From the NCBI RefSeq assembly GCF_022701295.1, contig NZ_CP033204.1, positions 4,182,501 through 4,246,500 on the forward strand: a stretch of 64,000 nt of DNA, in the 5' to 3' direction. Positions 1-64,000 of the stretch are shown here, piece after piece. The first letter of the stretch is position 1. Each line of letters opens with the position of its first letter. This stretch comes from Sphingopyxis sp. YF1. GTDB taxonomy: Bacteria > Pseudomonadota > Alphaproteobacteria > Sphingomonadales > Sphingomonadaceae. The notes under the pieces are model-generated. The model did not search any database and was not told where the DNA came from. It saw only the letters and a list, made by a program, of their open reading frames with translations. A program made the translations under genes and the position numbers.

Positions 1-688
1 TGGCGACGCCGTCCATGGCGCCGCGCACCGGTTCGCGAAGCGTGGCGACCCACAGCGCGAGCAGCAGGCCGGGGATGCCGACCGCAAGGAACGCCGCCTG
101 CCAGCCGACGAGTCCCATTGGTCCGCCGCCCGGATAGGCCTTGTTCCACGCTTCGACGATCAGCGCGCCGATGAACAGCGAAACGCCGCCGCCAAGGTAG
201 AGCCCCGACGAATAGATGGCGAGCGCGGTCGCCTTCTGCCGTTTCGGGAAATAGTCGGAAATCAGCGAGTAGGCGGTCGGGCTGGCGGTCGCTTCGCCGA
301 CGCCGACCCCCATCCGTGCGAAGGTCAGGCTGACCTTGTCATAGGCAAAGCCTGACAGCGCGGTCATCGCCGACCACAAAGTCAGGCCGATCGACAGCAG
401 TTTGACGCGGCTCCAATTGTCGGCGAGGCGGCCGAGCGGGATGCCGAACAGCGCATAGAAGACGGCGAAGGCGGCGCCGCCAAGGAAACCCATGTCGGAA
501 TCCCGCAGGCCGAGGTCGGCCTTGATGTCGACCGCGAGGATGCTGATGATCTGGCGGTCGATGAAATTGAGGATGTAGACGACGACCAGGACGCTCAGCA
601 CATACCAGCTGTAGCTGCTCGCGCGGCGTTCGGGCTCGGCGGTTTCCGCCGCGGCGCCCGCGAGTCCCTCGTTCGTCGTTTCCGCCAT
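1..688 (-). CDS. MFS transporter, C-terminus cut by window edge
   Basis: This is an inner-membrane secondary transporter of the major facilitator superfamily. About 229 N-terminal residues are in the window. A short cytoplasmic leader is followed by hydrophobic helices from about residue 28 (YVLSVLVVVYILNFIDRQI), and the loop between helices 2 and 3 carries GRLADNWSR, the MFS signature region. A GVGEATASPTAYSLI stretch near residue 130 resembles the spinster-like/ACS branch. The start ATG at 686-688 is preceded on the minus strand by a purine-rich GAGGG. The substrate cannot be told. It diverges from the phosphatase gene across about 108 bp that holds a perfect inverted repeat. Confidence 0.85.
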   Translation of the reverse strand, partial: MAETTNEGLAGAAAETAEPERRASSYSWYVLSVLVVVYILNFIDRQIISILAVDIKADLGLRDSDMGFLGGAAFAVFYALFGIPLGRLADNWSRVKLLSIGLTLWSAMTALSGFAYDKVSLTFARMGVGVGEATASPTAYSLISDYFPKRQKATALAIYSSGLYLGGGVSLFIGALIVEAWNKAYPGGGPMGLVGWQAAFLAVGIPGLLLALWVATLREPVRGAMDGVA

Positions 689-753
689 CTGGCCACCCTC
701 TCCCTCAGTCGTTATCGTTGTCCGCACTGGCTAGCAGAGCCGCGAGCGCGCGC

Positions 754-775
754 AAGTTGAAAGTCGGTTCAACTT
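754..775. promoter_or_regulatory. Perfect 8-bp inverted repeat, candidate operator
   Basis: AAGTTGAA and TTCAACTT flank a 6-base AGTCGG spacer in the gap between the divergent MFS transporter and phosphatase genes. The size and symmetry fit a dimeric winged-helix regulator such as a MarR-type protein, but no regulator gene is adjacent in the window. Which gene it controls is unknown. Confidence 0.4.
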
Positions 776-796
776 TGGTGCGAAAGACAGGACAGG

Positions 797-1282
797 ATGA
801 TGAACGTTACGGAGCGGCCCGCAATTCTCTTTCTCTGCCTCGGCAACATCTGCCGGTCGCCGCTCGCCGAAGGCGCGGCGCGCGCGGCCTTTGCCGACGC
901 CGGGATCGACGCGGCGCTCGATTCGGCGGGGACGAGCGACTGGCACATCGGCCGCGCCCCCGACCCGCGGGCGCAGGCCGAGGCGCGGCGCCACGGCACC
1001 GACATCGGCGACCTGCGCGCGCGGCAGCTTGTCGCCGCCGACTTCATGCGCTTCGACCTGATCCTTGCCGCCGATGCCGACAATCTGCGCGATGCGCGCG
1101 CGATCCGCCCCGCCGGAGCCACCGCGCGGCTGATGCTGATGCTCGATCTGGTCCCCGGCCGCGCGGGCGACAGCGTCGCCGACCCCTATTATGGCGACGA
1201 GGACGGCTTCGGCGCGACGTGGGACGACGTCAGCGCGGTCGCGGCGGCGCTCGTCGCCGGAACCGCCGCGTCGAGCGGATAG
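797..1282 (+). CDS. Low-molecular-weight protein-tyrosine phosphatase
   Basis: This is a cytoplasmic phosphatase that hydrolyses phosphotyrosine through a cysteinyl-phosphate intermediate. The P-loop CX5R is at residues 14-20 (CLGNICR, followed by SP), and the general-acid aspartate lies in the C-terminal VADPYYG. At 161 residues it has the normal family length. Two ATGs lie in tandem at 797 and 800; an AGGA about 7 bases before the second makes 800 equally likely. Its 3' end overlaps the convergent cyclic phosphodiesterase gene by 94 bp. The cellular substrate is unknown. Confidence 0.92.
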   Translation: MMNVTERPAILFLCLGNICRSPLAEGAARAAFADAGIDAALDSAGTSDWHIGRAPDPRAQAEARRHGTDIGDLRARQLVAADFMRFDLILAADADNLRDARAIRPAGATARLMLMLDLVPGRAGDSVADPYYGDEDGFGATWDDVSAVAAALVAGTAASSG

Positions 1283-1806
1283 CGCGCGACGGGATGATAG
1301 CGCGAGCCGCCATGCCCCAGTTCGCTTTCGTAGAGCGTGACATGGCCGAAGACGAAGGAGGGGCTGGCGAGGTCGCTGTGCAGCGCGAGGAAGGGCGCGA
1401 CCGGGCCCGATCCGCGATTGAGCCGCGCGAGCGTGATATGCGGCACGAAGGCGCGCGGTTCGGGCGCGACCCCGACGCGAACGAGCAATTGCTCGACCTT
1501 GCGGTGCAGCGCCGCGAGCGCGTCTTCGGGCGCGACCCTCGCCCACACCATATGCGGGCGGCCCTGCCGTTCGAACAGGTCGACCCCGGCGACGCGCGCG
1601 GTCACCGGCGGCGCGTGCAGCGCGCCGAGCGCCGCGGCGATATCCTCGGCGCGATGCCGGTCGACCTCGCCGATGAAGCGCAGCGTCAGGTGCAGCTGCT
1701 CGTCGTCCTGCCAGCGCGCGCCGGCAATGCCGTGCATCGCGGCGATGAGCGCGGCGCGAACGGGGCGGGGCGGGCGGAGTCCGACGAACAGGCGATGGGT
1801 CGACAT
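1189..1806 (-). CDS. thpR: RNA 2',3'-cyclic phosphodiesterase (2H family)
   Basis: This 205-residue member of the LigT/ThpR 2H phosphoesterase family opens 2',3'-cyclic phosphates on RNA ends. Both catalytic HxT motifs are visible: HLTLRF at about residue 39 and HITLARL at about residue 123. The last 25-30 residues (rich in Ala, Thr, Ser and Pro) go beyond the usual family end. They are encoded in the 94 bp that overlap the convergent phosphatase gene, so they may be a read-on extension that is not functionally important. The exact physiological substrate is not shown by the sequence. Confidence 0.9.
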   Translation of the reverse strand: MSTHRLFVGLRPPRPVRAALIAAMHGIAGARWQDDEQLHLTLRFIGEVDRHRAEDIAAALGALHAPPVTARVAGVDLFERQGRPHMVWARVAPEDALAALHRKVEQLLVRVGVAPEPRAFVPHITLARLNRGSGPVAPFLALHSDLASPSFVFGHVTLYESELGHGGSRYHPVARYPLDAAVPATSAAATALTSSHVAPKPSSSP

Positions 1807-1943
1807 GGCCGTTCGAACATAGGCACTTTGTCCGCCGCGGAAAACGCAAATGGGCCTTCTGTCCGGTTTCGCTTGAAAGCAGGGGCGAAAATGCCGATAT
1901 TCGCAACACGGCCGGTATGGGCTGGCCGGTTATGGAGATGAAA

Positions 1944-2672
1944 ATGGCTAATTGGAACGACCCCAATATGGCGGCTTCCGGTTTCGGAGCCAGCGCGAGT
2001 GCGATGGACCAGGCCGTCGATGCCGGCCTGCGGTCGTACATGCTGTCGGTTTACAACTATATGGCGTCGGGCGTGCTGCTCACCGGCATCGTCGCCCTGC
2101 TCGCCTTCCAGACGGGCTTCATCCAGTCGCTGATCGGTTCGCCGCTCATGTGGGTGGTGATGCTGGCGCCGCTCGCGTTCGTGATGGTCCTGAGCTTCGG
2201 CATCAACAAGCTGTCGACGACCGCCGCGCAGGCGATCTTCTGGGTTTATGCCGCGGTGATGGGCCTGTCGATGTCGACGATCTTCCTCGCCTTCACGGCG
2301 ACCTCGATCGCGACGACCTTCTTCGCCACGGCGGCGGCCTTCCTCGGCCTCAGCCTCTATGGCTACACGACCAAGAAGGATCTGTCGGGCTTCGGCACCT
2401 TCCTGATCATGGGCGTCGTCGGCATCCTCGTCGCGATGCTGATCAACATGTTCGTCCAGTCGAGCGCGCTCAGCCTGGTCATCAGCATCGTCGGCGTGCT
2501 GCTGTTCGCGGGCCTCACCGCCTACGACACGCAGAAGATCAAGAGCATGTATTTCTACGTCCGCGGGACGGACATGATGGGCAAGACGATCATCATGGGT
2601 GCGCTGTCGCTCTACCTCGACTTCGTCAACATGTTCACCTTCCTGCTCAACCTGCTCGGCAGCCGCGAATAA
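1944..2672 (+). CDS. Bax inhibitor-1/YccA family membrane protein
   Basis: This is a polytopic inner-membrane protein of about 242 residues with seven predicted helices from about residue 32. The C-terminal part has the family features AGLTAYDTQKIK and GALSLYLDFVNMFTFLL. BI-1 homologues in bacteria are linked to stress tolerance and to FtsH or ion leakage, but no precise activity can be claimed here. Four in-frame ATGs lie within 27 bases. I chose 1944 because a GGAGA sits about 7 bases upstream, whereas the earlier ATGs lack a good ribosome binding site. A strong terminator follows. Confidence 0.92.
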   Translation: MANWNDPNMAASGFGASASAMDQAVDAGLRSYMLSVYNYMASGVLLTGIVALLAFQTGFIQSLIGSPLMWVVMLAPLAFVMVLSFGINKLSTTAAQAIFWVYAAVMGLSMSTIFLAFTATSIATTFFATAAAFLGLSLYGYTTKKDLSGFGTFLIMGVVGILVAMLINMFVQSSALSLVISIVGVLLFAGLTAYDTQKIKSMYFYVRGTDMMGKTIIMGALSLYLDFVNMFTFLLNLLGSRE

Positions 2673-2699
2673 GCGCACCGGCAGAGACGCAAAACCGCG

Positions 2700-2734
2700 A
2701 GAGCCCGGCGAAGCAATTCGCCGGGCTCTTTGCT
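2700..2734 (+). terminator. Rho-independent terminator after BI-1 gene
   Basis: A perfect 13-bp stem (AGAGCCCGGCGAA and its complement) encloses a GCAA tetraloop and is followed by a short T-rich stretch, 28 bases after the stop codon of the BI-1 family gene. Confidence 0.85.
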
Positions 2735-2793
2735 TTGGGGGTGAGGCCAGGGGCGCGGCGGCATCGACCGCTTTTGACCGGTAGCGCGCACCC

Positions 2794-2968
2794 CTCCTCC
2801 CTGTGACGAAGCCATGGGGGAGTCGAAGACGGCGCGCAGCGCCAGCGCGACCGCTCGCGCAGCGAGTGGTGAAGGGGCCGAAAGGGGCCGCGCGGCGCCT
2901 GACGGCGCCGACCCCTCCGTCAGCCCTGGGGGCTGCCACCTCCCCATCGCTGCGCGACAGGGAGGAGC
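2794..2968. repeat. MITE-like intergenic element with imperfect terminal inverted repeats
   Basis: CTCCTCCCTGT at 2794-2804 is the exact complement of ACAGGGAGGAG at 2958-2968. The similarity continues inward for about 29 bases per arm with some mismatches. Outside the arms a TTTGACCGG motif occurs on both sides in direct orientation (about 2774 and 2977), like a target-site remnant. The element fills the otherwise empty gap between the BI-1 and GST genes and has no credible coding sequence. Confidence 0.45.
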
Positions 2969-3003
2969 GGGGTCGCTTTGACCGGCTAGGGGCCTGTCGT
3001 TCA

Positions 3004-3034
3004 TCGCCATCCCGGATCACGTCCGGGATGGCGA
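3004..3034. terminator. Perfect 13-bp hairpin, likely terminator or REP-type repeat
   Basis: TCGCCATCCCGGA and its exact complement are separated by 5 bases. The hairpin sits about 50 bp after the stop codon of the minus-strand GST gene, where it could end transcription, although there is no T-run. Hairpins of this kind are often dispersed in sphingomonad genomes. Confidence 0.45.
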
Positions 3035-3082
3035 GGCGGGAACGTCCACCTTCCCGCCCCGAAGCGACCCCGATCGCGCGGT

Positions 3083-3712
3083 TCAGCCCTGACCCTGCAT
3101 CTCGGCGATCAGTCCGTTGTCGATCGCCTTCGCGCGCTGGTAGGCGGCGCGTTCGCGCAGCGGCGCGACATAGGCCTCGAACGCGGGGCGGCTCGCGATC
3201 GTCCCGAACTGGAGACCCCAGTCGATCTGGCTGCCGACATAGACGTCGGCGGCGCTGAAGCGGTCGCCGGCGACGAAGGCCTTGCCCGCAACCGCGCCTT
3301 CGAGCGCGTCGAGCGCCGCGGCGAGCGAGCCGAAGCCCGCCATGCGCTGCTGGTCGGCGTCGGGTTCGATCCCGAAATGCTTCGCGGTGATCGCCTGCTC
3401 GACCGGCCCGGCGGTGAAGAAGAGCCAGCGGTAATAATCGGCGCGGTCGGCCGGGTCGGGGGCGAGCCCGGCGGCGGGGAAGGCGTCGGCGAGATAGGCG
3501 CAGATCGCGGCGCATTCGGTGACGACGCGGCCGCCGTGCACCACCGCGGGAACCTTGCCCATCGGGTTGATCGCCAGATAGGCGGCATCCTTCATCGTCG
3601 TGCCATAATCGAGGATGCGCGTTTCATAGGGTGCGCCCACTTCTTCGAGCATCCAGCGGACGATCTGTCCGCGCGACATCGGGTTGGTATGGAAAATCAG
3701 ATCGTCGGCCAT
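3083..3712 (-). CDS. Glutathione S-transferase family protein
   Basis: This 209-residue cytosolic GST has an N-terminal thioredoxin-like domain (residues 1-80) with a Ser early in NPMSRGQIVRW, the cis-Pro segment GKVPAVVH and then an acidic ECAAICAYL glutathione-contact region. A helical C-terminal domain carries a FSAADVYVGS segment of the N-capping-box type. The start at 3710-3712 is supported by GGGAGA; an upstream in-frame ATG at 3751 lacks this support. The substrate is unknown. The gene is divergent from the CinA-like gene with a gap of about 100 bp. Confidence 0.88.
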   Translation of the reverse strand: MADDLIFHTNPMSRGQIVRWMLEEVGAPYETRILDYGTTMKDAAYLAINPMGKVPAVVHGGRVVTECAAICAYLADAFPAAGLAPDPADRADYYRWLFFTAGPVEQAITAKHFGIEPDADQQRMAGFGSLAAALDALEGAVAGKAFVAGDRFSAADVYVGSQIDWGLQFGTIASRPAFEAYVAPLRERAAYQRAKAIDNGLIAEMQGQG

Positions 3713-3811
3713 CGCGTCTCTCCCGGGGTTGTGAGTCGAATGGAACATATCAGGAACATTGTCGGTGCGCCACCGGACTTGTTTTGTCATGCCAGCGGGC
3801 TAAGGCAAGGC

Positions 3812-4573
3812 ATGAGCGACGAACGCATCTGGACCGCCGCCGTGCTGGTGATCGGCGACGAGATTCTCTCGGGCCGCACGCAGGACAAGAATGTCGCGCA
3901 GATCGCGACCTGGCTCGATGTGCAGGGGATTCGCCTGCGTGAAGTGCGCATCGTCCCCGACGTCGAGGACGAGATCGTCGATGCGCTGAACGCGGTGCGC
4001 GCGCGCTACGACTATGTCTTCACCACCGGCGGGATCGGCCCGACGCACGACGACATCACCGTCGACGCGGTCGCCAGGGCGCTCGGCGTCGGGGTGATCG
4101 TCCATCCCGACGCGCGTGCGATCCTCGAACGCTATTACACCGCGCGCGGCGGCGAGCTGACCGAGGCGCGGCTGCGCATGGCGCGCACGCCCGACGGCGC
4201 CGAGCTGATCCCCAACCGCATGTCGGGCGCGCCCGGGATCCGCATCGGCAATCTGTTCGTGATGGCGGGCGTGCCGCACATCACCGCGGGCATGCTCGAC
4301 GCGCTGACGGGGCAGCTCGAGGGTGGTGCGCCGCTCGTCGCGCACACGATCGGCGCCTGGGCGCCCGAAAGCGAGGTCGCCGACCTGCTCCGCCGGGGCG
4401 AGGCCGAGCACGCCGGCGTCGCGATCGGCAGCTATCCCTTCTTTCGCGACGGCAAGGTGGGTGCCAATTTCGTGATCCGTTCGACCGACGCCGCGACCGT
4501 CGCGGCGTGCGTCGCGCAGGTCACCGCGGGGCTCGAGGCCGCGGGCTATGCGGTGACCGACGGCGGCATCTGA
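3812..4573 (+). CDS. CinA/MoaB-like molybdopterin-binding domain protein
   Basis: This 253-residue protein is built on a MoCF_biosynth domain. It starts AVLVIGDEILSGRTQDKN and contains FTTGGIGPTHDDIT, the nucleotide/pterin-binding signature of the N-terminal domain of CinA. The C-terminal nicotinamide-nucleotide amidase domain of full CinA is absent, so this is a stand-alone domain whose activity (possibly ADP-ribose pyrophosphatase-like) is inferred only. ATG 3812 follows AAGG at good spacing; the open frame extends upstream but without a better start. The last 28 bp overlap the convergent transporter gene. Confidence 0.85.
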   Translation: MSDERIWTAAVLVIGDEILSGRTQDKNVAQIATWLDVQGIRLREVRIVPDVEDEIVDALNAVRARYDYVFTTGGIGPTHDDITVDAVARALGVGVIVHPDARAILERYYTARGGELTEARLRMARTPDGAELIPNRMSGAPGIRIGNLFVMAGVPHITAGMLDALTGQLEGGAPLVAHTIGAWAPESEVADLLRRGEAEHAGVAIGSYPFFRDGKVGANFVIRSTDAATVAACVAQVTAGLEAAGYAVTDGGI

Positions 4574-5796
4574 TCGGCGGGTGCGTCGCTCGCCGCGGTG
4601 ACGCGCGGCAGGCGGCGGAGCATCGCCAGCGCGAACAGGCCGAACAGCGCCGCGACGAGGAAGGCGGCGCCGGGGAAATGCACCGGTGCGCCGTCGCCGG
4701 TGAACCAGGCCATGGTCCCGATCAGCAGCGTCGGGGCGACGATCTGGCCCAGCCCCATCGCCATCGCCGAAATGCCCTGCACCTCGCCCTGCATCGCCGC
4801 GCTCGCGCGCCGCGACATCAGCGCGTTGAGTGAGGGTTGCACCGGGGCCTGGAACATGATCGGCACGATCAGCAGGAACGCGCCCCAGCTCGTGTCGACG
4901 AAGGCGTAGCCGACATAGACGGCGACCGCGACGAGGATGCCGATCGTCGCGGCGTCGCGTTCGCCGAAACGCCGCACCGCGGGTCCGACGACCAGCGCCT
5001 GGCCGAGCGCGATCGCCACCCCGACCGCGGCGAGGCTGGCACCGATCATCTTCGGCGACCAGCCGAGCTGCGCGATGCAATAGAAGCTCCATGTCATCGG
5101 ATAGACGAGGCTCGAGACCTGCCACAGCGTCAGCACCGCCGCGATCCCGTTCATCCCCGGCAGGCTGCGCATCGTCCTCCACGCGCCGAACGGATTGGCG
5201 CGGCGCCAGTCGAAGGCGCGGCGGCGTTCGGGCGGCAGCGTCTCGGGAAAGATGAAGAGCCCGTAGAGCATGTTCGCGGCGGCGAGCAGCGCGGCGGCGA
5301 CGAAGGGCGCGCGCGGTCCGACCTCGCCGAGGAAGCCGCCGATCACCGGGCCGACGACGAAGCCGACGCCGAAGGCCGCGCCGACGAAACCGAAGTTGCG
5401 CGCGCGATTCTCGGGCCGGGTGACGTCGGCGATCGCCGCCTGCGCCGCCGCGACGCTGCCCCCGAAAATCCCCGACAGCGCGCGCGCGACGAACAGCCAG
5501 GGCAGGGTATGAACGATGGTCAGCAGCACATAGTCGGCGGCGAGTCCGGCGAGCGACAGGAGCAGCACGCGCCGCCGCCCGAAACGGTCGGACAGATTGC
5601 CGAGGACCGGCGAGGCGAGGAAGGTCGCGACCGCCATGACGAGGCCGATCGCTGTGGCGATGCCCATCGCATCGGCGAGGCCGACGCGGCCGACCTCCAT
5701 CACCAGGTCGGGCAGCACGGGCATGATGATGCCGAAACCGATCGCGTCGATGAAGATGGTGGCGACGATGAAGGGAATGGTGCGCGCAGCGGTCAC
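4546..5796 (-). CDS. TetA/TCR-type MFS efflux transporter
   Basis: This is a 416-residue, 12-helix inner-membrane antiporter. The N-terminal helix [23 protein letters not shown], the loop [14 protein letters not shown] (motif A) and [18 protein letters not shown] (motif C of drug:H+ antiporters) are typical of the TetA/TCR group. Chromosomal sphingomonad members of this group are usually not dedicated tetracycline resistance genes, so I call it only a probable drug or metabolite exporter. It has no neighbouring TetR gene and ends inside the convergent CinA-like gene. Confidence 0.88.
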
Positions 5797-5892
5797 GAAA
5801 ACATCCTGTGCTGGGGGAAGCGCGGGAACGGCTTGCGCTCGCGCGCGGCCGCGCCTAGCGGCACCGATCCCTCTTCCATGCGTTGCCGATAG

Positions 5893-6690
5893 ATGAAACT
5901 CGCCATCTCCGCCTCCCTAAATTACCGCCTCGGCGACCCGGTCGACCTGATGCTGCAGATCGAGGCCGCGGCGTTGCCCGACCAGCGCGTGATCCGCGCC
6001 TCGCTCGATGTCGGCCGCCCCGAACATTTCGCGCGCCAGCCGGCGCAGGACGGCATCGGCGAGCGCGTCTGGCTGCGCGCCGGCGGCATGCTCCACGCGC
6101 GCTATTCGGCGCTGGTCGAGGTTGACCGGCCCGCGGTCGACGTGCGGACGCTGCCCGCGGTGCCGCTTCATCGCCTGCCCGCCGACGCGGTCGCCTACCT
6201 CAACGAATCGCGCTATTGCCCGTCGAACAAGTTCCACGCCTTCGTCGACCGGCGCTTCGGCGACGGCGAGGGCGGCGAAAAGATCGCGCGCATGCGCGAC
6301 TGGATCGAAAGCCGCTTCACCTATGTCGCGGGGACCAGCACCGCCGAAACCGGCGCGCTCGACAGCTTTGTCGAGCGGCGCGGGGTGTGCCGCGATTATG
6401 CGCATGTGCTGATCGCGCTCGCGCGCGCCGCGCATATCCCGGCGCGGATGGCGAGCGCCTATGCCCCAGACGTCAGTCCGCAGGATTTCCATGCGGTCGC
6501 CGAAGTCTTTCTCGACGGCGGCTGGCATCCGCTCGATGCGACGGGAATGAGCCGGGGCAGCGAAATCGCCCGCATCTGCGTCGGTCGCGACGCCGCCGAC
6601 GTCAGCTTCCTGACCGCCTATCGCGATATCGGGTTTGTCGATCAGACGGTGAAGGTGGAGCGGGTGAAGGGAATCGAACCCTCGTCGTAA
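5893..6690 (+). CDS. Transglutaminase-like cysteine hydrolase, 3' end antisense to tRNA-Gly
   Basis: This 265-residue transglutaminase-like protein has a beta-rich N-terminal domain and a papain-like core. The triad is visible as Cys166 (RRGVCRDYAH), His200 (DFHAVAEVF) and Asp215 (HPLDATG). Such proteins act as proteases or transamidases; no signal peptide is seen, so a cytoplasmic place is likely. The last 11 or 12 codons (VERVKGIEPSS) are the antisense of the tRNA-Gly gene, and the stop codon lies inside it. The natural protein therefore borrows its C-terminal tail from the tRNA gene. Confidence 0.88.
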   Translation: MKLAISASLNYRLGDPVDLMLQIEAAALPDQRVIRASLDVGRPEHFARQPAQDGIGERVWLRAGGMLHARYSALVEVDRPAVDVRTLPAVPLHRLPADAVAYLNESRYCPSNKFHAFVDRRFGDGEGGEKIARMRDWIESRFTYVAGTSTAETGALDSFVERRGVCRDYAHVLIALARAAHIPARMASAYAPDVSPQDFHAVAEVFLDGGWHPLDATGMSRGSEIARICVGRDAADVSFLTAYRDIGFVDQTVKVERVKGIEPSS

Positions 6691-6729
6691 GCTTGGGAAG
6701 CTTCTGCTCTACCATTGAGCTACACCCGC
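6656..6729 (-). tRNA. tRNA-Gly (TCC anticodon)
   Basis: The minus strand folds as a full cloverleaf. The acceptor GCGGGTG pairs with CACCCGC and is followed by discriminator T and an encoded CCA. The D-arm region contains GCTCAATGGTAGAGC, the anticodon loop CTTCCCA gives anticodon TCC, and the T-arm contains GGTTCGATTCC. It reads GGA codons. Its 3' part overlaps the end of the transglutaminase-like gene on the other strand. Confidence 0.96.
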
Positions 6730-7056
6730 AATTTCAAAGTCCTGCTGCCCAGTGCGTCCGCACCTGGCTCTTTTCGGACTCCGACACTCCGTCGGGCTCC
6801 CTATCTACAGGTGCGGCCCGCGCTTCAAGCCCTTTTTGTATCGTCGCTTCGCGACAGATTGAACAATGTCGGTCAGGGGATTTGCAGGTGAGCGGGCTGC
6901 ATCGCGGTACGGATTCGAAAGCATGCACTGGCGGCGGTTGGGCCAAAGGGCGCGACATGTATCCGAAGATGACGTCGAGCAGCGGGTCGACGAAGAGGAT
7001 GACGGGGAACCCGCAGCTGACGTTTCGCTCCACCGGATCAGGTCGGCGCGATACGG
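6730..7056. other. Intergenic stretch without recognisable gene
   Basis: These 327 bases between the tRNA and the LytTR gene contain open frames of up to 99 codons on either strand. None has a ribosome binding site or a recognisable motif, and base composition is less GC-biased at the third position than in neighbouring genes. I see only the possible tRNA promoter and an imperfect hairpin near 6776-6800. Confidence 0.5.
6802..6828 (-). promoter_or_regulatory. Possible promoter for tRNA-Gly
   Basis: On the minus strand TTGAAG (or CTTGAA one base earlier) and TAGATA lie 15-16 bases apart, about 75 bases before the tRNA 5' end. The match to a sigma-70 promoter is moderate and the distance to the tRNA is long. 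Confidence 0.3.
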
Positions 7057-7836
7057 CTAATCGGTCAAGATCGTCCGCGCCGCCGGCAAATAGGTCCGGC
7101 TGATTGGAACGGCCGTGCCGTCAATCATTCGGGCAACTGTTCGTCCCGGTGCCCTTTCCAGCGTGCGAACGCCGTCCCGGGCTATCCACCAGCTTCGGTG
7201 CACGCGCAGGCCGAGCCGGGAATCGATGAGCGCCGCCGCGTCCGCCAGCCGCATCAGGATCAGTGCCGATCCGTGAAGCGTATGGACGCGCACATAATGA
7301 TCGTCCGCTTCAAGGGCGAGGATGTCCCTGCGCAGGGGCGCGGGAAGCTTTGACAAGAGTTCGGGTGGATATTCGGGAGCTGCGGCCGGCGGCTCCATCG
7401 TCGTGACGACCGCGGTCCGGTCGTCCAGAGAAATGACGAGGACAATCAGCAACTGGATCAGCGCTACGAACGGGAACAGGGCGAGCATCTGAACGGGGCT
7501 GTATGTTCTGCCTGGCTGGACCACCGAGAAAGCCCACGCGACAAAGAAGGTCACGGGCACTGCGGATACGGCTGCGACGGCGATGAACCGGGTGGCCTTT
7601 CTTCTGCCCGGCGAAGTCGACGGAAGGACACGCTCCGCAACGGCCGCGGCGCCAAAGCCGACGAGCGCAAGGACCATCCAGAGAGGATAGCGCACCGCGG
7701 GAGCGAAAGCGTTCTGCGATCCGAATGGCCCCGTCACCCCCAGCAGCCCACCGAAAGCGACGGCCTTCAAGGGCGTCCGCCACTTCCCCATTGCCCGCCA
7801 TTCACGTATCGCCAATTGCATCGGTCTATCGGTCAC
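7057..7836 (-). CDS. Membrane-bound LytTR-type transcription regulator
   Basis: This 259-residue protein has about four transmembrane segments in its first 145 residues and a LytTR DNA-binding domain at about residues 165-259, shown by ILALEADDHYVRVHT and RVHRSWWIARD. It has no receiver or kinase domain, so it belongs to the membrane-anchored LytTR regulators that act as one-component sensors. M6 or M16 are alternative starts. It lies downstream of the autotransporter and cupin genes on the same strand, separated by a 196-bp gap, so it may control them or itself; that is an inference from position. Confidence 0.85.
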   Translation of the reverse strand: MTDRPMQLAIREWRAMGKWRTPLKAVAFGGLLGVTGPFGSQNAFAPAVRYPLWMVLALVGFGAAAVAERVLPSTSPGRRKATRFIAVAAVSAVPVTFFVAWAFSVVQPGRTYSPVQMLALFPFVALIQLLIVLVISLDDRTAVVTTMEPPAAAPEYPPELLSKLPAPLRRDILALEADDHYVRVHTLHGSALILMRLADAAALIDSRLGLRVHRSWWIARDGVRTLERAPGRTVARMIDGTAVPISRTYLPAARTILTD

Positions 7837-8032
7837 GCGCGCACGCTACTCACGACATTCCCGATTGTCGACCGGCATCGCGACCCGCGACCTCCGGCAA
7901 TATGGGTCAGGGAGAAACGCCCGTGCTCCAGTGCCGATCGCCGAACGGAAACGGCGCTCCATGCTGCATGGCTACCGTCAATACGGCATCAAGCGGGCCG
8001 ATGCCGCCCGGGACGAAAGTCGCAGCCCGCGC

Positions 8033-9058
8033 TTACAGCGCGTCAAAGGTCGTATAATTTTTATGGAAGTCGTTGGGGCCTTCGAAATTCGTCAGCGTCA
8101 GGCTGGCGGACAGATCGAGCGCCTCGACATGATGCCACCAGCCGATCGGCAGAAAGACCAGTTCGCCGGGGCCGAGCTCGCAGCGCAACAGGTGGGGCCT
8201 GTTTCCCTCCCCGGCGCCCGAACAGGCGGCGTCCTGGCCGAATTCGCTATAGCAGTGGCAATGGTTGCGCATGCGCGGGGTCTGGGCGGGCGACGCCAGT
8301 GTGATCCGCTTGCGCCCCACGATCTGGACGAGGAGATTGTTCGTCAGATCATGATGCCAGGGCGTGATCGTTCCCTGCGGCCCGAGCCAGAGAAAGCCCT
8401 GCTCGCGCCAGTCTTTGGACAGGAGCCCGTCGATCGGGCCGAAATCCCTCCATAGCGGTGCCAGAGCTTGCCGGTTCGCGGCTCCGTTGTTTGCGGTGAG
8501 ATAAAAATCATTGCTGATTCCGCCGCGGCGAAGGGCGGTCAGAAAGGCTCGCCACGTCGAGACCCGCTTATAGTTGGCGGAGTATTGCTCATAGTGAGGA
8601 TCGACGCTGCGCCCGGCCTGAATCTCGACGGTTGCGCCGGCTGCCGCCTGTTCGAGATAGTCCAGCGACCAAAGGGAAGGAGCCCGCCAATCCTCGATCG
8701 CGCGCGTCAGGATCAGCGGCCGATTGCGCGCGTAGAATTCCTCGAAGAAGGTGCGCCGATCGATGGTCTCCCGGCGTTCCACGCCGCAGGGATCCAGTTC
8801 TTCCAGGCGTCCGAGCGCCGAAGCCATCCAGTGCTGCTTGGCCGATCGTGCCTGCAGGCGGCGGGCAGCGAGCAGATAGGGATGCTCCTCTGCCGACCTC
8901 AGTTCCTGTTCGATCAAGAGGCGGTCGAGCCCCGCGCCAAGCATCGCTCCGATCAGCCCTCCCCGATCGGCGCCGCGCAGCAGATTGTCTGCGATCCAGC
9001 GGCGCCAGCCGTCATCCAGGGTTGCAGCGCCGGTCCGCATGTTTGTCTGCATGTTCAT
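8033..9058 (-). CDS. Cupin_8/JmjC-like Fe(II) oxygenase
   Basis: This 341-residue protein has a helical N-terminal region (1-95) and a JmjC-type double-stranded beta-helix (about 105-325). Metal ligands are visible as the HxD of PWHHDLTNN (His235, Asp237) and a distal His309 or His310 in GWWHHVEAL. Lys250 in VGRKRITL is placed like the 2-oxoglutarate contact. Family members hydroxylate peptides, tRNA or small molecules; the substrate here is not evident. It begins 70 bp after the autotransporter gene on the same strand, so cotranscription is plausible. Confidence 0.88.
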   Translation of the reverse strand: MNMQTNMRTGAATLDDGWRRWIADNLLRGADRGGLIGAMLGAGLDRLLIEQELRSAEEHPYLLAARRLQARSAKQHWMASALGRLEELDPCGVERRETIDRRTFFEEFYARNRPLILTRAIEDWRAPSLWSLDYLEQAAAGATVEIQAGRSVDPHYEQYSANYKRVSTWRAFLTALRRGGISNDFYLTANNGAANRQALAPLWRDFGPIDGLLSKDWREQGFLWLGPQGTITPWHHDLTNNLLVQIVGRKRITLASPAQTPRMRNHCHCYSEFGQDAACSGAGEGNRPHLLRCELGPGELVFLPIGWWHHVEALDLSASLTLTNFEGPNDFHKNYTTFDAL

Positions 9059-9128
9059 AAAGGTCGCCCATCAAAATCTGTCAAGGAGGCTCCCGACGAG
9101 CCGGGGGTTGCCGCCGGGAGCCTCCGGC

Positions 9129-14006
<4,878 letters not shown>

Positions 14007-14115
14007 TGGGTAAAAACTCCCTGTCCGGCAAAAAGCCGGTTCGTTGAACCTGGTGGTGAAGATGATGAACGGCGGGGTCCGAGCCCCCCGGGCCGTCGCC
14101 CGCCCGTTCAGCCGC

Positions 14116-14586
14116 TCAGCGCGCTGGCGACCGCTCGGCTTGCGGTTGCGACCGGTAGGTCGAAGGCCGCTTCTGGGCCACCGCCGGGAAGCTGCTCCCG
14201 TCGTGATAGATAACGGTTCCGCACATGCGGTCGCCCCTGGCCGAGAGCACACCTTCGAACTGCACATTGCCCTCGCTGGAGGCGACGGTCATGCGGAAGC
14301 TGTTGCCGGTCAGCGCGACTTCGCGCAGGACAACGGGTGCGGTCAGCGACAGCGCCAGCGATCCGCCATATTCGTTGCCGACGAAACCGATCGAGAGAAG
14401 CCCGAAGTTGGGCGTTCCTCCGACATCCATCACGAAATCCCAGTTGCCGTGAAGGTTGGGGGCCTCGCTGCGCGGCGTTGCGGCCTCGGTGTTGCAATTC
14501 ACCGCGATCGACGGTGCGGGCTGGGCGGCAACCACGGCAGAGGAGGCAAGGGCAGCGGTCAGGGCGAGCGTCATCAAGCGCTTCAT
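14116..14586 (-). CDS. Secreted protein of unknown function
   Basis: This 156-residue protein has a clear signal peptide (MKRLMTLALTAALASSAVVAAQPA). The mature part is beta-rich (HGNWDFVMDVGG, GNEYGGSLALSL, LTGNSFRMTVASSEG, GTVIYHDGSSFP), which suggests a small beta-sandwich or lipocalin-like fold. Two cysteines (in AVNCNTEA and DRMCGTV) could form a disulfide. I do not recognise the family. Of three ATGs (14598, 14589, 14586) the last fits the GGAG at 6 bases. It lies 109 bp upstream of the autotransporter on the same strand. A small hairpin at 14025-14039 lies between them. Confidence 0.7.
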   Translation of the reverse strand: MKRLMTLALTAALASSAVVAAQPAPSIAVNCNTEAATPRSEAPNLHGNWDFVMDVGGTPNFGLLSIGFVGNEYGGSLALSLTAPVVLREVALTGNSFRMTVASSEGNVQFEGVLSARGDRMCGTVIYHDGSSFPAVAQKRPSTYRSQPQAERSPAR

Positions 14587-14703
14587 CATATTCTCCATAT
14601 TGGCAAGTTTCGGGCACGGATCGCGCCGGTCGCGGCAAACATCCCCCTGTCTGCCCCAACTCGACAAGCCCGAGTTTCGCCAACGGTTTTGGGTTTTTCG
14701 TGA

Positions 14704-14991
14704 ATGCGGGAAGAATGCAGTTCACGAAGCGCCAACGGCATTGGATCAAGATGCGCGGCGCACGCGAAACCTACGCCGAAAAGATCGCGGCCGATTGAAG
14801 GAGCGGATCGTCTCGGCTTCGAGCGTCAGGTCGACCTCGACGCCGCCGGCGTGACCGTCTCGATCACGGGCGGAACGGTGAAGCTCGGCGGCAAGGTCAA
14901 AGTCCGGGTAGAGCGTGGTGTCGCGGAGCGGGCCGCCTGGTCGGCGCCGAACGCTACCCGCATCGAGGACAATATCACCATCGCGCATTGA
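14704..14991 (+). pseudogene. BON-domain remnant
   Basis: The C-terminal half of this 95-codon frame matches a BON domain: VTVSITGGTVKLGGKVKVRVERGVAERAAW followed by IEDNITIAH. BON domains bind phospholipid in periplasmic proteins. The N-terminal half (Arg/Lys/Ser rich) does not look like a BON protein, has no signal peptide, and the ATG has no ribosome binding site. I think it is the end of a decayed hyperosmotic-type protein, though a small functional protein starting internally cannot be excluded. Confidence 0.4.
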
Positions 14992-15004
14992 TCCGCGGCA
15001 TGGG

Positions 15005-15376
15005 TCAAGCCGCGCCCTTGACCCATGCCAGTGCTGCGTCGCGCTGCCCGGGCTCGAACACCCGGTAGCTGATATGCGGCAGGATCGCGCTTTCGATGCG
15101 TGTGAGGATACGGATCCAGGCCTGGTCGGCGACGACCGCGACACGCCCGAAATGACCGAGCTTGCCGAGCAGCGGAGTCGCGCGGGCAATATGGGCTGCA
15201 AGACCCGCGATCTCGATCCCGTCGATCGCGCTGGTCTCGGCATAGACATGAACCTTGCTGTTCACCGCCATCATCACGTCGAGCCGGTCCATGATGTCCC
15301 TGAGGTCTTCGCCGGTGATCTTGCCGGCGATCCGGACTGCCAGAACATCGTCCGGGGTTTCGATCATTTCGTACAC
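15005..15376 (-). CDS. SpoIIAA-like (STAS-fold) protein
   Basis: This 123-residue cytoplasmic protein matches the SpoIIAA-like family: MYEMIETPDDVLAVRIAGKITGEDL at the start and AVVADQAWIRILTRIESAILPHISYRVFEPGQRDAALAW at the end. The fold resembles anti-anti-sigma factors but lacks the phosphorylatable serine context, so a partner-switch role is not implied. Homologues are common in stress clusters with universal stress proteins. It overlaps the upstream HdeD-like gene by 13 bp and is the last gene of a five-gene minus-strand operon. Confidence 0.82.
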   Translation of the reverse strand: MYEMIETPDDVLAVRIAGKITGEDLRDIMDRLDVMMAVNSKVHVYAETSAIDGIEIAGLAAHIARATPLLGKLGHFGRVAVVADQAWIRILTRIESAILPHISYRVFEPGQRDAALAWVKGAA

Positions 15377-15921
15377 AGGGGGACCTTTCCGGTTACGCTC
15401 ACCAGCATCGTGGCAACCGCGAGCAGATCGAGCGTGAGGCTCTGCGCGGCGGGAAGGATCGAGGCAAAGGGCCAGACGAAGGCGATCGCCAGCGCCACGG
15501 CCATCCCGACCGCGCCCGAAAGATACAACCAGCCGCGCCCCGCATGATTGCGGGCGAGTGCGAGGGTCAGCCGCGCTCCGGCGCCGACGGCCAGAAATGC
15601 CGCCATCGCCATGACCGCATCGCGGTTACCGAGCAGCGGATCGACGAAAAGAATGATCGCCTCGACGACAGAAGCGATCGCGCTGGCGAGCCACAACCGG
15701 CGATCGAGAGCGTCGGCGGAGGCTGCGGCCACACGCCCCTGGACGGCGGCAGCGAATAGCATGGCCGCGACGAGCATATAGATGGCCGCGATCGTCTCGA
15801 GAAAGTTCTGCGACAGAAGGAACAGCAGCATCAGCGAGAGCGCGATGCCGATCTCGAGAATCGAGACGTCGTTCCAGAAACCCTTGCTTGTCGGCCTGCT
15901 CAGGCTCTTTCCGCCGGTCAT
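15364..15921 (-). CDS. HdeD/DUF308-like membrane protein
   Basis: This is a 185-residue inner-membrane protein with about six hydrophobic helices in three pairs (ILEIGIALSLMLLFLL, ETIAAIYMLVAAMLF, WLASAIASVVEAIILF, AVMAMAAFLAVGAGARL, WLYLSGAVGMAVALAIAFVW and a last one near residue 160). The pattern matches HdeD-type proteins linked to acid and stress resistance. It overlaps its upstream neighbour by 4 bp (ATGA), which implies translational coupling. It is one of two such proteins in the same operon. Confidence 0.78.
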   Translation of the reverse strand: MTGGKSLSRPTSKGFWNDVSILEIGIALSLMLLFLLSQNFLETIAAIYMLVAAMLFAAAVQGRVAAASADALDRRLWLASAIASVVEAIILFVDPLLGNRDAVMAMAAFLAVGAGARLTLALARNHAGRGWLYLSGAVGMAVALAIAFVWPFASILPAAQSLTLDLLAVATMLVSVTGKVPLCTK

Positions 15922-16556
15922 TGTCCGCTCCTCGTCGGGCTTCGATCCCTATAAGCGTCGGGCACGTCCTCGCTTGTCTCGGCAAGGCGGGCGCGGAAGT
16001 CCGCGAGACGGGTGCGATACCCCTCGGCATCGCCATATTCGAGAAACTGATAATAGCGCTCGTGCGGCCCGCTGATCCTGAGCGCGTGCTTGATCGGACA
16101 CCAATATTGTTCGGTGCGGCTGCCGATCTCGCGCGCATAGGCGATGACGCCATTGGCGTAGGCGCAATAGGCGCAGTTGAGCGCCTCGATCCAGTTGAGA
16201 TAGGCGAGGCGGTTGCGGTCGAACGCGATATAGTCGCGCCGCGCGACGCGCGGGATCGCATAGATACGAAAACAGATCGCCTGATAGAGGGTGAGCCAGA
16301 GGTCGAGGAGGAGGAGCGGCAGCGCCATCGAATAGATGACCGGGGCCGTCGCGATCACGCCGAAGGAGGACCGGGCAAGAAAGCTGCGCACACTCGTCTT
16401 CAGTTTGCGCTGCTCGGCGACAAGGCCATGTTCGAACTCGACGAGCCGGTCGTGGACGTGCACGCCCAGCGCGCGCCGCCGCTTTTCGATCTCGCGGTCG
16501 AGCTCGGCCTGGAGATCGACCATCGACCGGGCGATATCGTGCATGCGCTGCGTCAT
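15918..16556 (-). CDS. Conserved membrane protein with coiled coil and Cys pair, unknown function
   Basis: This 212-residue protein opens with a charged helix (residues 1-50, likely coiled coil). A hydrophobic hairpin follows (about 66-100, GVIATAPVIYSMALPLLLLDLWLTLYQAICF), then a motif-rich soluble part: LNWIEALNCAYCAYANGVIAYAREI and TEQYWCPIKHA. The CAYC pair plus the later Cys and His could hold a metal or a disulfide. I recognise the pattern as a conserved uncharacterised family but know no function. It lies between the zinc dehydrogenase (22-bp gap) and an HdeD-like gene (4-bp overlap). Confidence 0.75.
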   Translation of the reverse strand: MTQRMHDIARSMVDLQAELDREIEKRRRALGVHVHDRLVEFEHGLVAEQRKLKTSVRSFLARSSFGVIATAPVIYSMALPLLLLDLWLTLYQAICFRIYAIPRVARRDYIAFDRNRLAYLNWIEALNCAYCAYANGVIAYAREIGSRTEQYWCPIKHALRISGPHERYYQFLEYGDAEGYRTRLADFRARLAETSEDVPDAYRDRSPTRSGQ

Positions 16557-16578
16557 CTGTCCTCGCTCCCCGACCCGC

Positions 16579-17616
16579 TCAAATTCCGATGATCACCTTG
16601 AGCGCCCCCGTGTCGGCCGCATGCTCGAAAACGTCATAAGCCTTGAGGATATCGGTCATCGGAAAGCGATGGGTGATCAGCTTTCGTGGATCGACCTGTT
16701 TCGCTTCGACCATCCTGAGCAGCATCGGTGTCGCCGCCGTATCGACGAGCCGCGTCGTGATCGCGATATTGTGCGACCAGAGCCGATCGAGATGCAGATC
16801 GGCCTTGGCGCCGTGAACGCCGATATTGGCGATGGTGCCGCCCGCAGCGACGAGGTCCTGACAAAGTTCGAAGGTCGCCGGGATGCCGACGGCTTCGATG
16901 ACCGTGTCGGCGCCGCGTCCGCCCGTCAACGCCATCAGCCTGGCCGCTGCTTCGCCATCGCGGCTGTTGAGGACATGCGTGGCGCCGAAGTGCCGGGCCA
17001 TCGCCAGCCGGGCGTCGTCGATATCGATGAGGATGATCGCGGTCGGGCTGTAGAATCGGGCCGTCAGCAGGGCGGCGAGGCCGATCGGGCCGGCGCCGAC
17101 GATTGCGACGGTCGATCCCGGTGCGACCTTGCCGTTGAGAACGCCGCACTCGAAGCCGGTGGGCAGGATGTCGCTGAGCATCACGAGCGCTTCCTCGTCG
17201 AGGCCTGCGGGTATCTTGTAGAGGCTGGTGTCTGCATGGGGGATACGGACATATTCGGCCTGGGTGCCGTCGATACGGTGGCCGAGAATCCAGCCGCCGT
17301 CCGCGCAATGCGAATACATGCCCCGGCGGCAATAGTCGCAGCGGCCGCAGGCGGTGATGCAGCTTATCAGGACATGATCGCCGGGCTCGAAACCCGTTAC
17401 TGCGGCGCCGACCGATTCGACGACGCCCACGCCTTCATGTCCGAGTATGCGCCCGGACTCGCAGGTCGGAACGTCGCCCTTCAATATGTGCAGGTCGGTG
17501 CCGCAGATCGTCGTTCGCGTGACGCGGACGATCGCGTCTCCGGCCGCCTCGAGCGCGGGGGCCGGGCGCTCTTCGACCACCTTGTTTCCCGGCCCCAGAT
17601 AGACGAGCGCCTTCAT
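16579..17616 (-). CDS. Zinc-dependent alcohol dehydrogenase
   Basis: This is a 345-residue medium-chain dehydrogenase. The catalytic zinc site is indicated by CGTDLHI near residue 39 and GHEGVGVVESVG; the structural zinc cysteines are in CGRCDYCRRGMYSHC at about 93-107. The Rossmann segment VAIVGAGPIGLAALLTA and the acidic DIDD suggest NAD(H). The substrate is not clear (alcohols, including short or aryl ones). The start is set at ATG 17616, with AGGAGA upstream and a 4-bp overlap with the HdeD-like gene; the frame runs on upstream but through that gene. Confidence 0.9.
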   Translation of the reverse strand: MKALVYLGPGNKVVEERPAPALEAAGDAIVRVTRTTICGTDLHILKGDVPTCESGRILGHEGVGVVESVGAAVTGFEPGDHVLISCITACGRCDYCRRGMYSHCADGGWILGHRIDGTQAEYVRIPHADTSLYKIPAGLDEEALVMLSDILPTGFECGVLNGKVAPGSTVAIVGAGPIGLAALLTARFYSPTAIILIDIDDARLAMARHFGATHVLNSRDGEAAARLMALTGGRGADTVIEAVGIPATFELCQDLVAAGGTIANIGVHGAKADLHLDRLWSHNIAITTRLVDTAATPMLLRMVEAKQVDPRKLITHRFPMTDILKAYDVFEHAADTGALKVIIGI

Positions 17617-18191
17617 ATCCGGTCTCCTCGCTTTGCCCGCAGCGTTTGGCCGACGAGCAGCAGCGCGATGCCCTGCATTCCAAGGTCGAACGCCAGGATG
17701 AAGCCGAGCAGCCACAGCGAATTGCCCGGCCAGCCGAGACCGATCGCGAGCGCGGCGACGATGCTGACCGATCCCGAGAGCAGGAGCCAGCCCCGGCCAC
17801 GCACGCGTTTGCCTGCCGCGACGGCGATGCGCAGCAAGCCCGACCCGGCAAGGCTGGCAGCAAGGAGCAGCACGAACAGCCGTGCGGCGAACAGCGGATC
17901 GTAGAAGACGGCGAGGCCCGCGCCCAGATAGAGCAGGCCCGCGCCGAGCCAGATCGCCGACTGCGCCCAGCCGCGCACGGCCGCGGCATGAGCGACCTGG
18001 ACGATACTGCCCAGCAGCATGGCAATGCCGACGCTGTAGGTGGCGGCGATGCCTGCGATGATGAGGTTGGCGGCGCCGAACAGGCCGAGAACCAGTAGCG
18101 CTATCCCGGCGAGGGCGAACCATAGCCCCATCTTTCGCGCCAGCCGATTGTCCTCCGTGAACCCGCCGAGGGGCGATGCTTCCGCGCGCAT
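17613..18191 (-). CDS. HdeD/DUF308-like membrane protein, first gene of operon
   Basis: This 192-residue inner-membrane protein has six hydrophobic helices in pairs, such as LWFALAGIALLVLGLFG and SLWLLGFILAFDLGMQGIALLLVG, typical of the HdeD family. A GGAGG lies just before the ATG. It leads the operon HdeD, alcohol dehydrogenase, coiled-coil membrane protein, HdeD-like, SpoIIAA-like, whose genes overlap or nearly touch. A FixJ-box candidate sits 63 bp upstream, so low-oxygen induction of the operon is likely but not proven. Confidence 0.8.
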   Translation of the reverse strand: MRAEASPLGGFTEDNRLARKMGLWFALAGIALLVLGLFGAANLIIAGIAATYSVGIAMLLGSIVQVAHAAAVRGWAQSAIWLGAGLLYLGAGLAVFYDPLFAARLFVLLLAASLAGSGLLRIAVAAGKRVRGRGWLLLSGSVSIVAALAIGLGWPGNSLWLLGFILAFDLGMQGIALLLVGQTLRAKRGDRI

Positions 18192-18223
18192 GGCAGCCTC
18201 CTTTGCCGAACTGTCGGCGCCTT

Positions 18224-18267
18224 CTCTAACCCGGCGGGTCGCTCTTCGCTGTTGGGGATTATACGGA
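18224..18267 (-). promoter_or_regulatory. Candidate FixJ-type promoter, site A
   Basis: The minus strand reads TCCGTATAATCCCC (18267 to 18254) and, 24 bases later, TTAGAG (18229 to 18224) as a -10-like box. The first element begins 76 bases before the HdeD ATG. It shares sequence and geometry with sites B to E in this window. TATAAT inside the first element could alternatively be a plain -10 box. Confidence 0.55.
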
Positions 18268-18356
18268 GTCGGCCGCGGCTCTCCGCGGTGGCCGACCGCG
18301 TGCTTTCATCTGGTAGCGCTGATCGCCGATGCGGTCCGTCGCAAGGCCTGGCTTGG

Positions 18357-19973
18357 CTAGGCCGCGCGGCGGCGGCGCTTCTGTTCCGATCGCGCCGCTT
18401 CATATCCCGCCAGGATGCGGCGCATCTCTTCGAGCGCCTTGCGGCGGCCTGCCTCGGTGCGGATATGCGCCAGATTATGCTTCAGGTTCGCGGCGAAGTC
18501 GGCATACTCGTTCTGCCAGTCCTCGCCCGCGATCGCGGCGAGATCGACGCGCCCGGTTTCGATCCGCTTCGGCACGCTGCCGGACGCCAACGCGAAGCAC
18601 TCGCCGATTCCGGGTGCCACGATCGCGAGCCCGGGAGCGTCCGTCCGGATGAGGTCCTGCAGTGCAGCGATGGCCTCGCTCTCGCCATGGTCGAGGAACA
18701 GCCCGCCCCTGATCGGGAGGCGGTCGCGAATCCAGGCTTCGAGTTCGTCGCGGTCGGCGTGCGCCGAATAGGTATCGATACGCCGGATCGCGGCGCGGAC
18801 GTTGATGTCCTTTCCCGAAAGGCGCACCCGCTTGGCGCCGTCGAGGATCACCCGTCCGAGCGATCCGCGGGCCTGGAACCCCACGAACAGGATCGTCGAC
18901 TGGCGCCGATGCAGATTATGTTCGAGATGATGGCGGATCCGACCGCCCTCGCACATGCCCGAGGCCGCGAGGATAATCGCCCCCGACACGCTGTTGAGGC
19001 GGATCGACTCGGCAACATCCTCGACGTAACGGATCGACGGATGACGAAAGATGTCTGCGCCCTCGACATCCTGAAGTTCGGTCGCATGCGCCGCGAAGAC
19101 TTTCGTCGCGCGGCTGGCGAGCGGCGAATCGACGAAGATCGGGACATTGGGAATACGGCCCGCATCGGCGAGCCGCGCGAGGTCGAGGAGCAGTTCCTGC
19201 GTCCTTTCGAGCGCAAAGGTTGGAACCACGAGATTGCCGCCGCGCGCCAGGGCGGTCTTGACCTCGGTTTCGAGCAGCGCGCGGCGCTCTTCGATCGTGA
19301 CCTTGGGCCGCGAACGGTCGCCATAGGTCGACTCGCAGACGACATAATCCAGGTCCGCGGGGGCTTCGGGATCCTCCTGGAACGCCTTGTTGTCGGGGCC
19401 GAGATCGCCGGAGAACAGCGTGCGAACGCCGCCCGCCTCGAACTCGACCGACGCCGAGCCGAGGATATGGCCGGCGTTCCATAGCCTTGCCTTCATGCCC
19501 GCTGCCGGTTCGAACCATTCAGCGAGGGGCACGGGTCTTGCGAGGCGCCAGGCGCGCAGGCCGTCCTGCTCGGTGTAGAGCGGACGGAAGCGTTCCTCGC
19601 CTGCGCGGTCGTAGCGCCGATTGCGGCGTTCGGTGTCGCTTTCCTGGATACGGCCGGCGTCGGCGAGCATATATTCGAGAAGATCGGCGGTCGCCTCGGT
19701 GCACCAGATCGGGCCGCGATAGCCGTCCGCGGCGAGTTTGGGCAGCAATCCGCAATGATCGATGTGGGAATGGGTCAGGACCACGGCATCGATCCGCGCG
19801 ACGTCGAAGCCGAAAGCCCCGTGGTTGAGCGTCTCGAGGCTGCGCGAGCCCTGGAACAGCCCGCAGTCGATGAGGATCTTGCGTTCACCGAGCGTGACTT
19901 CCATGCAGGAGCCGGTGACCGTACCCGCTGCACCGTGAAATTTGAGCGTCAGCGGATCTGCTACATCAACCAT
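18357..19973 (-). CDS. Beta-CASP metallo-beta-lactamase-fold RNase
   Basis: This 538-residue protein has a metallo-beta-lactamase domain with zinc ligands in LTHSHIDHCGLLPKL (HxHxDH), a distal His in WNAGHILGSASVEF, Asp in LFSGDLG, and the beta-CASP insert with GMCEGGRIRHHLEHNL and DTYSAHADRDELE. Homologues (YSH1/CPSF73-like) are RNA exo- or endonucleases. The Arg/Lys-rich C-terminus could bind RNA. It follows the flavodoxin-fold gene by 31 bp on the same strand, so the two are probably cotranscribed. The RNA target is unknown. Confidence 0.88.
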   Translation of the reverse strand: MVDVADPLTLKFHGAAGTVTGSCMEVTLGERKILIDCGLFQGSRSLETLNHGAFGFDVARIDAVVLTHSHIDHCGLLPKLAADGYRGPIWCTEATADLLEYMLADAGRIQESDTERRNRRYDRAGEERFRPLYTEQDGLRAWRLARPVPLAEWFEPAAGMKARLWNAGHILGSASVEFEAGGVRTLFSGDLGPDNKAFQEDPEAPADLDYVVCESTYGDRSRPKVTIEERRALLETEVKTALARGGNLVVPTFALERTQELLLDLARLADAGRIPNVPIFVDSPLASRATKVFAAHATELQDVEGADIFRHPSIRYVEDVAESIRLNSVSGAIILAASGMCEGGRIRHHLEHNLHRRQSTILFVGFQARGSLGRVILDGAKRVRLSGKDINVRAAIRRIDTYSAHADRDELEAWIRDRLPIRGGLFLDHGESEAIAALQDLIRTDAPGLAIVAPGIGECFALASGSVPKRIETGRVDLAAIAGEDWQNEYADFAANLKHNLAHIRTEAGRRKALEEMRRILAGYEAARSEQKRRRRAA

Positions 19974-20004
19974 GGCCGGTTTCCTTCATCGCCGCTCATC
20001 CTGC

Positions 20005-20589
20005 TCATCGCCCGGCGGCGCCGCGCGCGGTCATCGTCTCGAGCCACATGGCCCGATGCCTCGGGTCGCCCTCGACATTGCCGACGATACTGCGCTCGAC
20101 GGGCGCGATACCGACGAAACCGAGAATGTTGCGCTCGAGGCTGCGCAGGCTGTGAGCGCCAAAGTAGAAGCGATAGAAAAGGGCGGGCATGCCCATCGTC
20201 AGGACGGCGTGGGCGGTTCGTCCCTTGAGCGCCTTTTCGGGAAAGCCCTTGGGGCGCGGATGAAAGGCGAAACCGGGTCGCATGACCTGCTCGAAGAAGC
20301 CCTTGAGCAAGGCGGGGAGATCGCCAAGCCAGAGCGGGTAAAAAATGACGAGATGCTCGGCCCAGACGATGTCGTCCTGCGCCTCGGCAATCGCACGCGG
20401 GAGCGGGCCGTTCTCCCATTCTGCGCGGCTCGTCACGAAATCGAATTCGAGGGTCGCGATATTGATCCGGCGGATCTCGTGCCCGGCGGCCGCCGCCGCT
20501 GCGGCATAGGTGTCGGCGAGAGCGTGGAGGAAGCGCGCCGGGTCGGGGTCCGGATGGCCATCGATGATCGTGATGCGCCTGGCCTTCAT
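20005..20589 (-). CDS. Flavodoxin-fold NAD(P)H oxidoreductase
   Basis: This 194-residue protein is of the NQO/MdaB type. The FMN-binding start ITIIDGHPDPDPARFLHALADTY, the central HLVIFYPLWLGDLPALLKGFFEQV (active-site WxxxP-like loop) and the later LTMGMPALFYRFYFGAHS are characteristic. It is a probable two-electron reductase of quinones or similar acceptors in the cytoplasm. The start at 20589 is backed by GGAGG; the frame continues 69 codons further up without support. It leads a two-gene unit with the beta-CASP RNase and diverges from fixL. Confidence 0.87.
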   Translation of the reverse strand: MKARRITIIDGHPDPDPARFLHALADTYAAAAAAAGHEIRRINIATLEFDFVTSRAEWENGPLPRAIAEAQDDIVWAEHLVIFYPLWLGDLPALLKGFFEQVMRPGFAFHPRPKGFPEKALKGRTAHAVLTMGMPALFYRFYFGAHSLRSLERNILGFVGIAPVERSIVGNVEGDPRHRAMWLETMTARGAAGR

Positions 20590-20879
20590 CGATGACCTCC
20601 TTCTGCGCCCGTGCGGATATCGCGCCGGAAAACGGGTGCGGGCCGCTGCGCCGATCGTGCAAGGCAGGCGGCGGCTCTCCTGCCGTATCTGCGCGGCCCG
20701 GCCATCGTCTGCCATCCGTAGTTTCCCTGATGGCCGGGATGCATCGCGGCCCCTGCCGGGGGCGGCATGGCCCTTAAGGAGGGTTACGGATCGCAAAAGC
20801 GCCAGCCATTTCGCTCGCGGCCCGAATCCGCTATGGAGCGAGGCGGGGGAAGGGACGCCTGCGCGATGGCGCGGCCCCT

Positions 20880-22781
20880 GTGGCGCGGGCGGAGGCCGCG
20901 CGGTCGATGATGCTGGTGCACCGCTCTTTCACCGTCCGGCTTGCCTGTGCGCTGGTGCTCGTCGCGGCGGCCGGGCTCCTGCGTCATGGGCTTGAGCCCT
21001 GGCTCGGCAACGCGCTTCCCTTTCTGTTGTTTGCGCCGGCCATTCTGGCGGCGGCCATTCTCGCCGGGCCTGTCGCGGCTTCGATCGCGATGCTGCCTGC
21101 GCTCGCGCTTGGACTCTATTTCGCGGGCTATCGCGGTGGAGATATCCAGGCGTTCGTCGAAGCGGCGGTGTTTCTGCTGACGGCCGGCGGGATCATCGCC
21201 TTGGCGGCCGGCTTCGAACGAATGCGGGGCCGGATGCGCGAGAGCGATCGGCGCGCCCGGCGCCGCGACGCGGAAGCCGCGCTCGTCGCCGAAGAGCTCA
21301 ATCTTTTGATCGACGGCGCGCAGGGGCATGCCATCTATCTGCTCGATGCCGAAGGGCGGGTGACGATCTGGAACGAGGGAGCCGAGCGCCTCAAGGGCTG
21401 GCGCGAGGAGGAAGTGGTCGGGAAGGATGCCTCGATCTTCTATCCGTCCGATGCGATTGCGGCCGGCAAGCCGGAAGAAGATCTGGCTGTCGCCGCGCGC
21501 GACGGGCGGTTCGAGACCGAGGACTGGCGCGTCCGCAAGGACGGATCGGAGTATCTCGCCGACGTCTCGATCACGGCGCTCAGGAATCGCGATGGTGGCT
21601 TGCGCGGCTTCGCCAAGATCGTCTCGGATATCACCGGGCGTCGTGCGGCTGAAGAGGCCCTCCGATCGCAGGAGAGTCACCTCCGTTCGATCCTCTCGAC
21701 GGTGCCCGACGCGATGGTCGTGATCGACGACGAGGGGTTGATCCTGTCGTTCAGTGCGGCCGCGGAGCGCCTGTTCGGCTATAGGGAGGCGGAACTGCTT
21801 GGGGTCAATGTAAGCCGCCTCATGCCCTCGCCGGACCGCGAGCGGCACGATGCCTATATCAAGCGCTATCTGCAGACCGGAGAGAAGCGGATCATCGGCA
21901 TCGGACGGGTGGTGTTCGCCGAGCGAAAGGACGGATCGACCTTTCCGATGGAGCTGTCGATCGGCGAGGCGGCAGGCGATGTGCATCCGCTGTTCACCGG
22001 TTTCATCCGCGATCTGACCGAACGGCAGCAGACCGAAGCGAGGCTCGAATCGCTCCAGTCCGAACTCATCCACGTCTCGCGCGTCAGTGCGATGGGGACG
22101 ATGGCCTCGACGCTTGCGCACGAACTCAACCAGCCGCTCACTGCGGTCGCCAACTATGTCGAGGCGGTGCGCGATCTGCTTGTCGATCCTGATCCGGCCG
22201 ACATTCCGATGATCCATGATGCGCTCGACGACACGGCGAAGGAAGCGCTGCGCGCCGGCCATATCGTACGGCGCCTGCGCGATTTCGTCGCCCGCGGCGA
22301 AGTCGAGAAGACGATCGAGAAACTGCCGCTGCTGATCAACGAGGCGGCCGTCCTGGGCCTGATGGGCGCGCGCGAGAAGGGGGTAGAACCGCGCTTCGAC
22401 CTCGATCCCTATGCCTCCCCGGTCCTGGTCGACAAGGTTCAGATTCAGCAGGTGCTGATCAACCTTGTCCGCAATGCGGTCGAGGCGATGGCCGCCAGTC
22501 CGGTGCGCCAGCTTACCGTTACCAGTCGCCCCGACCAGCGTGGCTTCGTGCGCGTTATCGTGGCCGACACGGGGCCGGGGGTTGCGCCCGAGGTGGCCGA
22601 GCAGCTGTTTACGGCCTTCGTCAGCACCAAAGCCGAAGGCATGGGCCTCGGCCTGTCGATCTGCCGGACGATCGTCGAGGCGAACGGCGGCCGGATCTGG
22701 ATGGAAGCGCGCGAAGGCGGCGGTACCGAATTTCATTTCACCCTGGTGAGCGCGAAAGCGGAGGACAATGATGTCGGATAG
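20880..22781 (+). CDS. fixL: Haem-PAS oxygen-sensor histidine kinase FixL
   Basis: This is a 633-residue membrane kinase. An N-terminal membrane region (about 16-112) is followed by PAS1 (about 140-255), haem PAS2 (about 262-380), HisKA with phospho-His414 in LAHELNQPL, and the ATPase domain (LINLVRNAVEAM, DTGPGV, GMGLGLSI). PAS2 keeps the haem-proximal His323 (RERHDAYIKRY) and Arg343 (IIGIGRVVF) that bind haem and switch with O2 in rhizobial FixL. The start may be GTG 20880 or ATG 20907/20910, none with a strong ribosome binding site. It overlaps fixJ. Low oxygen should activate it; this is known of the family. Confidence 0.93.
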   Translation: MARAEAARSMMLVHRSFTVRLACALVLVAAAGLLRHGLEPWLGNALPFLLFAPAILAAAILAGPVAASIAMLPALALGLYFAGYRGGDIQAFVEAAVFLLTAGGIIALAAGFERMRGRMRESDRRARRRDAEAALVAEELNLLIDGAQGHAIYLLDAEGRVTIWNEGAERLKGWREEEVVGKDASIFYPSDAIAAGKPEEDLAVAARDGRFETEDWRVRKDGSEYLADVSITALRNRDGGLRGFAKIVSDITGRRAAEEALRSQESHLRSILSTVPDAMVVIDDEGLILSFSAAAERLFGYREAELLGVNVSRLMPSPDRERHDAYIKRYLQTGEKRIIGIGRVVFAERKDGSTFPMELSIGEAAGDVHPLFTGFIRDLTERQQTEARLESLQSELIHVSRVSAMGTMASTLAHELNQPLTAVANYVEAVRDLLVDPDPADIPMIHDALDDTAKEALRAGHIVRRLRDFVARGEVEKTIEKLPLLINEAAVLGLMGAREKGVEPRFDLDPYASPVLVDKVQIQQVLINLVRNAVEAMAASPVRQLTVTSRPDQRGFVRVIVADTGPGVAPEVAEQLFTAFVSTKAEGMGLGLSICRTIVEANGGRIWMEAREGGGTEFHFTLVSAKAEDNDVG

Positions 22782-23385
22782 AAAGCTCGTGCATATCGTC
22801 GATGACGAGGATGCGATCCGGCGGTCGGCGAGCTTCATGCTGAAGACATCGGGCTATGTCGTCGAGACCTGGCCGAGCGGTGCGGCCTTCCTCAAGGAAA
22901 TCGGCCATGTCCCGGAAGGATGTGTACTGCTCGACGTGCGCATGCCCGAGATGGACGGGCTCGAGGTCCAGCAGGCGCTCCTCGATCGCGGGGTGATGAT
23001 GCCCGTCATCGTCCTGACCGGCCATGCCGATGTGTCGATCGCGGTGCGCGCGATGAAGGCCGGCGCCGTCGACTTCCTGGAAAAGCCGTTCGAGAAGGCC
23101 GTTCTGATCGCTGCAATCGAAACTGCCTTCGCGCGCATCGCCTCGGCGGATGGCGCCGCGGCGCGCGCGGCAGAAGCCGATGTCATTCTGGCCGTGCTGA
23201 CGCCGCGCGAGCGCGAGGTACTCGAGGGGCTCGCGCAAGGGCTCCCGAACAAGACGATCGCCTATGATCTCGGCATTTCGCCGCGCACGGTCGAGGTCCA
23301 TCGTGCCAACCTCATGGCAAAGCTCGATGTCCGTAGCCTCTCGGACGCGCTCAGGCTGGCTTTTGCGGCGGGTCTCGGCGCCTGA
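22771..23385 (+). CDS. fixJ: FixJ response regulator
   Basis: This 204-residue regulator has a receiver domain (acidic DDED pocket, phospho-Asp55 in LLDVRMPEMDG, switch Thr in VLTGHAD, Lys in FLEKPFEK) and a NarL/LuxR-type HTH (LTPREREVLEGLAQGLPNKTIAYDLGISPRTVEVHRANLM). It receives phosphate from FixL and activates promoters. The second of two tandem ATGs (22771) has GGAGG at 6 bases; the gene overlaps fixL by 11 bp, so they form an operon. Candidate FixJ boxes occur upstream of several neighbouring units. Confidence 0.93.
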   Translation: MSDRKLVHIVDDEDAIRRSASFMLKTSGYVVETWPSGAAFLKEIGHVPEGCVLLDVRMPEMDGLEVQQALLDRGVMMPVIVLTGHADVSIAVRAMKAGAVDFLEKPFEKAVLIAAIETAFARIASADGAAARAAEADVILAVLTPREREVLEGLAQGLPNKTIAYDLGISPRTVEVHRANLMAKLDVRSLSDALRLAFAAGLGA

Positions 23386-23390
23386 GTCCA

Positions 23391-23433
23391 TGCGGACATT
23401 ACGTAGCGACCCCTCGTGCGTGCGCCGCTAGAG
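23391..23433 (+). promoter_or_regulatory. Candidate FixJ-type promoter, site D
   Basis: TGCGGACATTACGT (23391-23404) is followed after 23 bases by CTAGAG (23428-23433). The orphan LuxR-type gene starts 67 bases downstream of the first element's first base. This site is the least like the others in its right half. It sits directly behind the fixJ stop codon, so the small regulator probably has its own promoter. Confidence 0.5.
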
Positions 23434-23457
23434 CTGGCGCATCGGGAGGATCGATGC

Positions 23458-23775
23458 ATGGCGGCCCGCACTGGAGACGATATGGCCACCGCGAGGGGTC
23501 GCCCGGCCGGATCCGCATGGTCGGCCGGGTTTCGCAAGCGCGGGGCGCGACCGGACATCGACTTGCTGACACGCCGCGAGGTCGAGGTGATCGCCGGGCT
23601 GGTCCGCGGGCTCACGAACAAGCAGATCGGCGCCGATCTGGGGATCAGCCATCGCACCGTCGAGATTCATCGTTCGCGCCTGATGCGCAAACTCGGCGTC
23701 TCGACGCTGGCTGCGCTCCTTGGATTGGTCATTCCGCAGCGGGCCCGCATCGAAGCGCGGCTGCGCGGCGGCTGA
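23458..23775 (+). CDS. Small LuxR-type DNA-binding regulator without receiver
   Basis: This 105-residue protein is almost only an HTH domain: LLTRREVEVIAGLVRGLTNKQIGADLGISHRTVEIHRSRLMRKL at about residues 36-78. The N-terminal 30 residues are basic and low in complexity. It lacks a receiver domain, so it could compete with FixJ for similar sites or act constitutively; this is inferred from HTH similarity and position. ATG 23458 has GGGAGG at 7 bases. It follows fixJ and is convergent with the NRAMP gene. Confidence 0.82.
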   Translation: MAARTGDDMATARGRPAGSAWSAGFRKRGARPDIDLLTRREVEVIAGLVRGLTNKQIGADLGISHRTVEIHRSRLMRKLGVSTLAALLGLVIPQRARIEARLRGG

Positions 23776-23779
23776 CCGG

Positions 23780-25111
23780 TCAGCCGCGCCCGCTCAGAAC
23801 GAAAAAGAAGAAGAGGCAGGAGGCTGCGGCCATGACCGCCGTCGCCGCCCAGCCGCCCCATGTCTGTCGGCGCGATACGACAAGGCGGCCCATCGCGCGC
23901 GGATTGCGGGCGATCAGCATCATGACCGCCATCAGGGGCGCCGCGAGCACTCCGTTGACGACGGCCGCCCAGTAGAGCGCGCGCGCAGGATCGATCCCGA
24001 GCATCGACAGCGAGGCTCCGGCAAGCGTGGTCGCCGCGATCGTTCCATAGAAGAGTCGCGCGGAAAGCGGCTTGGCATCGAGGCTGCCCGCGATGCCCGC
24101 CATCTCGGTCACGGCATAGGCGGCCGATCCGGCGAGCACCGGCACGGCGAGAAGGCCGGTGCCGATGATTCCGAGCGCGAACATCGCGAAAGCGAACTGC
24201 CCGGCGACCGGACGGAGCGCTTCGGCCGCCTGCGCCGATGTCGCGATGTCGCTGATGCCCTCGGCGTGCAGCGTCGCGGCGGTGGCGAAGACGATCGCGA
24301 GCGAGATGATCGTGCTGAACGCCATGCCGGTGAGCGTGTCGAGCCGGATGCGCTTCAGTTCGGGACCCGCCGCAGCCGGGGTCAGGCAGAGCGGCTTGGC
24401 GTGGCGGCGGTGCTGCTCCTCGATTTCCTGACCCGCCTGCCAGAAGAAGAGATAGGGGCTGATCGTCGTGCCGAGAATGGCCACGAAGGCCGTCGCATAG
24501 GCGGCATTGAGTTCGATGTGGGGAAGCACGAGAGCGCCGAGCGCCTTGCCCCAGGGGACATGGACGACGAACAGAACCGCGACATAGGTGAAGAGGGTCA
24601 GCGTCGTCCATTTGAGGATAGATGCATAGCGCGGATAGCTGAGCCCGACTTCGAGCACGATGCTGACGATACCGAACAGCAAGGTGTAGAGCCCGGCGCT
24701 ACCGCCCGCGAGAAGCGCGAGGGCGGCCCCCATCGCCGCGAGATCGGCACCGAGGTTGATGATGTTGGCGACGAGCAGCAGCGAGACCATCGACCAGAGC
24801 AGCGGGCGCGGATAGTGACGCCGCAGGTTGCGCGCGATCCCGGCTCCGGTGACGCGGCCGATCTCGGCGGCAACCTCCTGGATCGCGACCATCAGCGGAA
24901 AGCTGAGGACGAAGGTCCATGACAGCCGGTAGCCGAAGGCGGCCCCGATCTGGCTGTGCGTGCCGATGCCGCTGGGATCGTCGTCGGCCGCTCCGGCTAT
25001 CAGGCCCGGTCCGAGGGTGCGGACGAGGGCGATCGGACCTCGTGGCGATTCCGGCTCGGTTTCGGCACCTTTCGCCGTCATCGGCGTGGCTTCGGCGGGC
25101 GGGGAGTGCAT
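23780..25111 (-). CDS. NRAMP-family metal transporter
   Basis: This is a 443-residue inner-membrane protein with about 11 helices. The first helix signature GPGLIAGAADDDPSGIGTHSQIG is an NRAMP-related metal-binding loop in which the canonical Asp-Pro-Gly-Asn is replaced by DPSG, as in NRAMP-related magnesium- or aluminium-type transporters. The partner helix has NTxS-like TTISPYLFFWQAGQE. A divalent cation substrate is likely but not identifiable. The start at 25111 lies 5 bp after the MgtC-like gene; 25081 is an alternative. It is the last gene of a four-gene operon. Confidence 0.85.
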   Translation of the reverse strand: MHSPPAEATPMTAKGAETEPESPRGPIALVRTLGPGLIAGAADDDPSGIGTHSQIGAAFGYRLSWTFVLSFPLMVAIQEVAAEIGRVTGAGIARNLRRHYPRPLLWSMVSLLLVANIINLGADLAAMGAALALLAGGSAGLYTLLFGIVSIVLEVGLSYPRYASILKWTTLTLFTYVAVLFVVHVPWGKALGALVLPHIELNAAYATAFVAILGTTISPYLFFWQAGQEIEEQHRRHAKPLCLTPAAAGPELKRIRLDTLTGMAFSTIISLAIVFATAATLHAEGISDIATSAQAAEALRPVAGQFAFAMFALGIIGTGLLAVPVLAGSAAYAVTEMAGIAGSLDAKPLSARLFYGTIAATTLAGASLSMLGIDPARALYWAAVVNGVLAAPLMAVMMLIARNPRAMGRLVVSRRQTWGGWAATAVMAAASCLFFFFVLSGRG

Positions 25112-25115
25112 CGCG

Positions 25116-26390
25116 TCAGACCAGCAGGACCGGAACGAGCGCGAGGCTTGCCGCAACGCCGAGGACGAGGGGCGCCGCGAGTTTCCAGCCCTTGTGCCAT
25201 CCCGCGACGGCGACCGCCGTTGCGCCCTTGAACAATGTGTTGGCGAGCACTGGAGCGATGATGACGATCGTCGCCAGCTGGCCTTCGAGCATATTCGCGG
25301 GAAGCGATCCAACCGTGATGATCGCCGAATCGACGTCGGCCAGACCGGAGAGCGCAATGACCAGTGCGAGCCCCTTCTCGCCCACCAGGGCCATCATCCA
25401 GCGCGCGCCGACGGTTATGAGCATGACCAGCAGCATCAGGCCGATGGCTGGCGCGAGGCGGAACGGGTTTTTGAGTTCGACCGGGTGCTCGGTTCGGGAT
25501 GATCGCTGCCCGCGAAAGGCCCAGGCCACCGCCCCCGCACTGACCAGCGCGGCCGGCGCGGCGACCCAGGCGAAAGCGGGCATGGCAGCAGGTGCAAGGA
25601 CGAGTGTAAGGATGATCGCTCGCACAAGCATGACCGCCGACGCGGCTCCGATCCCCGCGATCGCCATCGCCTGACTTTCCTCGCCGTCGCGGACCCGCAT
25701 CGCGAGCGCGGCGGTCACCGCTGTCGACGAAACCATGGCGCCGGTTGCCGCCATGATGAGCGTCCCGCGCGCCGTTCCGAAGCGTTTGGCGGCAACATAG
25801 CCGAGAAACGAGAAGCCAGAGACGAAGACGACCACAAGCCACAATTGGCGGGGGTTCCAGGCGTCATAGGGACCATAGGCCTGGTCGGGCAGCAGCGGCA
25901 ATATGGCGAGCGCGATCAGGGCGAAGCGGGCGATCGCACCGATCTCGACGTCGCTGAGGCCCGCAAGCCAGCCGTGCAACTCGGACCGCAGCGCGAGGAT
26001 CATCGTCGTTGCGGCCGCCACGATCGTCGCGGTTTGCGCCTCGCCGCTCGCCGCCAGATAGCCGCAGCCGACCGTGATCAGCGCGGCGAGGCTCGTCGTT
26101 CCGCTGAGCTGGTCGGGGCTGCGGGCCGTCTTGGCATAGCCGATCAGCACGAGAATTGCCGCCGCAGCCAGCAGGATTGCGGCGTGGGCAGCGCTTCGCT
26201 CCATGATCGTTCCCGCGAGGCCACCCGCAAGCCCCAGCAGGGCGAAGGTGCGAATGCCCGCGAAACGGCTGCCTACCGGTGCGTTGCGGAGAGTCCAGCC
26301 GCGCTGGACGCCGACGAGAAGCCCGAGCAGAAGCGCTAGGCCGAGACCTGCGGCGGGGGCCAGGATTGCGGGAATGGCGATGTCGGGCAT
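25116..26390 (-). CDS. MgtC/DUF4010 membrane protein
   Basis: This 424-residue inner-membrane protein combines an N-terminal MgtC-like domain (LALLLGLLVGVQRGWTLR, AGIRTFALLGLAGGL, about residues 14-145) with a C-terminal DUF4010 domain (about 180-420, including VSSTAVTAALAMR and LSGLADVDSAIITVGSL). MgtC proteins are tied to magnesium limitation and ATP synthase control; DUF4010 fusions are uncharacterised. It lies between the DksA-like gene (21-bp gap) and NRAMP (4 bases between stop and start), which suggests a metal-homeostasis operon. Confidence 0.83.
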   Translation of the reverse strand: MPDIAIPAILAPAAGLGLALLLGLLVGVQRGWTLRNAPVGSRFAGIRTFALLGLAGGLAGTIMERSAAHAAILLAAAAILVLIGYAKTARSPDQLSGTTSLAALITVGCGYLAASGEAQTATIVAAATTMILALRSELHGWLAGLSDVEIGAIARFALIALAILPLLPDQAYGPYDAWNPRQLWLVVVFVSGFSFLGYVAAKRFGTARGTLIMAATGAMVSSTAVTAALAMRVRDGEESQAMAIAGIGAASAVMLVRAIILTLVLAPAAMPAFAWVAAPAALVSAGAVAWAFRGQRSSRTEHPVELKNPFRLAPAIGLMLLVMLITVGARWMMALVGEKGLALVIALSGLADVDSAIITVGSLPANMLEGQLATIVIIAPVLANTLFKGATAVAVAGWHKGWKLAAPLVLGVAASLALVPVLLV

Positions 26391-26411
26391 GGCGGGCGGC
26401 GGCCGGACGCG

Positions 26412-26744
26412 TCAGTCGCCGAACTCGCGCTCGCATTCGATGCAATGCGCCGCCGTCGGCATCGCTTCGAGCCGCGCGGCATCGATCGGAATCCCGCACG
26501 ACGTGCAAAGGCCGTATCGCCCGGCGTCGAGGCGCGCGAGCGCATGGCGGATCGCCTGCATCTCCTCGGCGGCGGCACGTTCTTCGGCGTCGAGAATCTC
26601 GCGGCCCTCGCGTTCGGTCGCCTGTTCGCCGAAATCATCGTCGAGCGGCGTTCGCTGTTCGCCTTCGATCCGCTCGACCTGCGCCGCCAGCCGCGCGAGA
26701 CGCGCGGTCAGATCGGCCCGGATTTCCGCCAGATTGTGCATCAC
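26412..26744 (-). CDS. DksA/TraR-type zinc-finger protein
   Basis: This 110-residue protein has an N-terminal coiled-coil helix pair (residues 1-75, acidic EGEQRTPLDDDFGEQATEREG in the turn) and a C4 zinc finger CTSCG...CIEC at about 80-105, typical of DksA-like proteins that bind the RNA polymerase secondary channel. The coiled-coil tip lacks the exact DxxDxA of DksA, so an effect on stringent control cannot be assumed. Its ATG overlaps the DUF465 stop by 4 bp. Confidence 0.87.
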   Translation of the reverse strand: MMHNLAEIRADLTARLARLAAQVERIEGEQRTPLDDDFGEQATEREGREILDAEERAAAEEMQAIRHALARLDAGRYGLCTSCGIPIDAARLEAMPTAAHCIECEREFGD

Positions 26745-26989
26745 AGCGTCTCCTCGTCCGCAATAAGGCTCGAGACTTCGTCGAGCAGGAGCAGCCTCTC
26801 TTTCTTCAGCTCTTCGAGCCTCTCGTTGGAAACTGCGTCGAGGCCCGCCTCGGCGCGCCGGATCTGCGCCTCGAGATCGTGATGATCGCTGGCGAGCTTT
26901 CGGAAACGCTCGTTCCCAAGCTTCAGCGCATGAAGCGTCGGGCCGTGATCCGGAAACAGCGCGTGCAGGTCGTGTCCGGCTTCACTCAT
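26741..26989 (-). CDS. DUF465 (YdcH-like) small helical protein
   Basis: This 82-residue all-helical protein is HALFPDHGPTLHALKLGNERFRKLASDHHDLEAQIRRAE and so on, ending in ELKKERLLLLDEVSSLI, which matches the DUF465/YdcH family (SlyX-like coiled coil). Function unknown. It is the first gene of the operon DUF465, DksA-like, MgtC/DUF4010, NRAMP. On its upstream side at 27090-27110 are TACGTAT and TTGCGTAAT motifs that partly resemble the FixJ-type box, but at a longer distance. Confidence 0.8.
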   Translation of the reverse strand: MSEAGHDLHALFPDHGPTLHALKLGNERFRKLASDHHDLEAQIRRAEAGLDAVSNERLEELKKERLLLLDEVSSLIADEETL

Positions 26990-27237
26990 CGTCCATTCCT
27001 TTCATCGGCGAACAGGTCATCCGGTCGATTCCTTGCGCCCGCGCGCGCCTGCTGTCGTTACGCAAAAGCCCTTACGCCGCGCTTCCCCAGCATACGTACA
27101 GTTGCGTAATCATGGACCCGCGACGCGCCGCTATCCGAGCAGCATGAAGGATCTACGACTCGGTTTCGCGTCCACGAACCGCCGTCATGGCCGTGCTTGC
27201 GTTCGACCGTGCGGTCCGCGGGCATGGGAGGCATGAG

Positions 27238-27366
27238 ATGAGCAATTGCGCGTCCTGTCCGGTCCGTTGCCGCGCCATCTGCGACGACCTCGACGCTGAA
27301 AAGGTGGAGGCGGCGCATTGCCGATCGGCCCCGCGTCGCGGTCATGGCGGGCTGAGATGGTTATGA
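27238..27366 (+). CDS. 42-residue Cys-rich stub resembling FnrN N-terminus
   Basis: This short frame has a strong GGGAGG before its ATG. It encodes MSNCASCPVRCRAICDDL followed by a short basic tail. C4-X2-C7-X7-C15 is the spacing of the iron-sulfur cysteines at the N-terminus of FnrN/Fnr-type oxygen regulators, and the following CDDLDAEKVEA fits the same proteins. The cyclic-nucleotide-like and HTH domains are absent. It may be a truncated fnrN remnant or a real small Fe-S or metal protein. Its TGA overlaps the start of the transpeptidase gene. Confidence 0.5.
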   Translation: MSNCASCPVRCRAICDDLDAEKVEAAHCRSAPRRGHGGLRWL

Positions 27367-28340
27367 TGCGGAGGGCAAAACGAAAGGCAATGCTGCTCCT
27401 CGGTGCAGTGCTGCTGGGCCCCTTGGCGGTCGCAGCCGCGGCCGCGCCTCCGCCCGAGTCAGGGCAGAGCGTCATGGTGGCGGCAGAAAGGATGAAACCC
27501 GGCGACTATATCTGGGCGCCCGAGATAGCGCCGCAGGGGCCGCTGCTCATGATCGTCAGCCTGACGACCCAGCGCGCGACGCTCTATCGCAATGGTGTGC
27601 CGATCGCGATCACGACCGTCTCGACCGGCAAGCCGGGACACGAGACGCCGACGGGAGTGTTCACGATCCTCCAGCGCCAGGTCGAGCATTATTCGAGCCT
27701 CTACGACAATGCCCCCATGCCCTATATGCAGCGGCTGACCTGGGGCGGGGTCGCTCTGCACGGCGGCACGCTGCCGGGCTATCCCGCGTCGCACGGCTGC
27801 ATCCGCCTTCCGCAGGCGTTTGCGCGGCTTCTCTATGGCGTCACCCGCCTCGGGATGACGGTGATCGTTACCGACGCGGCGGCGATTCCGCGCGCGGCGC
27901 CTGCCGACCCGCTGCTCCGGTCGGACAGGTCGCCCGCACAAGGGGCGACGATGTGGAATCCGGAACGCGCGCCGAGCGGCCCGGTCTCGATCATCGTCAG
28001 CGGCACCGATCGCCGCATGCTCGTCTTGCGGAGCGGAATCGTGATCGGATCGGCGCCGGTCCGGATCGATGGTCCGGTGACCGGAGCTTCGGCTTTCCTG
28101 ATGCGGGCAGGCGATGCTGGTGAAGCCTCCTGGCTCGAAATACCGATGCCGGGGGCCATCGCCGCCGCTTCGCCGACCGGCTTTGCCGGCCGCGTCCATG
28201 TCGCGGACGATGTGCGCGCGCTGGTGGCGCCGTTGCTCGTGCCGGGAACGAGCGTGATCATTGCGCCCGATTCGCTTCGCGCGGCCGATACCGAGCCGAT
28301 CGAGCTTCTCGACAGCGACGGTGGGCCGCCGGCGCGATGA
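27363..28340 (+). CDS. L,D-transpeptidase (YkuD domain)
   Basis: This exported protein of about 325 residues forms or edits 3-3 peptidoglycan cross-links or anchors proteins to the wall. A signal peptide (MMRRAKRKAMLLLGAVLLGPLAVAAAAA) precedes a YkuD domain (about 45-165) with catalytic motif HGGTLPGYPASHGCIRLP. A second, unrecognised beta-rich half (about 195-315) follows. Starts at 27357, 27363 and 27366 are all possible; TGATG overlap with the 42-residue stub suggests translational coupling and favours 27363 or 27366. Confidence 0.88.
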   Translation: MMRRAKRKAMLLLGAVLLGPLAVAAAAAPPPESGQSVMVAAERMKPGDYIWAPEIAPQGPLLMIVSLTTQRATLYRNGVPIAITTVSTGKPGHETPTGVFTILQRQVEHYSSLYDNAPMPYMQRLTWGGVALHGGTLPGYPASHGCIRLPQAFARLLYGVTRLGMTVIVTDAAAIPRAAPADPLLRSDRSPAQGATMWNPERAPSGPVSIIVSGTDRRMLVLRSGIVIGSAPVRIDGPVTGASAFLMRAGDAGEASWLEIPMPGAIAAASPTGFAGRVHVADDVRALVAPLLVPGTSVIIAPDSLRAADTEPIELLDSDGGPPAR

Positions 28341-28372
28341 TCGACGAAGGGGAGGCGGCAGTGGCCTCCATA

Positions 28373-28415
28373 TCCGTATCATTGCGCATATCGGCCCGCG
28401 AGCGCCGCTCATAGG
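28373..28415 (+). promoter_or_regulatory. Candidate FixJ-type promoter, site E
   Basis: TCCGTATCATTGCG (28373-28386) is followed after 23 bases by CATAGG (28410-28415). The universal stress protein gene starts at 28442. The first element differs from site C at only two of 14 positions. Confidence 0.55.
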
Positions 28416-28441
28416 CTGCAACCGGAAGAAGGAGATGGGCC

Positions 28442-29236
28442 ATGAAGAATATCCTTTTGCTGGTGCATGACGATCATGGCCAGGAAGCAAGGCTGCAGGC
28501 GGCGCTCGACATCGCGCGGGCGGTCGAGGGGCACCTCACCTGCATCGACGTCACGCCCTATCCGGTGATCGCCGGCGATGGGTTCGGCTTTGCCGAGACC
28601 GTGGTCGTGCTCGACGAGCGCGAAAGCGAGGCGAAGAACAAGGCGGCGATCAGCGATCGCCTGTCGCGCGAGGATGTCAGCTGGAGCTGGATCGACGTGA
28701 TGGACGAGATCGCGGGCGCGGTGCTCGACGCGGCGGACCTCGCCGACCTGATTGTCCTCAACTGCGCGCTCGACGGGTTCCCGCTGCCCGATATGCGCGA
28801 CATCACGAGCCGCATCGTCGCGCGCGCGAGTGCGCCGGTCCTTGCCGTGCCCGGGGGGCTTGAGCGGTTCGAACTCGAACGCGCGCTGGTTGCGTGGGAT
28901 GGCCGTCCCTCTTCGGCGGCAGCTCTTCGCGCCGCGGTGCCCCTCCTCGCCTTCGCGAAGGAGGTCGAGATCTTCACCGCGCAGGGACCCGACACTCATA
29001 TCGCGCCGGAGGAAGCGGCGCTCTATCTGTCGCGCCACGGAATCAGGGCGGTGGTCCGATCGACCGACATCGGCAAATTCCATGCCGATTTTCTGATCGC
29101 GGACGAGGCGGTGCTGTTCGGCGCCGATTATATCGTCATGGGCGCATATGGTCGCGGGCGGCTGCGCGAGACGTTCGGCGGCACGACCAGGAATCTGCTC
29201 ACCAAGAACAAACATGCCTTGCTGATGAGTCATTGA
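28442..29236 (+). CDS. Tandem universal stress protein
   Basis: This 264-residue cytoplasmic protein has two UspA domains. The N-terminal domain (1-140, KNILLLVHDDHG) is degenerate. The C-terminal domain keeps the ATP-binding GAYGRGRLRETFGGTTRNLL (G-X2-G-X9-G-T) at about 237-256. Tandem Usp proteins are frequent members of low-oxygen regulons. AAGGAG lies 8 bases before the ATG, and FixJ-box candidate E lies upstream. Reading is monocistronic or into the receiver gene 136 bp later. Confidence 0.92.
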   Translation: MKNILLLVHDDHGQEARLQAALDIARAVEGHLTCIDVTPYPVIAGDGFGFAETVVVLDERESEAKNKAAISDRLSREDVSWSWIDVMDEIAGAVLDAADLADLIVLNCALDGFPLPDMRDITSRIVARASAPVLAVPGGLERFELERALVAWDGRPSSAAALRAAVPLLAFAKEVEIFTAQGPDTHIAPEEAALYLSRHGIRAVVRSTDIGKFHADFLIADEAVLFGADYIVMGAYGRGRLRETFGGTTRNLLTKNKHALLMSH

Positions 29237-29372
29237 TGCGGCTTTCCTCTGTCGGCCGGCTTCGGGCTCGCTTCTGCGACCGGGTGAGCCCGAAGAGCCC
29301 CGGATATTCCTTTGAATGCAGCCGTCCGAACGGCTCGGCCTCGACACTGCAGCGGCGACAGGGACCAGAGAC

Positions 29373-29786
29373 ATGCTGACCGCGAGAGAAGGGTGGAGCC
29401 AACCGCCGCCCTCCGTCCTTATCGTCGAAGACGACCCGGCGGTGCGTCGCTCGCTGCTACTTCTGCTTCAGGGACGCGGTTTTGCGGCAAAGGCCTGGTC
29501 GGCGGCCGACCCGGCGCTTGCCGACGCCGCGCACACAGCACCCGACTGCCTCATCGTCGATTACCGGCTCGACGGTTGCGACGGGATCGCGATGCTCGTC
29601 TCGCTTCGCGCCGATGGCTGGCGCGGGCCCGCCATTCTGATATCGGCCTATGGCTCTGCGGAGCTGGGCATTCGCGCCAGGGAAGCCGGCTTCGCTCTCA
29701 TTCTTGAGAAGCCGCTTCGCGAGCATGCGCTGATAGACGCCGTGACCCGCCTCACGCGGAACGGGGCCCCGTCGCCGGGAAGCTGA
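29373..29786 (+). CDS. Stand-alone receiver domain protein, FixT-like candidate
   Basis: This 137-residue protein is a single receiver domain: acidic pair VEDDP, phospho-Asp in CLIVDYRLDGCDG, ISAYG for the switch Ser, and LILEKPL for the Lys. It has no output domain. In Caulobacter a receiver-only protein, FixT, inhibits FixL; the position in this FixLJ island suggests a similar feedback role, but this is inference. The ATG at 29373 has only a weak GGGA upstream; the frame stays open to 29316. Confidence 0.82.
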   Translation: MLTAREGWSQPPPSVLIVEDDPAVRRSLLLLLQGRGFAAKAWSAADPALADAAHTAPDCLIVDYRLDGCDGIAMLVSLRADGWRGPAILISAYGSAELGIRAREAGFALILEKPLREHALIDAVTRLTRNGAPSPGS

Positions 29787-29817
29787 GATCCAGAGTCGCG
29801 TACGGCGCGCGAGGCTG

Positions 29818-30018
29818 TCAGTCGGGATATTCTATCGGGACCGTTTCGGGATGGCTGTCGGGGACGACCGGCGTTTCCTGCGGCGTGCGCAGCGGCTGAT
29901 TGTCGGGCGCGGGGGGCGGCGTTTCGGGATAGCGCTTCGCCGGCATGGGGGGCGGGTCGCAGTCGGGGCATTCGGGCGGCCGCGGTGCGCGAGGGGTGTC
30001 ATCAGCGATGTCGTTCAT
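29818..30018 (-). CDS. 66-residue proline-rich protein, unknown function
   Basis: This small acidic protein has about one third proline and a single CPDC motif (PECPDCDPPPMPAKRYPETPPP), with no signal peptide or membrane segment. It is probably disordered. Despite its odd composition it looks real: AGGAG precedes the ATG and FixJ-box candidate B lies 58 bp upstream. The two cysteines could bind a metal. I do not recognise the family. Confidence 0.6.
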   Translation of the reverse strand: MNDIADDTPRAPRPPECPDCDPPPMPAKRYPETPPPAPDNQPLRTPQETPVVPDSHPETVPIEYPD

Positions 30019-30044
30019 GCCCGAAGCTCCTGTGAAGTTCGCCC

Positions 30045-30089
30045 ATTGTCGCGCACCCCGTTGAGGCCGGCCATTGGGGATTGTCCGTA
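30045..30089 (-). promoter_or_regulatory. Candidate FixJ-type promoter, site B
   Basis: The minus strand reads TACGGACAATCCCC (30089 to 30076) and, 25 bases later, GACAAT (30050 to 30045). It precedes the 66-residue proline-rich gene, which starts at 30018. AATCCCCAA is shared exactly with site A. Confidence 0.5.
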
Positions 30090-30117
30090 TCGACGCGTTG
30101 CCCCGTGCGGTCCGCTG

Positions 30118-31110
30118 CTATGGGACAAGGACGAGGGCGCCCGTCACCTCGCCGCGCCGAAGCCGATCCAGCGCCTCATTGGCTTTGGTGAGCGGCAGCG
30201 AGGTCGTGAAGGTCTGGATTCCTGTGCGCGCGGCCAGCGCCAGAAACTCCGTGCCGTCGCTGCGCGTCAGGTTGGCGACCGAGGCGATCGACCGCTCTTC
30301 CCACAGGTCGGCATAAGCGAAGGAGGGGATGTCGCTCATATATATCCCGGCGCAAATCACCCGTCCGCCCTTGCGAGTCCGGCGCAGGGCTTCGGGAACG
30401 AGCGCGCCGACAGGGGCGAACAGGATCGCGGCGTCGAGTTCGACGGGTGGGGCTTCGTTCGACGCGCCGGCCCAGATGCAGCCGAGCCGCCGTGCGAACG
30501 CCTGACCCGCGACGTCTCCCTCTCGCGTGAAAGCATAGACCTCGCGGCCCTCGGCGAAGGCCACCTGTGCCAGGAGATGGGCCGCTGCGCCGAACCCGTA
30601 GAGCCCGATACGGGGCGCCTCGCCCGCCATGCGATAGGCGCGATACCCAATGAGTCCGGCGCATAACAAGGGCGCGGCGTGCACATCGTCGAACGCATCG
30701 GGAAGGGCAAAGGCGAAACCGGCGTCCGCGATGCAGTATGACGCGAACCCGCCGTCACGGGAGAACCCCGTGAATTCGGGTGCGTCACAGAGATTTTCGC
30801 GACCGGCGGTGCAATAAGGGCATTGTCCGCAGCTCTTGCCGAGCCACGGAACCCCGACGCGGTCGCCCGGCTGGAAGCCGGTGACGCCGGAGCCGAGTGC
30901 ATCGACACGGCCGACGATCTCATGACCGGGAACGATGGGGAGCGCACCTTTGAGGTCGCCATCGACGATATGAAGATCGGTCCGGCACACACCGCAGGCG
31001 GTGACCAGAATGCCGATCTCGCCCGGCCCGGGCGTGGTGAACCTGCGCTCGACGCGCCGCAGGGGCGTTCCGGGCGCGTCGAGTTGCATCGCATAATATG
31101 TCCGGGGCAC
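30118..31110 (-). CDS. Zinc-dependent alcohol dehydrogenase family protein
   Basis: This is a 330-residue medium-chain dehydrogenase. Catalytic zinc ligands are suggested by CGVCRTDLHI and GHEIVGRV; structural zinc cysteines are in CGQCPYCTAGRENLC. The nucleotide segment IGLYGFGAAAHLLAQV is a GxGxxA variant of the Rossmann loop. It is similar to propanol-preferring or mycothiol-independent forms, but the substrate is uncertain. The start is GTG 31110 with GAGGA upstream. It follows the GNAT gene by 38 bp on the same strand and so belongs to the unit led by site C. Confidence 0.88.
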   Translation of the reverse strand: MPRTYYAMQLDAPGTPLRRVERRFTTPGPGEIGILVTACGVCRTDLHIVDGDLKGALPIVPGHEIVGRVDALGSGVTGFQPGDRVGVPWLGKSCGQCPYCTAGRENLCDAPEFTGFSRDGGFASYCIADAGFAFALPDAFDDVHAAPLLCAGLIGYRAYRMAGEAPRIGLYGFGAAAHLLAQVAFAEGREVYAFTREGDVAGQAFARRLGCIWAGASNEAPPVELDAAILFAPVGALVPEALRRTRKGGRVICAGIYMSDIPSFAYADLWEERSIASVANLTRSDGTEFLALAARTGIQTFTTSLPLTKANEALDRLRRGEVTGALVLVP

Positions 31111-31148
31111 CCGCTTTTCCTCGTCGTTGGGGCCGGAGTATGAACGGA

Positions 31149-31706
31149 TCAGCCGGGCTGGGTGAGGTCAAGCTCGAGAAGCGCGAGCGTAGCGTCGCCG
31201 TCGTAGTTGCTGGCCCGGAAACCCAGCGTCCGCTCGACCTCCATCGCGCCACGGTTGGCGCGGCTCTCGATCGAGCGCAGCGTCTTGAGCCCCCGGCTGC
31301 GCGCGAGCTCGATCGCGTGATGAAGCAAGGTCCAGCCGACCCCGCGTGTCTTGTAGGCTGGCGCGATCGCGATCGCGACTTCGGCGCTGACAAAGGCTTC
31401 GTCTGCCGCGATCAGCAAACTCGCGACCAGCTTGCCTGTCTCGACGTCGAAGGCGAGGAGATGCTCGCGGTGCCGATGGTCGACCCCGACCATCGCGGCG
31501 AGCTGCGCGCTCGAGAGATGCGGCTGTCCGCTGAGAAAGCGGAACATCATGTCGTCCGCTGTCAGGCCGTTGAAGAATCGATCGACGATATCGACATCGC
31601 TCTCGGCGACCGGACGGACGCGCAGTTCAACGCCGCCTCGGGTGAGAAGATGCCCCTCGCTCGCTTCGCTCAGCGTCATATCGGGGGGTGTTGTGACGCT
31701 TGTCAT
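31149..31706 (-). CDS. GNAT-family acetyltransferase
   Basis: This 185-residue protein contains a GNAT fold: N-terminal LRVRPVAESDVDIVDRFFNGL, and the acetyl-CoA loop AIAIAPAYKTRGVGWTLLHHAIELARSRGLKTL, which matches R/Q-x-x-G-x-G/A as KTRGVGW. Related domains in stress operons occur fused to or beside universal stress and Pat-type lysine acetyltransferases, so a protein target is possible. Its ATG overlaps the stop of a 56-codon upstream frame (ATGA), which implies coupling. Confidence 0.85.
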   Translation of the reverse strand: MTSVTTPPDMTLSEASEGHLLTRGGVELRVRPVAESDVDIVDRFFNGLTADDMMFRFLSGQPHLSSAQLAAMVGVDHRHREHLLAFDVETGKLVASLLIAADEAFVSAEVAIAIAPAYKTRGVGWTLLHHAIELARSRGLKTLRSIESRANRGAMEVERTLGFRASNYDGDATLALLELDLTQPG

Positions 31707-31873
31707 GTCCGGTCTCCCTCATGCGTGTCGGGCCGGGAGCGTGGCGTTCTGCGCACTGCCAGCGTGCCTGCGGTCCGGCTTTGCTCGCGAAATGGCGATG
31801 GCCTGTTTGCCCGACGCCCCGGCGGCGATCGCCGTGCCGCTTTAATGCCGGGAAGTTCGCAATGTCTCGTCAT
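31703..31873 (-). CDS. 56-residue basic leader protein upstream of GNAT gene
   Basis: This short frame has an excellent ribosome binding site (AAAGGAG, 6-7 bases before the ATG) and ends in an ATGA overlap with the GNAT start. FixJ-box candidate C lies 52 bp upstream. The product (MTRHCELPGIKAARRSPPGR and so on) is rich in Arg, Pro and Ser with no recognised domain. It may be a small protein or a coupling leader for the acetyltransferase. Confidence 0.5.
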   Translation of the reverse strand: MTRHCELPGIKAARRSPPGRRANRPSPFREQSRTAGTLAVRRTPRSRPDTHEGDRT

Positions 31874-31895
31874 GGCCTGCTCCTTTGCGGCAACA

Positions 31896-31938
31896 GGCTA
31901 GCGACATGGCTGGCAGGCGCATTTCGTAATTATACGGA
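31896..31938 (-). promoter_or_regulatory. Candidate FixJ-type promoter, site C
   Basis: The minus strand reads TCCGTATAATTACG (31938 to 31925) and, 23 bases later, CTAGCC (31901 to 31896). It leads the unit: 56-residue leader, GNAT, alcohol dehydrogenase. Confidence 0.55.
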
Positions 31939-32073
31939 CTCGATCGTCGACAGGGGGCATGACCGGCACGCACGCACGCGGCGCAAGGAACCGAATGTCC
32001 GCTTTCTTCTGTCTGGCCGCAAAAGCTGACAGTCTGCCTGCGGCCAAATCGGTCGTCCAGGTGGTCACCGAAT

Positions 32074-33193
32074 TCACGTCTCGATATCAGGATATAGAGT
32101 GCCGACAACGTGCATCGGATCGAGCCCATAATGATGCGCAACGGCGCCGGCGATCACGCTTTCGAGGCTGCGGGTCGGTTTGAGGTCGCGACCTTCGTAT
32201 CGCGCCGGCGTCGCCAGCCCAGGCCAGTCGGCCGACACCTTGCCGCCTTCCTTCAATCCGCCTCCGAGCAGCATTAGGACCGAAGCGGTGCCATGGTCGG
32301 TGCCGCCGGTGCCGTTGACTTCGACCGTGCGGCCGAATTCGGTGGCGACAAGTACGAGCGTGTCCGCCCACGCCGGGCCAAGGCCCGTCCGGAGCGCGCC
32401 AGCGAACTTGTCGAGCCCACGCAGTTGTGCCGCGAGCCGACCGCGCTGACCGCTGTGCGTGTCCCATCCGCCCGTTTCGACCATCATCACGCGCGCGCCG
32501 TCGGCGGGAAACATCAGCGATGCAGCGAGCTCGCCGAGCTCGGTGCCGTTGCGGCCGTTGTTGCCGCTGATATCGCTCGCCAGTTCTTGCGTTTTGACTG
32601 CGCTGTCCCACAAAGGATGGAGCAGCTTGTCATTGGCATACATTGCCGTCAGCCGCGTGATCAGGTCGCTGTCAGCCTGCGGCAAGCGGCTAGGCGCATA
32701 GGTCCCGACCTGCATCGTGCCTCGAAGCGCGAGCGGCACCGCGGGCGCGATGGCGATCGCATTTCGCTCGGCGGCGGGAGTAGGGTCAGCAGCCGCCCGA
32801 CCGAGCCGCTGTCGCGGCCGTAGGGACGCGATCCGCCACCCTTGAGCATATTCTGCCCGTCGAAATGCGAGCGATCACGATAGCCGGTGGCGACGGCGTG
32901 AGCGAAATGCGCCTGCTTGCCGGCGTACAGGCCCGCGGTCGTCGCCATTGCCGGGTGCAGCGTGAACATGCTGTCGAGCTTTGCTCCGCCGGCGGTCTCG
33001 TCGACCAGCGCGCGGCGGCGAAGGCCGGGTCGCCGATCGGCGCGACGATCCCGAGGCCGTCCGCCGCGCCGCGCTGGATGATGAACACGAGGCGTTTCAG
33101 CGTACCCGCGGGGGCATAGGCGAAGCCCGGCAGCGCGCTTGTGGCAGCGACAGCGATCCCCGACAGGATGATAGAGCGGCGTGAGACGATCAT
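32074..33193 (-). pseudogene. DUF1501 protein gene, broken by frameshifts
   Basis: The N-terminal part (from ATG 33193) has a twin-arginine-type signal MIVSRRSIILSGIAVAATSA and the DUF1501 start LVFIIQRGAADGLGIVAPIGDP. After about 33010 the family sequence continues in another frame (LVDETAGGAKLDSMFTLHPAM, HFDGQNMLKGG). Near 32770 it shifts again to a third frame (SRLPQADSDLITRLTAMY, MMVETGGWDTHSGQRG, VLVATEFGRTVEVNGTGGTDHGT). DUF1501 proteins are exported and usually paired with DUF1800. Two frameshifts make a full product unlikely, unless they are sequencing errors. Confidence 0.8.
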
Positions 33194-33195
33194 CC

Positions 33196-33596
33196 TTATC
33201 TCCGCAAAAAGGCCGGGCTGACGAAGACCATGGCGATGCCCTGGCCGGGCCGTCAGCGCGCGCGATCGCTTGGCCGGTTTCGGGGGTGAGCGCGTCAGCA
33301 AGGACCGCTTTCGCGAGCTCGCGGGCGTCGGCGTGGTCGCGGATCCGCCCGGCAATGCGGCTGGCGAGCTCGACGCGCTGCATCAGCGCCGCTGACGCTG
33401 CCCACGTCGCGACCTTGTCGTCATAGCCCGCGGGGCCCCTGGGCGCCACACCGGTTGGCCGAGCTGGGTAAACATCGCGGTGATATTCTGTCGCTCGCCG
33501 AGCGCGGACCTGGAAACCGGTGTCGTTTGCGGTGGGGCGAACATGCCGGCCGGAGGGGCCGCCAGCTGGCGTTCACGGACATATTGGCCCGCATTG
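33196..33596 (-). pseudogene. DUF1800 gene remnant
   Basis: Only the C-terminal part of a DUF1800 protein remains. LGERQNITAMFTQLGQPVWRP is in one frame, GPAGYDDKVATWAASAALMQRVELASRI in another, and the end (GIAMVFVSPAFLRR) in the former or a third frame. The original stop at 33196-33198 lies two bases before the DUF1501 start, the usual order of this pair. The 5' part is missing where the KDG kinase side of the alginate locus begins. Confidence 0.7.
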
Positions 33597-33672
33597 ACTC
33601 AGCATAGCTATGCCCGTTGCATCAGCTCTCTGCGTCCGACACCCGCAGGACCGAGCTTCAATCTATCGGTTC

Positions 33673-34692
33673 TCAGCGCTCGACGTCGTGCGCGGCGGCG
33701 GTGGCGCTGTCGAGCGTCGCGCGGGCAAAGGGGGCGAAGTCGCCGCGCAGCCCGTGCTTGAGCCCGGCGAGCGCCAGCCCGCGCTCTGCCGCCGCCATCG
33801 GTTCCATGCCGCCGAACAGCCCGTCGAGCACCCCCGCGGCAAAGGCGTCGCCGGTACCGATGCGGTCGGTGATCCCCGCGATGGTCACCGGCGGCGTCTG
33901 TGCGTCGCCGTCGCGGCGGTCGATACGCGCCGCGATGCGGTGCGTCGCGGGATCGACGATCTCGCGCGCGGTCGACGCGACCGTTTCGAGGTTCGGGAAG
34001 GCGTCGAGCAGCGCACGCGCCGCCTCGCGCCGCCGGTCGGGACCGTCGCCCGAAAAGTCGCGCCCGAGCAGCAGCGCCGCGTCGCGGTGGTTGCCGAAGA
34101 GCAGGCTCGCCTCGGCGACGATCGGACGCAGGATCGCGGCGGGGTCACGGTGCCAGCGCTCCCACAGGCGCCCGCGCCAATTGCCGTCGAACGACACGCC
34201 GATGCCGCGCGCGCGCGCCGCGCGCACCGCCGCGAGCGCCGCCTCGGCGCTCGCGGGCCCGAGCGCGGGGGTCACCCCCGACAGGTGCAGCCAGCCGGTC
34301 CCCGCGAGCAGCGCGTCCCAGTCCCAGTCGCCGGGCGCCATCGTTGCAAAAGCCGAATCGGCGCGGTCATAGACGACCTCGGCGGGGCGCATCGGCCCGC
34401 CCGGAATATAGAAATAATTGCCCATCCGCCCCGGCCGCCGCGCGATGGCGCGCGTATCGACGCCGTGGCGGCGCAGCTCGCCGGCGACGCCGTCGCCGAT
34501 CGCGCCCGCGGGCAGTGCGCCGATCATCCGCGTCGGTCGCCCGAGCGCGGCGAGCGCGACCGCGACATTGGCCTCGGCGCCACCGACATGCGCCTCGAAG
34601 CCCGCCGATTGCAGCACCAGCTCGCCCTCGGCGACGCTCAGGCGCAGCACCACTTCGCCGAAGGCGGCGATCGTCTTGCCCGCGTCGATCAT
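33673..34692 (-). CDS. kdgK: 2-dehydro-3-deoxygluconokinase (PfkB family)
   Basis: This 339-residue sugar kinase phosphorylates KDG to KDPG at the end of the alginate route. PfkB features are GGAEANVAVALAALG near residue 38 and the catalytic ITDRIGTGDAFAAGVLDGL (anion hole and Asp base) at about 270-290. The context of alginate lyases and a uronate transporter fits KDG as substrate. Its ATG overlaps the upstream hydratase-like gene by 4 bp. A KDPG aldolase is not in the window. The frame runs far upstream, but that part is antisense to nothing useful and lies inside the neighbour. Confidence 0.9.
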   Translation of the reverse strand: MIDAGKTIAAFGEVVLRLSVAEGELVLQSAGFEAHVGGAEANVAVALAALGRPTRMIGALPAGAIGDGVAGELRRHGVDTRAIARRPGRMGNYFYIPGGPMRPAEVVYDRADSAFATMAPGDWDWDALLAGTGWLHLSGVTPALGPASAEAALAAVRAARARGIGVSFDGNWRGRLWERWHRDPAAILRPIVAEASLLFGNHRDAALLLGRDFSGDGPDRRREAARALLDAFPNLETVASTAREIVDPATHRIAARIDRRDGDAQTPPVTIAGITDRIGTGDAFAAGVLDGLFGGMEPMAAAERGLALAGLKHGLRGDFAPFARATLDSATAAAHDVER

Positions 34693-35489
34693 GCCGCGAA
34701 GCCGGGTTCGGCGACCACGTTGCAGGCGATCATCGCCGCCGATCCGAAACGCGCGGTGGCGCGCTGACCGACCGCGACCGGATGGACTCCGGTGATCGCA
34801 CCCGCCGAAATCCACTGGCCGGGGGCGAGCCGGATCGTGCCGTCGTGGTGCAGGTCGACGAGGAAGCGCAGCGCCCCCCACGGGCCGTCGAGGATGTCGC
34901 AGGCGCGCCCCGTGCCGACGGCGACGCCGTCGAGCTCGGTGGTGACGGCGATGCGGTCGAAATCGGCGAGGTCGAGCGGCGGGCCGAGCAGCAGCCCGTT
35001 GTTGATCCCGATGTCGGCGATGATGCCGAAGGGGGCGTGATTGTAGATATCGGGTGCGGGCGAACTCGCGATTTCGAACCCGGCGCGGACCGCGTCGACC
35101 CATTGGCGGGCTTCGTCATTGTCCGCCAGCCGCGCGGCGGGCACCGCGCGCAGGCGCAGCATCACCTCGGTCTCGATCGCGCCGACCCCGCCGACGAAGA
35201 TTCGGGCATCGCCCGGCGTCGCGCCGTCGAGCTCGGCGATGCGCAACACCGGACCGGTGACACGATCGGTACCCAGTTCATCGACCATCGCAGGCGGGAT
35301 CCGCCCGACCTTCCATCCCAGCACCGCGCCGCCCAGTGCGTCGCTCAGTCGCTGCTGCGCCGCATAGGCCGCGGCCAGCGTCGCGGGGGCGGGCGCCGGA
35401 AAGACGGGCAGGGCGCGGCCGGTGCGGCGCGCGCCGAGCAGCGCCGCGCAGGCGGCCTGCGCGGCAGGCGATTCGGGGGAAGCGGACAT
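34689..35489 (-). CDS. 2-keto-4-pentenoate hydratase/FAH-fold protein
   Basis: This 266-residue protein is of the 2-keto-4-pentenoate hydratase family: GWKVGRIPPAMVDELG, GGVGAIETEVMLRL with the metal-binding Glu residues, and PWGALRFLVDLHHDG, AGAITGVHPV near the end. Family enzymes hydrate or decarboxylate 2-oxo acids with Mg2+. Such an enzyme is not part of the textbook alginate pathway, yet it is translationally coupled to kdgK and follows the regulator by 9 bp. It may act on an unsaturated 2-oxo uronate intermediate; this is only inference. Confidence 0.82.
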   Translation of the reverse strand: MSASPESPAAQAACAALLGARRTGRALPVFPAPAPATLAAAYAAQQRLSDALGGAVLGWKVGRIPPAMVDELGTDRVTGPVLRIAELDGATPGDARIFVGGVGAIETEVMLRLRAVPAARLADNDEARQWVDAVRAGFEIASSPAPDIYNHAPFGIIADIGINNGLLLGPPLDLADFDRIAVTTELDGVAVGTGRACDILDGPWGALRFLVDLHHDGTIRLAPGQWISAGAITGVHPVAVGQRATARFGSAAMIACNVVAEPGFAA

Positions 35490-35498
35490 CGGGGCCTT

Positions 35499-36245
35499 TC
35501 AGGCGAGCTTGGTACTGAGCAGATAGCGTTCGCGGCTCTCGGCCGACTGGCGGCGCAGTTCGTCGAGCGCGCGTTCCTCGGTTTCGTCGAGCATCGATTC
35601 GAGCAGGCGGTTGAAATGGCGCCGCATCGCCTGCCGCGCCCCGGCGGCGTCTCGGTTGCGCAGCGCGACGACGACGTCGCGATGCTCGGCCTGCCGCGCG
35701 CTGCCGTCCTTGCGGCACACCAGCGCGTGGCTCTGCCGCACCTGCGGCAATTCCATGCGCATGCGCCACAGGCTTTCGATCACATGGATGATCGCCTTGT
35801 TGTTCGACGCCGCGGCGATCGTCATGTGGAAATCGCGGTCGATCGCGCTGATTGCGTCCTCGCTCGCGTCGTCGTCGGCCATCGCGACCAGCAGCTCGTC
35901 GAGCCGCGCGAGCGTGTCGGCCGAAATGGTGGGCGCGGCGAGCGCCGCGGCTTCACCCTCGAACAGCGCGCGCGCCTCGGTCAGTTCAAAGGCGCTGACC
36001 TGCGGCAGGATCGCATTGTCGCCGGGCAGTTCGGTCGCGACATAGGCGCCCGCGCCGGTGCGGATGTGGATCCATCCTGTCGCCTGCAGCGCGATCTCGG
36101 CCTCGCGGATCGTGACGCGGCTGACGTCGAAGCGTTCGGACAGTTCGCGCTCGCCGGGCAGCCGCGTTCCCGGCGGCCAGGTGCCGTCGAGGATCGAGCG
36201 GCGAATCGTATCGGCAATATCTTCGAAAAGGCGGCGTTCGGCCAT
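35499..36245 (-). CDS. GntR-family (FCD/FadR-type) regulator
   Basis: This 248-residue regulator has an N-terminal winged helix (residues 5-75, PPGTRLPGERELSERFDVSRVTIREAEIALQATG) and an all-helical FCD ligand domain (about 90-230) with the metal or ligand residues DRDFHMTIAAAS and EHRDVVVAL. It most likely represses the alginate genes and is released by a uronate intermediate. A CATAC-N6-GTATG palindrome lies upstream of its own gene, and related sequences lie before the TonB receptor and PL6 genes. It heads the unit regulator, hydratase, kdgK. Confidence 0.88.
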   Translation of the reverse strand: MAERRLFEDIADTIRRSILDGTWPPGTRLPGERELSERFDVSRVTIREAEIALQATGWIHIRTGAGAYVATELPGDNAILPQVSAFELTEARALFEGEAAALAAPTISADTLARLDELLVAMADDDASEDAISAIDRDFHMTIAAASNNKAIIHVIESLWRMRMELPQVRQSHALVCRKDGSARQAEHRDVVVALRNRDAAGARQAMRRHFNRLLESMLDETEERALDELRRQSAESRERYLLSTKLA

Positions 36246-36281
36246 GATTCAATCGTCTCCCCACTCTATTGTGGGAGCGTT

Positions 36282-36301
36282 CATACAATGTGGTATGACA
36301 A
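36282..36301. promoter_or_regulatory. Candidate GntR operator upstream of the regulator
   Basis: CATAC at 36282 and GTATG ending at 36297 form an inverted repeat with a 6-base spacer. The right half extends to TGGTATGACAA (36291-36301), which recurs exactly at 47619-47629 and nearly on the minus strand at 40211-40223. The site is 37 bp before the gntR start. Confidence 0.45.
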
Positions 36302-36328
36302 GTTTGAAGCCCATCGCCGCGTCGCCGA

Positions 36329-37282
36329 TCAGTTTTTGCATGCCGCCGCGGCGGGCAGGCGCTGTGCGCAGAGAAAGGCGATCGCGCGCGCCGTCAGCGC
36401 CGCCTGGCTTGCCGGATCGAACTTGCCGTGCCCGCCACCGCGCACCGTGAAAAAGTCGTTTGCCACCCCCAGCGCGTCGAGCCGGCGTTTGAGATCGGCC
36501 GATTGCGCGACCGGCACCACGGGGTCGGCGTCGCCATGCGCGATGAAGACCGGCGGGGCGGCGGCGGTCAGCCATTCGACCGGTGACATCCGCCGCGCCA
36601 GCGCGCGCGCGTCGGGCGCCGCGTCGATCCAGTTCGCGACCGTCGGGTGCAGCCGGTCCGATCCGGGCTGCATCGCGGTGAGGTCGACCGGGCCATAGAA
36701 GTCGAGGATCGCCGCGGCGCGCGGGGCATCGCGGCAGGTGTCGAGGTCAATCGCATTCGCGGCGGGCAGCAGCCCCGCCATCAGCGCGAGATGTCCGCCC
36801 GCCGAGGTACCCGACACGACGATGCGGTCGCGGTCGAACCCCAGCCGCGCGGCGTTGGCGCCGACCCAGTGCAGCGCGCAGCGCGCATCCTGGACCGCAG
36901 CGGGGGCGGGGGCTTCGCCCGCGAGGCGATATTCGACCGTCACCACCGAAAAGCCCGCATCGACATAGGGGCGAAAGCCGGTCCAGCTCGCCGGACGCGC
37001 GCCGCGCGCCCAGCCGCCGCCGTGGAAATGGATCAGTACGGGCCCCGGCGCGCGCGGCGCGTCGGGATGGATATAGGCGTCGAGATGCAGTGCGCGATCG
37101 CCGACGGTCAGATAGGGGGTGTCTTTCAGCACCGTCGCAGGCGCGACGGCTTCGGCGGCGGCCGCGGGGGGTGCGGCCGCCGCCAGCGCGGCGGCGAGCG
37201 CCGCGCCGGTCATGGTCCGGATGACGGCCGGCACGGCGGCTGCGACCCTGCCGCCGGCCGTTCCGATCGGTCCCGATGCCAT
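36329..37282 (-). CDS. Exported alpha/beta-hydrolase (carbohydrate esterase-like)
   Basis: This hydrolase is of the HGGG (esterase/lipase) type: oxyanion motif IHFHGGGWARG, nucleophile GTSAGGHL, acid in HGDADPVVP and catalytic His in GGGHGKF. A hydrophobic Ala-rich stretch after MTGAALAAALAAAAPPAAAA looks like a signal peptide. Start 37282 or 37213 cannot be decided. In the alginate locus a deacetylase for O-acetylated alginate is a reasonable guess. It follows the TonB receptor gene by 22 bp on the same strand, so it is probably cotranscribed with it. Confidence 0.85.
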   Translation of the reverse strand: MASGPIGTAGGRVAAAVPAVIRTMTGAALAAALAAAAPPAAAAEAVAPATVLKDTPYLTVGDRALHLDAYIHPDAPRAPGPVLIHFHGGGWARGARPASWTGFRPYVDAGFSVVTVEYRLAGEAPAPAAVQDARCALHWVGANAARLGFDRDRIVVSGTSAGGHLALMAGLLPAANAIDLDTCRDAPRAAAILDFYGPVDLTAMQPGSDRLHPTVANWIDAAPDARALARRMSPVEWLTAAAPPVFIAHGDADPVVPVAQSADLKRRLDALGVANDFFTVRGGGHGKFDPASQAALTARAIAFLCAQRLPAAAACKN

Positions 37283-37304
37283 GACCTGGGTTCGCACGCG
37301 GATC

Positions 37305-40148
37305 CTAGATCCGCGCCCGGATGCCGATGAAATATTTAGCGCCGTAATAATGATACTGACGGCTGCTGCCATAGACCGGCATGTACGTCGCCTTGGGCTC
37401 GTTGAAGATGTTGAGCGCCTCGAAGCGGAGCGACACGCCCTTCATCAGGTTGAGCGAGGCGCGGAAGTCGACGGTTTCGCTCGGCCCGACATAGCGCAGC
37501 AGGCCCGAGCCGCCGACGAAGTCCTGGAAATATTTCGACCGGTAATTGTAGAAGGCCTGCAGCGACACCGGCCCGATGTCATAATAGGCCTGCGCCGACA
37601 GCACATGCTTCGAATAGCCCGAGATATTGGCGGGCGGGATGATGCCCTCCGAGAAGGTGTCGGTTTCGGGATAATATTGGTCGCCGAGGCGCGCGTCCTG
37701 CGTTTCGAAATTCGAATCGGCGTAATTGTAGCTGACCTTGGCGCCGAGCCCGTCGAGCGGCTTGGGCAGGAAGCTGAAGCGCGTCGCCGCGGTCAGCTCG
37801 AGGCCATAGATGCGCGACTTGTCGGCGCTGTTGCGCGTCTGCGTCACGGGGACGGTGATGTCCTCGCCGTTGATCGTGAAGGTCTCGTCATAGACGACCG
37901 GTTCGAAGCCGCCGGTGAACTGCTTGTAATAGACGGTCGCCGACAGCAGACTGTCCTTGTTCGGATACCATTCGATCGCGGCGTCGGCGTTCCACGACAT
38001 CAGCGGTTTCAGGCGCGGGCTGCCGTTGGACTGGATGTTGCGGATCGCGTCGGCGACCGAAGAGAAATTCTCCCCGTCGATCGTGATCGTGCGGCCGGCG
38101 CCGAGCGCGCTCGGGTTCGGACGCGACATCGCGCGATAGCCGGCGAGGCGCAGCTGGGTCTTCGGCGCGACTTCGAAGATCGCGTTGACGCTCGGCAGGA
38201 TGCGCGTGCTGCTGCTCTTGGTCGTGATCGTTTCGAAATCGCCGTTGGTCTTGATCTGGAAGGTGCCGTCGCCGCGGTCGACGATGCTCAGCCCGCTGCG
38301 CAGCCCGTCGGAGACGACGCGCGTGTTGACGATGCGGACGCCGAAATTGCCGCGCACCGGCATATTGCCCAGGTCGGCATCATAATCGGCCATCACATAG
38401 CCCGCGAGCGTGCGTTCGGTGACGTCGCGGTTGGCCGTCGCGCGCGTGTCGGCAAGGTTGCCGGGGTCTTCGGTGCCCATATATTCGCGGAACAGGCAGT
38501 CGACGTCGAAGGTCGCCCAGCTGTCGATCGCATTGCCCTTGGCCGCCGACAGGAAGCTGGTCTGCGGAAAGGCCTGGCGGCACAGATTGTTGATCCGCTT
38601 GTCCTCGGCCATCGCCGGGTTGAAGTTGAAATCGCCGTTGCGCAGGTCGTAGTCGCGGAAGGTCAGCTGCGACCAGCGTCCGCCGACCGAGATTGTCTTC
38701 AGGAAGCCGTCGAGCTCGTAGATCGCGTCGAGGCGTCCGGCGTAGATCTCGTTGTGGCGCTTGCTTTCGTCGCGGCGCAGGCGTGCATCGTCCCAGAACA
38801 GGTCGTGGTTGTTGAGGTCGAAGCGCGGATCGATCGTGATCGTCGGAACGAAGCTGCCCGGCGTGATCTCGTATTTGTACGGGATGCGCATGTTGTTGAA
38901 CGCGGTGCGCACGCCGTTGACGTCCATCGGGTCGGTGCGCAGGCGGACGTTGCGTTCGATTTCCTTGCGGATCGTGCGCGAATAGCTGCCGTCGAGCTTG
39001 ATCGTCAGCCGGTCGGTCGCCTGCCAGTCGACCGCGACGCCGCCGCCCAGATATTCCTCGGCGCGCGACAGTTCGGATCCGTTCGATTCGAGCGCCGACA
39101 GGCCGTTCAGGCTCTGGACGATGCCATTCTCGTCATAGACGACATTGGTCAGGCCATAGCGCGCCTCGGACAGGTTGAGGTCGCGGCGGCTCTCGACATA
39201 GGTGCGCTTCGAATATTGGACGTCGAAATTGATGTCGAGCGTGTCGGTCGGTCGGAACTGGATCGCGCCGAACACCGCGTCGCGTTTGTCGGTCTCGCTG
39301 ATCTGGCGGAAGGTGTAGGCGTTGGGGACGAGGAAAAACGGAACCTTGCCATAGTCCCCGTTTTTACGATTGAGTTCGGTGCAGTTGCCGGCGGCGCTGT
39401 TGTCGGCGCGGCACGGGGTCCAGGTCGACGACGCGGCGTAGGTTTCCTCGGGATTGTTGGTGTCGTTGCGCTGGACGCCGATCGCGATACCGATCGTGTC
39501 GTTCGCGAACTGGTCGACATAGCTCAGCGTGCCGCGCCAGCCGATGCCCCCGGTGCCGCCGGTGATGCGGTCGCCATAGGGGTTGTACTGCGCCTTGATC
39601 TCGCCCTGGATGCGCGTCTTGCCGAAATCGAGCGGACGCAGCGTGCCGATCTCGATCGTGCCCGCGACGCCGCCTTCGACGAGGCTCGCCTGCTGCGTCT
39701 TGTAGATCTTGATGGTGTTGACCAGCTCCGACGGGAACTGGTTGAAATTGACCGACCGGTCGCCGCTGCCGTTGGTCGCGTCGCGGCCGTTGAAGGTCGC
39801 GTTCGACAGGAAGGGGCCGAGCCCGCGCAGCGCGATTTCGGATGCGTCGCCCTTTTCGCGGTGGGTCGTCGCGCCGGTGATCGTCTGGATCGCTTGGCCG
39901 ACCGAGATCGCGGGAATGTCGCCGATGTCGTCCGACGACAGCGCGTCGACGATCGCGGTTTCCTCGCGCTTGGTGTTGATCGAATTCTGGATCGTCTCGC
40001 GGATGCCCGTGACGACGATCGCGTCCTCCTCATCCTGCGCTGCCGCGTCCTGCGCCGCCGCGGGCATGGCCAGCAGCAGCGCCGACCCCGCGCCGGCCAT
40101 GATGGCGGCGCGCGCCGCGCGCACGCGGGTGTTAGTGAAAGATGTCAC
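37305..40148 (-). CDS. TonB-dependent outer-membrane receptor, alginate locus
   Basis: This 947-residue receptor has a signal peptide (ending near residue 32, MPAAAQ), a TonB box EDAIVVTGIR at about 41-50, a plug domain (SVGQAIQTITGATTHREKGDASEIALRGLGP, FNGRDATNGSGDRS, VNTIKIYKTQQASLVEGGVAGTIEI) and a 22-strand-type barrel ending GAKYFIGIRARI. Sphingomonad proteins with this plug import oligosaccharides. In context the ligand is probably oligoalginate. Candidate operators lie in the 121-bp gap upstream. An esterase gene follows. Confidence 0.92.
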   Translation of the reverse strand: MTSFTNTRVRAARAAIMAGAGSALLLAMPAAAQDAAAQDEEDAIVVTGIRETIQNSINTKREETAIVDALSSDDIGDIPAISVGQAIQTITGATTHREKGDASEIALRGLGPFLSNATFNGRDATNGSGDRSVNFNQFPSELVNTIKIYKTQQASLVEGGVAGTIEIGTLRPLDFGKTRIQGEIKAQYNPYGDRITGGTGGIGWRGTLSYVDQFANDTIGIAIGVQRNDTNNPEETYAASSTWTPCRADNSAAGNCTELNRKNGDYGKVPFFLVPNAYTFRQISETDKRDAVFGAIQFRPTDTLDINFDVQYSKRTYVESRRDLNLSEARYGLTNVVYDENGIVQSLNGLSALESNGSELSRAEEYLGGGVAVDWQATDRLTIKLDGSYSRTIRKEIERNVRLRTDPMDVNGVRTAFNNMRIPYKYEITPGSFVPTITIDPRFDLNNHDLFWDDARLRRDESKRHNEIYAGRLDAIYELDGFLKTISVGGRWSQLTFRDYDLRNGDFNFNPAMAEDKRINNLCRQAFPQTSFLSAAKGNAIDSWATFDVDCLFREYMGTEDPGNLADTRATANRDVTERTLAGYVMADYDADLGNMPVRGNFGVRIVNTRVVSDGLRSGLSIVDRGDGTFQIKTNGDFETITTKSSSTRILPSVNAIFEVAPKTQLRLAGYRAMSRPNPSALGAGRTITIDGENFSSVADAIRNIQSNGSPRLKPLMSWNADAAIEWYPNKDSLLSATVYYKQFTGGFEPVVYDETFTINGEDITVPVTQTRNSADKSRIYGLELTAATRFSFLPKPLDGLGAKVSYNYADSNFETQDARLGDQYYPETDTFSEGIIPPANISGYSKHVLSAQAYYDIGPVSLQAFYNYRSKYFQDFVGGSGLLRYVGPSETVDFRASLNLMKGVSLRFEALNIFNEPKATYMPVYGSSRQYHYYGAKYFIGIRARI

Positions 40149-40182
40149 CTGTGTCTCTCCCTGGAATAGCCGAGTCTGTTCT

Positions 40183-40223
40183 GACCAATATGGTCGAACA
40201 TATGAGAATAATTGTCAACCATT
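40183..40223. promoter_or_regulatory. Candidate operators upstream of TonB receptor gene
   Basis: GACCA-ATA-TGGTC (40183-40195) is an inverted repeat of the type bound by uronate-responsive GntR regulators. On the minus strand AATGGTTGACAAT (40223 to 40211) resembles the TGGTATGACAA sequence found before gntR and the PL6 gene. Confidence 0.4.
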
Positions 40224-40237
40224 GTGTAAACCGAACT

Positions 40238-40259
40238 GGACTGACCAATGAGTCAGTCC
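40238..40259. terminator. Perfect 8-bp inverted repeat after the SGNH gene
   Basis: GGACTGAC and GTCAGTCC are separated by 6 bases, about 11 bp after the SGNH esterase stop. It may be a weak terminator of the upstream unit or a further operator for the TonB receptor gene; no T-run follows. Confidence 0.35.
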
Positions 40260-40269
40260 AGAATCGGGA

Positions 40270-41112
40270 TCAGCGCACGAGCTGGCTCCGCAGCCCCGGC
40301 ACCGCCTGCGCCAGCGCCTGCGTCACCAGCCGCGCGGTCACTTCGGCGCCGATGTCGCCGAGGTGGGTGTAGTCGAACTTGCGCGTCACCTGACCGCGCG
40401 CGCCATTGCCCTCGATCGGCGGGGGGGCGGGCGGTGCCGGGCGCGCCGGCAGCGTCGTTCCGGCTTTGGCCGCCGCGAGTTCCTCGGGTGTCGGCGCTTC
40501 CTGCGCGAGTTTGGTCGCCGTCTCGGCGCCCATCTCCTGCGCCTGCCGCGCGCTCAGCGCGTTGAGGTCGACCAGCGGCACGTCCATCGCCTTCGCGACG
40601 CCGCGCACCTGGTCGGACCAGCTGGCGAGCGTGTTCCTGAGCTTGCCGTCCCTGAACTCGCGCCGCGTCAGCGGGGTGACGAGCACGGGGGTCGCCCCTG
40701 CCGCCTTCACCTCGTCGACGAAGCGGCGGAGGTTCGCGGGGAATTCGGTCGTCTCGTCGGTCCAGCGCTCGGGGCGGCTCGACTGGTCGTTGTGCGCGAA
40801 CTGGATCAGCACCCAGGTCGCGCGATACCCCGGCACCTTCGCCTCGGCGAGCGCGATGTCCCAGCTGCCTTCCTGGCGATAGCTGCGCGTCGAGCGCCCG
40901 CCGCGCCCCGCGTTCACGCAGGCGACCGACGATTTCACATGTTTGGCGCAAAAGGCGCCACCCCAGCCGCTGTGCGGCGCCATCGTCGAATCGCCGACGA
41001 GGATGATCTTGTAGGGCGCGAGCGGCTCCGCATCGGTCCGCTCGCGCGCCTGCGCCTGAGCGCCGCCCGCGAGGGCGGCGGCCAGGGCAGGAGCGATCAG
41101 CCAGCGCATCAT
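40270..41112 (-). CDS. Secreted SGNH (rhamnogalacturonan acetylesterase-like) esterase
   Basis: This 280-residue protein has a signal peptide (1-21) and the four SGNH blocks: VGDSTMA (Ser nucleophile), NAGRGGRSTRS (Gly), FAHNDQSSRPE (Asn) and DYTHLGDIGA (Asp/His). This arrangement is that of CE12 rhamnogalacturonan acetylesterases. No pectinase is near; the neighbours are alginate genes, so it probably removes acetyl groups from alginate or its oligomers in the periplasm. An unusual Pro-rich insert (PARPAPPAPPPIEG) lies before the last block. Confidence 0.88.
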   Translation of the reverse strand: MMRWLIAPALAAALAGGAQAQARERTDAEPLAPYKIILVGDSTMAPHSGWGGAFCAKHVKSSVACVNAGRGGRSTRSYRQEGSWDIALAEAKVPGYRATWVLIQFAHNDQSSRPERWTDETTEFPANLRRFVDEVKAAGATPVLVTPLTRREFRDGKLRNTLASWSDQVRGVAKAMDVPLVDLNALSARQAQEMGAETATKLAQEAPTPEELAAAKAGTTLPARPAPPAPPPIEGNGARGQVTRKFDYTHLGDIGAEVTARLVTQALAQAVPGLRSQLVR

Positions 41113-41131
41113 CTTCTCCCTGTTCGTACGG

Positions 41132-41884
41132 TTACGAGAAAAACAGCCCGCCGTTGACGTCGAGGCAGACGCCGGCGACGAAGCTCGCCGCGGGCGAGGC
41201 GAGGTAGGCGATCGTGTCGGCGACCTCGTCGGGGTGGCCTTCGCGGCGCAGCGGGGTGTTGCCCGCGGTCGCGGCGCGCCCTTCGGGCTTCGAGAAGATG
41301 TCGTGGAAGCTGGTGCCGATCAGCCCCGGGCACACGGCGTTGACGCGGATGCCCTGCGGCCCCAGTTCCTTTGCCATCGACCGGGTGTAGGTCATCAGCG
41401 CGCCCTTTGCGGTCGCATAGACCGACGCGCCGGGGCCGCCGCCGTCGCGGCCGGCGAGGCTCGACACGTTCACCACCGACGATCCTTCGCCGAGGAAGGG
41501 CAGCGCCGACTGGAGCACGAGGAAGGCCGACTTCATGTTCAGCGCCATGACATGGTCGAAAAACGCCTCGTCCATCTCGCTCAGCGTCTTGCGCGCGACC
41601 ATGCCGCCCGCGAGGTTGACGAGGATGTCGAGCCGGCCGCTGAACGCGACCCCGACCTCTTCGAGCATCGCCTTGACCGCGCCGCTGTCGGTGACGTCGG
41701 CCTGGATCAGAAAGGCGTCGCCGCCCGCGTCCTTGACCAGCTTCAGCGTTTCCTCGGCGGCTTCGCGGCCGCTGTTGTAGTTGATCGCGACGCGCGCGCC
41801 GGCGCGCGCGAGGGCGATCGAGACCGAACGGCCGATGTCGCGGCCGCCGCCGGTGACGAGTGCGGTTTTACCCTGGAGAGTCAT
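41132..41884 (-). CDS. Short-chain dehydrogenase, DEH reductase candidate
   Basis: This 250-residue classical SDR has cofactor loop TGGGRDIG (residues 11-18), NLAGG, the catalytic Ser in VNVSSLAG and YATAK (YxxxK). In alginate degraders an SDR reduces 4-deoxy-L-erythro-5-hexoseulose uronate (DEH) to KDG with NAD(P)H. Its place between the transporter and the SGNH gene supports this. Cofactor choice is uncertain: NYNSGRE after beta-2 has an Arg that could favour NADPH. Confidence 0.88.
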   Translation of the reverse strand: MTLQGKTALVTGGGRDIGRSVSIALARAGARVAINYNSGREAAEETLKLVKDAGGDAFLIQADVTDSGAVKAMLEEVGVAFSGRLDILVNLAGGMVARKTLSEMDEAFFDHVMALNMKSAFLVLQSALPFLGEGSSVVNVSSLAGRDGGGPGASVYATAKGALMTYTRSMAKELGPQGIRVNAVCPGLIGTSFHDIFSKPEGRAATAGNTPLRREGHPDEVADTIAYLASPAASFVAGVCLDVNGGLFFS

Positions 41885-41896
41885 CGATGCTTGTCC

Positions 41897-43183
41897 TTAT
41901 TCTTTGATGGTGGAGGGTTGGGTGGCGACCGGGGCGACACGGCCGCCGATCAGCCAGAAGGCGAGGAAGGAGAGCGGCACGATCGCCGCGGAAAGCGCAA
42001 AGATCGGCGCGTAGCTCGTCTTGGTGAGCACGGGGACGAGCCAGGTGGTGATCAGCGTGCCCGCGACCGCGGCGGTGCCGCTGATCCCCGCGAGGCTGCC
42101 GACCGCGCCGCCGCCGAAATAGTCGCTCGGCAGCGTCTGGATGTTGCCGATCGCCATCTGGAAGCCGAACAGGATGCACGCGATCAGCAGCACCGCGCTG
42201 AGCGGATCGCTTGCCTGGATCGTGAACAGCAGCGCCGGCAGCATGATCGCGCAGCCGATGCCGATCGTCGTCAGCCGCGCCTTGTGGACGCCGCCGCCGC
42301 TGCCGATGATCCGCCCCGCGAACCAGCCGCCGAACAGGCTGCCCAGCATCGCGCCGACGAAGGGCACCCACGCGAACAGGCCGATCTGCTTGACGTCGAA
42401 GCCGAAGGTTTCGGCGAGGTAGATCGGCAGCCACGACACGAACAGCCACCAGACGGGGTCGAGGAAGAAGCGCGACAGGATCACGCCCCAGCTCTGGCGA
42501 TAGCGCAGCAGCTCGCCGAGCGGGATGCGGCGGCCGTCGTCCTGCCCCGCCTCGGTGCGGCCGGTCAGGATATAGTGGCGTTCCTCGTCGCTGATCCCGG
42601 GGTGCGTCTCGGGGTCGGCCTTGTAGAACCACAGCCAGGGCACGAGCCAGACGAAGCCGAGCACGCCGATGAGCAGGAAGGTGCCGTGCCAGCCGAACTG
42701 CACGAACAGCAGCGCAATCAGCGGCGCCGAGATGATGCCGCCCAGCGATGCGCCGGCGTTGAAGACGCCCTGCGCCAGCGCGCGCTCGCGCGACGGGAAC
42801 CACAGTGCGTTCGCCTTGGCGGCGCCGGGCCAGTTGCCCGCCTCGCTGATCCCCAGCGTCGCGCGCAGGAAAACGAGCAGCGGCATCGTGCGGACCAGCG
42901 CGTGCGCCGCGATCGACAGCGACCAGAAGACGATCGACAGGGTGAACCCCATCCGCGTGCCGATCGCGTCGAAGATGCGCCCGAACAGCGACTGGCCGAA
43001 GGCGTAGAAGATCATGAACACCGTGACGAGCAGCGCATAGTCTTCCTTGCTCGCGCCGATCTCCTTCGACACCTCGGGCCACATCACCGCGAGCGCGTTG
43101 CGGTCGATATAGTTGATGACTGTGGCGAGCGCGATCAGCGTGATCACGCACCAGCGAAAGCGGCCCTGCGGCTTGGCGGTCAT
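41897..43183 (-). CDS. MFS hexuronate (DEH) transporter
   Basis: This is a 428-residue, 12-helix transporter of the anion:cation symporter branch (ExuT-like): INYIDRNALAVMWPEVSKEIG, FGRIFDAIGTRMG and RATLGISEAGNWPGAAKANALWFPSRERALAQG. The last is the ACS signature with an Arg/Glu pair for acidic sugars. It likely imports DEH or unsaturated uronates released by the lyases. Its start overlaps the PL17 gene stop by 4 bp, so translation is coupled. Confidence 0.9.
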   Translation of the reverse strand: MTAKPQGRFRWCVITLIALATVINYIDRNALAVMWPEVSKEIGASKEDYALLVTVFMIFYAFGQSLFGRIFDAIGTRMGFTLSIVFWSLSIAAHALVRTMPLLVFLRATLGISEAGNWPGAAKANALWFPSRERALAQGVFNAGASLGGIISAPLIALLFVQFGWHGTFLLIGVLGFVWLVPWLWFYKADPETHPGISDEERHYILTGRTEAGQDDGRRIPLGELLRYRQSWGVILSRFFLDPVWWLFVSWLPIYLAETFGFDVKQIGLFAWVPFVGAMLGSLFGGWFAGRIIGSGGGVHKARLTTIGIGCAIMLPALLFTIQASDPLSAVLLIACILFGFQMAIGNIQTLPSDYFGGGAVGSLAGISGTAAVAGTLITTWLVPVLTKTSYAPIFALSAAIVPLSFLAFWLIGGRVAPVATQPSTIKE

Positions 43184-45357
43184 TTCTTCGCTCCTGTCTT
43201 GGCGAGGTCGAAGCGGCCGACGGGGCCGGTCCAGCGCATCGCGCGGCCGTCGATGGTGATGCTGTGCGCGGCGCCCGCGGCGACGTCGGTGGCGACCGCG
43301 ACCGCGATGCGGCGCCCGTCGACCAGCGTCACGACGATCAGGTCGATCGGCCCGTCGCGGCGATGATCGAGCGTGGCGACGCGCGAACTGCTCGCGACGA
43401 CGGTCTCGGCCGATGCGTCATACTGGCCGTGCGGTTCGAGCAGCGACACGAAGGCCGCGTCCGCCGCGCCGTCGACGCGCTGGATCAGCGCGGGTTCGCG
43501 GCGCAGGTTGAATTCGGGATCGTTCGCGCCGCTTTCGGTCAGGATGAAGCGCGCGCCCGCGGGGGGCGCCATATGATAGCTGTAGAAACGGCTGCCCTGC
43601 ATCCACGTCAGCCGTGCCTTGCCGGCCTTGGTGCCTTCGCCGTCGACCCACAGATGCTGGTAGCCGTTCGCCTTGCCCAGCACCGGCCGTTCGGCGAGGT
43701 TGCGTGCAAAGGCGATGTCGCTGTCGATCACCTGTCCCGAAAAATGCAGCGGCAGGTCGTAGCGGTGGCGGCCGCCGCTCGAGGCCTGCAGCAGGTCGAG
43801 CGTCAGCGGGTTCGACAGGCCCTCGACCTCGACCATCACCAGCGCGCGGCGCAGGGCGACGCCCTTGTACGCGGTCGCGATCGCGCCGATCGACCAGCGC
43901 GTCGGTCCGTCGAGCGATGTCGACAGCTGCTGCGTCGGCTGCTCCTCGCCGACCTTCCACTTGCCGCCGAACTGCTGCTGCTCGTCGACGACCAGCGTGT
44001 TGTGCGCGACCGTGGTCGCCGCCCAGCTGTCGTTCTCGGGCAGGTAGCGTCCGCCGTGCTTCGCCTCGACATTCAGGAAGCGCGCGGCGCCATAATCGGT
44101 AACGACCGGGCCGGTCTCGTCATAATAGAGCCAGGTCAGGCGGTCGAAATGCCCGTGCCCCATGCCCTGTACGCTGTTCTTGGCAACGAGCAACGGGCCG
44201 GTCGCGGTCGGCTTGCTGCGCAGCAGCACCAGCGCGCCGCCCTTGCCGTCGGGGCCGTCCGACAGCAGGCGCGAGGCAAAGCGCCAGGGTTTTGCCTTGC
44301 CCGCCGCGAGGTCCGCCGCGACCGCTTCGCCCGCGGGGGTCAGCACGGTGCGCCCCTGTCCCTCGGCGATGCCGAGGAAGGCGGGATCCTTTGTCGCGCC
44401 ATAGGCGATCGCGACGGCGTGATAGAGTTCCTCGGTACGCAGGCTCTTGTCGCGCATCGCGTCGTTGATCGGCAGGAAATAGCCGTCGTGGGTGACGTCG
44501 ATCGCGGTGCGCACCGCCTTCAGCACGATGCCGTCGCGATAGCCGAAGATGTCGCGGCTCGGATCGTTCGCGGCGATCGCCGCGGCGAAGACGACGAAGG
44601 GCTGGAGCGCATAGCGCTGGTAATAGGGGCCCTCGGCATAATAGCCGTCGGGCGAAAAGAGCAGGTCGAGCTGGCGCAGGAACCCGGTCTTGCCGCTCTT
44701 GTCGAGCCCGAGCAGCGCCTTGTCGACAAGGTCGCGGTCGCCGAGCAGATAGCCGGCGAGGCCGACGCCCGCGCAGGCCCACGTCGCGTGGTTGTGGATC
44801 CGGCCGATGACCTCCGGCGAACCGTCGGAGAGGAACACAGCCATCGGCCGGATCGCGCCGTCGTCGATGCGCTGCCGCTCCTGCGGCGTCAGTGCGTCGC
44901 GGATCTGGGCATAGCCCTGCACCGCGTTGACGAGGAACACGCTGTCGTTGAGGCTCTGCCAGAACAGCCGCCCCGCGGTCTGGTTCGCCGCGGCGGGGTG
45001 GGGCCCGAGCTTCGGGTAGAGCGCGGCATAAGCGAGCAGCAGGTCGCGGACATGGTCGCGATAGCGCGTGTCGCCGGTCAGCCGGTAGAGCTGGCCGCCC
45101 TCGAAGATGATACGGTAATTGCGCTTGTGCTGCTCATGGGTGAAGCCGCCGCCCGGATCCTTGGGCACCGGCACGTTGACCCCGGCGCGGATCGACGCCT
45201 CGACGTCGGCGCGCGCGCGCGCAATCTCGGCGGCGAACAGTGGCGCGTGCGCGGTGGCCGCGATCGCGGACTGCGCCGCGGCGGGGACGGCGGGCGCGGC
45301 GAGCGTGGCGCCGGCGAGCAGCAGGGCAAGCGTGCGGGTCATGCGGGGACGGGTCAC
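43180..45357 (-). CDS. PL17 oligoalginate lyase
   Basis: This lyase of about 725 residues is exported (signal peptide TLALLLAGATLAAPAVPAAAQ). The N-terminal alpha/alpha-toroid (alginate lyase domain) has IHNHATWACAGVGLAGYLLGD with the Asn/His catalytic site and SPDGYYAEGPYYQRYAL with the Tyr acid/base. The C-terminal heparinase II/III-like beta-sandwich has GHGHFDRLTWLYYD and AHNTLVVDEQQQ. PL17 enzymes release DEH monomers exolytically from oligoalginate. GTG 45357 overlaps the PL6 stop (GTGA); ATG 45342 is equally possible. Confidence 0.92.
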   Translation of the reverse strand: MTRPRMTRTLALLLAGATLAAPAVPAAAQSAIAATAHAPLFAAEIARARADVEASIRAGVNVPVPKDPGGGFTHEQHKRNYRIIFEGGQLYRLTGDTRYRDHVRDLLLAYAALYPKLGPHPAAANQTAGRLFWQSLNDSVFLVNAVQGYAQIRDALTPQERQRIDDGAIRPMAVFLSDGSPEVIGRIHNHATWACAGVGLAGYLLGDRDLVDKALLGLDKSGKTGFLRQLDLLFSPDGYYAEGPYYQRYALQPFVVFAAAIAANDPSRDIFGYRDGIVLKAVRTAIDVTHDGYFLPINDAMRDKSLRTEELYHAVAIAYGATKDPAFLGIAEGQGRTVLTPAGEAVAADLAAGKAKPWRFASRLLSDGPDGKGGALVLLRSKPTATGPLLVAKNSVQGMGHGHFDRLTWLYYDETGPVVTDYGAARFLNVEAKHGGRYLPENDSWAATTVAHNTLVVDEQQQFGGKWKVGEEQPTQQLSTSLDGPTRWSIGAIATAYKGVALRRALVMVEVEGLSNPLTLDLLQASSGGRHRYDLPLHFSGQVIDSDIAFARNLAERPVLGKANGYQHLWVDGEGTKAGKARLTWMQGSRFYSYHMAPPAGARFILTESGANDPEFNLRREPALIQRVDGAADAAFVSLLEPHGQYDASAETVVASSSRVATLDHRRDGPIDLIVVTLVDGRRIAVAVATDVAAGAAHSITIDGRAMRWTGPVGRFDLAKTGAKK

Positions 45358-47570
45358 GGGCGGGCCTCCACGATGTTGTTCGAGAGCAGGCCGCGCGGCG
45401 GGCCCTTCCAGGCGAGTTCCTCGATCCGCGGCGCGGGGGTCGCGGCAAAGGCGTTCGACGCGATCCGCGTCTCGGGCGCGCCGACCGAGTGAATCACCAC
45501 GATGCCGTCCGACGCGGCAAAGCTGTTCTGCGCGATCTCGGCATGCTGGACGCCCGACAGGCGCAGCGAGGCGCCATCGGTTCCGCTGTCGGCGATGCTC
45601 GACCCGGTCAGCGTGAACCACGGGCCGAAAGTGCTTTCGTCGCTGCCCTTGCGCAACAGGTCGGCGACCATCGCAACGCGCGCGAAGCGGCTGCCGGTGA
45701 TCGTCAGCCGTTCCATCGGATACCAGCCCTTGGGTTCCTGTTCGGCGGTGCCCGCGACGACGGTGCCCATTTCGGCGAAATCGCTGTCGGCGATCTCGAT
45801 CGCGTCGGCAAAGGTGCCGGGCGCCATCGCGATGCCGTCGAGGCGTCCCTTGCCCGGGCCGCGCACCGCCACGCGGTCGAGCGCGATGCGATAATTGGGC
45901 GCGACGCCGGTACCGACCGCGACCAGCGCGCCCTCGCCGGTCGCGCCGCCGGCATCGACCGTCAGTCCTTCGAGCTGCAGCCCGCCGCCGCCCTCGATCC
46001 GCGCGAGCCCCGACGCGACGCGCAGCACGGGCTTCGCGTCGGCGGCGCCCGCAAGGGTCAGGCGGTGGCGCACGACCAGCGGTGCGGCGATGTCGTAGGT
46101 GCCGGCGGCGAGCGTCAGCGTGTCGCCTGCCTTCGTATCGGCGATCGCCTGCGCGAGCGAGGCGCCCGCGGGCAGCGCGCGCGCAGTGCCGCCGCCGAAT
46201 GCGGTTTCGGGGGGCGTGCCGCGATACCAGCTTGCGCCGACCTCGTCGCGCGTCACGGGGCTCAGGTCGCGCGGCGCGCCGACCGCGGCGAGCGCGGGAT
46301 CGGTGGGATAGAGCAGGCCGTTGGCGGCGCGCTCGAGCGTCACTTTGCGCTGTTCGACGCCCGTCGTCAGCAGCGGCGCCGCGACTTTCGCCTCGACATT
46401 GCCGGCCAGCGCGATGCCGCCGATATCGCCTTCGGCGCGGAACGGGTCGGCGCCCCTCGCGCCGACGATCAGGTTGCGGTCGAACCGGCTGTCCACCGGC
46501 GCCGCCGAGCGTTCGGCGTCGGCGCCGGCCGCGAGCGTGATGCGCGCGCTGTCGATCACGCTGTTGTTCTCGATCCGCGCGCCCGCGACCTGGTGATAGC
46601 GGTTGATCACCGAGTTCGGGACGCCGTTCATCACGCTGATCGCGCTCTTGAACGAGGTGCCCGCCAGCCCCTCGAAATAATTGCCGCGCACGATCTGGTC
46701 GCGGTTGATCACGCGCACCCCGCCGGTGTCGGCGACCCCCTTGCCCAGAAAGACGTTGCGTTCGACCAGATTGCCGTTGCCGTGGCGCAGGACGAAGGCG
46801 CCCTGCGCCTCGACCACCAGATTTTCGCGCAGGATGTTGCCGCCCGACTTGATCGAGACGATCTCGACCTCGCCGCTCGTGCGGTCGAAGATGTTGCGCT
46901 CGACGATGCTGTTCGACGCCGACAGCGATTCGTCGCTGGTGCCGATGCGGATCGTTTCGCCGCCGTTCGATCCGAGCGGCGGGCGCGGCCCGAAATAATT
47001 ATGGTCGATGCGGTGGCGGTTATCGAGCGGGTCGCCCGCCTTGCGGATCACCGCCAGCGTCACCCCGGCGTTGGTCTTGCCCTCGAAATGCGAATGGTCG
47101 ACGCGGTTGCCCGTGCCGTAGAGCGCGACCCACATATCCTCGGCGCGGCGGTCGGGGTTGCTGAAGCCGTCGATCACGACCTCGGTGACGCGCGAATCGC
47201 TCGCGAGCGTCTTCGAATCGCGGCGAAAGCTGATCAGTTCGCGGGTCGGGCTGAATCCGTTTTTGAACACCAGCCCCGCGACGACCAGGTGGCGGCCGCC
47301 GAGGCGCAGGTTCGACTGGCCGGTGAGCAGGACCTTGCCCTTGGTCTCGGCGGTCAGCGTGATCGGCCTGGCGGCGGTGCCGGTGCCGGTGAAGACGAGC
47401 TGGGCGTCGCGCCACTCGCCGTCGGCGAGGATGATCGTGTCGCCGGGCTTTGCCGCCTTGACCGCGGCCTTGAACTGCACCGGGTCGGCGACGCGGATGT
47501 CGCGTGCGAGTGCGGGCTGCATCGCCGCGAGCGCGACCCCCATGGTCAAGCCAGTCCTCAGCAGCAGCAT
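45354..47570 (-). CDS. PL6 alginate lyase
   Basis: This 738-residue protein has a signal peptide (1-22) and two parallel beta-helix domains. The first (about 25-400) is the catalytic PL6 fold. The Lys in EVEIVSIKSGGNILREN and the Arg in FVLRHGNGNLVERN are the catalytic pair known from chondroitinase B and alginate PL6 enzymes, and NGGETIRIGTSDES forms the calcium-site region. The second helix (about 460-735) fits the two-domain group of the AlyGC kind. It depolymerises alginate upstream of PL17. It is the first gene of the minus-strand alginate operon. Confidence 0.92.
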   Translation of the reverse strand: MLLLRTGLTMGVALAAMQPALARDIRVADPVQFKAAVKAAKPGDTIILADGEWRDAQLVFTGTGTAARPITLTAETKGKVLLTGQSNLRLGGRHLVVAGLVFKNGFSPTRELISFRRDSKTLASDSRVTEVVIDGFSNPDRRAEDMWVALYGTGNRVDHSHFEGKTNAGVTLAVIRKAGDPLDNRHRIDHNYFGPRPPLGSNGGETIRIGTSDESLSASNSIVERNIFDRTSGEVEIVSIKSGGNILRENLVVEAQGAFVLRHGNGNLVERNVFLGKGVADTGGVRVINRDQIVRGNYFEGLAGTSFKSAISVMNGVPNSVINRYHQVAGARIENNSVIDSARITLAAGADAERSAAPVDSRFDRNLIVGARGADPFRAEGDIGGIALAGNVEAKVAAPLLTTGVEQRKVTLERAANGLLYPTDPALAAVGAPRDLSPVTRDEVGASWYRGTPPETAFGGGTARALPAGASLAQAIADTKAGDTLTLAAGTYDIAAPLVVRHRLTLAGAADAKPVLRVASGLARIEGGGGLQLEGLTVDAGGATGEGALVAVGTGVAPNYRIALDRVAVRGPGKGRLDGIAMAPGTFADAIEIADSDFAEMGTVVAGTAEQEPKGWYPMERLTITGSRFARVAMVADLLRKGSDESTFGPWFTLTGSSIADSGTDGASLRLSGVQHAEIAQNSFAASDGIVVIHSVGAPETRIASNAFAATPAPRIEELAWKGPPRGLLSNNIVEARP

Positions 47571-47617
47571 CGCGTCCCTCTCACCCGGTTTCTGTTGTGA
47601 CCATGTGGACTACATAA

Positions 47618-47630
47618 GTGGTATGACAAT
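47618..47630. promoter_or_regulatory. Candidate GntR operator upstream of PL6 gene
   Basis: GTGGTATGACAAT contains the 11 bases TGGTATGACAA also found before the gntR gene. It lies 48 bp upstream of the PL6 start codon, in the 194-bp gap to the divergent acyl-CoA dehydrogenase gene. Confidence 0.45.
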
Positions 47631-47764
47631 ATCAAGCGGATTTGGTCGATCAATTGTCCAACCAATTTTGGCGCGGCGACGCCTGCCCAAAATGCGGCTT
47701 GCCGCCGCCGCCGCATCGCCATAGGCGCTGTGCGCAAAGATCGAGACAATCGAGGGGATATCCG

Positions 47765-48916
47765 CTGTTCGAAACGCTCACCCTGGCAAGTCTGCCCGCG
47801 GAAGATGAGGCGCTCCGTCCCGCGATTCGCGCGCTCGCCGACGAAGCCGCCGCCGCCGCGCCCGCCGACATCCGCGCGCGCTCCTGGTCGGGCTTTGACC
47901 CCGCCTTCAGCCGCCGCCTCGGCGAAGCGGGCTTCCTCGGCCTGACGCTGCCAAAGGCCTATGGCGGGCAGGAACGCGGCCCCTTCGCGCGCTTCGTCGT
48001 GGTCGAGGAACTGCTGTCGGCGGGCGCGCCGGTCGCGGCGCACTGGATCGCTGACCGCCAGAGCGCACCGCTGATCCTCAATTACGGCAGCGAGGCGCAG
48101 CGCCAATCCTACATCCCGCGCATCTGCCGCGGCGAGCTCGTCTTCTGCATCGGGATGAGCGAACCGGGGTCGGGCTCGGACCTTGCGAGCGTGCGCACCC
48201 GCGCCGAGCGCACGGCGAGCGGCTGGCGCGTCAACGGGCAGAAGATATGGACCACGGGCGCGATGCACGGCGACTATATGATCGCGCTCGTCCGCACCTC
48301 GGGCACCAGCGAGGATCGCCACGCCGGGCTGTCGCAGCTGATCATCGACCTGAAAGCCCCCGGGGTCACCGTCCGCCCGATCACCGACCTCGCGGGCGAC
48401 GCGCATTTCGCCGAGGTTTTCTTCGACAATGTCGACCTGGCTGACGATGCGCTGATCGGCAACGAGGGTGAGGGCTGGAAACAGGTCACCGCCGAACTCG
48501 CCTTCGAGCGCAGCGGGCCCGAGCGCATCTATTCGAGCGTCGTGCTGCTCGACGCGTGGATCGCGCATCTGCGCCGCGTGAAGCGCGATGACGCGGCGAC
48601 GCTGGCACTCGTCGGCGATTTCACCGCGCGGCTCGGCGTGCTGCGCGCGATGTCGATCGCCTGCACCGCGCGGCTCGCGCTCGGCGAGAGCCCGGTGACC
48701 GAGGCGTCGCTGGTCAAGGACCTCGGCACCGCCTTCGAACAGCAATTGCCGGTCGCGATCGGCGACGACCTCGCGGCGCATCCGGGCGAAGCGGTCGATG
48801 CCGAACTCCATCGCACCCTGATGTTCGTCACGCACGTCGCGCCCAGCTTCTCGCTGCGCGGCGGCACACGCGAGGTGCTGCGCGGGATCATCGCGCGCGG
48901 AATGGGGCTGCGATAA
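47765..48916 (+). CDS. Acyl-CoA dehydrogenase, first subunit; non-standard start
   Basis: This acyl-CoA dehydrogenase of about 383 residues binds FAD and oxidises acyl-CoA thioesters. It shows the family order: N-terminal helices (FETLTLASLPAEDEALRPAI), GMSEPGSGSDLASVRTRAERT (FAD/substrate signature), GQKIWTTGAMHGDYMIALVRT, and a C-terminal FSLRGGTREVLRGIIARGMGL. The family normally starts with Met right before FETL, where the DNA has CTG (47765) behind GAGGGG. No ATG or GTG is available; a TTG at 47642 would add an unlikely leader. The gene is fused by 1 bp to the next dehydrogenase gene. The substrate is unknown. Confidence 0.85.
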   Translation: MFETLTLASLPAEDEALRPAIRALADEAAAAAPADIRARSWSGFDPAFSRRLGEAGFLGLTLPKAYGGQERGPFARFVVVEELLSAGAPVAAHWIADRQSAPLILNYGSEAQRQSYIPRICRGELVFCIGMSEPGSGSDLASVRTRAERTASGWRVNGQKIWTTGAMHGDYMIALVRTSGTSEDRHAGLSQLIIDLKAPGVTVRPITDLAGDAHFAEVFFDNVDLADDALIGNEGEGWKQVTAELAFERSGPERIYSSVVLLDAWIAHLRRVKRDDAATLALVGDFTARLGVLRAMSIACTARLALGESPVTEASLVKDLGTAFEQQLPVAIGDDLAAHPGEAVDAELHRTLMFVTHVAPSFSLRGGTREVLRGIIARGMGLR

Positions 48917-49857
48917 TGAGCGAATTTCTGGAACCGTTCGAGCGGATGCTCGAGGATGTCGCGCCGCCCGCCGCGGTGCGCGCGATCGAACAGGGCGGAT
49001 CGTTCGACGCGATGTGGAGCGCCTTTGCCGACTCGGGATTCCTCGACGCGCTGGTGCCCGAGGATCGCGGCGGCGCGGGACTGTCGCTCGCCGCGGTGCA
49101 GCCGCTGTGGATGGCGCTCGGCCGTCATGCCGTGCCGCTGCCGGTCGGCGAGACGATGATCGCGCGCGCGCTGCTCGCCGATGCGCCCGACGGTCCGGTC
49201 GCGCTCGCGGTGGCCGGCGCCGACCCCGTCGTCGTGCCCCACGGACTGACCGTGCACCATCTGCTGGTCGAACGCGGCGATGCGCTCCACCTCGCCGAAG
49301 CGAAGGGCGAGCCGACGGGCGTGCCCGCCAGCCTTGCCGCGCGCATTGCCTGCGGTCCGCTCGCCGCTTCGGTCGCTCCCGCGCCCGCGGGCGGCCTGCG
49401 CGCGCTCGCCGCGACCCTGCGCGCGGCGCTGATCGCCGGGGCCGCCGAACGGCTGACCGCGATGACCGCCGCATACGCCAACGAACGTATCCAGTTCGGC
49501 AAGCCGATCGGCAGGCAGCAGGCGCTGCAGCAGCAGATGGCGGTGATGGCCGAAGAAATGGTCGCCGCGCGCATCGCGTCGCAGCTCGGCTGCGCGGGCA
49601 CCTTCCCGCCCTTGCTCGCCGCCGCCGCGACCGCCAAGTCGGTCGCGAGCCGCGCCGCCGCGCGCGTCGCGGCCACCGCGCACGCGGTGCACGGCGCGAT
49701 CGGGATCAGCGAGGAGTACGACCTTCAGCTCTTCACGCGCCGCCTCCACGAATGGCGCCTCGCCGACGGGTCGGAGACTTACTGGAACCGCCTGCTCGGC
49801 GCTGCGCGGCTCGGTGACGGCGGGCGATCGGTCGATTACGTACGCGAAGCGTTATAG
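48916..49857 (+). CDS. Acyl-CoA dehydrogenase-like second subunit
   Basis: This 313-residue acyl-CoA dehydrogenase homologue is shorter than usual. The N-terminal domain is present (FLDALVPEDRGGAGLSLAAV) and the C-terminal four-helix domain has ERIQFGKPIGRQQALQQQMAVMAEEM and VHGAIGISEEYDLQLFTRRLHEWRLADG. The central beta domain is reduced, as in the small subunit of heteromeric dehydrogenases for steroid or branched side chains. The start overlaps the previous stop (TAATG), supporting a two-subunit enzyme. Confidence 0.85.
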   Translation: MSEFLEPFERMLEDVAPPAAVRAIEQGGSFDAMWSAFADSGFLDALVPEDRGGAGLSLAAVQPLWMALGRHAVPLPVGETMIARALLADAPDGPVALAVAGADPVVVPHGLTVHHLLVERGDALHLAEAKGEPTGVPASLAARIACGPLAASVAPAPAGGLRALAATLRAALIAGAAERLTAMTAAYANERIQFGKPIGRQQALQQQMAVMAEEMVAARIASQLGCAGTFPPLLAAAATAKSVASRAAARVAATAHAVHGAIGISEEYDLQLFTRRLHEWRLADGSETYWNRLLGAARLGDGGRSVDYVREAL

Positions 49858-49876
49858 CCCGAGCGTCGGCTCGATT

Positions 49877-50028
49877 GTTTCGCGCAAAGACGCAAAGGCA
49901 CAAAGAGGGCGCGCCCTGCCGCGAAGCGGCATTCCTCTTCAACGGTGCGGCGGGCGCGACGATAGTGACGGATAGGGCCTTATCGGCCCGCACCATCCTC
50001 TTCGTGTCTTCGCGTCTTTGTGCGAAAC
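49877..50028. repeat. Imperfect inverted repeat (32-bp arms) between convergent genes
   Basis: The arm at 49877-49908 (GTTTCGCGCAAAGACGCAAA and on) pairs with the arm at 49997-50028 at 28 of 32 positions. The 88-base centre has a further GC-rich hairpin part. Placed between the ends of two convergent genes, it may terminate transcription both ways and looks like a dispersed REP-type element. Confidence 0.6.
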
Positions 50029-50031
50029 TTC

Positions 50032-50502
50032 TTACCGCGCCGATTCCAATATCGTCTCCATCGCGACGAAGGTCGAGGTGCTCGCGACGTGCGGCAAGCT
50101 CGATATCTTCTCGCCCAGCACGATGCGGTAGCGGCGGATGTCGGGGGTGCGCACCTTGAGCAGGTAATCGAAGCTGCTCGCGATCATGTGGCATTCCTCG
50201 ACCTCGGGAATCTGGCGCACCGCCGCGTTGAACTGGCGCAGCGCCTCTTCGCGCGTGTCGGACAGCTTGACCTCGGCAAAGGCGACATGGTCGAGCCCGA
50301 CCTTGGCGGGATCGACGATCGCGCGGAATCCGACGATCAGCCCGCTGTCGACCAGCCGCTTCACGCGCTGCTGGCACGGGGTCTTCGACAGCCCGACCTG
50401 CGCCGCCAGATCGGTGTAGGTGATCCGTCCGTCGCGGCCCAATATGGCGAGGATTTTGCGGTCGAACTCATCCAGATCGACTGTTGATGCGGAGTTTTTC
50501 AT
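50032..50502 (-). CDS. Lrp/AsnC-family regulator, likely of putA
   Basis: This 156-residue regulator has an HTH (LDEFDRKILAILGRDGRITYTDLAAQVGLSKTPCQQRVKRLVDSG) and a RAM ligand domain (VAFAEVKLSD, EVEECHMIASSFDYLLKVRTPDIRRY). It is divergent from the bifunctional proline catabolism gene putA with about 100 bp between, the usual setting of PutR, which activates putA when proline is present. A palindrome with CAGAC/GTCTG lies 6 bp before its own start. Confidence 0.88.
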   Translation of the reverse strand: MKNSASTVDLDEFDRKILAILGRDGRITYTDLAAQVGLSKTPCQQRVKRLVDSGLIVGFRAIVDPAKVGLDHVAFAEVKLSDTREEALRQFNAAVRQIPEVEECHMIASSFDYLLKVRTPDIRRYRIVLGEKISSLPHVASTSTFVAMETILESAR

Positions 50503-50507
50503 GTATA

Positions 50508-50524
50508 CAGACTAAGATTGTCTG
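50508..50524. promoter_or_regulatory. Lrp-type operator candidate between regulator and putA
   Basis: CAGAC-N7-GTCTG with an A/T-rich centre matches the general form of Lrp/PutR sites. It lies in the 98-bp gap between the divergent regulator and putA; A/T-rich sequence follows toward putA. Confidence 0.45.
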
Positions 50525-50600
50525 AAAATTTGGTCAAAACATATATTGAACCTGCATAGTATGGGCAGATCGACTTCGCGCGCTATGCTATGTCGGCGCC

Positions 50601-53600
50601 ATGACCGCCCCTCTCGATCGCGCCGCCATCCGCGCCCTCGCCCGCCGCCCCGAAACCGAAATCGTCGCGGCGCTTCGCGCCGACCTCGCGCGTTCGCCCG
50701 CCACCGTCGAGGCGACCACCGCGCGCGGGCTGGCGCTGATCCGCCAGGCCAAGGCCGCGGGCGAGCGCGAGACGCTCGTCGCCCAGCTGATGAACCGCTA
50801 CCGCCTGTCGACCGAGGAGGGCGTCGTACTGATGTGCCTCGCCGAGGCGCTGCTCCGCGTCCCCGACAGCGCGACCGCCAACGCCCTCATTCGCGACAAG
50901 ATCGCCGGACGCCGCTGGAACGAGGGCGAGGACGAGGACAGCCCGCTGATCGTCGCCCTCTCGGCGCGCGGGCTTTCGCTCGGTTCGGCGACGCTGATGC
51001 TCGACGCGATGGGCAGCAAGGCGAACCCGCTCGCGCTCCTGAAAACGATGGTCCGCCGCTCGGGCGAACCGGTTATTCGTCAGGCGTCGCTCGCGGCGAT
51101 GAAGATGCTCGGCCAGCAGTTCGTGATGGGCCAGACGATCGACGCCGCGGTCAAGCGCGCCGACAAGGACAAGAGCGAACTCGCAAGCTTCGACATGCTC
51201 GGCGAGGCGGCGCGTACCGCCGAGGACGCGCGGCGCTATTACGAAAGCTATGCGGGCGCCATCACGCGTATCGGCAAACATGCGAAACCGGGCGATCCGC
51301 ACGCCAATCATGGCATCTCGATCAAGCTCTCGGCGCTCCACCCGCGCTACGAATATCTGCAGGGGCAGCGGGTCCGCGACGAGCTGATCCCGCACGTCGT
51401 CACCCTCGCCCGCGCGGCGCGCGCGGCGAACATCCCGCTGATGATCGATGCCGAGGAGAGCGACCGGCTCGAACCGCACATGGACGTCTACGACGCGCTG
51501 ATCGAGGCGGGCATCGCCGACGGCTGGACCGGGCTCGGCATCGTGATCCAGGCCTATCAGAAGCGCGCGCCCGAAGTGATCCGCTGGGTCGCGGCAAAAG
51601 CGCGCGCGCGCGGCGTCAAATTGTCGATGCGGCTCGTCAAGGGCGCCTATTGGGATACCGAAATCAAGCGCGCGCAGACCATGGGCCTCGCCGACTTCCC
51701 GGTCTTTACCGCAAAGAACCACACCGACCTCAACTACATGCACTGCGCGCAGATTTTGCGCGATGCGCAGGATGCGATCTTCCCCGCCTTCGCGAGCCAC
51801 AATGCGATGACGCTCGCCTTCGTCGCCGAGCTGTTCGCAGGCGCCGATTACGAGCTGCAGCGGCTGCACGGCATGGGCGAGGGCGCGCATGACGCGATCG
51901 TCGCGCTCTATCCGCCGCCGCGCCCGGTGCGCGTCTATGCGCCGGTCGGCACCCACCGCGACCTGCTCGCCTATCTCGTCCGCCGCCTGCTCGAAAATGG
52001 TGCGAACTCCAGCTTCGTGCACCAGTTTTCAGATCCCGACGTCACCGCCGAGCAGCTCGCGGTCGATCCGCGCGACATCGCCAGCCGGCCGTCGACGATC
52101 GCGACCGGCCTGACCCTGCTCGATCCCGAACGCCGCAATTCGCGCGGCTATGATCTCGGCGAACCCGGCGTCCCCGAAGCGCTGATGGCGGCGATCGCCA
52201 AGGCGCGCCGCCCCGCTCCGGTGGCGCCGCCGATCGTCGCGGGACGCCCGCTGGACGGCCTTGCCCAGCCGGTGCGGAACCCCGCGACCGGCGCGATCGT
52301 CGGCTCGGTGATCGAGGCCGACGCCGCGGCGGTCGATGCCGCGGTCGCCGCGGCGCGCAGGGTGCAGGAGGACTGGAGCCTCGCCGGCGGCGCCTTCCGC
52401 GCCGAGCGGCTTGAACGCGCCGCCGACCTGCTCGAGGAACGCGATGCGCTGTTCCTCGGTCTTGCGATCGACGAGGCGGGCAAGACGCTCGTCGATGCGG
52501 TTGCCGAGGTGCGCGAGGCGGTCGATTTCCTGCGCTATTACGCCGGACAGGCGCGCGCGCATTTCACCCACCCGCTGCCGCTTCCCGGCCCGACCGGCGA
52601 ACGCAACGAGCTCATGCTCGAGGGCAAGGGCGTCTTTGCCTGCATCAGCCCGTGGAATTTCCCGCTCGCCATCTTCCTCGGCCAGGTGTCGGCGGCGCTC
52701 GCCGCGGGCAATGCGGTGCTCGCCAAGCCCGCCGAGCAGACCCCGCTGATCGCGCACGCCGCGGTCGAGCTGCTGCATGAGGCGGGCATTCCCGCCGAGG
52801 TCCTCCACTATCTTCCCGGCCGCGGCGAGACGGTCGGTGCGGCGGTGACCGCCCACAAGGACGTCATCGGCGTCGCCTTCACCGGCTCGACCGAGGTCGC
52901 GCGCCTCATCAACCGCAGCCTCGCGATGCGCGATGGTCCGATCGCGACATTGATCGCCGAAACCGGCGGCGCCAACGCGATGATCGTCGATTCGACCGCG
53001 TTGCCCGAACAGGTCGCGCGCGACGCGGTCGCCTCGGCCTTCCAGTCGGCGGGGCAGCGCTGCTCGGCGCTGCGCCTGCTCTGCGTGCAGGAGGATGTCG
53101 CCGAAGGCATGATCGCGATGGTCGCGGGCGCGATGGCCGAACTGAATGTCGGCGATCCGGCGCTGCTCGCCACCGACACCGGGCCGATCATCGACGAGGA
53201 GGCGCAGGCGAATATCGCGACCTATGTCGCCGAAGCGCGCGCCGCGGGGCGCGTGCTCGCCGAAGCGGGGGGCGACCTGCCCGCCGGCGGGCATTTCGTG
53301 CGTCCGGCGCTGGTCCGCCTCGATCATGTCACCGACCTGATGCGCGAGATTTTCGGACCCGTGCTCCATGTCGCGACGTGGAAGGGCGGCGAACTCGACG
53401 CGCTGATCGACGCGATCAACGCCTCGGGCTACGGGCTGACGCTCGGCGTCCACACCCGCATCGACGGGGTCGCGGCGCATGTCGCGGCGCGCGCGGCGGT
53501 CGGCAACGTCTATGTCAACCGCAACCAGATCGGCGCGATCGTCGGCTCGCAGCCCTTCGGCGGGCGCGGCCTGTCGGGCACCGGCCCCAAGGCCGGCGGC

Positions 53601-53690
53601 CCGCACTATCTGTTCCGTTTCGCCGAGGAAAAGTCGATCTCGACCGACATCACCGCCGCGGGCGGCAATGCGGCGCTGATGGCGGGGTGA
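50601..53690 (+). CDS. putA: Bifunctional proline dehydrogenase / P5C dehydrogenase
   Basis: This 1029-residue enzyme turns proline to glutamate in two steps. The FAD-dependent proline dehydrogenase barrel spans about 140-450 (HGISIKLSALHPRYE, IDAEESDRLEPHMDVYDAL, MRLVKGAYWDTEIKRAQ). The NAD+-dependent P5C dehydrogenase spans about 520-1010 (ISPWNFPLAIFLGQ, Glu in LIAETGGANAM, catalytic Cys in SAGQRCSALR, PFGGRGLSGTGPKAGGP). It lacks the N-terminal ribbon-helix-helix domain of enterobacterial PutA, so regulation falls to the divergent Lrp-type gene. Glutamate may feed the nearby glutamate dehydrogenase. Confidence 0.96.
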   Translation: MTAPLDRAAIRALARRPETEIVAALRADLARSPATVEATTARGLALIRQAKAAGERETLVAQLMNRYRLSTEEGVVLMCLAEALLRVPDSATANALIRDKIAGRRWNEGEDEDSPLIVALSARGLSLGSATLMLDAMGSKANPLALLKTMVRRSGEPVIRQASLAAMKMLGQQFVMGQTIDAAVKRADKDKSELASFDMLGEAARTAEDARRYYESYAGAITRIGKHAKPGDPHANHGISIKLSALHPRYEYLQGQRVRDELIPHVVTLARAARAANIPLMIDAEESDRLEPHMDVYDALIEAGIADGWTGLGIVIQAYQKRAPEVIRWVAAKARARGVKLSMRLVKGAYWDTEIKRAQTMGLADFPVFTAKNHTDLNYMHCAQILRDAQDAIFPAFASHNAMTLAFVAELFAGADYELQRLHGMGEGAHDAIVALYPPPRPVRVYAPVGTHRDLLAYLVRRLLENGANSSFVHQFSDPDVTAEQLAVDPRDIASRPSTIATGLTLLDPERRNSRGYDLGEPGVPEALMAAIAKARRPAPVAPPIVAGRPLDGLAQPVRNPATGAIVGSVIEADAAAVDAAVAAARRVQEDWSLAGGAFRAERLERAADLLEERDALFLGLAIDEAGKTLVDAVAEVREAVDFLRYYAGQARAHFTHPLPLPGPTGERNELMLEGKGVFACISPWNFPLAIFLGQVSAALAAGNAVLAKPAEQTPLIAHAAVELLHEAGIPAEVLHYLPGRGETVGAAVTAHKDVIGVAFTGSTEVARLINRSLAMRDGPIATLIAETGGANAMIVDSTALPEQVARDAVASAFQSAGQRCSALRLLCVQEDVAEGMIAMVAGAMAELNVGDPALLATDTGPIIDEEAQANIATYVAEARAAGRVLAEAGGDLPAGGHFVRPALVRLDHVTDLMREIFGPVLHVATWKGGELDALIDAINASGYGLTLGVHTRIDGVAAHVAARAAVGNVYVNRNQIGAIVGSQPFGGRGLSGTGPKAGGPHYLFRFAEEKSISTDITAAGGNAALMAG

Positions 53691-53740
53691 CGAGGTTCGC
53701 GCCGAGACGCTGAGGCGCGAAGAGATTATCCCGATCCCGT

Positions 53741-53845
53741 TTGAGCTGGGCTTGTCGAAGCACCGTTCTTCATTCTCCGCCGGAGAAAAGAACGGCCCCC
53801 TTCGACCGCCTTGCAGGCGCTCAGGACAGGCTTCGACAAGCTCAG
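53741..53845. repeat. REP-like palindromic element
   Basis: CTTGTCGAAG (53751-53760) and CTTCGACAAG (53831-53840) are perfect complements with similar flanks (GAGCTG/CAGGACAGG and CTCAGGGC). Between them CCGTTCTT...TTCTCCG and its complement (53763-53795) form a hairpin. The 211-bp gap between putA and the TPR gene holds this and no gene. This motif type is a common dispersed repeat in sphingomonads; convergent genes suggest termination. Confidence 0.6.
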
Positions 53846-53901
53846 GGCGAACGGAGATTGCCGATTCTCCGTGCTTCCGCGTCCCCGCGTGAGCCGAAAA
53901 A

Positions 53902-54840
53902 CTAGGCCCCCGGCACCCCCAGCAGTTTTGCCTGCGCGCGCAGCCGCGGTGCGGCGCCCGGATTTGCCGCGATGCCGTCCTTCAGCGCCTGCGCGGCCTT
54001 CGCGCTCTCGCCCAGCGTCATGCGACTGCGCATCAGCATGATCCAGCGGTCGACGTCGGCGGGGTTGGTCTTGAGCTTGGCTTCGAGCCCGCTCACCATG
54101 CCCTCGATCATCGCGTCCTGCTGGCCCTTGGGGAGCTGCGACGCGGCCTCCATGTCGGCGCGGCTCGGGCCCGGGATGCCGCGCGCGGCGACGGGCATCT
54201 CCTCGGCGGTCAGCGCGCGCGGCTGCGTCTTCGCCAGCCGGCCTGCGACCTCGATCTTGTGGATCGCGCCGACCTGTTCGATCGTTCGGCGCAGGTCAGC
54301 CTCCCATGGCGCGCCCTGCGGCGTGTCCTCAAGCAGCGCGAACCAGTCGGCGATCGCGCCCTTGTGGTCGCCCGCAACATCCTTCTTCACCGCGAGGAAA
54401 TAGCGCGCGCGCGGATCGCGGGGGTCGAGCGCGATCGCCTTGTCGAACGCCGCAACCGCCGCGGCGGGCATCGGATCGCGTTCGCTCGCCATCACCCGCG
54501 CCTCGCCGAGCGCCGACCACAGGCCCGCCGATCCCGACGACAGCGCGGTCGCCTTTTCATAGGCGGCGACGGCTCCGGCGAATTCGCCGAGGTCGAATCG
54601 CGCCGCGCCGAGCTGCATCCAGGCGTCGGCGCTGTTCGGTTCGGCCTTCGTCCGCGCCTCGAGCGCGGCGAGCTGGCCCGACGGGACCAGCGTCGATTCC
54701 GCGACCGGATCGCCGCCGCCGACGCCGGAATCGCGCCACACCGTATAGCCGATCGCGCCCGCCAGCAGGACGAAGGCGGCGATCAATATCGCGCCGTTGG
54801 TCCGCGTCAGTCCTCCGGCCATCTTCTTGCTCTCGCTCAT
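53902..54840 (-). CDS. TPR protein, CcmI/CycH-like
   Basis: This 312-residue protein has one N-terminal membrane anchor (NGAILIAAFVLLAGAIGYTVWRD, about 15-37) and periplasmic TPR repeats (SADAWMQLGAARFDLGEFAGAVAAYEKATAL, GLWSALGEARVM, AAFDKAIALDPRDPRARYFLAV) plus a C-terminal helical part (DRWIMLMRSRMTLGESAKAAQALKDG). This resembles the periplasmic half of CcmI/CycH, which presents apocytochrome c for haem ligation. The multihaem cytochrome genes nearby make this attractive, but the other ccm genes are not here. The start at 54840 follows GAGGGG. It is divergent from gdhA. Confidence 0.82.
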   Translation of the reverse strand: MSESKKMAGGLTRTNGAILIAAFVLLAGAIGYTVWRDSGVGGGDPVAESTLVPSGQLAALEARTKAEPNSADAWMQLGAARFDLGEFAGAVAAYEKATALSSGSAGLWSALGEARVMASERDPMPAAAVAAFDKAIALDPRDPRARYFLAVKKDVAGDHKGAIADWFALLEDTPQGAPWEADLRRTIEQVGAIHKIEVAGRLAKTQPRALTAEEMPVAARGIPGPSRADMEAASQLPKGQQDAMIEGMVSGLEAKLKTNPADVDRWIMLMRSRMTLGESAKAAQALKDGIAANPGAAPRLRAQAKLLGVPGA

Positions 54841-55000
54841 TTTTGCCCCTCTTGTGCGCGCGCGAAAAAATCGGCCGGGCACGCGCTCGCTTCTTGCCTT
54901 TGCCGAACGATGGTGTAGCCTTTGAAGGGCGAGGTCGGTCAATGACAAAATCGCGGAAAGGGGTCGCACCGAATTTTCCCGGCCAACAGGGGAGGGGTGC

Positions 55001-56356
55001 ATGGCAGTTTCGGATCACGTCGATTTCAAGACGTTCATGGAGGGTGTGTCGAAGCGCAACCCGGGCCAGCCTGAGTTCGTCCAGGCGGTGCAGGAAGTCG
55101 CCGAAGACATCTTCGATTTCATCGCCGACAAGGAAGAATATCACGCGCAGCAGATCCTGCGGCGCATCGCCGAACCCGACCGTGTCGTGTCCTTCCGCGT
55201 CTGCTGGGAGGACGACAACGGCAATATCCGCGTCCAGCGCGGGTGGCGCGTCCAGAACAACAATGCGATCGGCCCGTACAAGGGGGGCATCCGTTTCCAC
55301 CCCTCGGTGACCGAGAGCGTGCTCAAGTTCCTCGCGTTCGAACAGACGTTCAAGAATGCGCTCACCGGGCTCCCGATGGGCGGCGGCAAGGGCGGGTCGA
55401 ACTTCAACCCCAAGGGCAAGAGCGTGCGCGAGATCATGCGCTTCTGCCAGAGCTTCATGACCGAACTCTATCGCCACATCGGCGCCGACATCGACGTGCC
55501 GGCGGGCGACATCGGCGTCGGCGGGCGCGAGATCGGCTATATGTTCGGCCAGTACAAGCGCATCACCAACGAATTTACCGGGGTGCTCACCGGCAAGGGG
55601 CTCGAATGGGGCGGCTCGCTGATCCGCACCGAGGCGACGGGGTATGGCGCGGTCTATTTCCTCGCCAACATGCTCGCGGCGAAGGGGCAGGATCTTGTCG
55701 GCAAGAGCGCGGTGATCTCGGGCTCGGGCAATGTCGCGACCCACGCGGCGGAAAAGATCGTCCAATTGGGCGGCAAGGTGCTGACTTTGTCCGATTCGGG
55801 CGGTTTCATCCACGATCCCGACGGCATCACCCAGGAAAAGATCGACTGGGTGAAGGCGCACAAGACGCACCGACGCGGGCGCATCGAGGACTATGTGTCC
55901 GAGTTCAAAAGCGCGAGCTTTACCGCGGGCAAGACGCCATGGGGGGTGAAGTGCGACGTCGCGCTGCCCTGCGCGACGCAGAACGAACTGCTCGGCGACG
56001 ACGCCCGCGAACTGATCGCCAATGGCTGCATCGCTGTAAGCGAAGGCGCCAACATGCCCACCAACCTCGACGGTGTGCACGCGTTCAAACATGCGAAGAT
56101 CATGTTCGCGCCCGGCAAGGCGGCGAACGCCGGCGGGGTTGCGGTGTCGGGGCTCGAAATGAGCCAGAACAGCGGACGGCGCAGCTGGAGCGAAGGCGAG
56201 TTGCAACAGATGCTGAAAGACATCATGGACGGCATTCATTCCAGCTGCCTGACCTATGGCGATCAGGGCGACGGCTATATCGACTATGTGAAAGGCGCCA
56301 ACATCGCGGGCTTCAAAAAAGTCGCCGACGCGATGCTGGCATTCGGGGTGGTTTAA
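55001..56356 (+). CDS. gdhA: NADP-type glutamate dehydrogenase
   Basis: This 451-residue cytoplasmic enzyme interconverts glutamate with 2-oxoglutarate and ammonia. It has the dimerisation/substrate domain (GPYKGGIRFHPSVTESVLKFLAFEQTFKNALTGLPMGGGKGGSNFNPKGKS, with the catalytic Lys residues) and the nucleotide domain (VISGSGNVATHAAEKI, SDSGGFIHDPDG). Length and the S-D after beta-2 fit the hexameric NADP-dependent form. It lies 45 bp before the cytochrome unit on the same strand, so read-through is possible although the functions differ. Confidence 0.95.
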   Translation: MAVSDHVDFKTFMEGVSKRNPGQPEFVQAVQEVAEDIFDFIADKEEYHAQQILRRIAEPDRVVSFRVCWEDDNGNIRVQRGWRVQNNNAIGPYKGGIRFHPSVTESVLKFLAFEQTFKNALTGLPMGGGKGGSNFNPKGKSVREIMRFCQSFMTELYRHIGADIDVPAGDIGVGGREIGYMFGQYKRITNEFTGVLTGKGLEWGGSLIRTEATGYGAVYFLANMLAAKGQDLVGKSAVISGSGNVATHAAEKIVQLGGKVLTLSDSGGFIHDPDGITQEKIDWVKAHKTHRRGRIEDYVSEFKSASFTAGKTPWGVKCDVALPCATQNELLGDDARELIANGCIAVSEGANMPTNLDGVHAFKHAKIMFAPGKAANAGGVAVSGLEMSQNSGRRSWSEGELQQMLKDIMDGIHSSCLTYGDQGDGYIDYVKGANIAGFKKVADAMLAFGVV

Positions 56357-56401
56357 GCGGCCCAAGGCGCAAAAGCGCAGGCCGGAAAAAGGGGACTGGG
56401 C

Positions 56402-57838
56402 ATGACGACCGACGCGGTTTCAGGACGCGGCGATCGACCTTGGGCGGCGTTTGCCGCGCTCGTGCTGATGCTGGCGGCGCTTGCCGCCGCGGCGCTCGTT
56501 GCCGCCCCGCCCGCGCGCTCGCAGGGCGAGGGGGGGGCGCGCTTCACCGGCGTCGCCTCCTGTGCTGGATCGACCTGCCACGGCCGGATGGAAGGTGACG
56601 GCACGGTCGTGCGGCAGGACGAACTGATGAAATGGCAGGAACCGTCGACCCCCGGCGGTGCGCACAGCCGCGCGCAGGCCGTGCTGGGCAATGCGCGCAG
56701 CGCCTTCATCGCGCGCAACCTCGGCATCGGCGACCCGACGAGCGCGAAGCAATGCGTCGGATGCCACACCAGCGCTGCCGCGGGCGCACCCGCGTCGATG
56801 TGGGGCGACGGGGTCGGCTGCGAATCGTGCCACGGTCCGGCGGGCGGCTGGCTCGCGAGTCATTATGCCGGGGTAGGGACCAATGCCGATCCCGACGCCG
56901 AAATGCGGGGCAAGCATCTCGCCAACCTGTCGGCGGGGCTCCGCAAGCTCGAAGACCCGGTCGTGCGCGCCGGGGTGTGCGTCGATTGCCATTTCGGTGC
57001 CGCGGGCGAGGGACAGTTCGTCACCCACCGGATCATGGCTGCGGGTCATCCGCGCATTTCGTTCGAGCTCGACCTCTTCTCGTCGCTTCAGGCGCACCAC
57101 CAGGAGGATGAGGATTATGGCTGGCGCAAATTCGGTTCGGGACAGGCGCGCACCGACCATGTCCAGATGTGGGCGGTCGGCCAGGCTGCGGCGCTCGAAC
57201 GCAGCCTGTCGCTCTTCCAGTCGAAGCGCGGCACCGAAGGCGTGTTTCCCGAATTCTATTTTCTCGACTGTCACAGCTGCCACCGCCGTATCTTCGACCA
57301 GGCGAAGCCGGTGAAGACGAGCATGGACAATCCCGGACGCGACATTCCCGAAGGCATGCCGCCCTATAATGACGAAAATCTGATCATGCTGGCGGCGGCG
57401 GCGCGGATCGCGGCGCCCGGACTTGCCGACCAGCTTGCCGCGCGTACTGCCGCCTTTCACCGTGCGATGGCGGTCGACCGGACGAGTGCGGTGCAGGCCG
57501 CCGGCCAGCTTGCGCAGACGGTGACCGCGCTCAAGGGCGCCTTCGCCGCGCGCAGTTTTTCGGGCACTGACGCCTTCGCGCTCGTCGACGCGGTCTCGGC
57601 CAAGGCGATCAGCGACCGTTTCACCGATTATTCGGGGTCGCAGCAGGCGGTGATGGGGGTCGATACGCTGCTCAATTCGATGGTTTCGTCGGGACGTGTC
57701 ACCGTCGGCGCCGCCGCCGGAATCCGCGCTGATATCGACCGCGCCTACGCCGCAGTGAAGGATCCCAACGCATACAAACCCGCCGATTTCCAGGCCTCGC
57801 TGGGCAGCGCGGTGCGCGCGATCCGGGCGCTGCGCTGA
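56402..57838 (+). CDS. Exported pentahaem cytochrome c
   Basis: This 478-residue protein has a signal peptide (hydrophobic 14-38, likely cut near ARS-QGEGG) and five haem motifs: C54-AGST-CH60 (CX4CH, atypical), CVGCH 118-122, CESCH 140-144, CVDCH 193-197 and CHSCH 290-294. Distal His residues occur in GGAHSR, LASHYAG, THRIMAAGHPR and AHHQEDEDYG. The first motifs resemble the c554-type cytochrome fold. The haem-free C-terminal third is helical. It is the first gene of a four-gene unit with spacings of 7, 3 and 0 bases, and probably carries electrons through the periplasm. Confidence 0.9.
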   Translation: MTTDAVSGRGDRPWAAFAALVLMLAALAAAALVAAPPARSQGEGGARFTGVASCAGSTCHGRMEGDGTVVRQDELMKWQEPSTPGGAHSRAQAVLGNARSAFIARNLGIGDPTSAKQCVGCHTSAAAGAPASMWGDGVGCESCHGPAGGWLASHYAGVGTNADPDAEMRGKHLANLSAGLRKLEDPVVRAGVCVDCHFGAAGEGQFVTHRIMAAGHPRISFELDLFSSLQAHHQEDEDYGWRKFGSGQARTDHVQMWAVGQAAALERSLSLFQSKRGTEGVFPEFYFLDCHSCHRRIFDQAKPVKTSMDNPGRDIPEGMPPYNDENLIMLAAAARIAAPGLADQLAARTAAFHRAMAVDRTSAVQAAGQLAQTVTALKGAFAARSFSGTDAFALVDAVSAKAISDRFTDYSGSQQAVMGVDTLLNSMVSSGRVTVGAAAGIRADIDRAYAAVKDPNAYKPADFQASLGSAVRAIRALR

Positions 57839-57845
57839 GAGTGAT

Positions 57846-59861
57846 ATGACAAAAGCAAGCCGCCTCTTCCGATCGTCCGCTTTCGCCGCCATGGCGGCGC
57901 TGCTCCTGTCGTCATGCGGCGGCGGGGGTGGTGGGGGCGGCACGCCCACCCCCGCCCCGACGCCGACCCCGACGCCGACTCCCACCGGCGGGCTCTTCAC
58001 GCCGCCCGCCGCCGAATCGCTGAGCGCCGCCGACGTGCAGCAGGTGATCGCGCAGGCGGTCGGCGAAGCGCGTGCGCGCAACCGGCCGTCGATCGTCGCG
58101 GTCACCGACCGCGTCGGCAATGTGCTTGCGGTGTTCAAGATGACCGGCGCGCCCGACACGGCGGTGGTGAGCCGCAACCGCATCGGCGGACCGGCGCCGA
58201 CAGGCAGCGAAATCGGATTGCAGGGCGCGGCCATCCCCGCTGCCGCGGCGGCCATCGCAAAGGCGATCACCGGGGCCTATCTGTCGAGCGGCGGCAACGC
58301 CTTTTCGAGCCGTACCGCGAGCCAGATCGTCCAGCAGCATTTCCCCCCCGCGCCGACCACCGTCGGGCTCGAGAGCGGCCCCTTGTTCGGGGTGCAGTTC
58401 AGCCAGCTGCCCTGTTCGGACCTGTCGCGGCGCTTCGTTCCCGGCGGCGGCACGGGCGCGCTGATCGGGCCGAAGCGCTCGCCGCTCGGGCTCGCCGCCG
58501 ACGCGGGGGGCTTCCCGCTTTACAAGAATGGCGTCGTCGTCGGCGGCGTCGGCGTGATGGGGGACGGCGATTACGGCTTCGACCCCAATATCCTCGACAC
58601 CGACGCCGATGACGAGGAAGCGATCGCCTTTGCCGGCACGCAGAATTTCGCCGCACCCGAGGCGATCCGTGCCGAGCGGATCACCGTCGACGGCACCGCG
58701 CTGCGCTTCAGCGATGCGACGGCGGCGAACCTTGCGCCGCTTCAGACCAGCTTCGGTGCGATCAACGGCGTGCAGGGAGCGCTGATTGCAGTCACCGGCT
58801 ACACCGACGGCACGCTGCGCGCCGGCACCGTCTATGGCAGCGAGGCGTCGGGCATCCGTGCGAGCACCGCAGCCGAATTCTCGAACCGCGACGCCTTTGT
58901 CCTCACCGACGGCAGCGGCAATCCGCGCTACCCGATCCGCGCGGGCACCGATGGCGCGTCGGTCGCGCAGCCGCTCACCGCGGCCGAGGTGCGCGCCGTG
59001 CTGGAGGAAGCCTTCTCCGTCCTCTCCCGTGCACGCGCGCAGATCCGTCGCCCGCTCGACAGCCGGATGCAGGCGACGATCAGTCTCGTCGACACGCGCG
59101 GCGAGATATTGGGCATCGTCCGCTCGCCCGACGGCCCGATTTTCGGCACCGACGTCAGCCTGCAAAAGGCGCGCACCGCGGCTTTCTTCTCGGGCAGCCA
59201 CGCGGCGCCCGAACTGCTCGCGACCCCGGTGTTGCCGGGCGTGACCAACGTTCCGGCCTATGTCCAGCGCACGCGGACCTTCCTCGGCGATCCCGCAGCG
59301 CTCACCGGCACGATCGCCTTTGCCGACCGCTCCGGGGGCAATCTGTCGCGTCCCTATTTCCCCGACGGCGAGGTCGGGCGGCCGCCGGGGCCGCTGTCGG
59401 TCGAGCAGTCGGCGCAGTTCAGTCCCTTCGCGGTCGGGCTGCAGGTCGATCTGGTCGCACCGAATATCGTCCAGCACCTCAATTTCGTCGTCAGCGGCGG
59501 GGCGAGCCCCGACACGCCGCAGCAATGCACACAGGTCCCCGACGTCACGCCGGGGCACAAGCGCCTCGCCAACGGGATCCAGATTTTCCCGGGTTCGGTC
59601 CCGATCTATCGCGGCGGCACGCTGGTCGGGGCGATCGGTGTGTCGGGCGACGGCATCGATCAGGATGACATGGTGAGCTTCCTCGGGCTCCACAACGGCG
59701 GCGCGCGCGCCGGCGGTATCGGTAATGCCGCGCCCGCGATCCGTGCCGACCGCGTCGTGGTCAACCTCGCGGGTGGTGCCACCGCGCGGCTGCGCTATGT
59801 GTCCTGCCCCTTCGCGCCCTTCCTCGATACGGCGCAGCAAAATGTCTGCGACGGATTGTAA
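57846..59861 (+). CDS. Lipoprotein with two GlcG/HbpS-like domains
   Basis: This 671-residue protein starts with a lipoprotein signal peptide (AFAAMAALLLSSC, Cys24) followed by a Gly run and a Thr-Pro linker. It contains two GlcG/HbpS (DUF336) folds: one around 60-260 (AVTDRVGNVLAVFKMTGAPDTAVV, GGFPLYKNGVVVGGVGVMGDGDYG) and one around 390-650 (SLVDTRGEILGIVRSPDG, GSVPIYRGGTLVGAIGVSGDGIDQDDM). Each fold is split by a long insert. HbpS proteins bind haem and iron. Here it may serve as a cell-surface haem-binding partner of the adjacent cytochromes (inferred). Confidence 0.85.
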   Translation: MTKASRLFRSSAFAAMAALLLSSCGGGGGGGGTPTPAPTPTPTPTPTGGLFTPPAAESLSAADVQQVIAQAVGEARARNRPSIVAVTDRVGNVLAVFKMTGAPDTAVVSRNRIGGPAPTGSEIGLQGAAIPAAAAAIAKAITGAYLSSGGNAFSSRTASQIVQQHFPPAPTTVGLESGPLFGVQFSQLPCSDLSRRFVPGGGTGALIGPKRSPLGLAADAGGFPLYKNGVVVGGVGVMGDGDYGFDPNILDTDADDEEAIAFAGTQNFAAPEAIRAERITVDGTALRFSDATAANLAPLQTSFGAINGVQGALIAVTGYTDGTLRAGTVYGSEASGIRASTAAEFSNRDAFVLTDGSGNPRYPIRAGTDGASVAQPLTAAEVRAVLEEAFSVLSRARAQIRRPLDSRMQATISLVDTRGEILGIVRSPDGPIFGTDVSLQKARTAAFFSGSHAAPELLATPVLPGVTNVPAYVQRTRTFLGDPAALTGTIAFADRSGGNLSRPYFPDGEVGRPPGPLSVEQSAQFSPFAVGLQVDLVAPNIVQHLNFVVSGGASPDTPQQCTQVPDVTPGHKRLANGIQIFPGSVPIYRGGTLVGAIGVSGDGIDQDDMVSFLGLHNGGARAGGIGNAAPAIRADRVVVNLAGGATARLRYVSCPFAPFLDTAQQNVCDGL

Positions 59862-59864
59862 GCG

Positions 59865-61844
59865 ATGAGCCTTGCGGGGAGCAGCCTTTGGCCGATCATC
59901 GCCAGCCTGGCGGCGCAGGGCGCACCGGGTGATGCGGCTGCGCCCGATGTCGTCGATCCGCCCGCCGCGACGCCCGAAACGCCCGCGACCGACCCGTCGA
60001 TCGACGACCTCACGCCGCCCCCGCCGCCGGTCGACTGGCGCGAGATGGTGAGCGACGACCTGATCACCCAGATCATCGACGGCCGCCGCCGTCCCGGTTA
60101 TCGGCCCGATCTTCCCGACCGGCTGACGCAGGACAATGCCGGTGCGCTGCGGCCGCCGCCGCCGGAGGCCTTTCCGGGGATCCAGGACCAGCTTCCGGTT
60201 CCCGATCGCTGGCGCCTGATCGAAAGCCTGGGGGTGGTCAAGGAGCGCTGGTTCGACCCCTATCACCAGAATACCTACAAGGGCGACCGCGCGCTCTGCA
60301 TCGCGACCGAGGAGGAGCAGGAGCGTCGTGCGCGGCTCGGCGAGGCGCGCTGCAAGACGCCCAAATTCCTGGGGCTCAAGGGCGACGACTGGTTCTTCGT
60401 GGCCAATGCGGTGTCGGATACGGTGTTCGAACCGCGCACTTTTCCGATTCCGGTCGGTGTCCAGACGACTTCGCGCCCGGGCAGCCTCGACGTGTTCGGC
60501 AAGAACCGCAGTTTCGTTGCGGCGCAGACCTTCATCGCGGGTTTCGCGCTGATCAAGGGATCGACCGCGTTCAAGCCGCCCGACGTCGAATATCGCCTGA
60601 CCCTTGCGTATCAGGCCAACTATGTCGATGTGCCCGAACGACGCGTGCTCGACGTGCGTCCGTCAAAGGCGAGCCATCGCTACGACAGCTTCCTCGGCGT
60701 GCAGGAACTGTTCGTCGACAAGCATCTCGGCAACACGTCGGATCGTTACGACTTTTATTCGGTGCGCGTCGGTATCCAGCCGTTCCAGAGCGATTTCCGC
60801 GGTTTCCTGTTCAACGACAGCCAACTCGGCATTCGCCTGTTCGGCAACCGCGACAACAATCGCTTTCAATATAATCTCGCGGCTTTCTGGCGGCTCGAAA
60901 AGGACACCAACAGCGGCCTCAACGATATCACCCAGACTCCGCGCAGCGACTTCATCTTCACCGGCAATCTCTATCGCCAGGATTTCCCGGTCGTCGGGCT
61001 GACCAGTCAGGTCAGCGTGACGTATAATATGAATCGCGAAAAGGACGATGTGCAGATCGATCACAACGGCTTCCCGGTGCGACCGGCGCTGCTCGGCGAC
61101 CTGCGCGGGCGCGCCTATGACGTCGTCTACCTCGGGTACAGCGCCGACGGGCGCATTGGGCGGATCAACCTGACCGCCAGCCTCTACGCGGCACTGGGCG
61201 AGGACCGGAACAGCTTCTTCACCAGCAAGCCTGCCGAGATTCGCGCGGGCTTCGGGGCGGTCGAACTCAGCTACGACCACGACTGGATGCGCTTCCGTCT
61301 CTCGGGGCTCTACGCGACCGGCGACGGCGACCCCTATAACAACACCGAGGGGGGCTTCGACGCGATCTTCGAAAACCCGATCTTCGGCGGCGCCGACACG
61401 AGTTACTGGATTCGCCAGACGATTCCCTTTGCGGGCGGCGGGCGCGTGATCTCGATCAACGGGCGCAACGGCATATTGAATTCGCTGCGCTCGTCGAAGG
61501 AAGAAGGGCAGTCGAATTTCAACAACCCCGGCACGATCTTCCTCGGGGCCGGCGCCGATTTCGACCTCTCGCCGCAGTTCCGCATCAGCACCAACCTCAA
61601 CCATCTCTGGTTCGAGAACACCAGTTCGCTGCAGGCGCTGCGCATGGAGGGTTCGATCCCCACGGACATCGGCTGGGACCTGTCGGTCGCGACGATCTGG
61701 CGGCCCAAGGCGACGCAGAATATCGTCGGGCGCCTGAGCGCCGCGGTTCTGCTGCCCGGCGAGGGGTTCAAGGATTTGTTCGAAAACAAGCAGCGCGAGG
61801 ACGCCTATGTGTCGATCCTCGCCAATCTGATTTTGAGTTTCTAG
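59865..61844 (+). CDS. Outer-membrane beta-barrel protein of cytochrome cluster
   Basis: This 659-residue protein has alternating amphipathic strands with aromatic girdles through residues about 180-659 (RYDFYSVRVGIQPFQSDFRGFLFNDSQLGIRLFG, MRFRLSGLYATGDGDPYNN, QFRISTNLNHLWFEN) and ends in ILSF, as barrel proteins do. The N-terminal 70 residues are Pro/Ala/Asp rich and the signal peptide is weak, lacking a basic n-region; no better start exists because a stop lies 3 bases upstream. Set between multihaem cytochromes, it may form the pore of an outer-membrane electron conduit. Confidence 0.8.
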   Translation: MSLAGSSLWPIIASLAAQGAPGDAAAPDVVDPPAATPETPATDPSIDDLTPPPPPVDWREMVSDDLITQIIDGRRRPGYRPDLPDRLTQDNAGALRPPPPEAFPGIQDQLPVPDRWRLIESLGVVKERWFDPYHQNTYKGDRALCIATEEEQERRARLGEARCKTPKFLGLKGDDWFFVANAVSDTVFEPRTFPIPVGVQTTSRPGSLDVFGKNRSFVAAQTFIAGFALIKGSTAFKPPDVEYRLTLAYQANYVDVPERRVLDVRPSKASHRYDSFLGVQELFVDKHLGNTSDRYDFYSVRVGIQPFQSDFRGFLFNDSQLGIRLFGNRDNNRFQYNLAAFWRLEKDTNSGLNDITQTPRSDFIFTGNLYRQDFPVVGLTSQVSVTYNMNREKDDVQIDHNGFPVRPALLGDLRGRAYDVVYLGYSADGRIGRINLTASLYAALGEDRNSFFTSKPAEIRAGFGAVELSYDHDWMRFRLSGLYATGDGDPYNNTEGGFDAIFENPIFGGADTSYWIRQTIPFAGGGRVISINGRNGILNSLRSSKEEGQSNFNNPGTIFLGAGADFDLSPQFRISTNLNHLWFENTSSLQALRMEGSIPTDIGWDLSVATIWRPKATQNIVGRLSAAVLLPGEGFKDLFENKQREDAYVSILANLILSF

Positions 61845-64000
61845 ATGACGCTACGCAAGCTCTTCGCCCTTCTCGCCTTCGTCCTGCTGGGCGCGAGCCT
61901 TGCCGTGTCGATCGGGCGTGCCGCCGAGGGCGAAAAGCCCGTGAAGGTCGATTATCGCTTCAGCCCGCCCGCGCCGCGCGAGCAGCCCGGTACGACCTTC
62001 GAGGCGCGCGAGGCGGCGGTGATGGCGAAGTCGCAGGGCTGCTACAGCTGTCACACCCAGACCGACGCGCCGTCGATGCACGTCACCCCGGCGGTGCAAC
62101 TGGGTTGCACCGACTGCCACGGCGGCGACGCCGAGTCTCCCGCGGCGTTCGGCAAACCCGAGCTCGGTTACGACAACCCCTATAATCGCGCGGCGATGAA
62201 GGTCGCGCATCCGCAGCCGACGCTGCCGAAAAGCTGGGGCGACAGTTCGGCGAACCCCAAGCGCAGCTACACGTTGCTGAACAAGGAAGCGCCTGAATAT
62301 ATCCGCTTCGTCAACCCGAGCGACTATCGCGTCGCGCGCGAGGCGTGCGGGGCCTGCCATCTCGAAACGATCGAGGCGGCCGAACGTTCGCTGATGTCGA
62401 CCGGCGCGATGCTGTGGGGCGGCGCGGCGTATAACAATGGCATCGTTCCGTATAAAAACTACATCTTCGGCGAAGCCTATACGCGCAGCGGCGATCCCGC
62501 GTGCATCCTGTCGCCGACGACCTCGATGACGGCCGAGGAATATAAGAAGGCATGCGACCCGAAGGTCCCGTTCGACAAGATCTTGACCGATAAGGAACGC
62601 GCGCGCGGCGCGCTCGCCAAGATGTACCCGCTGCCGCGCTGGAGCGTGATTCCGCCGGGTGATGTCTTCCGGGTGTTCGAGCGCGGCGGGCGCAACATCA
62701 ACACGCAATTTCCCGAAATCGGCTTACCCAACCCGACGGGCAGCATCCAGCGGCTCGAGGAGCCCGGCCGCCCCGACCTCAAGCAGTCGAACCGCGGCCC
62801 TGGCACCGGGTTGCGCGTGTCGATCCCCGTGCTCAACATCCACAAGACGCGCCTCAACGATCCGCTGATGTGGTTCATGGGCACCAACGACCAGCCGGGC
62901 GACTATCGCCATTCGGGCTGCTCGGGGTGTCACGTCATCTATGCCAACGATCGCGAGCCGCGCCACAGCCTGACCTATTCGGCCTATGGCCGTGATGGCG
63001 AGACCGCGACGGTCGACCCGACGATCAGGGACCGTGCGTGGAAGCCCGAAGGGGACGATCATGGGAAAGGCAAGGACAAGAAGGGCGGCGGTCACGTCGA
63101 TACCGCGAACCATGCCCCCGATCCCGACAAGCATGGCGCACTGATCGACCCGGCCGACGCGAAGGCAGGACCGCAGGCGAAGCCGAAACGGCTCGAATCG
63201 GGGCATCCGATCAAGCATGTCTTCACGCGCTCGATCCCGACGTCGCAGTGCATGACCTGCCACATGCACCAGCCGAACATCTTCCTGAATTCCTACCTCG
63301 GCTACACGATGTGGGATTATGAATCGGACGCGCCGCAGATGTGGCCGGGACCGGACAACAGCGCGCCGCGCCCGCCGGGGATGAGCGACGCGGATTATCA
63401 GAAGAAATACAAGCAGCAGCATTACCCGACGGCGGCCGAAGTCCACAAGGTGCTCGAACGCAATCCCGAGGGTGCGTCGGCGCGCGGGCTGTGGGCCGAT
63501 GTCGAATTCCTGCGCGACGTCTATGACGTCAACGACAGCAACAAGGACACCCAGTTCGCCGATTATCACGGGCATGGCTGGAACTTCCGCGGCATCTTCA
63601 AGCGCGACCGCGAGGGTAATCTGCTGACCGCCGACGGCAATATGGCGACCTATGGTACCGATACCGCCAACATCGTCGATCCGAAGGATCCCGAAAAATG
63701 GCGCAAGAGCTGCAGCCATTACAGTGACCCCAAGCAGCGCGACCTGTGCCTGTCGAGCGCCGATCCCGGCAGGCCGGGGGTGGAGGGCAAGTTCGTGCCG
63801 CCGGGGATCAACCCCGGCAAGGCGGTCCACATGATGGACATCCACGCCGAAAAGGGCATGCAGTGCGCCGATTGCCATTTCGCGCAGGACAGTCATGGCA
63901 ACGGCTATATCCAGGGCGAGGTCGCGAACGCGGTCGAGATCGGCTGCAAGGATTGCCACGGCACCGTCGACGCGCTGCCCAATCTGCTGACCTCGAACGT
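61845..64000 (+). CDS. Multihaem cytochrome c, at least seven haems, cut by window end
   Basis: The ATG follows directly on the stop of the barrel gene, and the frame stays open for at least 718 codons to the window edge. A signal anchor or peptide (LFALLAFVLLGASLAVSIG) is followed by haem motifs CYSCH (66), CTDCH (88), CGACH (168), CSGCH (359), CMTCH (469), CADCH (674) and CKDCH (701). Many further His residues can be axial ligands (CHMHQPN, HSGCSGCH). A His/Gly/Lys-rich linker lies near residue 405-430. The size and haem number suggest a periplasmic or surface electron carrier. The C-terminus is not seen. Confidence 0.92.
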   Translation, partial: MTLRKLFALLAFVLLGASLAVSIGRAAEGEKPVKVDYRFSPPAPREQPGTTFEAREAAVMAKSQGCYSCHTQTDAPSMHVTPAVQLGCTDCHGGDAESPAAFGKPELGYDNPYNRAAMKVAHPQPTLPKSWGDSSANPKRSYTLLNKEAPEYIRFVNPSDYRVAREACGACHLETIEAAERSLMSTGAMLWGGAAYNNGIVPYKNYIFGEAYTRSGDPACILSPTTSMTAEEYKKACDPKVPFDKILTDKERARGALAKMYPLPRWSVIPPGDVFRVFERGGRNINTQFPEIGLPNPTGSIQRLEEPGRPDLKQSNRGPGTGLRVSIPVLNIHKTRLNDPLMWFMGTNDQPGDYRHSGCSGCHVIYANDREPRHSLTYSAYGRDGETATVDPTIRDRAWKPEGDDHGKGKDKKGGGHVDTANHAPDPDKHGALIDPADAKAGPQAKPKRLESGHPIKHVFTRSIPTSQCMTCHMHQPNIFLNSYLGYTMWDYESDAPQMWPGPDNSAPRPPGMSDADYQKKYKQQHYPTAAEVHKVLERNPEGASARGLWADVEFLRDVYDVNDSNKDTQFADYHGHGWNFRGIFKRDREGNLLTADGNMATYGTDTANIVDPKDPEKWRKSCSHYSDPKQRDLCLSSADPGRPGVEGKFVPPGINPGKAVHMMDIHAEKGMQCADCHFAQDSHGNGYIQGEVANAVEIGCKDCHGTVDALPNLLTSN

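Follow-up and report, generated by a model that had tools for sequence, protein, structure and literature searches.

The window examined here is a 64,000-nt stretch of the genome of Sphingopyxis sp. YF1 (NZ_CP033204.1, positions 4,182,501-4,246,500), towards the end of which lie four tightly packed genes, all on the + strand and separated by intergenic gaps of 7, 3 and 0 bases, in the arrangement given in the preliminary description. They encode, in order, a pentahaem cytochrome (cytA), a lipoprotein (hbpS), an outer-membrane beta-barrel (barrel) and a decahaem cytochrome with C-terminal LVIVD repeats (cytB). Related genomes were searched for the same gene order, which is kept in 70 of 80 loci; it is intact in all 70 loci in which the four genes are readable, the other 10 being cut by contig ends. 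Absence of a conserved neighbourhood, which had been named at the outset as grounds for rejecting the proposal, is thus excluded, and the conserved order supports a single functional unit, of a type that lacks a match to the MtrB_PioB model. Neighbouring genes for glutamate dehydrogenase, PutA, a TPP enzyme and an aldehyde dehydrogenase were also weighed as partners, and were dropped because they are not constant neighbours.

Proteins encoded by the four-gene cluster

The product of cytA (56402..57838, + strand) matches PF13435 (cytochrome c554-like) with 34.5 bits against a cut-off of 20.8, and the five haem motifs ascribed to it comprise four CX2CH and one CX4CH. Five motifs are present in each of the 70 readable loci (of 80); among 72 aligned relatives, six further histidines are invariant and one more is found in 71. 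A lipobox-like motif occurs in one of the 72 aligned relatives, and the protein, as judged from its sequence, is probably soluble and periplasmic.

The second cytochrome, cytB, begins at 61845 (+ strand) and continues past the window end at 64000 to the equivalent of 66176. Reading of the sequence beyond the window completed a protein of 1,443 aa with ten CX2CH motifs, seven of them inside the 64 kb, in agreement with the minimum of seven haems first attributed to it. Ten motifs are found in all of the 80 loci except L039, which has nine, and L064, where a broken ORF retains three; since five motifs in cytA and ten in cytB are kept across related loci, they are not a product of chance. Fourteen non-motif histidines are present in at least 70 of 71 cytB sequences, a number sufficient for bis-His ligation of ten haems. 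The structure model of cytB is poor (pLDDT 53, pTM 0.36) and a haem wire is untraceable within it. By eye the N-terminus is signal-like, and none of 80 cytB relatives, with starts as called, has a lipobox-like motif. MtrC does carry a lipobox, and surface exposure of cytB is putative because it lacks one.

Some likeness to ExtM and ExtN, which are encoded in selenite and tellurite reduction operons, was observed, but this is confined to about 50 residues around two cytB haem motifs, and the scores of 68.2 and 25.5 bits fall far under the respective cut-offs of 800 and 200. Two protein searches with cytB, each scoring some 8,000 candidates at most, gave at least 6,071 and at least 7,243 matches at E<=0.001, in sets that may overlap and in which orthology is not certain for every match. 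Sequence searches of the PDB with cytA, hbpS, barrel, cytB, the FHA-cytochrome described below and profiles A1 and A3 yielded, at most, short local matches. The next + strand ORF after cytB appears by eye to encode an unrelated acyltransferase and begins at an uncertain point, at least 212 bases downstream.

The lipoprotein gene hbpS (57846..59861, + strand) encodes the two HbpS/GlcG-like stretches originally described and scores 71.3 bits with PF03928, whose cut-off is 25; it contains no haem c motif. A lipobox-like motif lies within the first 45 aa in 67 of 70 family members. The presence of an HbpS-like domain, which would bind haem, could be taken to mean that the system is assimilatory, reducing ferric iron at the surface or freeing iron from haem as a nutrient. 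However, among solved structures the lipoprotein is best related to EfgA, a formaldehyde sensor, so that haem binding is not a necessary property of the domain; the few neighbours scanned included no recognisable iron transporter, and twenty-five haems would be a high cost for iron supply. An assimilatory role is accordingly regarded as highly improbable.

The third gene (59865..61844, + strand) encodes, as first described, a beta-barrel; the sequence ends in F, and the structure model (mean pLDDT 62, pTM 0.64) has 18 strands, a number like that of AlgE and unlike that of MtrB. Some 170 residues at the N-terminus, partly conserved, lie outside the barrel. A C-terminal F or Y is present in 77 of 78 relatives. 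A Pfam search with the YF1 barrel gave no match; PF11854 (MtrB_PioB) was not matched at E<=1 by this barrel or by 41 relatives, nor by any protein above cut-off across the YF1 genome. Among the structural matches listed for the model, the best solved ones are AlgE and OprD-type solute channels, at 9-14% identity among the top matches; MtrB is not among the 50 listed, although a longer list could still contain it. PF13372 (AlgE) is not matched by the YF1 barrel at E<=1, and is matched weakly by 4 of the 42 family members (best E 0.0088).

It had been proposed that a substrate-specific porin in this position, making no contact with the cytochromes, would speak against a conduit. Because the modelled barrel has 18 strands and its best matches are of the AlgE/OprD type, that objection stands in half; the barrel differs from such channels in having cytochromes as gene neighbours, and passage of electrons through the outer membrane is plausible as a prediction. 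The idea that 18 strands alone exclude a conduit was dropped, since the barrels of porin-cytochrome (Pcc) conduits are given 18-22 strands, and their periplasmic cytochromes 5-14 haems, in PMC4245776. The YF1 barrel, with 18 strands in a model of modest confidence, and cytA, with five haems, both fall within the ranges stated there (PMC4245776).

A second gene set and its linkage to the cluster

A further set of three genes is located 1.6 Mb from the four-gene cluster in the YF1 genome. The first encodes an oxidoreductase (ox) with FAD/NAD(P)-type folds and two cyclic-nucleotide-binding domains, in which 16 iron-sulfur cysteines, in four sets, and both nucleotide-fold motifs are conserved in at least 24 of 25 sequences; its nearest matches are YpdA and thioredoxin reductase, with scores under both cut-offs. 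The second encodes a membrane protein (b561) with a weak match to PF01292, cytochrome b561 (E approximately 5e-4), that lies under the cut-off and beside weaker unrelated matches. Its two H-x13-H pairs, H107/H121 and H275/H289, are invariant in 26 of 26 sequences. Two histidine pairs spaced 13-14 residues apart are the pattern of the NADPH oxidase and ferric reductase core, and this small protein resembles that core also in that it would take electrons from a flavoenzyme in the cytosol and relay them through the membrane. It differs in lacking a ferric-reductase Pfam match and in that the flavin and iron-sulfur domains reside on a separate protein. The third gene encodes a cytochrome with an FHA-like domain, one membrane span and ten conserved haem motifs (FHA-cytochrome), and is adjoined by a phosphodiesterase gene; cyclase or CHASE2 genes lie close to the cluster in seven loci.

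Across 296 genomes of the order, clear matches to cytB, the FHA-cytochrome and ox coincide in one identical group of 75, as raw counts that ignore shared descent and with four weak matches set aside. In 35 of these 75 genomes cytB is separated from the FHA gene by more than 12 kb or lies on a different contig. In 13 of 14 Sphingopyxis genomes a long distance separates the two sets; many other sphingomonads have them as convergent neighbours. They form one cluster in Gammaproteobacteria, where Colwellia echini has an uninterrupted run of ox-b561-FHA-hbpS-barrel-cytB-cytA. The FHA gene adjoins hbpS in all nine gammaproteobacterial loci (of 12) with enough sequence. Exceptions comprise loci L136 and L141, in which cytA was not found beside cytB, and L137 and L138, in which ox was not seen beside b561; the FHA-cytochrome was absent from the fetched stretch in 19 of 44 non-Sphingopyxis loci, in some cases through contig ends. 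Co-occurrence, together with adjacency in Gammaproteobacteria, indicates that the two sets belong together. We infer that the preliminary description covered half of a system, of which the second set is the inner-membrane half.

Candidate electron route and related systems

The four genes are interpreted, with a probability of about 0.6, as the outer half of an electron-transfer chain that spans the envelope, with outward flow; both the crossing of the outer membrane and the direction are inferred. Electrons from NAD(P)H would pass via flavin to the iron-sulfur clusters of ox, from there to two b haems that would carry them across the inner membrane, and then through the FHA decahaem to pentahaem cytA. 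The latter would feed an outer-membrane assembly of the barrel, the hbpS lipoprotein and decahaem cytB, which would deliver to an outside acceptor such as an oxidised metal, a humic quinone or another oxidant. Entry may be opened or closed by a cyclic nucleotide, supplied by the CHASE2 cyclase that stands near in some genomes and removed by the neighbouring phosphodiesterase, and the FHA domain may add control through threonine phosphorylation. The fuller proposal, put forward tentatively and with rather less confidence than outward flow itself, is of a signal-gated wire through two membranes with 25 c haems, fed from NAD(P)H and not quinol, with one switch in the cyclic nucleotide bound to the entry enzyme and another in the phosphopeptides that the first cytochrome would bind with its FHA domain. 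Such a wire would be a counterpart of NADPH oxidase that delivers electrons at the cell surface, in sphingomonads and marine Gammaproteobacteria that are not usually counted as electroactive.

The same components could instead constitute a periplasmic redox enzyme, in which NAD(P)H electrons reduce a small substrate, the barrel is an ordinary channel for substrate or product, and no electrons cross the outer membrane. This seems unlikely, given that the cytochromes encoded next to the barrel gene have no catalytic domain that Pfam recognises, that the conserved extra histidines suggest wiring over catalysis, and that the barrel agrees in size with the Pcc barrels (PMC4245776).

The analysis gave no specific indication of a sulfur or metal donor. 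A conduit operating inwards would draw electrons from a donor outside the cell, for instance Fe(II), Mn(II) or a reduced sulfur compound, and pass them into the inner-membrane haems; Fe(II) is oxidised by the Mto and Pio conduits, whose composition is similar. The inner partner, however, is ox, with four iron-sulfur sets and a likeness, under the cut-offs, to YpdA and thioredoxin reductase, which fits an NAD(P)H donor, and the few neighbours scanned, a small sample, included no recognisable lithotrophy gene; inward flow is therefore considered very unlikely.

With regard to established systems, the YF1 genes resemble the Geobacter Pcc conduits (OmbB-OmaB-OmcB), for which a single cluster likewise encodes a barrel, a periplasmic multihaem cytochrome and a large multihaem cytochrome, a likeness that rests on composition, gene order, and strand and haem counts. 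The YF1 system differs in its extra HbpS lipoprotein, in a cytB that has LVIVD repeats and no lipobox, and in the NAD(P)H-type oxidoreductase with nucleotide-binding domains that goes along with it. The general plan of barrel, periplasmic cytochrome and large cytochrome is shared also with MtrCAB, PioAB and MtoAB. Nonetheless, true membership of the MtrCAB/PioAB family can practically be dismissed, since the MtrB_PioB model matches neither the barrel nor its relatives, cytA carries five haems where those systems have a decahaem periplasmic partner, and the lipoprotein is hbpS as opposed to a surface cytochrome.

No description of the chain was found in the literature searched, with respect to which it appears to be an undescribed variant of the porin-cytochrome conduits, and extracellular reduction via this route is not known to have been reported. 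Approximately 60,000 bacterial assemblies have been scanned for multihaem clusters in a study whose main text does not name sphingomonads (PMC11475568), and whose supplementary files may list such loci. If the proposal is correct, common bacteria of soil, freshwater and sea, including pollutant-degrading genera, would possess a surface electron outlet that escapes searches with Mtr models, and extracellular electron transfer would be tied directly to NAD(P)H and cyclic-nucleotide signalling. It also provides a working hypothesis for many proteins now annotated as hypothetical.

Finally, the CcmI-like TPR gene reported close to the cluster (53902..55002, - strand, the true start by eye probably being near 54843) matches PF23914 (TPR_CcmH_CycH) with 59.4 bits. 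At E<=1e-25 it is found in 75 of the 75 system-bearing genomes versus 7 of the remaining 221, and its product is possibly a dedicated cytochrome-maturation partner.

Conservation of the four-gene cluster

Genes encoding a pentahaem cytochrome (cytA), an HbpS/GlcG-like lipoprotein (hbpS), an outer-membrane beta-barrel and a decahaem LVIVD cytochrome (cytB) start at positions 56402, 57846, 59865 and 61845 of the forward strand, the last extending past the window end. The preliminary description of a tightly spaced group, with intergenic gaps of 7, 3 and 0 bases, was confirmed, as was its minimum of at least seven haems in the second cytochrome. The complete CytB protein, read past the window on the single 4.37 Mb contig that contains it, comprises 1,443 residues with ten CX2CH motifs and a C-terminus of LVIVD repeats. 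Downstream of cytB lie an ORF that is acyltransferase-like by eye and, on the opposite strand, a RelA/SpoT gene, both of which look unrelated to the cluster.

A pattern scan covering 84,980 species genomes gave 317 stretches with a gene for a CytB relative, and the best 80 were fetched; the closest named relatives are from Sphingopyxis. That the four genes are conserved together was borne out: 70 of the 80 loci have all of them on one strand in unchanged order, and the other ten are interrupted by contig ends. Median gaps across the 70 complete loci are 4, 3 and 1 bases, and the three successive junctions fall within 20 bases either way in 63, 54 and 57 of these loci. Haem motifs are constant at five in CytA and ten in CytB, the CytB exceptions being L039, with nine, and L064, where the reading frame is broken. 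CytB was found in 33 of 35 other genomes of the genus searched (in pieces in two of the 33), and on 13 plasmid records, twelve from Sphingobium and one from Sphingopyxis. It is rare beyond the Sphingomonadaceae in the genomes sampled, with 11 positives among 398 genomes of the phylum, three of which lie outside the family, and 12 among 274 genomes sampled from the Gammaproteobacteria.

Various neighbouring genes were also observed. A glutamate dehydrogenase gene (55001-56356, forward strand) lies immediately 5' of cytA; relatives adjoin cytA in Sphingorhabdus loci L080, L084 and L089 and in L082, and another is near cytA in gammaproteobacterial locus L139. This neighbour may represent a metabolic tie to NAD(P)H supply. 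Genes for a TPP-dependent enzyme and an aldehyde dehydrogenase, by Pfam match, lie 5' of the cluster in L063 (1205-4403), and an aldehyde-dehydrogenase-like gene (26-29% to PutA) is near it in L126 (1488-2921) and several other loci. By eye, the region after cytB in L002 (9777-10410) may contain inverted repeats of a type repeated in sphingomonad genomes.

A second gene set and its co-occurrence with cytB

A convergent gene set lies beyond cytB in 24 of the 80 loci, none of them from Sphingopyxis, with its FHA-domain decahaem cytochrome gene starting 0.9 to 3.3 kb past cytB. The set is present in part in L078, was not seen with cytB within the stretch fetched in 19 of the 44 loci that are not Sphingopyxis-like, and is near cytB in none of the 36 Sphingopyxis-like loci. 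In the window's genome it occupies 2,603,488-2,609,672, at a distance of 1.6 Mb from the four-gene cluster.

The oxidoreductase (Ox, about 815-930 residues) has two cNMP-binding domains in addition to its pyridine-nucleotide-disulphide oxidoreductase and 4Fe-4S parts. Both nucleotide-fold glycine motifs are present in an alignment of 25 sequences, and 18 cysteines are kept in at least 24 of them, 16 of which form four iron-sulfur sets. The b561-like membrane protein (b561, about 291-297 residues) has invariant His 107, 121, 131, 275 and 289 in 26 of 26 sequences. The FHA-cytochrome carries an FHA-like domain at its N-terminus and, by eye, crosses the membrane once; it has ten haem motifs in all 24 loci, the window's genome and Colwellia. 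Its FHA part scores above the PF00498 cut-off in a Sphingobium protein and slightly below in Novosphingobium; in the window's genome the sole Pfam match is a weak one to the related PF18221, alongside a match at E 0.005 to a solved FHA chain of Mutator 2. The set's metallophosphoesterase is nearest to the SpdA and CpdA cyclic-nucleotide phosphodiesterases, below their cut-offs.

Co-occurrence was counted in one sample of 296 Sphingomonadales genomes. CytB gave 76 matches, including one weak partial match (G119, E 2e-8), the FHA-cytochrome 78, including three weak matches (G200, G217 and G275, E 3e-4), and Ox 75 at E<=1e-60. With the four weak matches set aside the lists are identical, 75 genomes having all three and 221 none (Fisher's p 3e-72, shared descent ignored). 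The cytB and FHA-cytochrome genes are within 12 kb in 40 of the 75 genomes but farther apart or on separate contigs in the other 35, so close linkage is an insufficient explanation for the co-occurrence. Fourteen of the 75 are Sphingopyxis, and only G147 has the two genes close; Sphingopyxis G014 and G016 are without CytB, FHA-cytochrome and Ox. Among the rows listed, presence and absence both occur inside five genera (g23, g24, g25, g27 and g36).

The CcmI-like TPR gene (53902-55002, reverse strand; PF23914) was matched at E<=1e-25 in 75 of 75 system-bearing genomes versus seven of 221 others, suggesting a dedicated cytochrome-maturation factor. This association is softer, as the seven matches (E 1e-26 to 2e-54) reach into the range of the 75, of which G151 (E 2e-29) is the weakest.

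Arrangement in distant loci

Twelve gammaproteobacterial loci were read, from 11 of the 12 cytB-positive genomes (G731 was omitted). The FHA-cytochrome gene adjoins hbpS in all nine with sequence beyond hbpS, followed by b561 in eight (the ninth reaches a contig end) and then ox in six. CytA follows cytB in eight of the twelve; it was not found there in L136 and L141, and the contig stops shortly past cytB in L144 and L145. In G670, identified from its protein as Colwellia echini, the order on a single strand is ox, b561, FHA-cytochrome, hbpS, barrel, cytB, cytA. G801 carries two cluster copies (L137 and L138), in each of which a CHASE2 protein, with a visible cyclase domain in L138, adjoins b561 in place of Ox. 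In two further alphaproteobacterial loci, phosphodiesterase and cyclase-like genes adjoin cytB in L126, and L127 has a fragment matching the FHA-cytochrome 5' of cytA, at the edge of the stretch, and a glutamate dehydrogenase gene between cytA and hbpS. In gammaproteobacterial L136, cytB faces two convergent ORFs (3467-8519), an additional ten-haem one and one of iron-sulfur type, which are perhaps a paralogous inner-membrane set.

Proposed electron path and hosts

Composition, conserved ligands, co-occurrence and adjacency constitute the established part of the electron-chain reading. Electrons would pass from NAD(P)H via FAD and four [4Fe-4S] clusters to two b haems, predicted at two H-x13-H pairs of the b561 protein, a placement likened to that in NADPH oxidases and ferric reductases, where b haems are held by similar His pairs. 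From there they would proceed through the FHA-cytochrome and CytA to the outer-membrane assembly with CytB. Fourteen non-motif His of CytB (residues 27-1060) are kept in at least 70 of 71 sequences and seven of CytA in at least 71 of 72; judged from the alignments, these would be enough to give every haem of both proteins its second ligand, as in electron wires. Since a lipobox-like motif occurs in HbpS (67 of 70) and in no CytB (0 of 80), the HbpS lipoprotein may anchor the assembly. Outward flow is preferred because the predicted entry enzyme resembles an NAD(P)H oxidoreductase.

The two binding domains of Ox and the phosphodiesterase-like and cyclase genes nearby suggest that a cyclic nucleotide controls the chain. 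Of the 80 loci, 25 have the phosphodiesterase-like gene, as does the window's genome; CHASE2 cyclases are near the cluster in L078, L090, L097 and L098, to which the cyclase-like gene of L126 and the CHASE2 proteins of L137 and L138 are added, and no nearby cyclase was seen in most loci read. The inner half and its control fitted none of the families tested, and the outer part is filed as a candidate new form of porin-cytochrome conduit. No description of the system was found in the literature searched; the supplements of a genome-wide survey of multihaem clusters (PMC11475568) may include these loci. Where the matches listed have a name, they are annotated as hypothetical protein, LVIVD repeat, multiheme c-type cytochrome or cytochrome c554 family. 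Some hosts are not strict aerobes, since Sphingopyxis granuli TFA is reported to respire nitrate (PMC4741004) and a different S. granuli strain has the cluster (L048).
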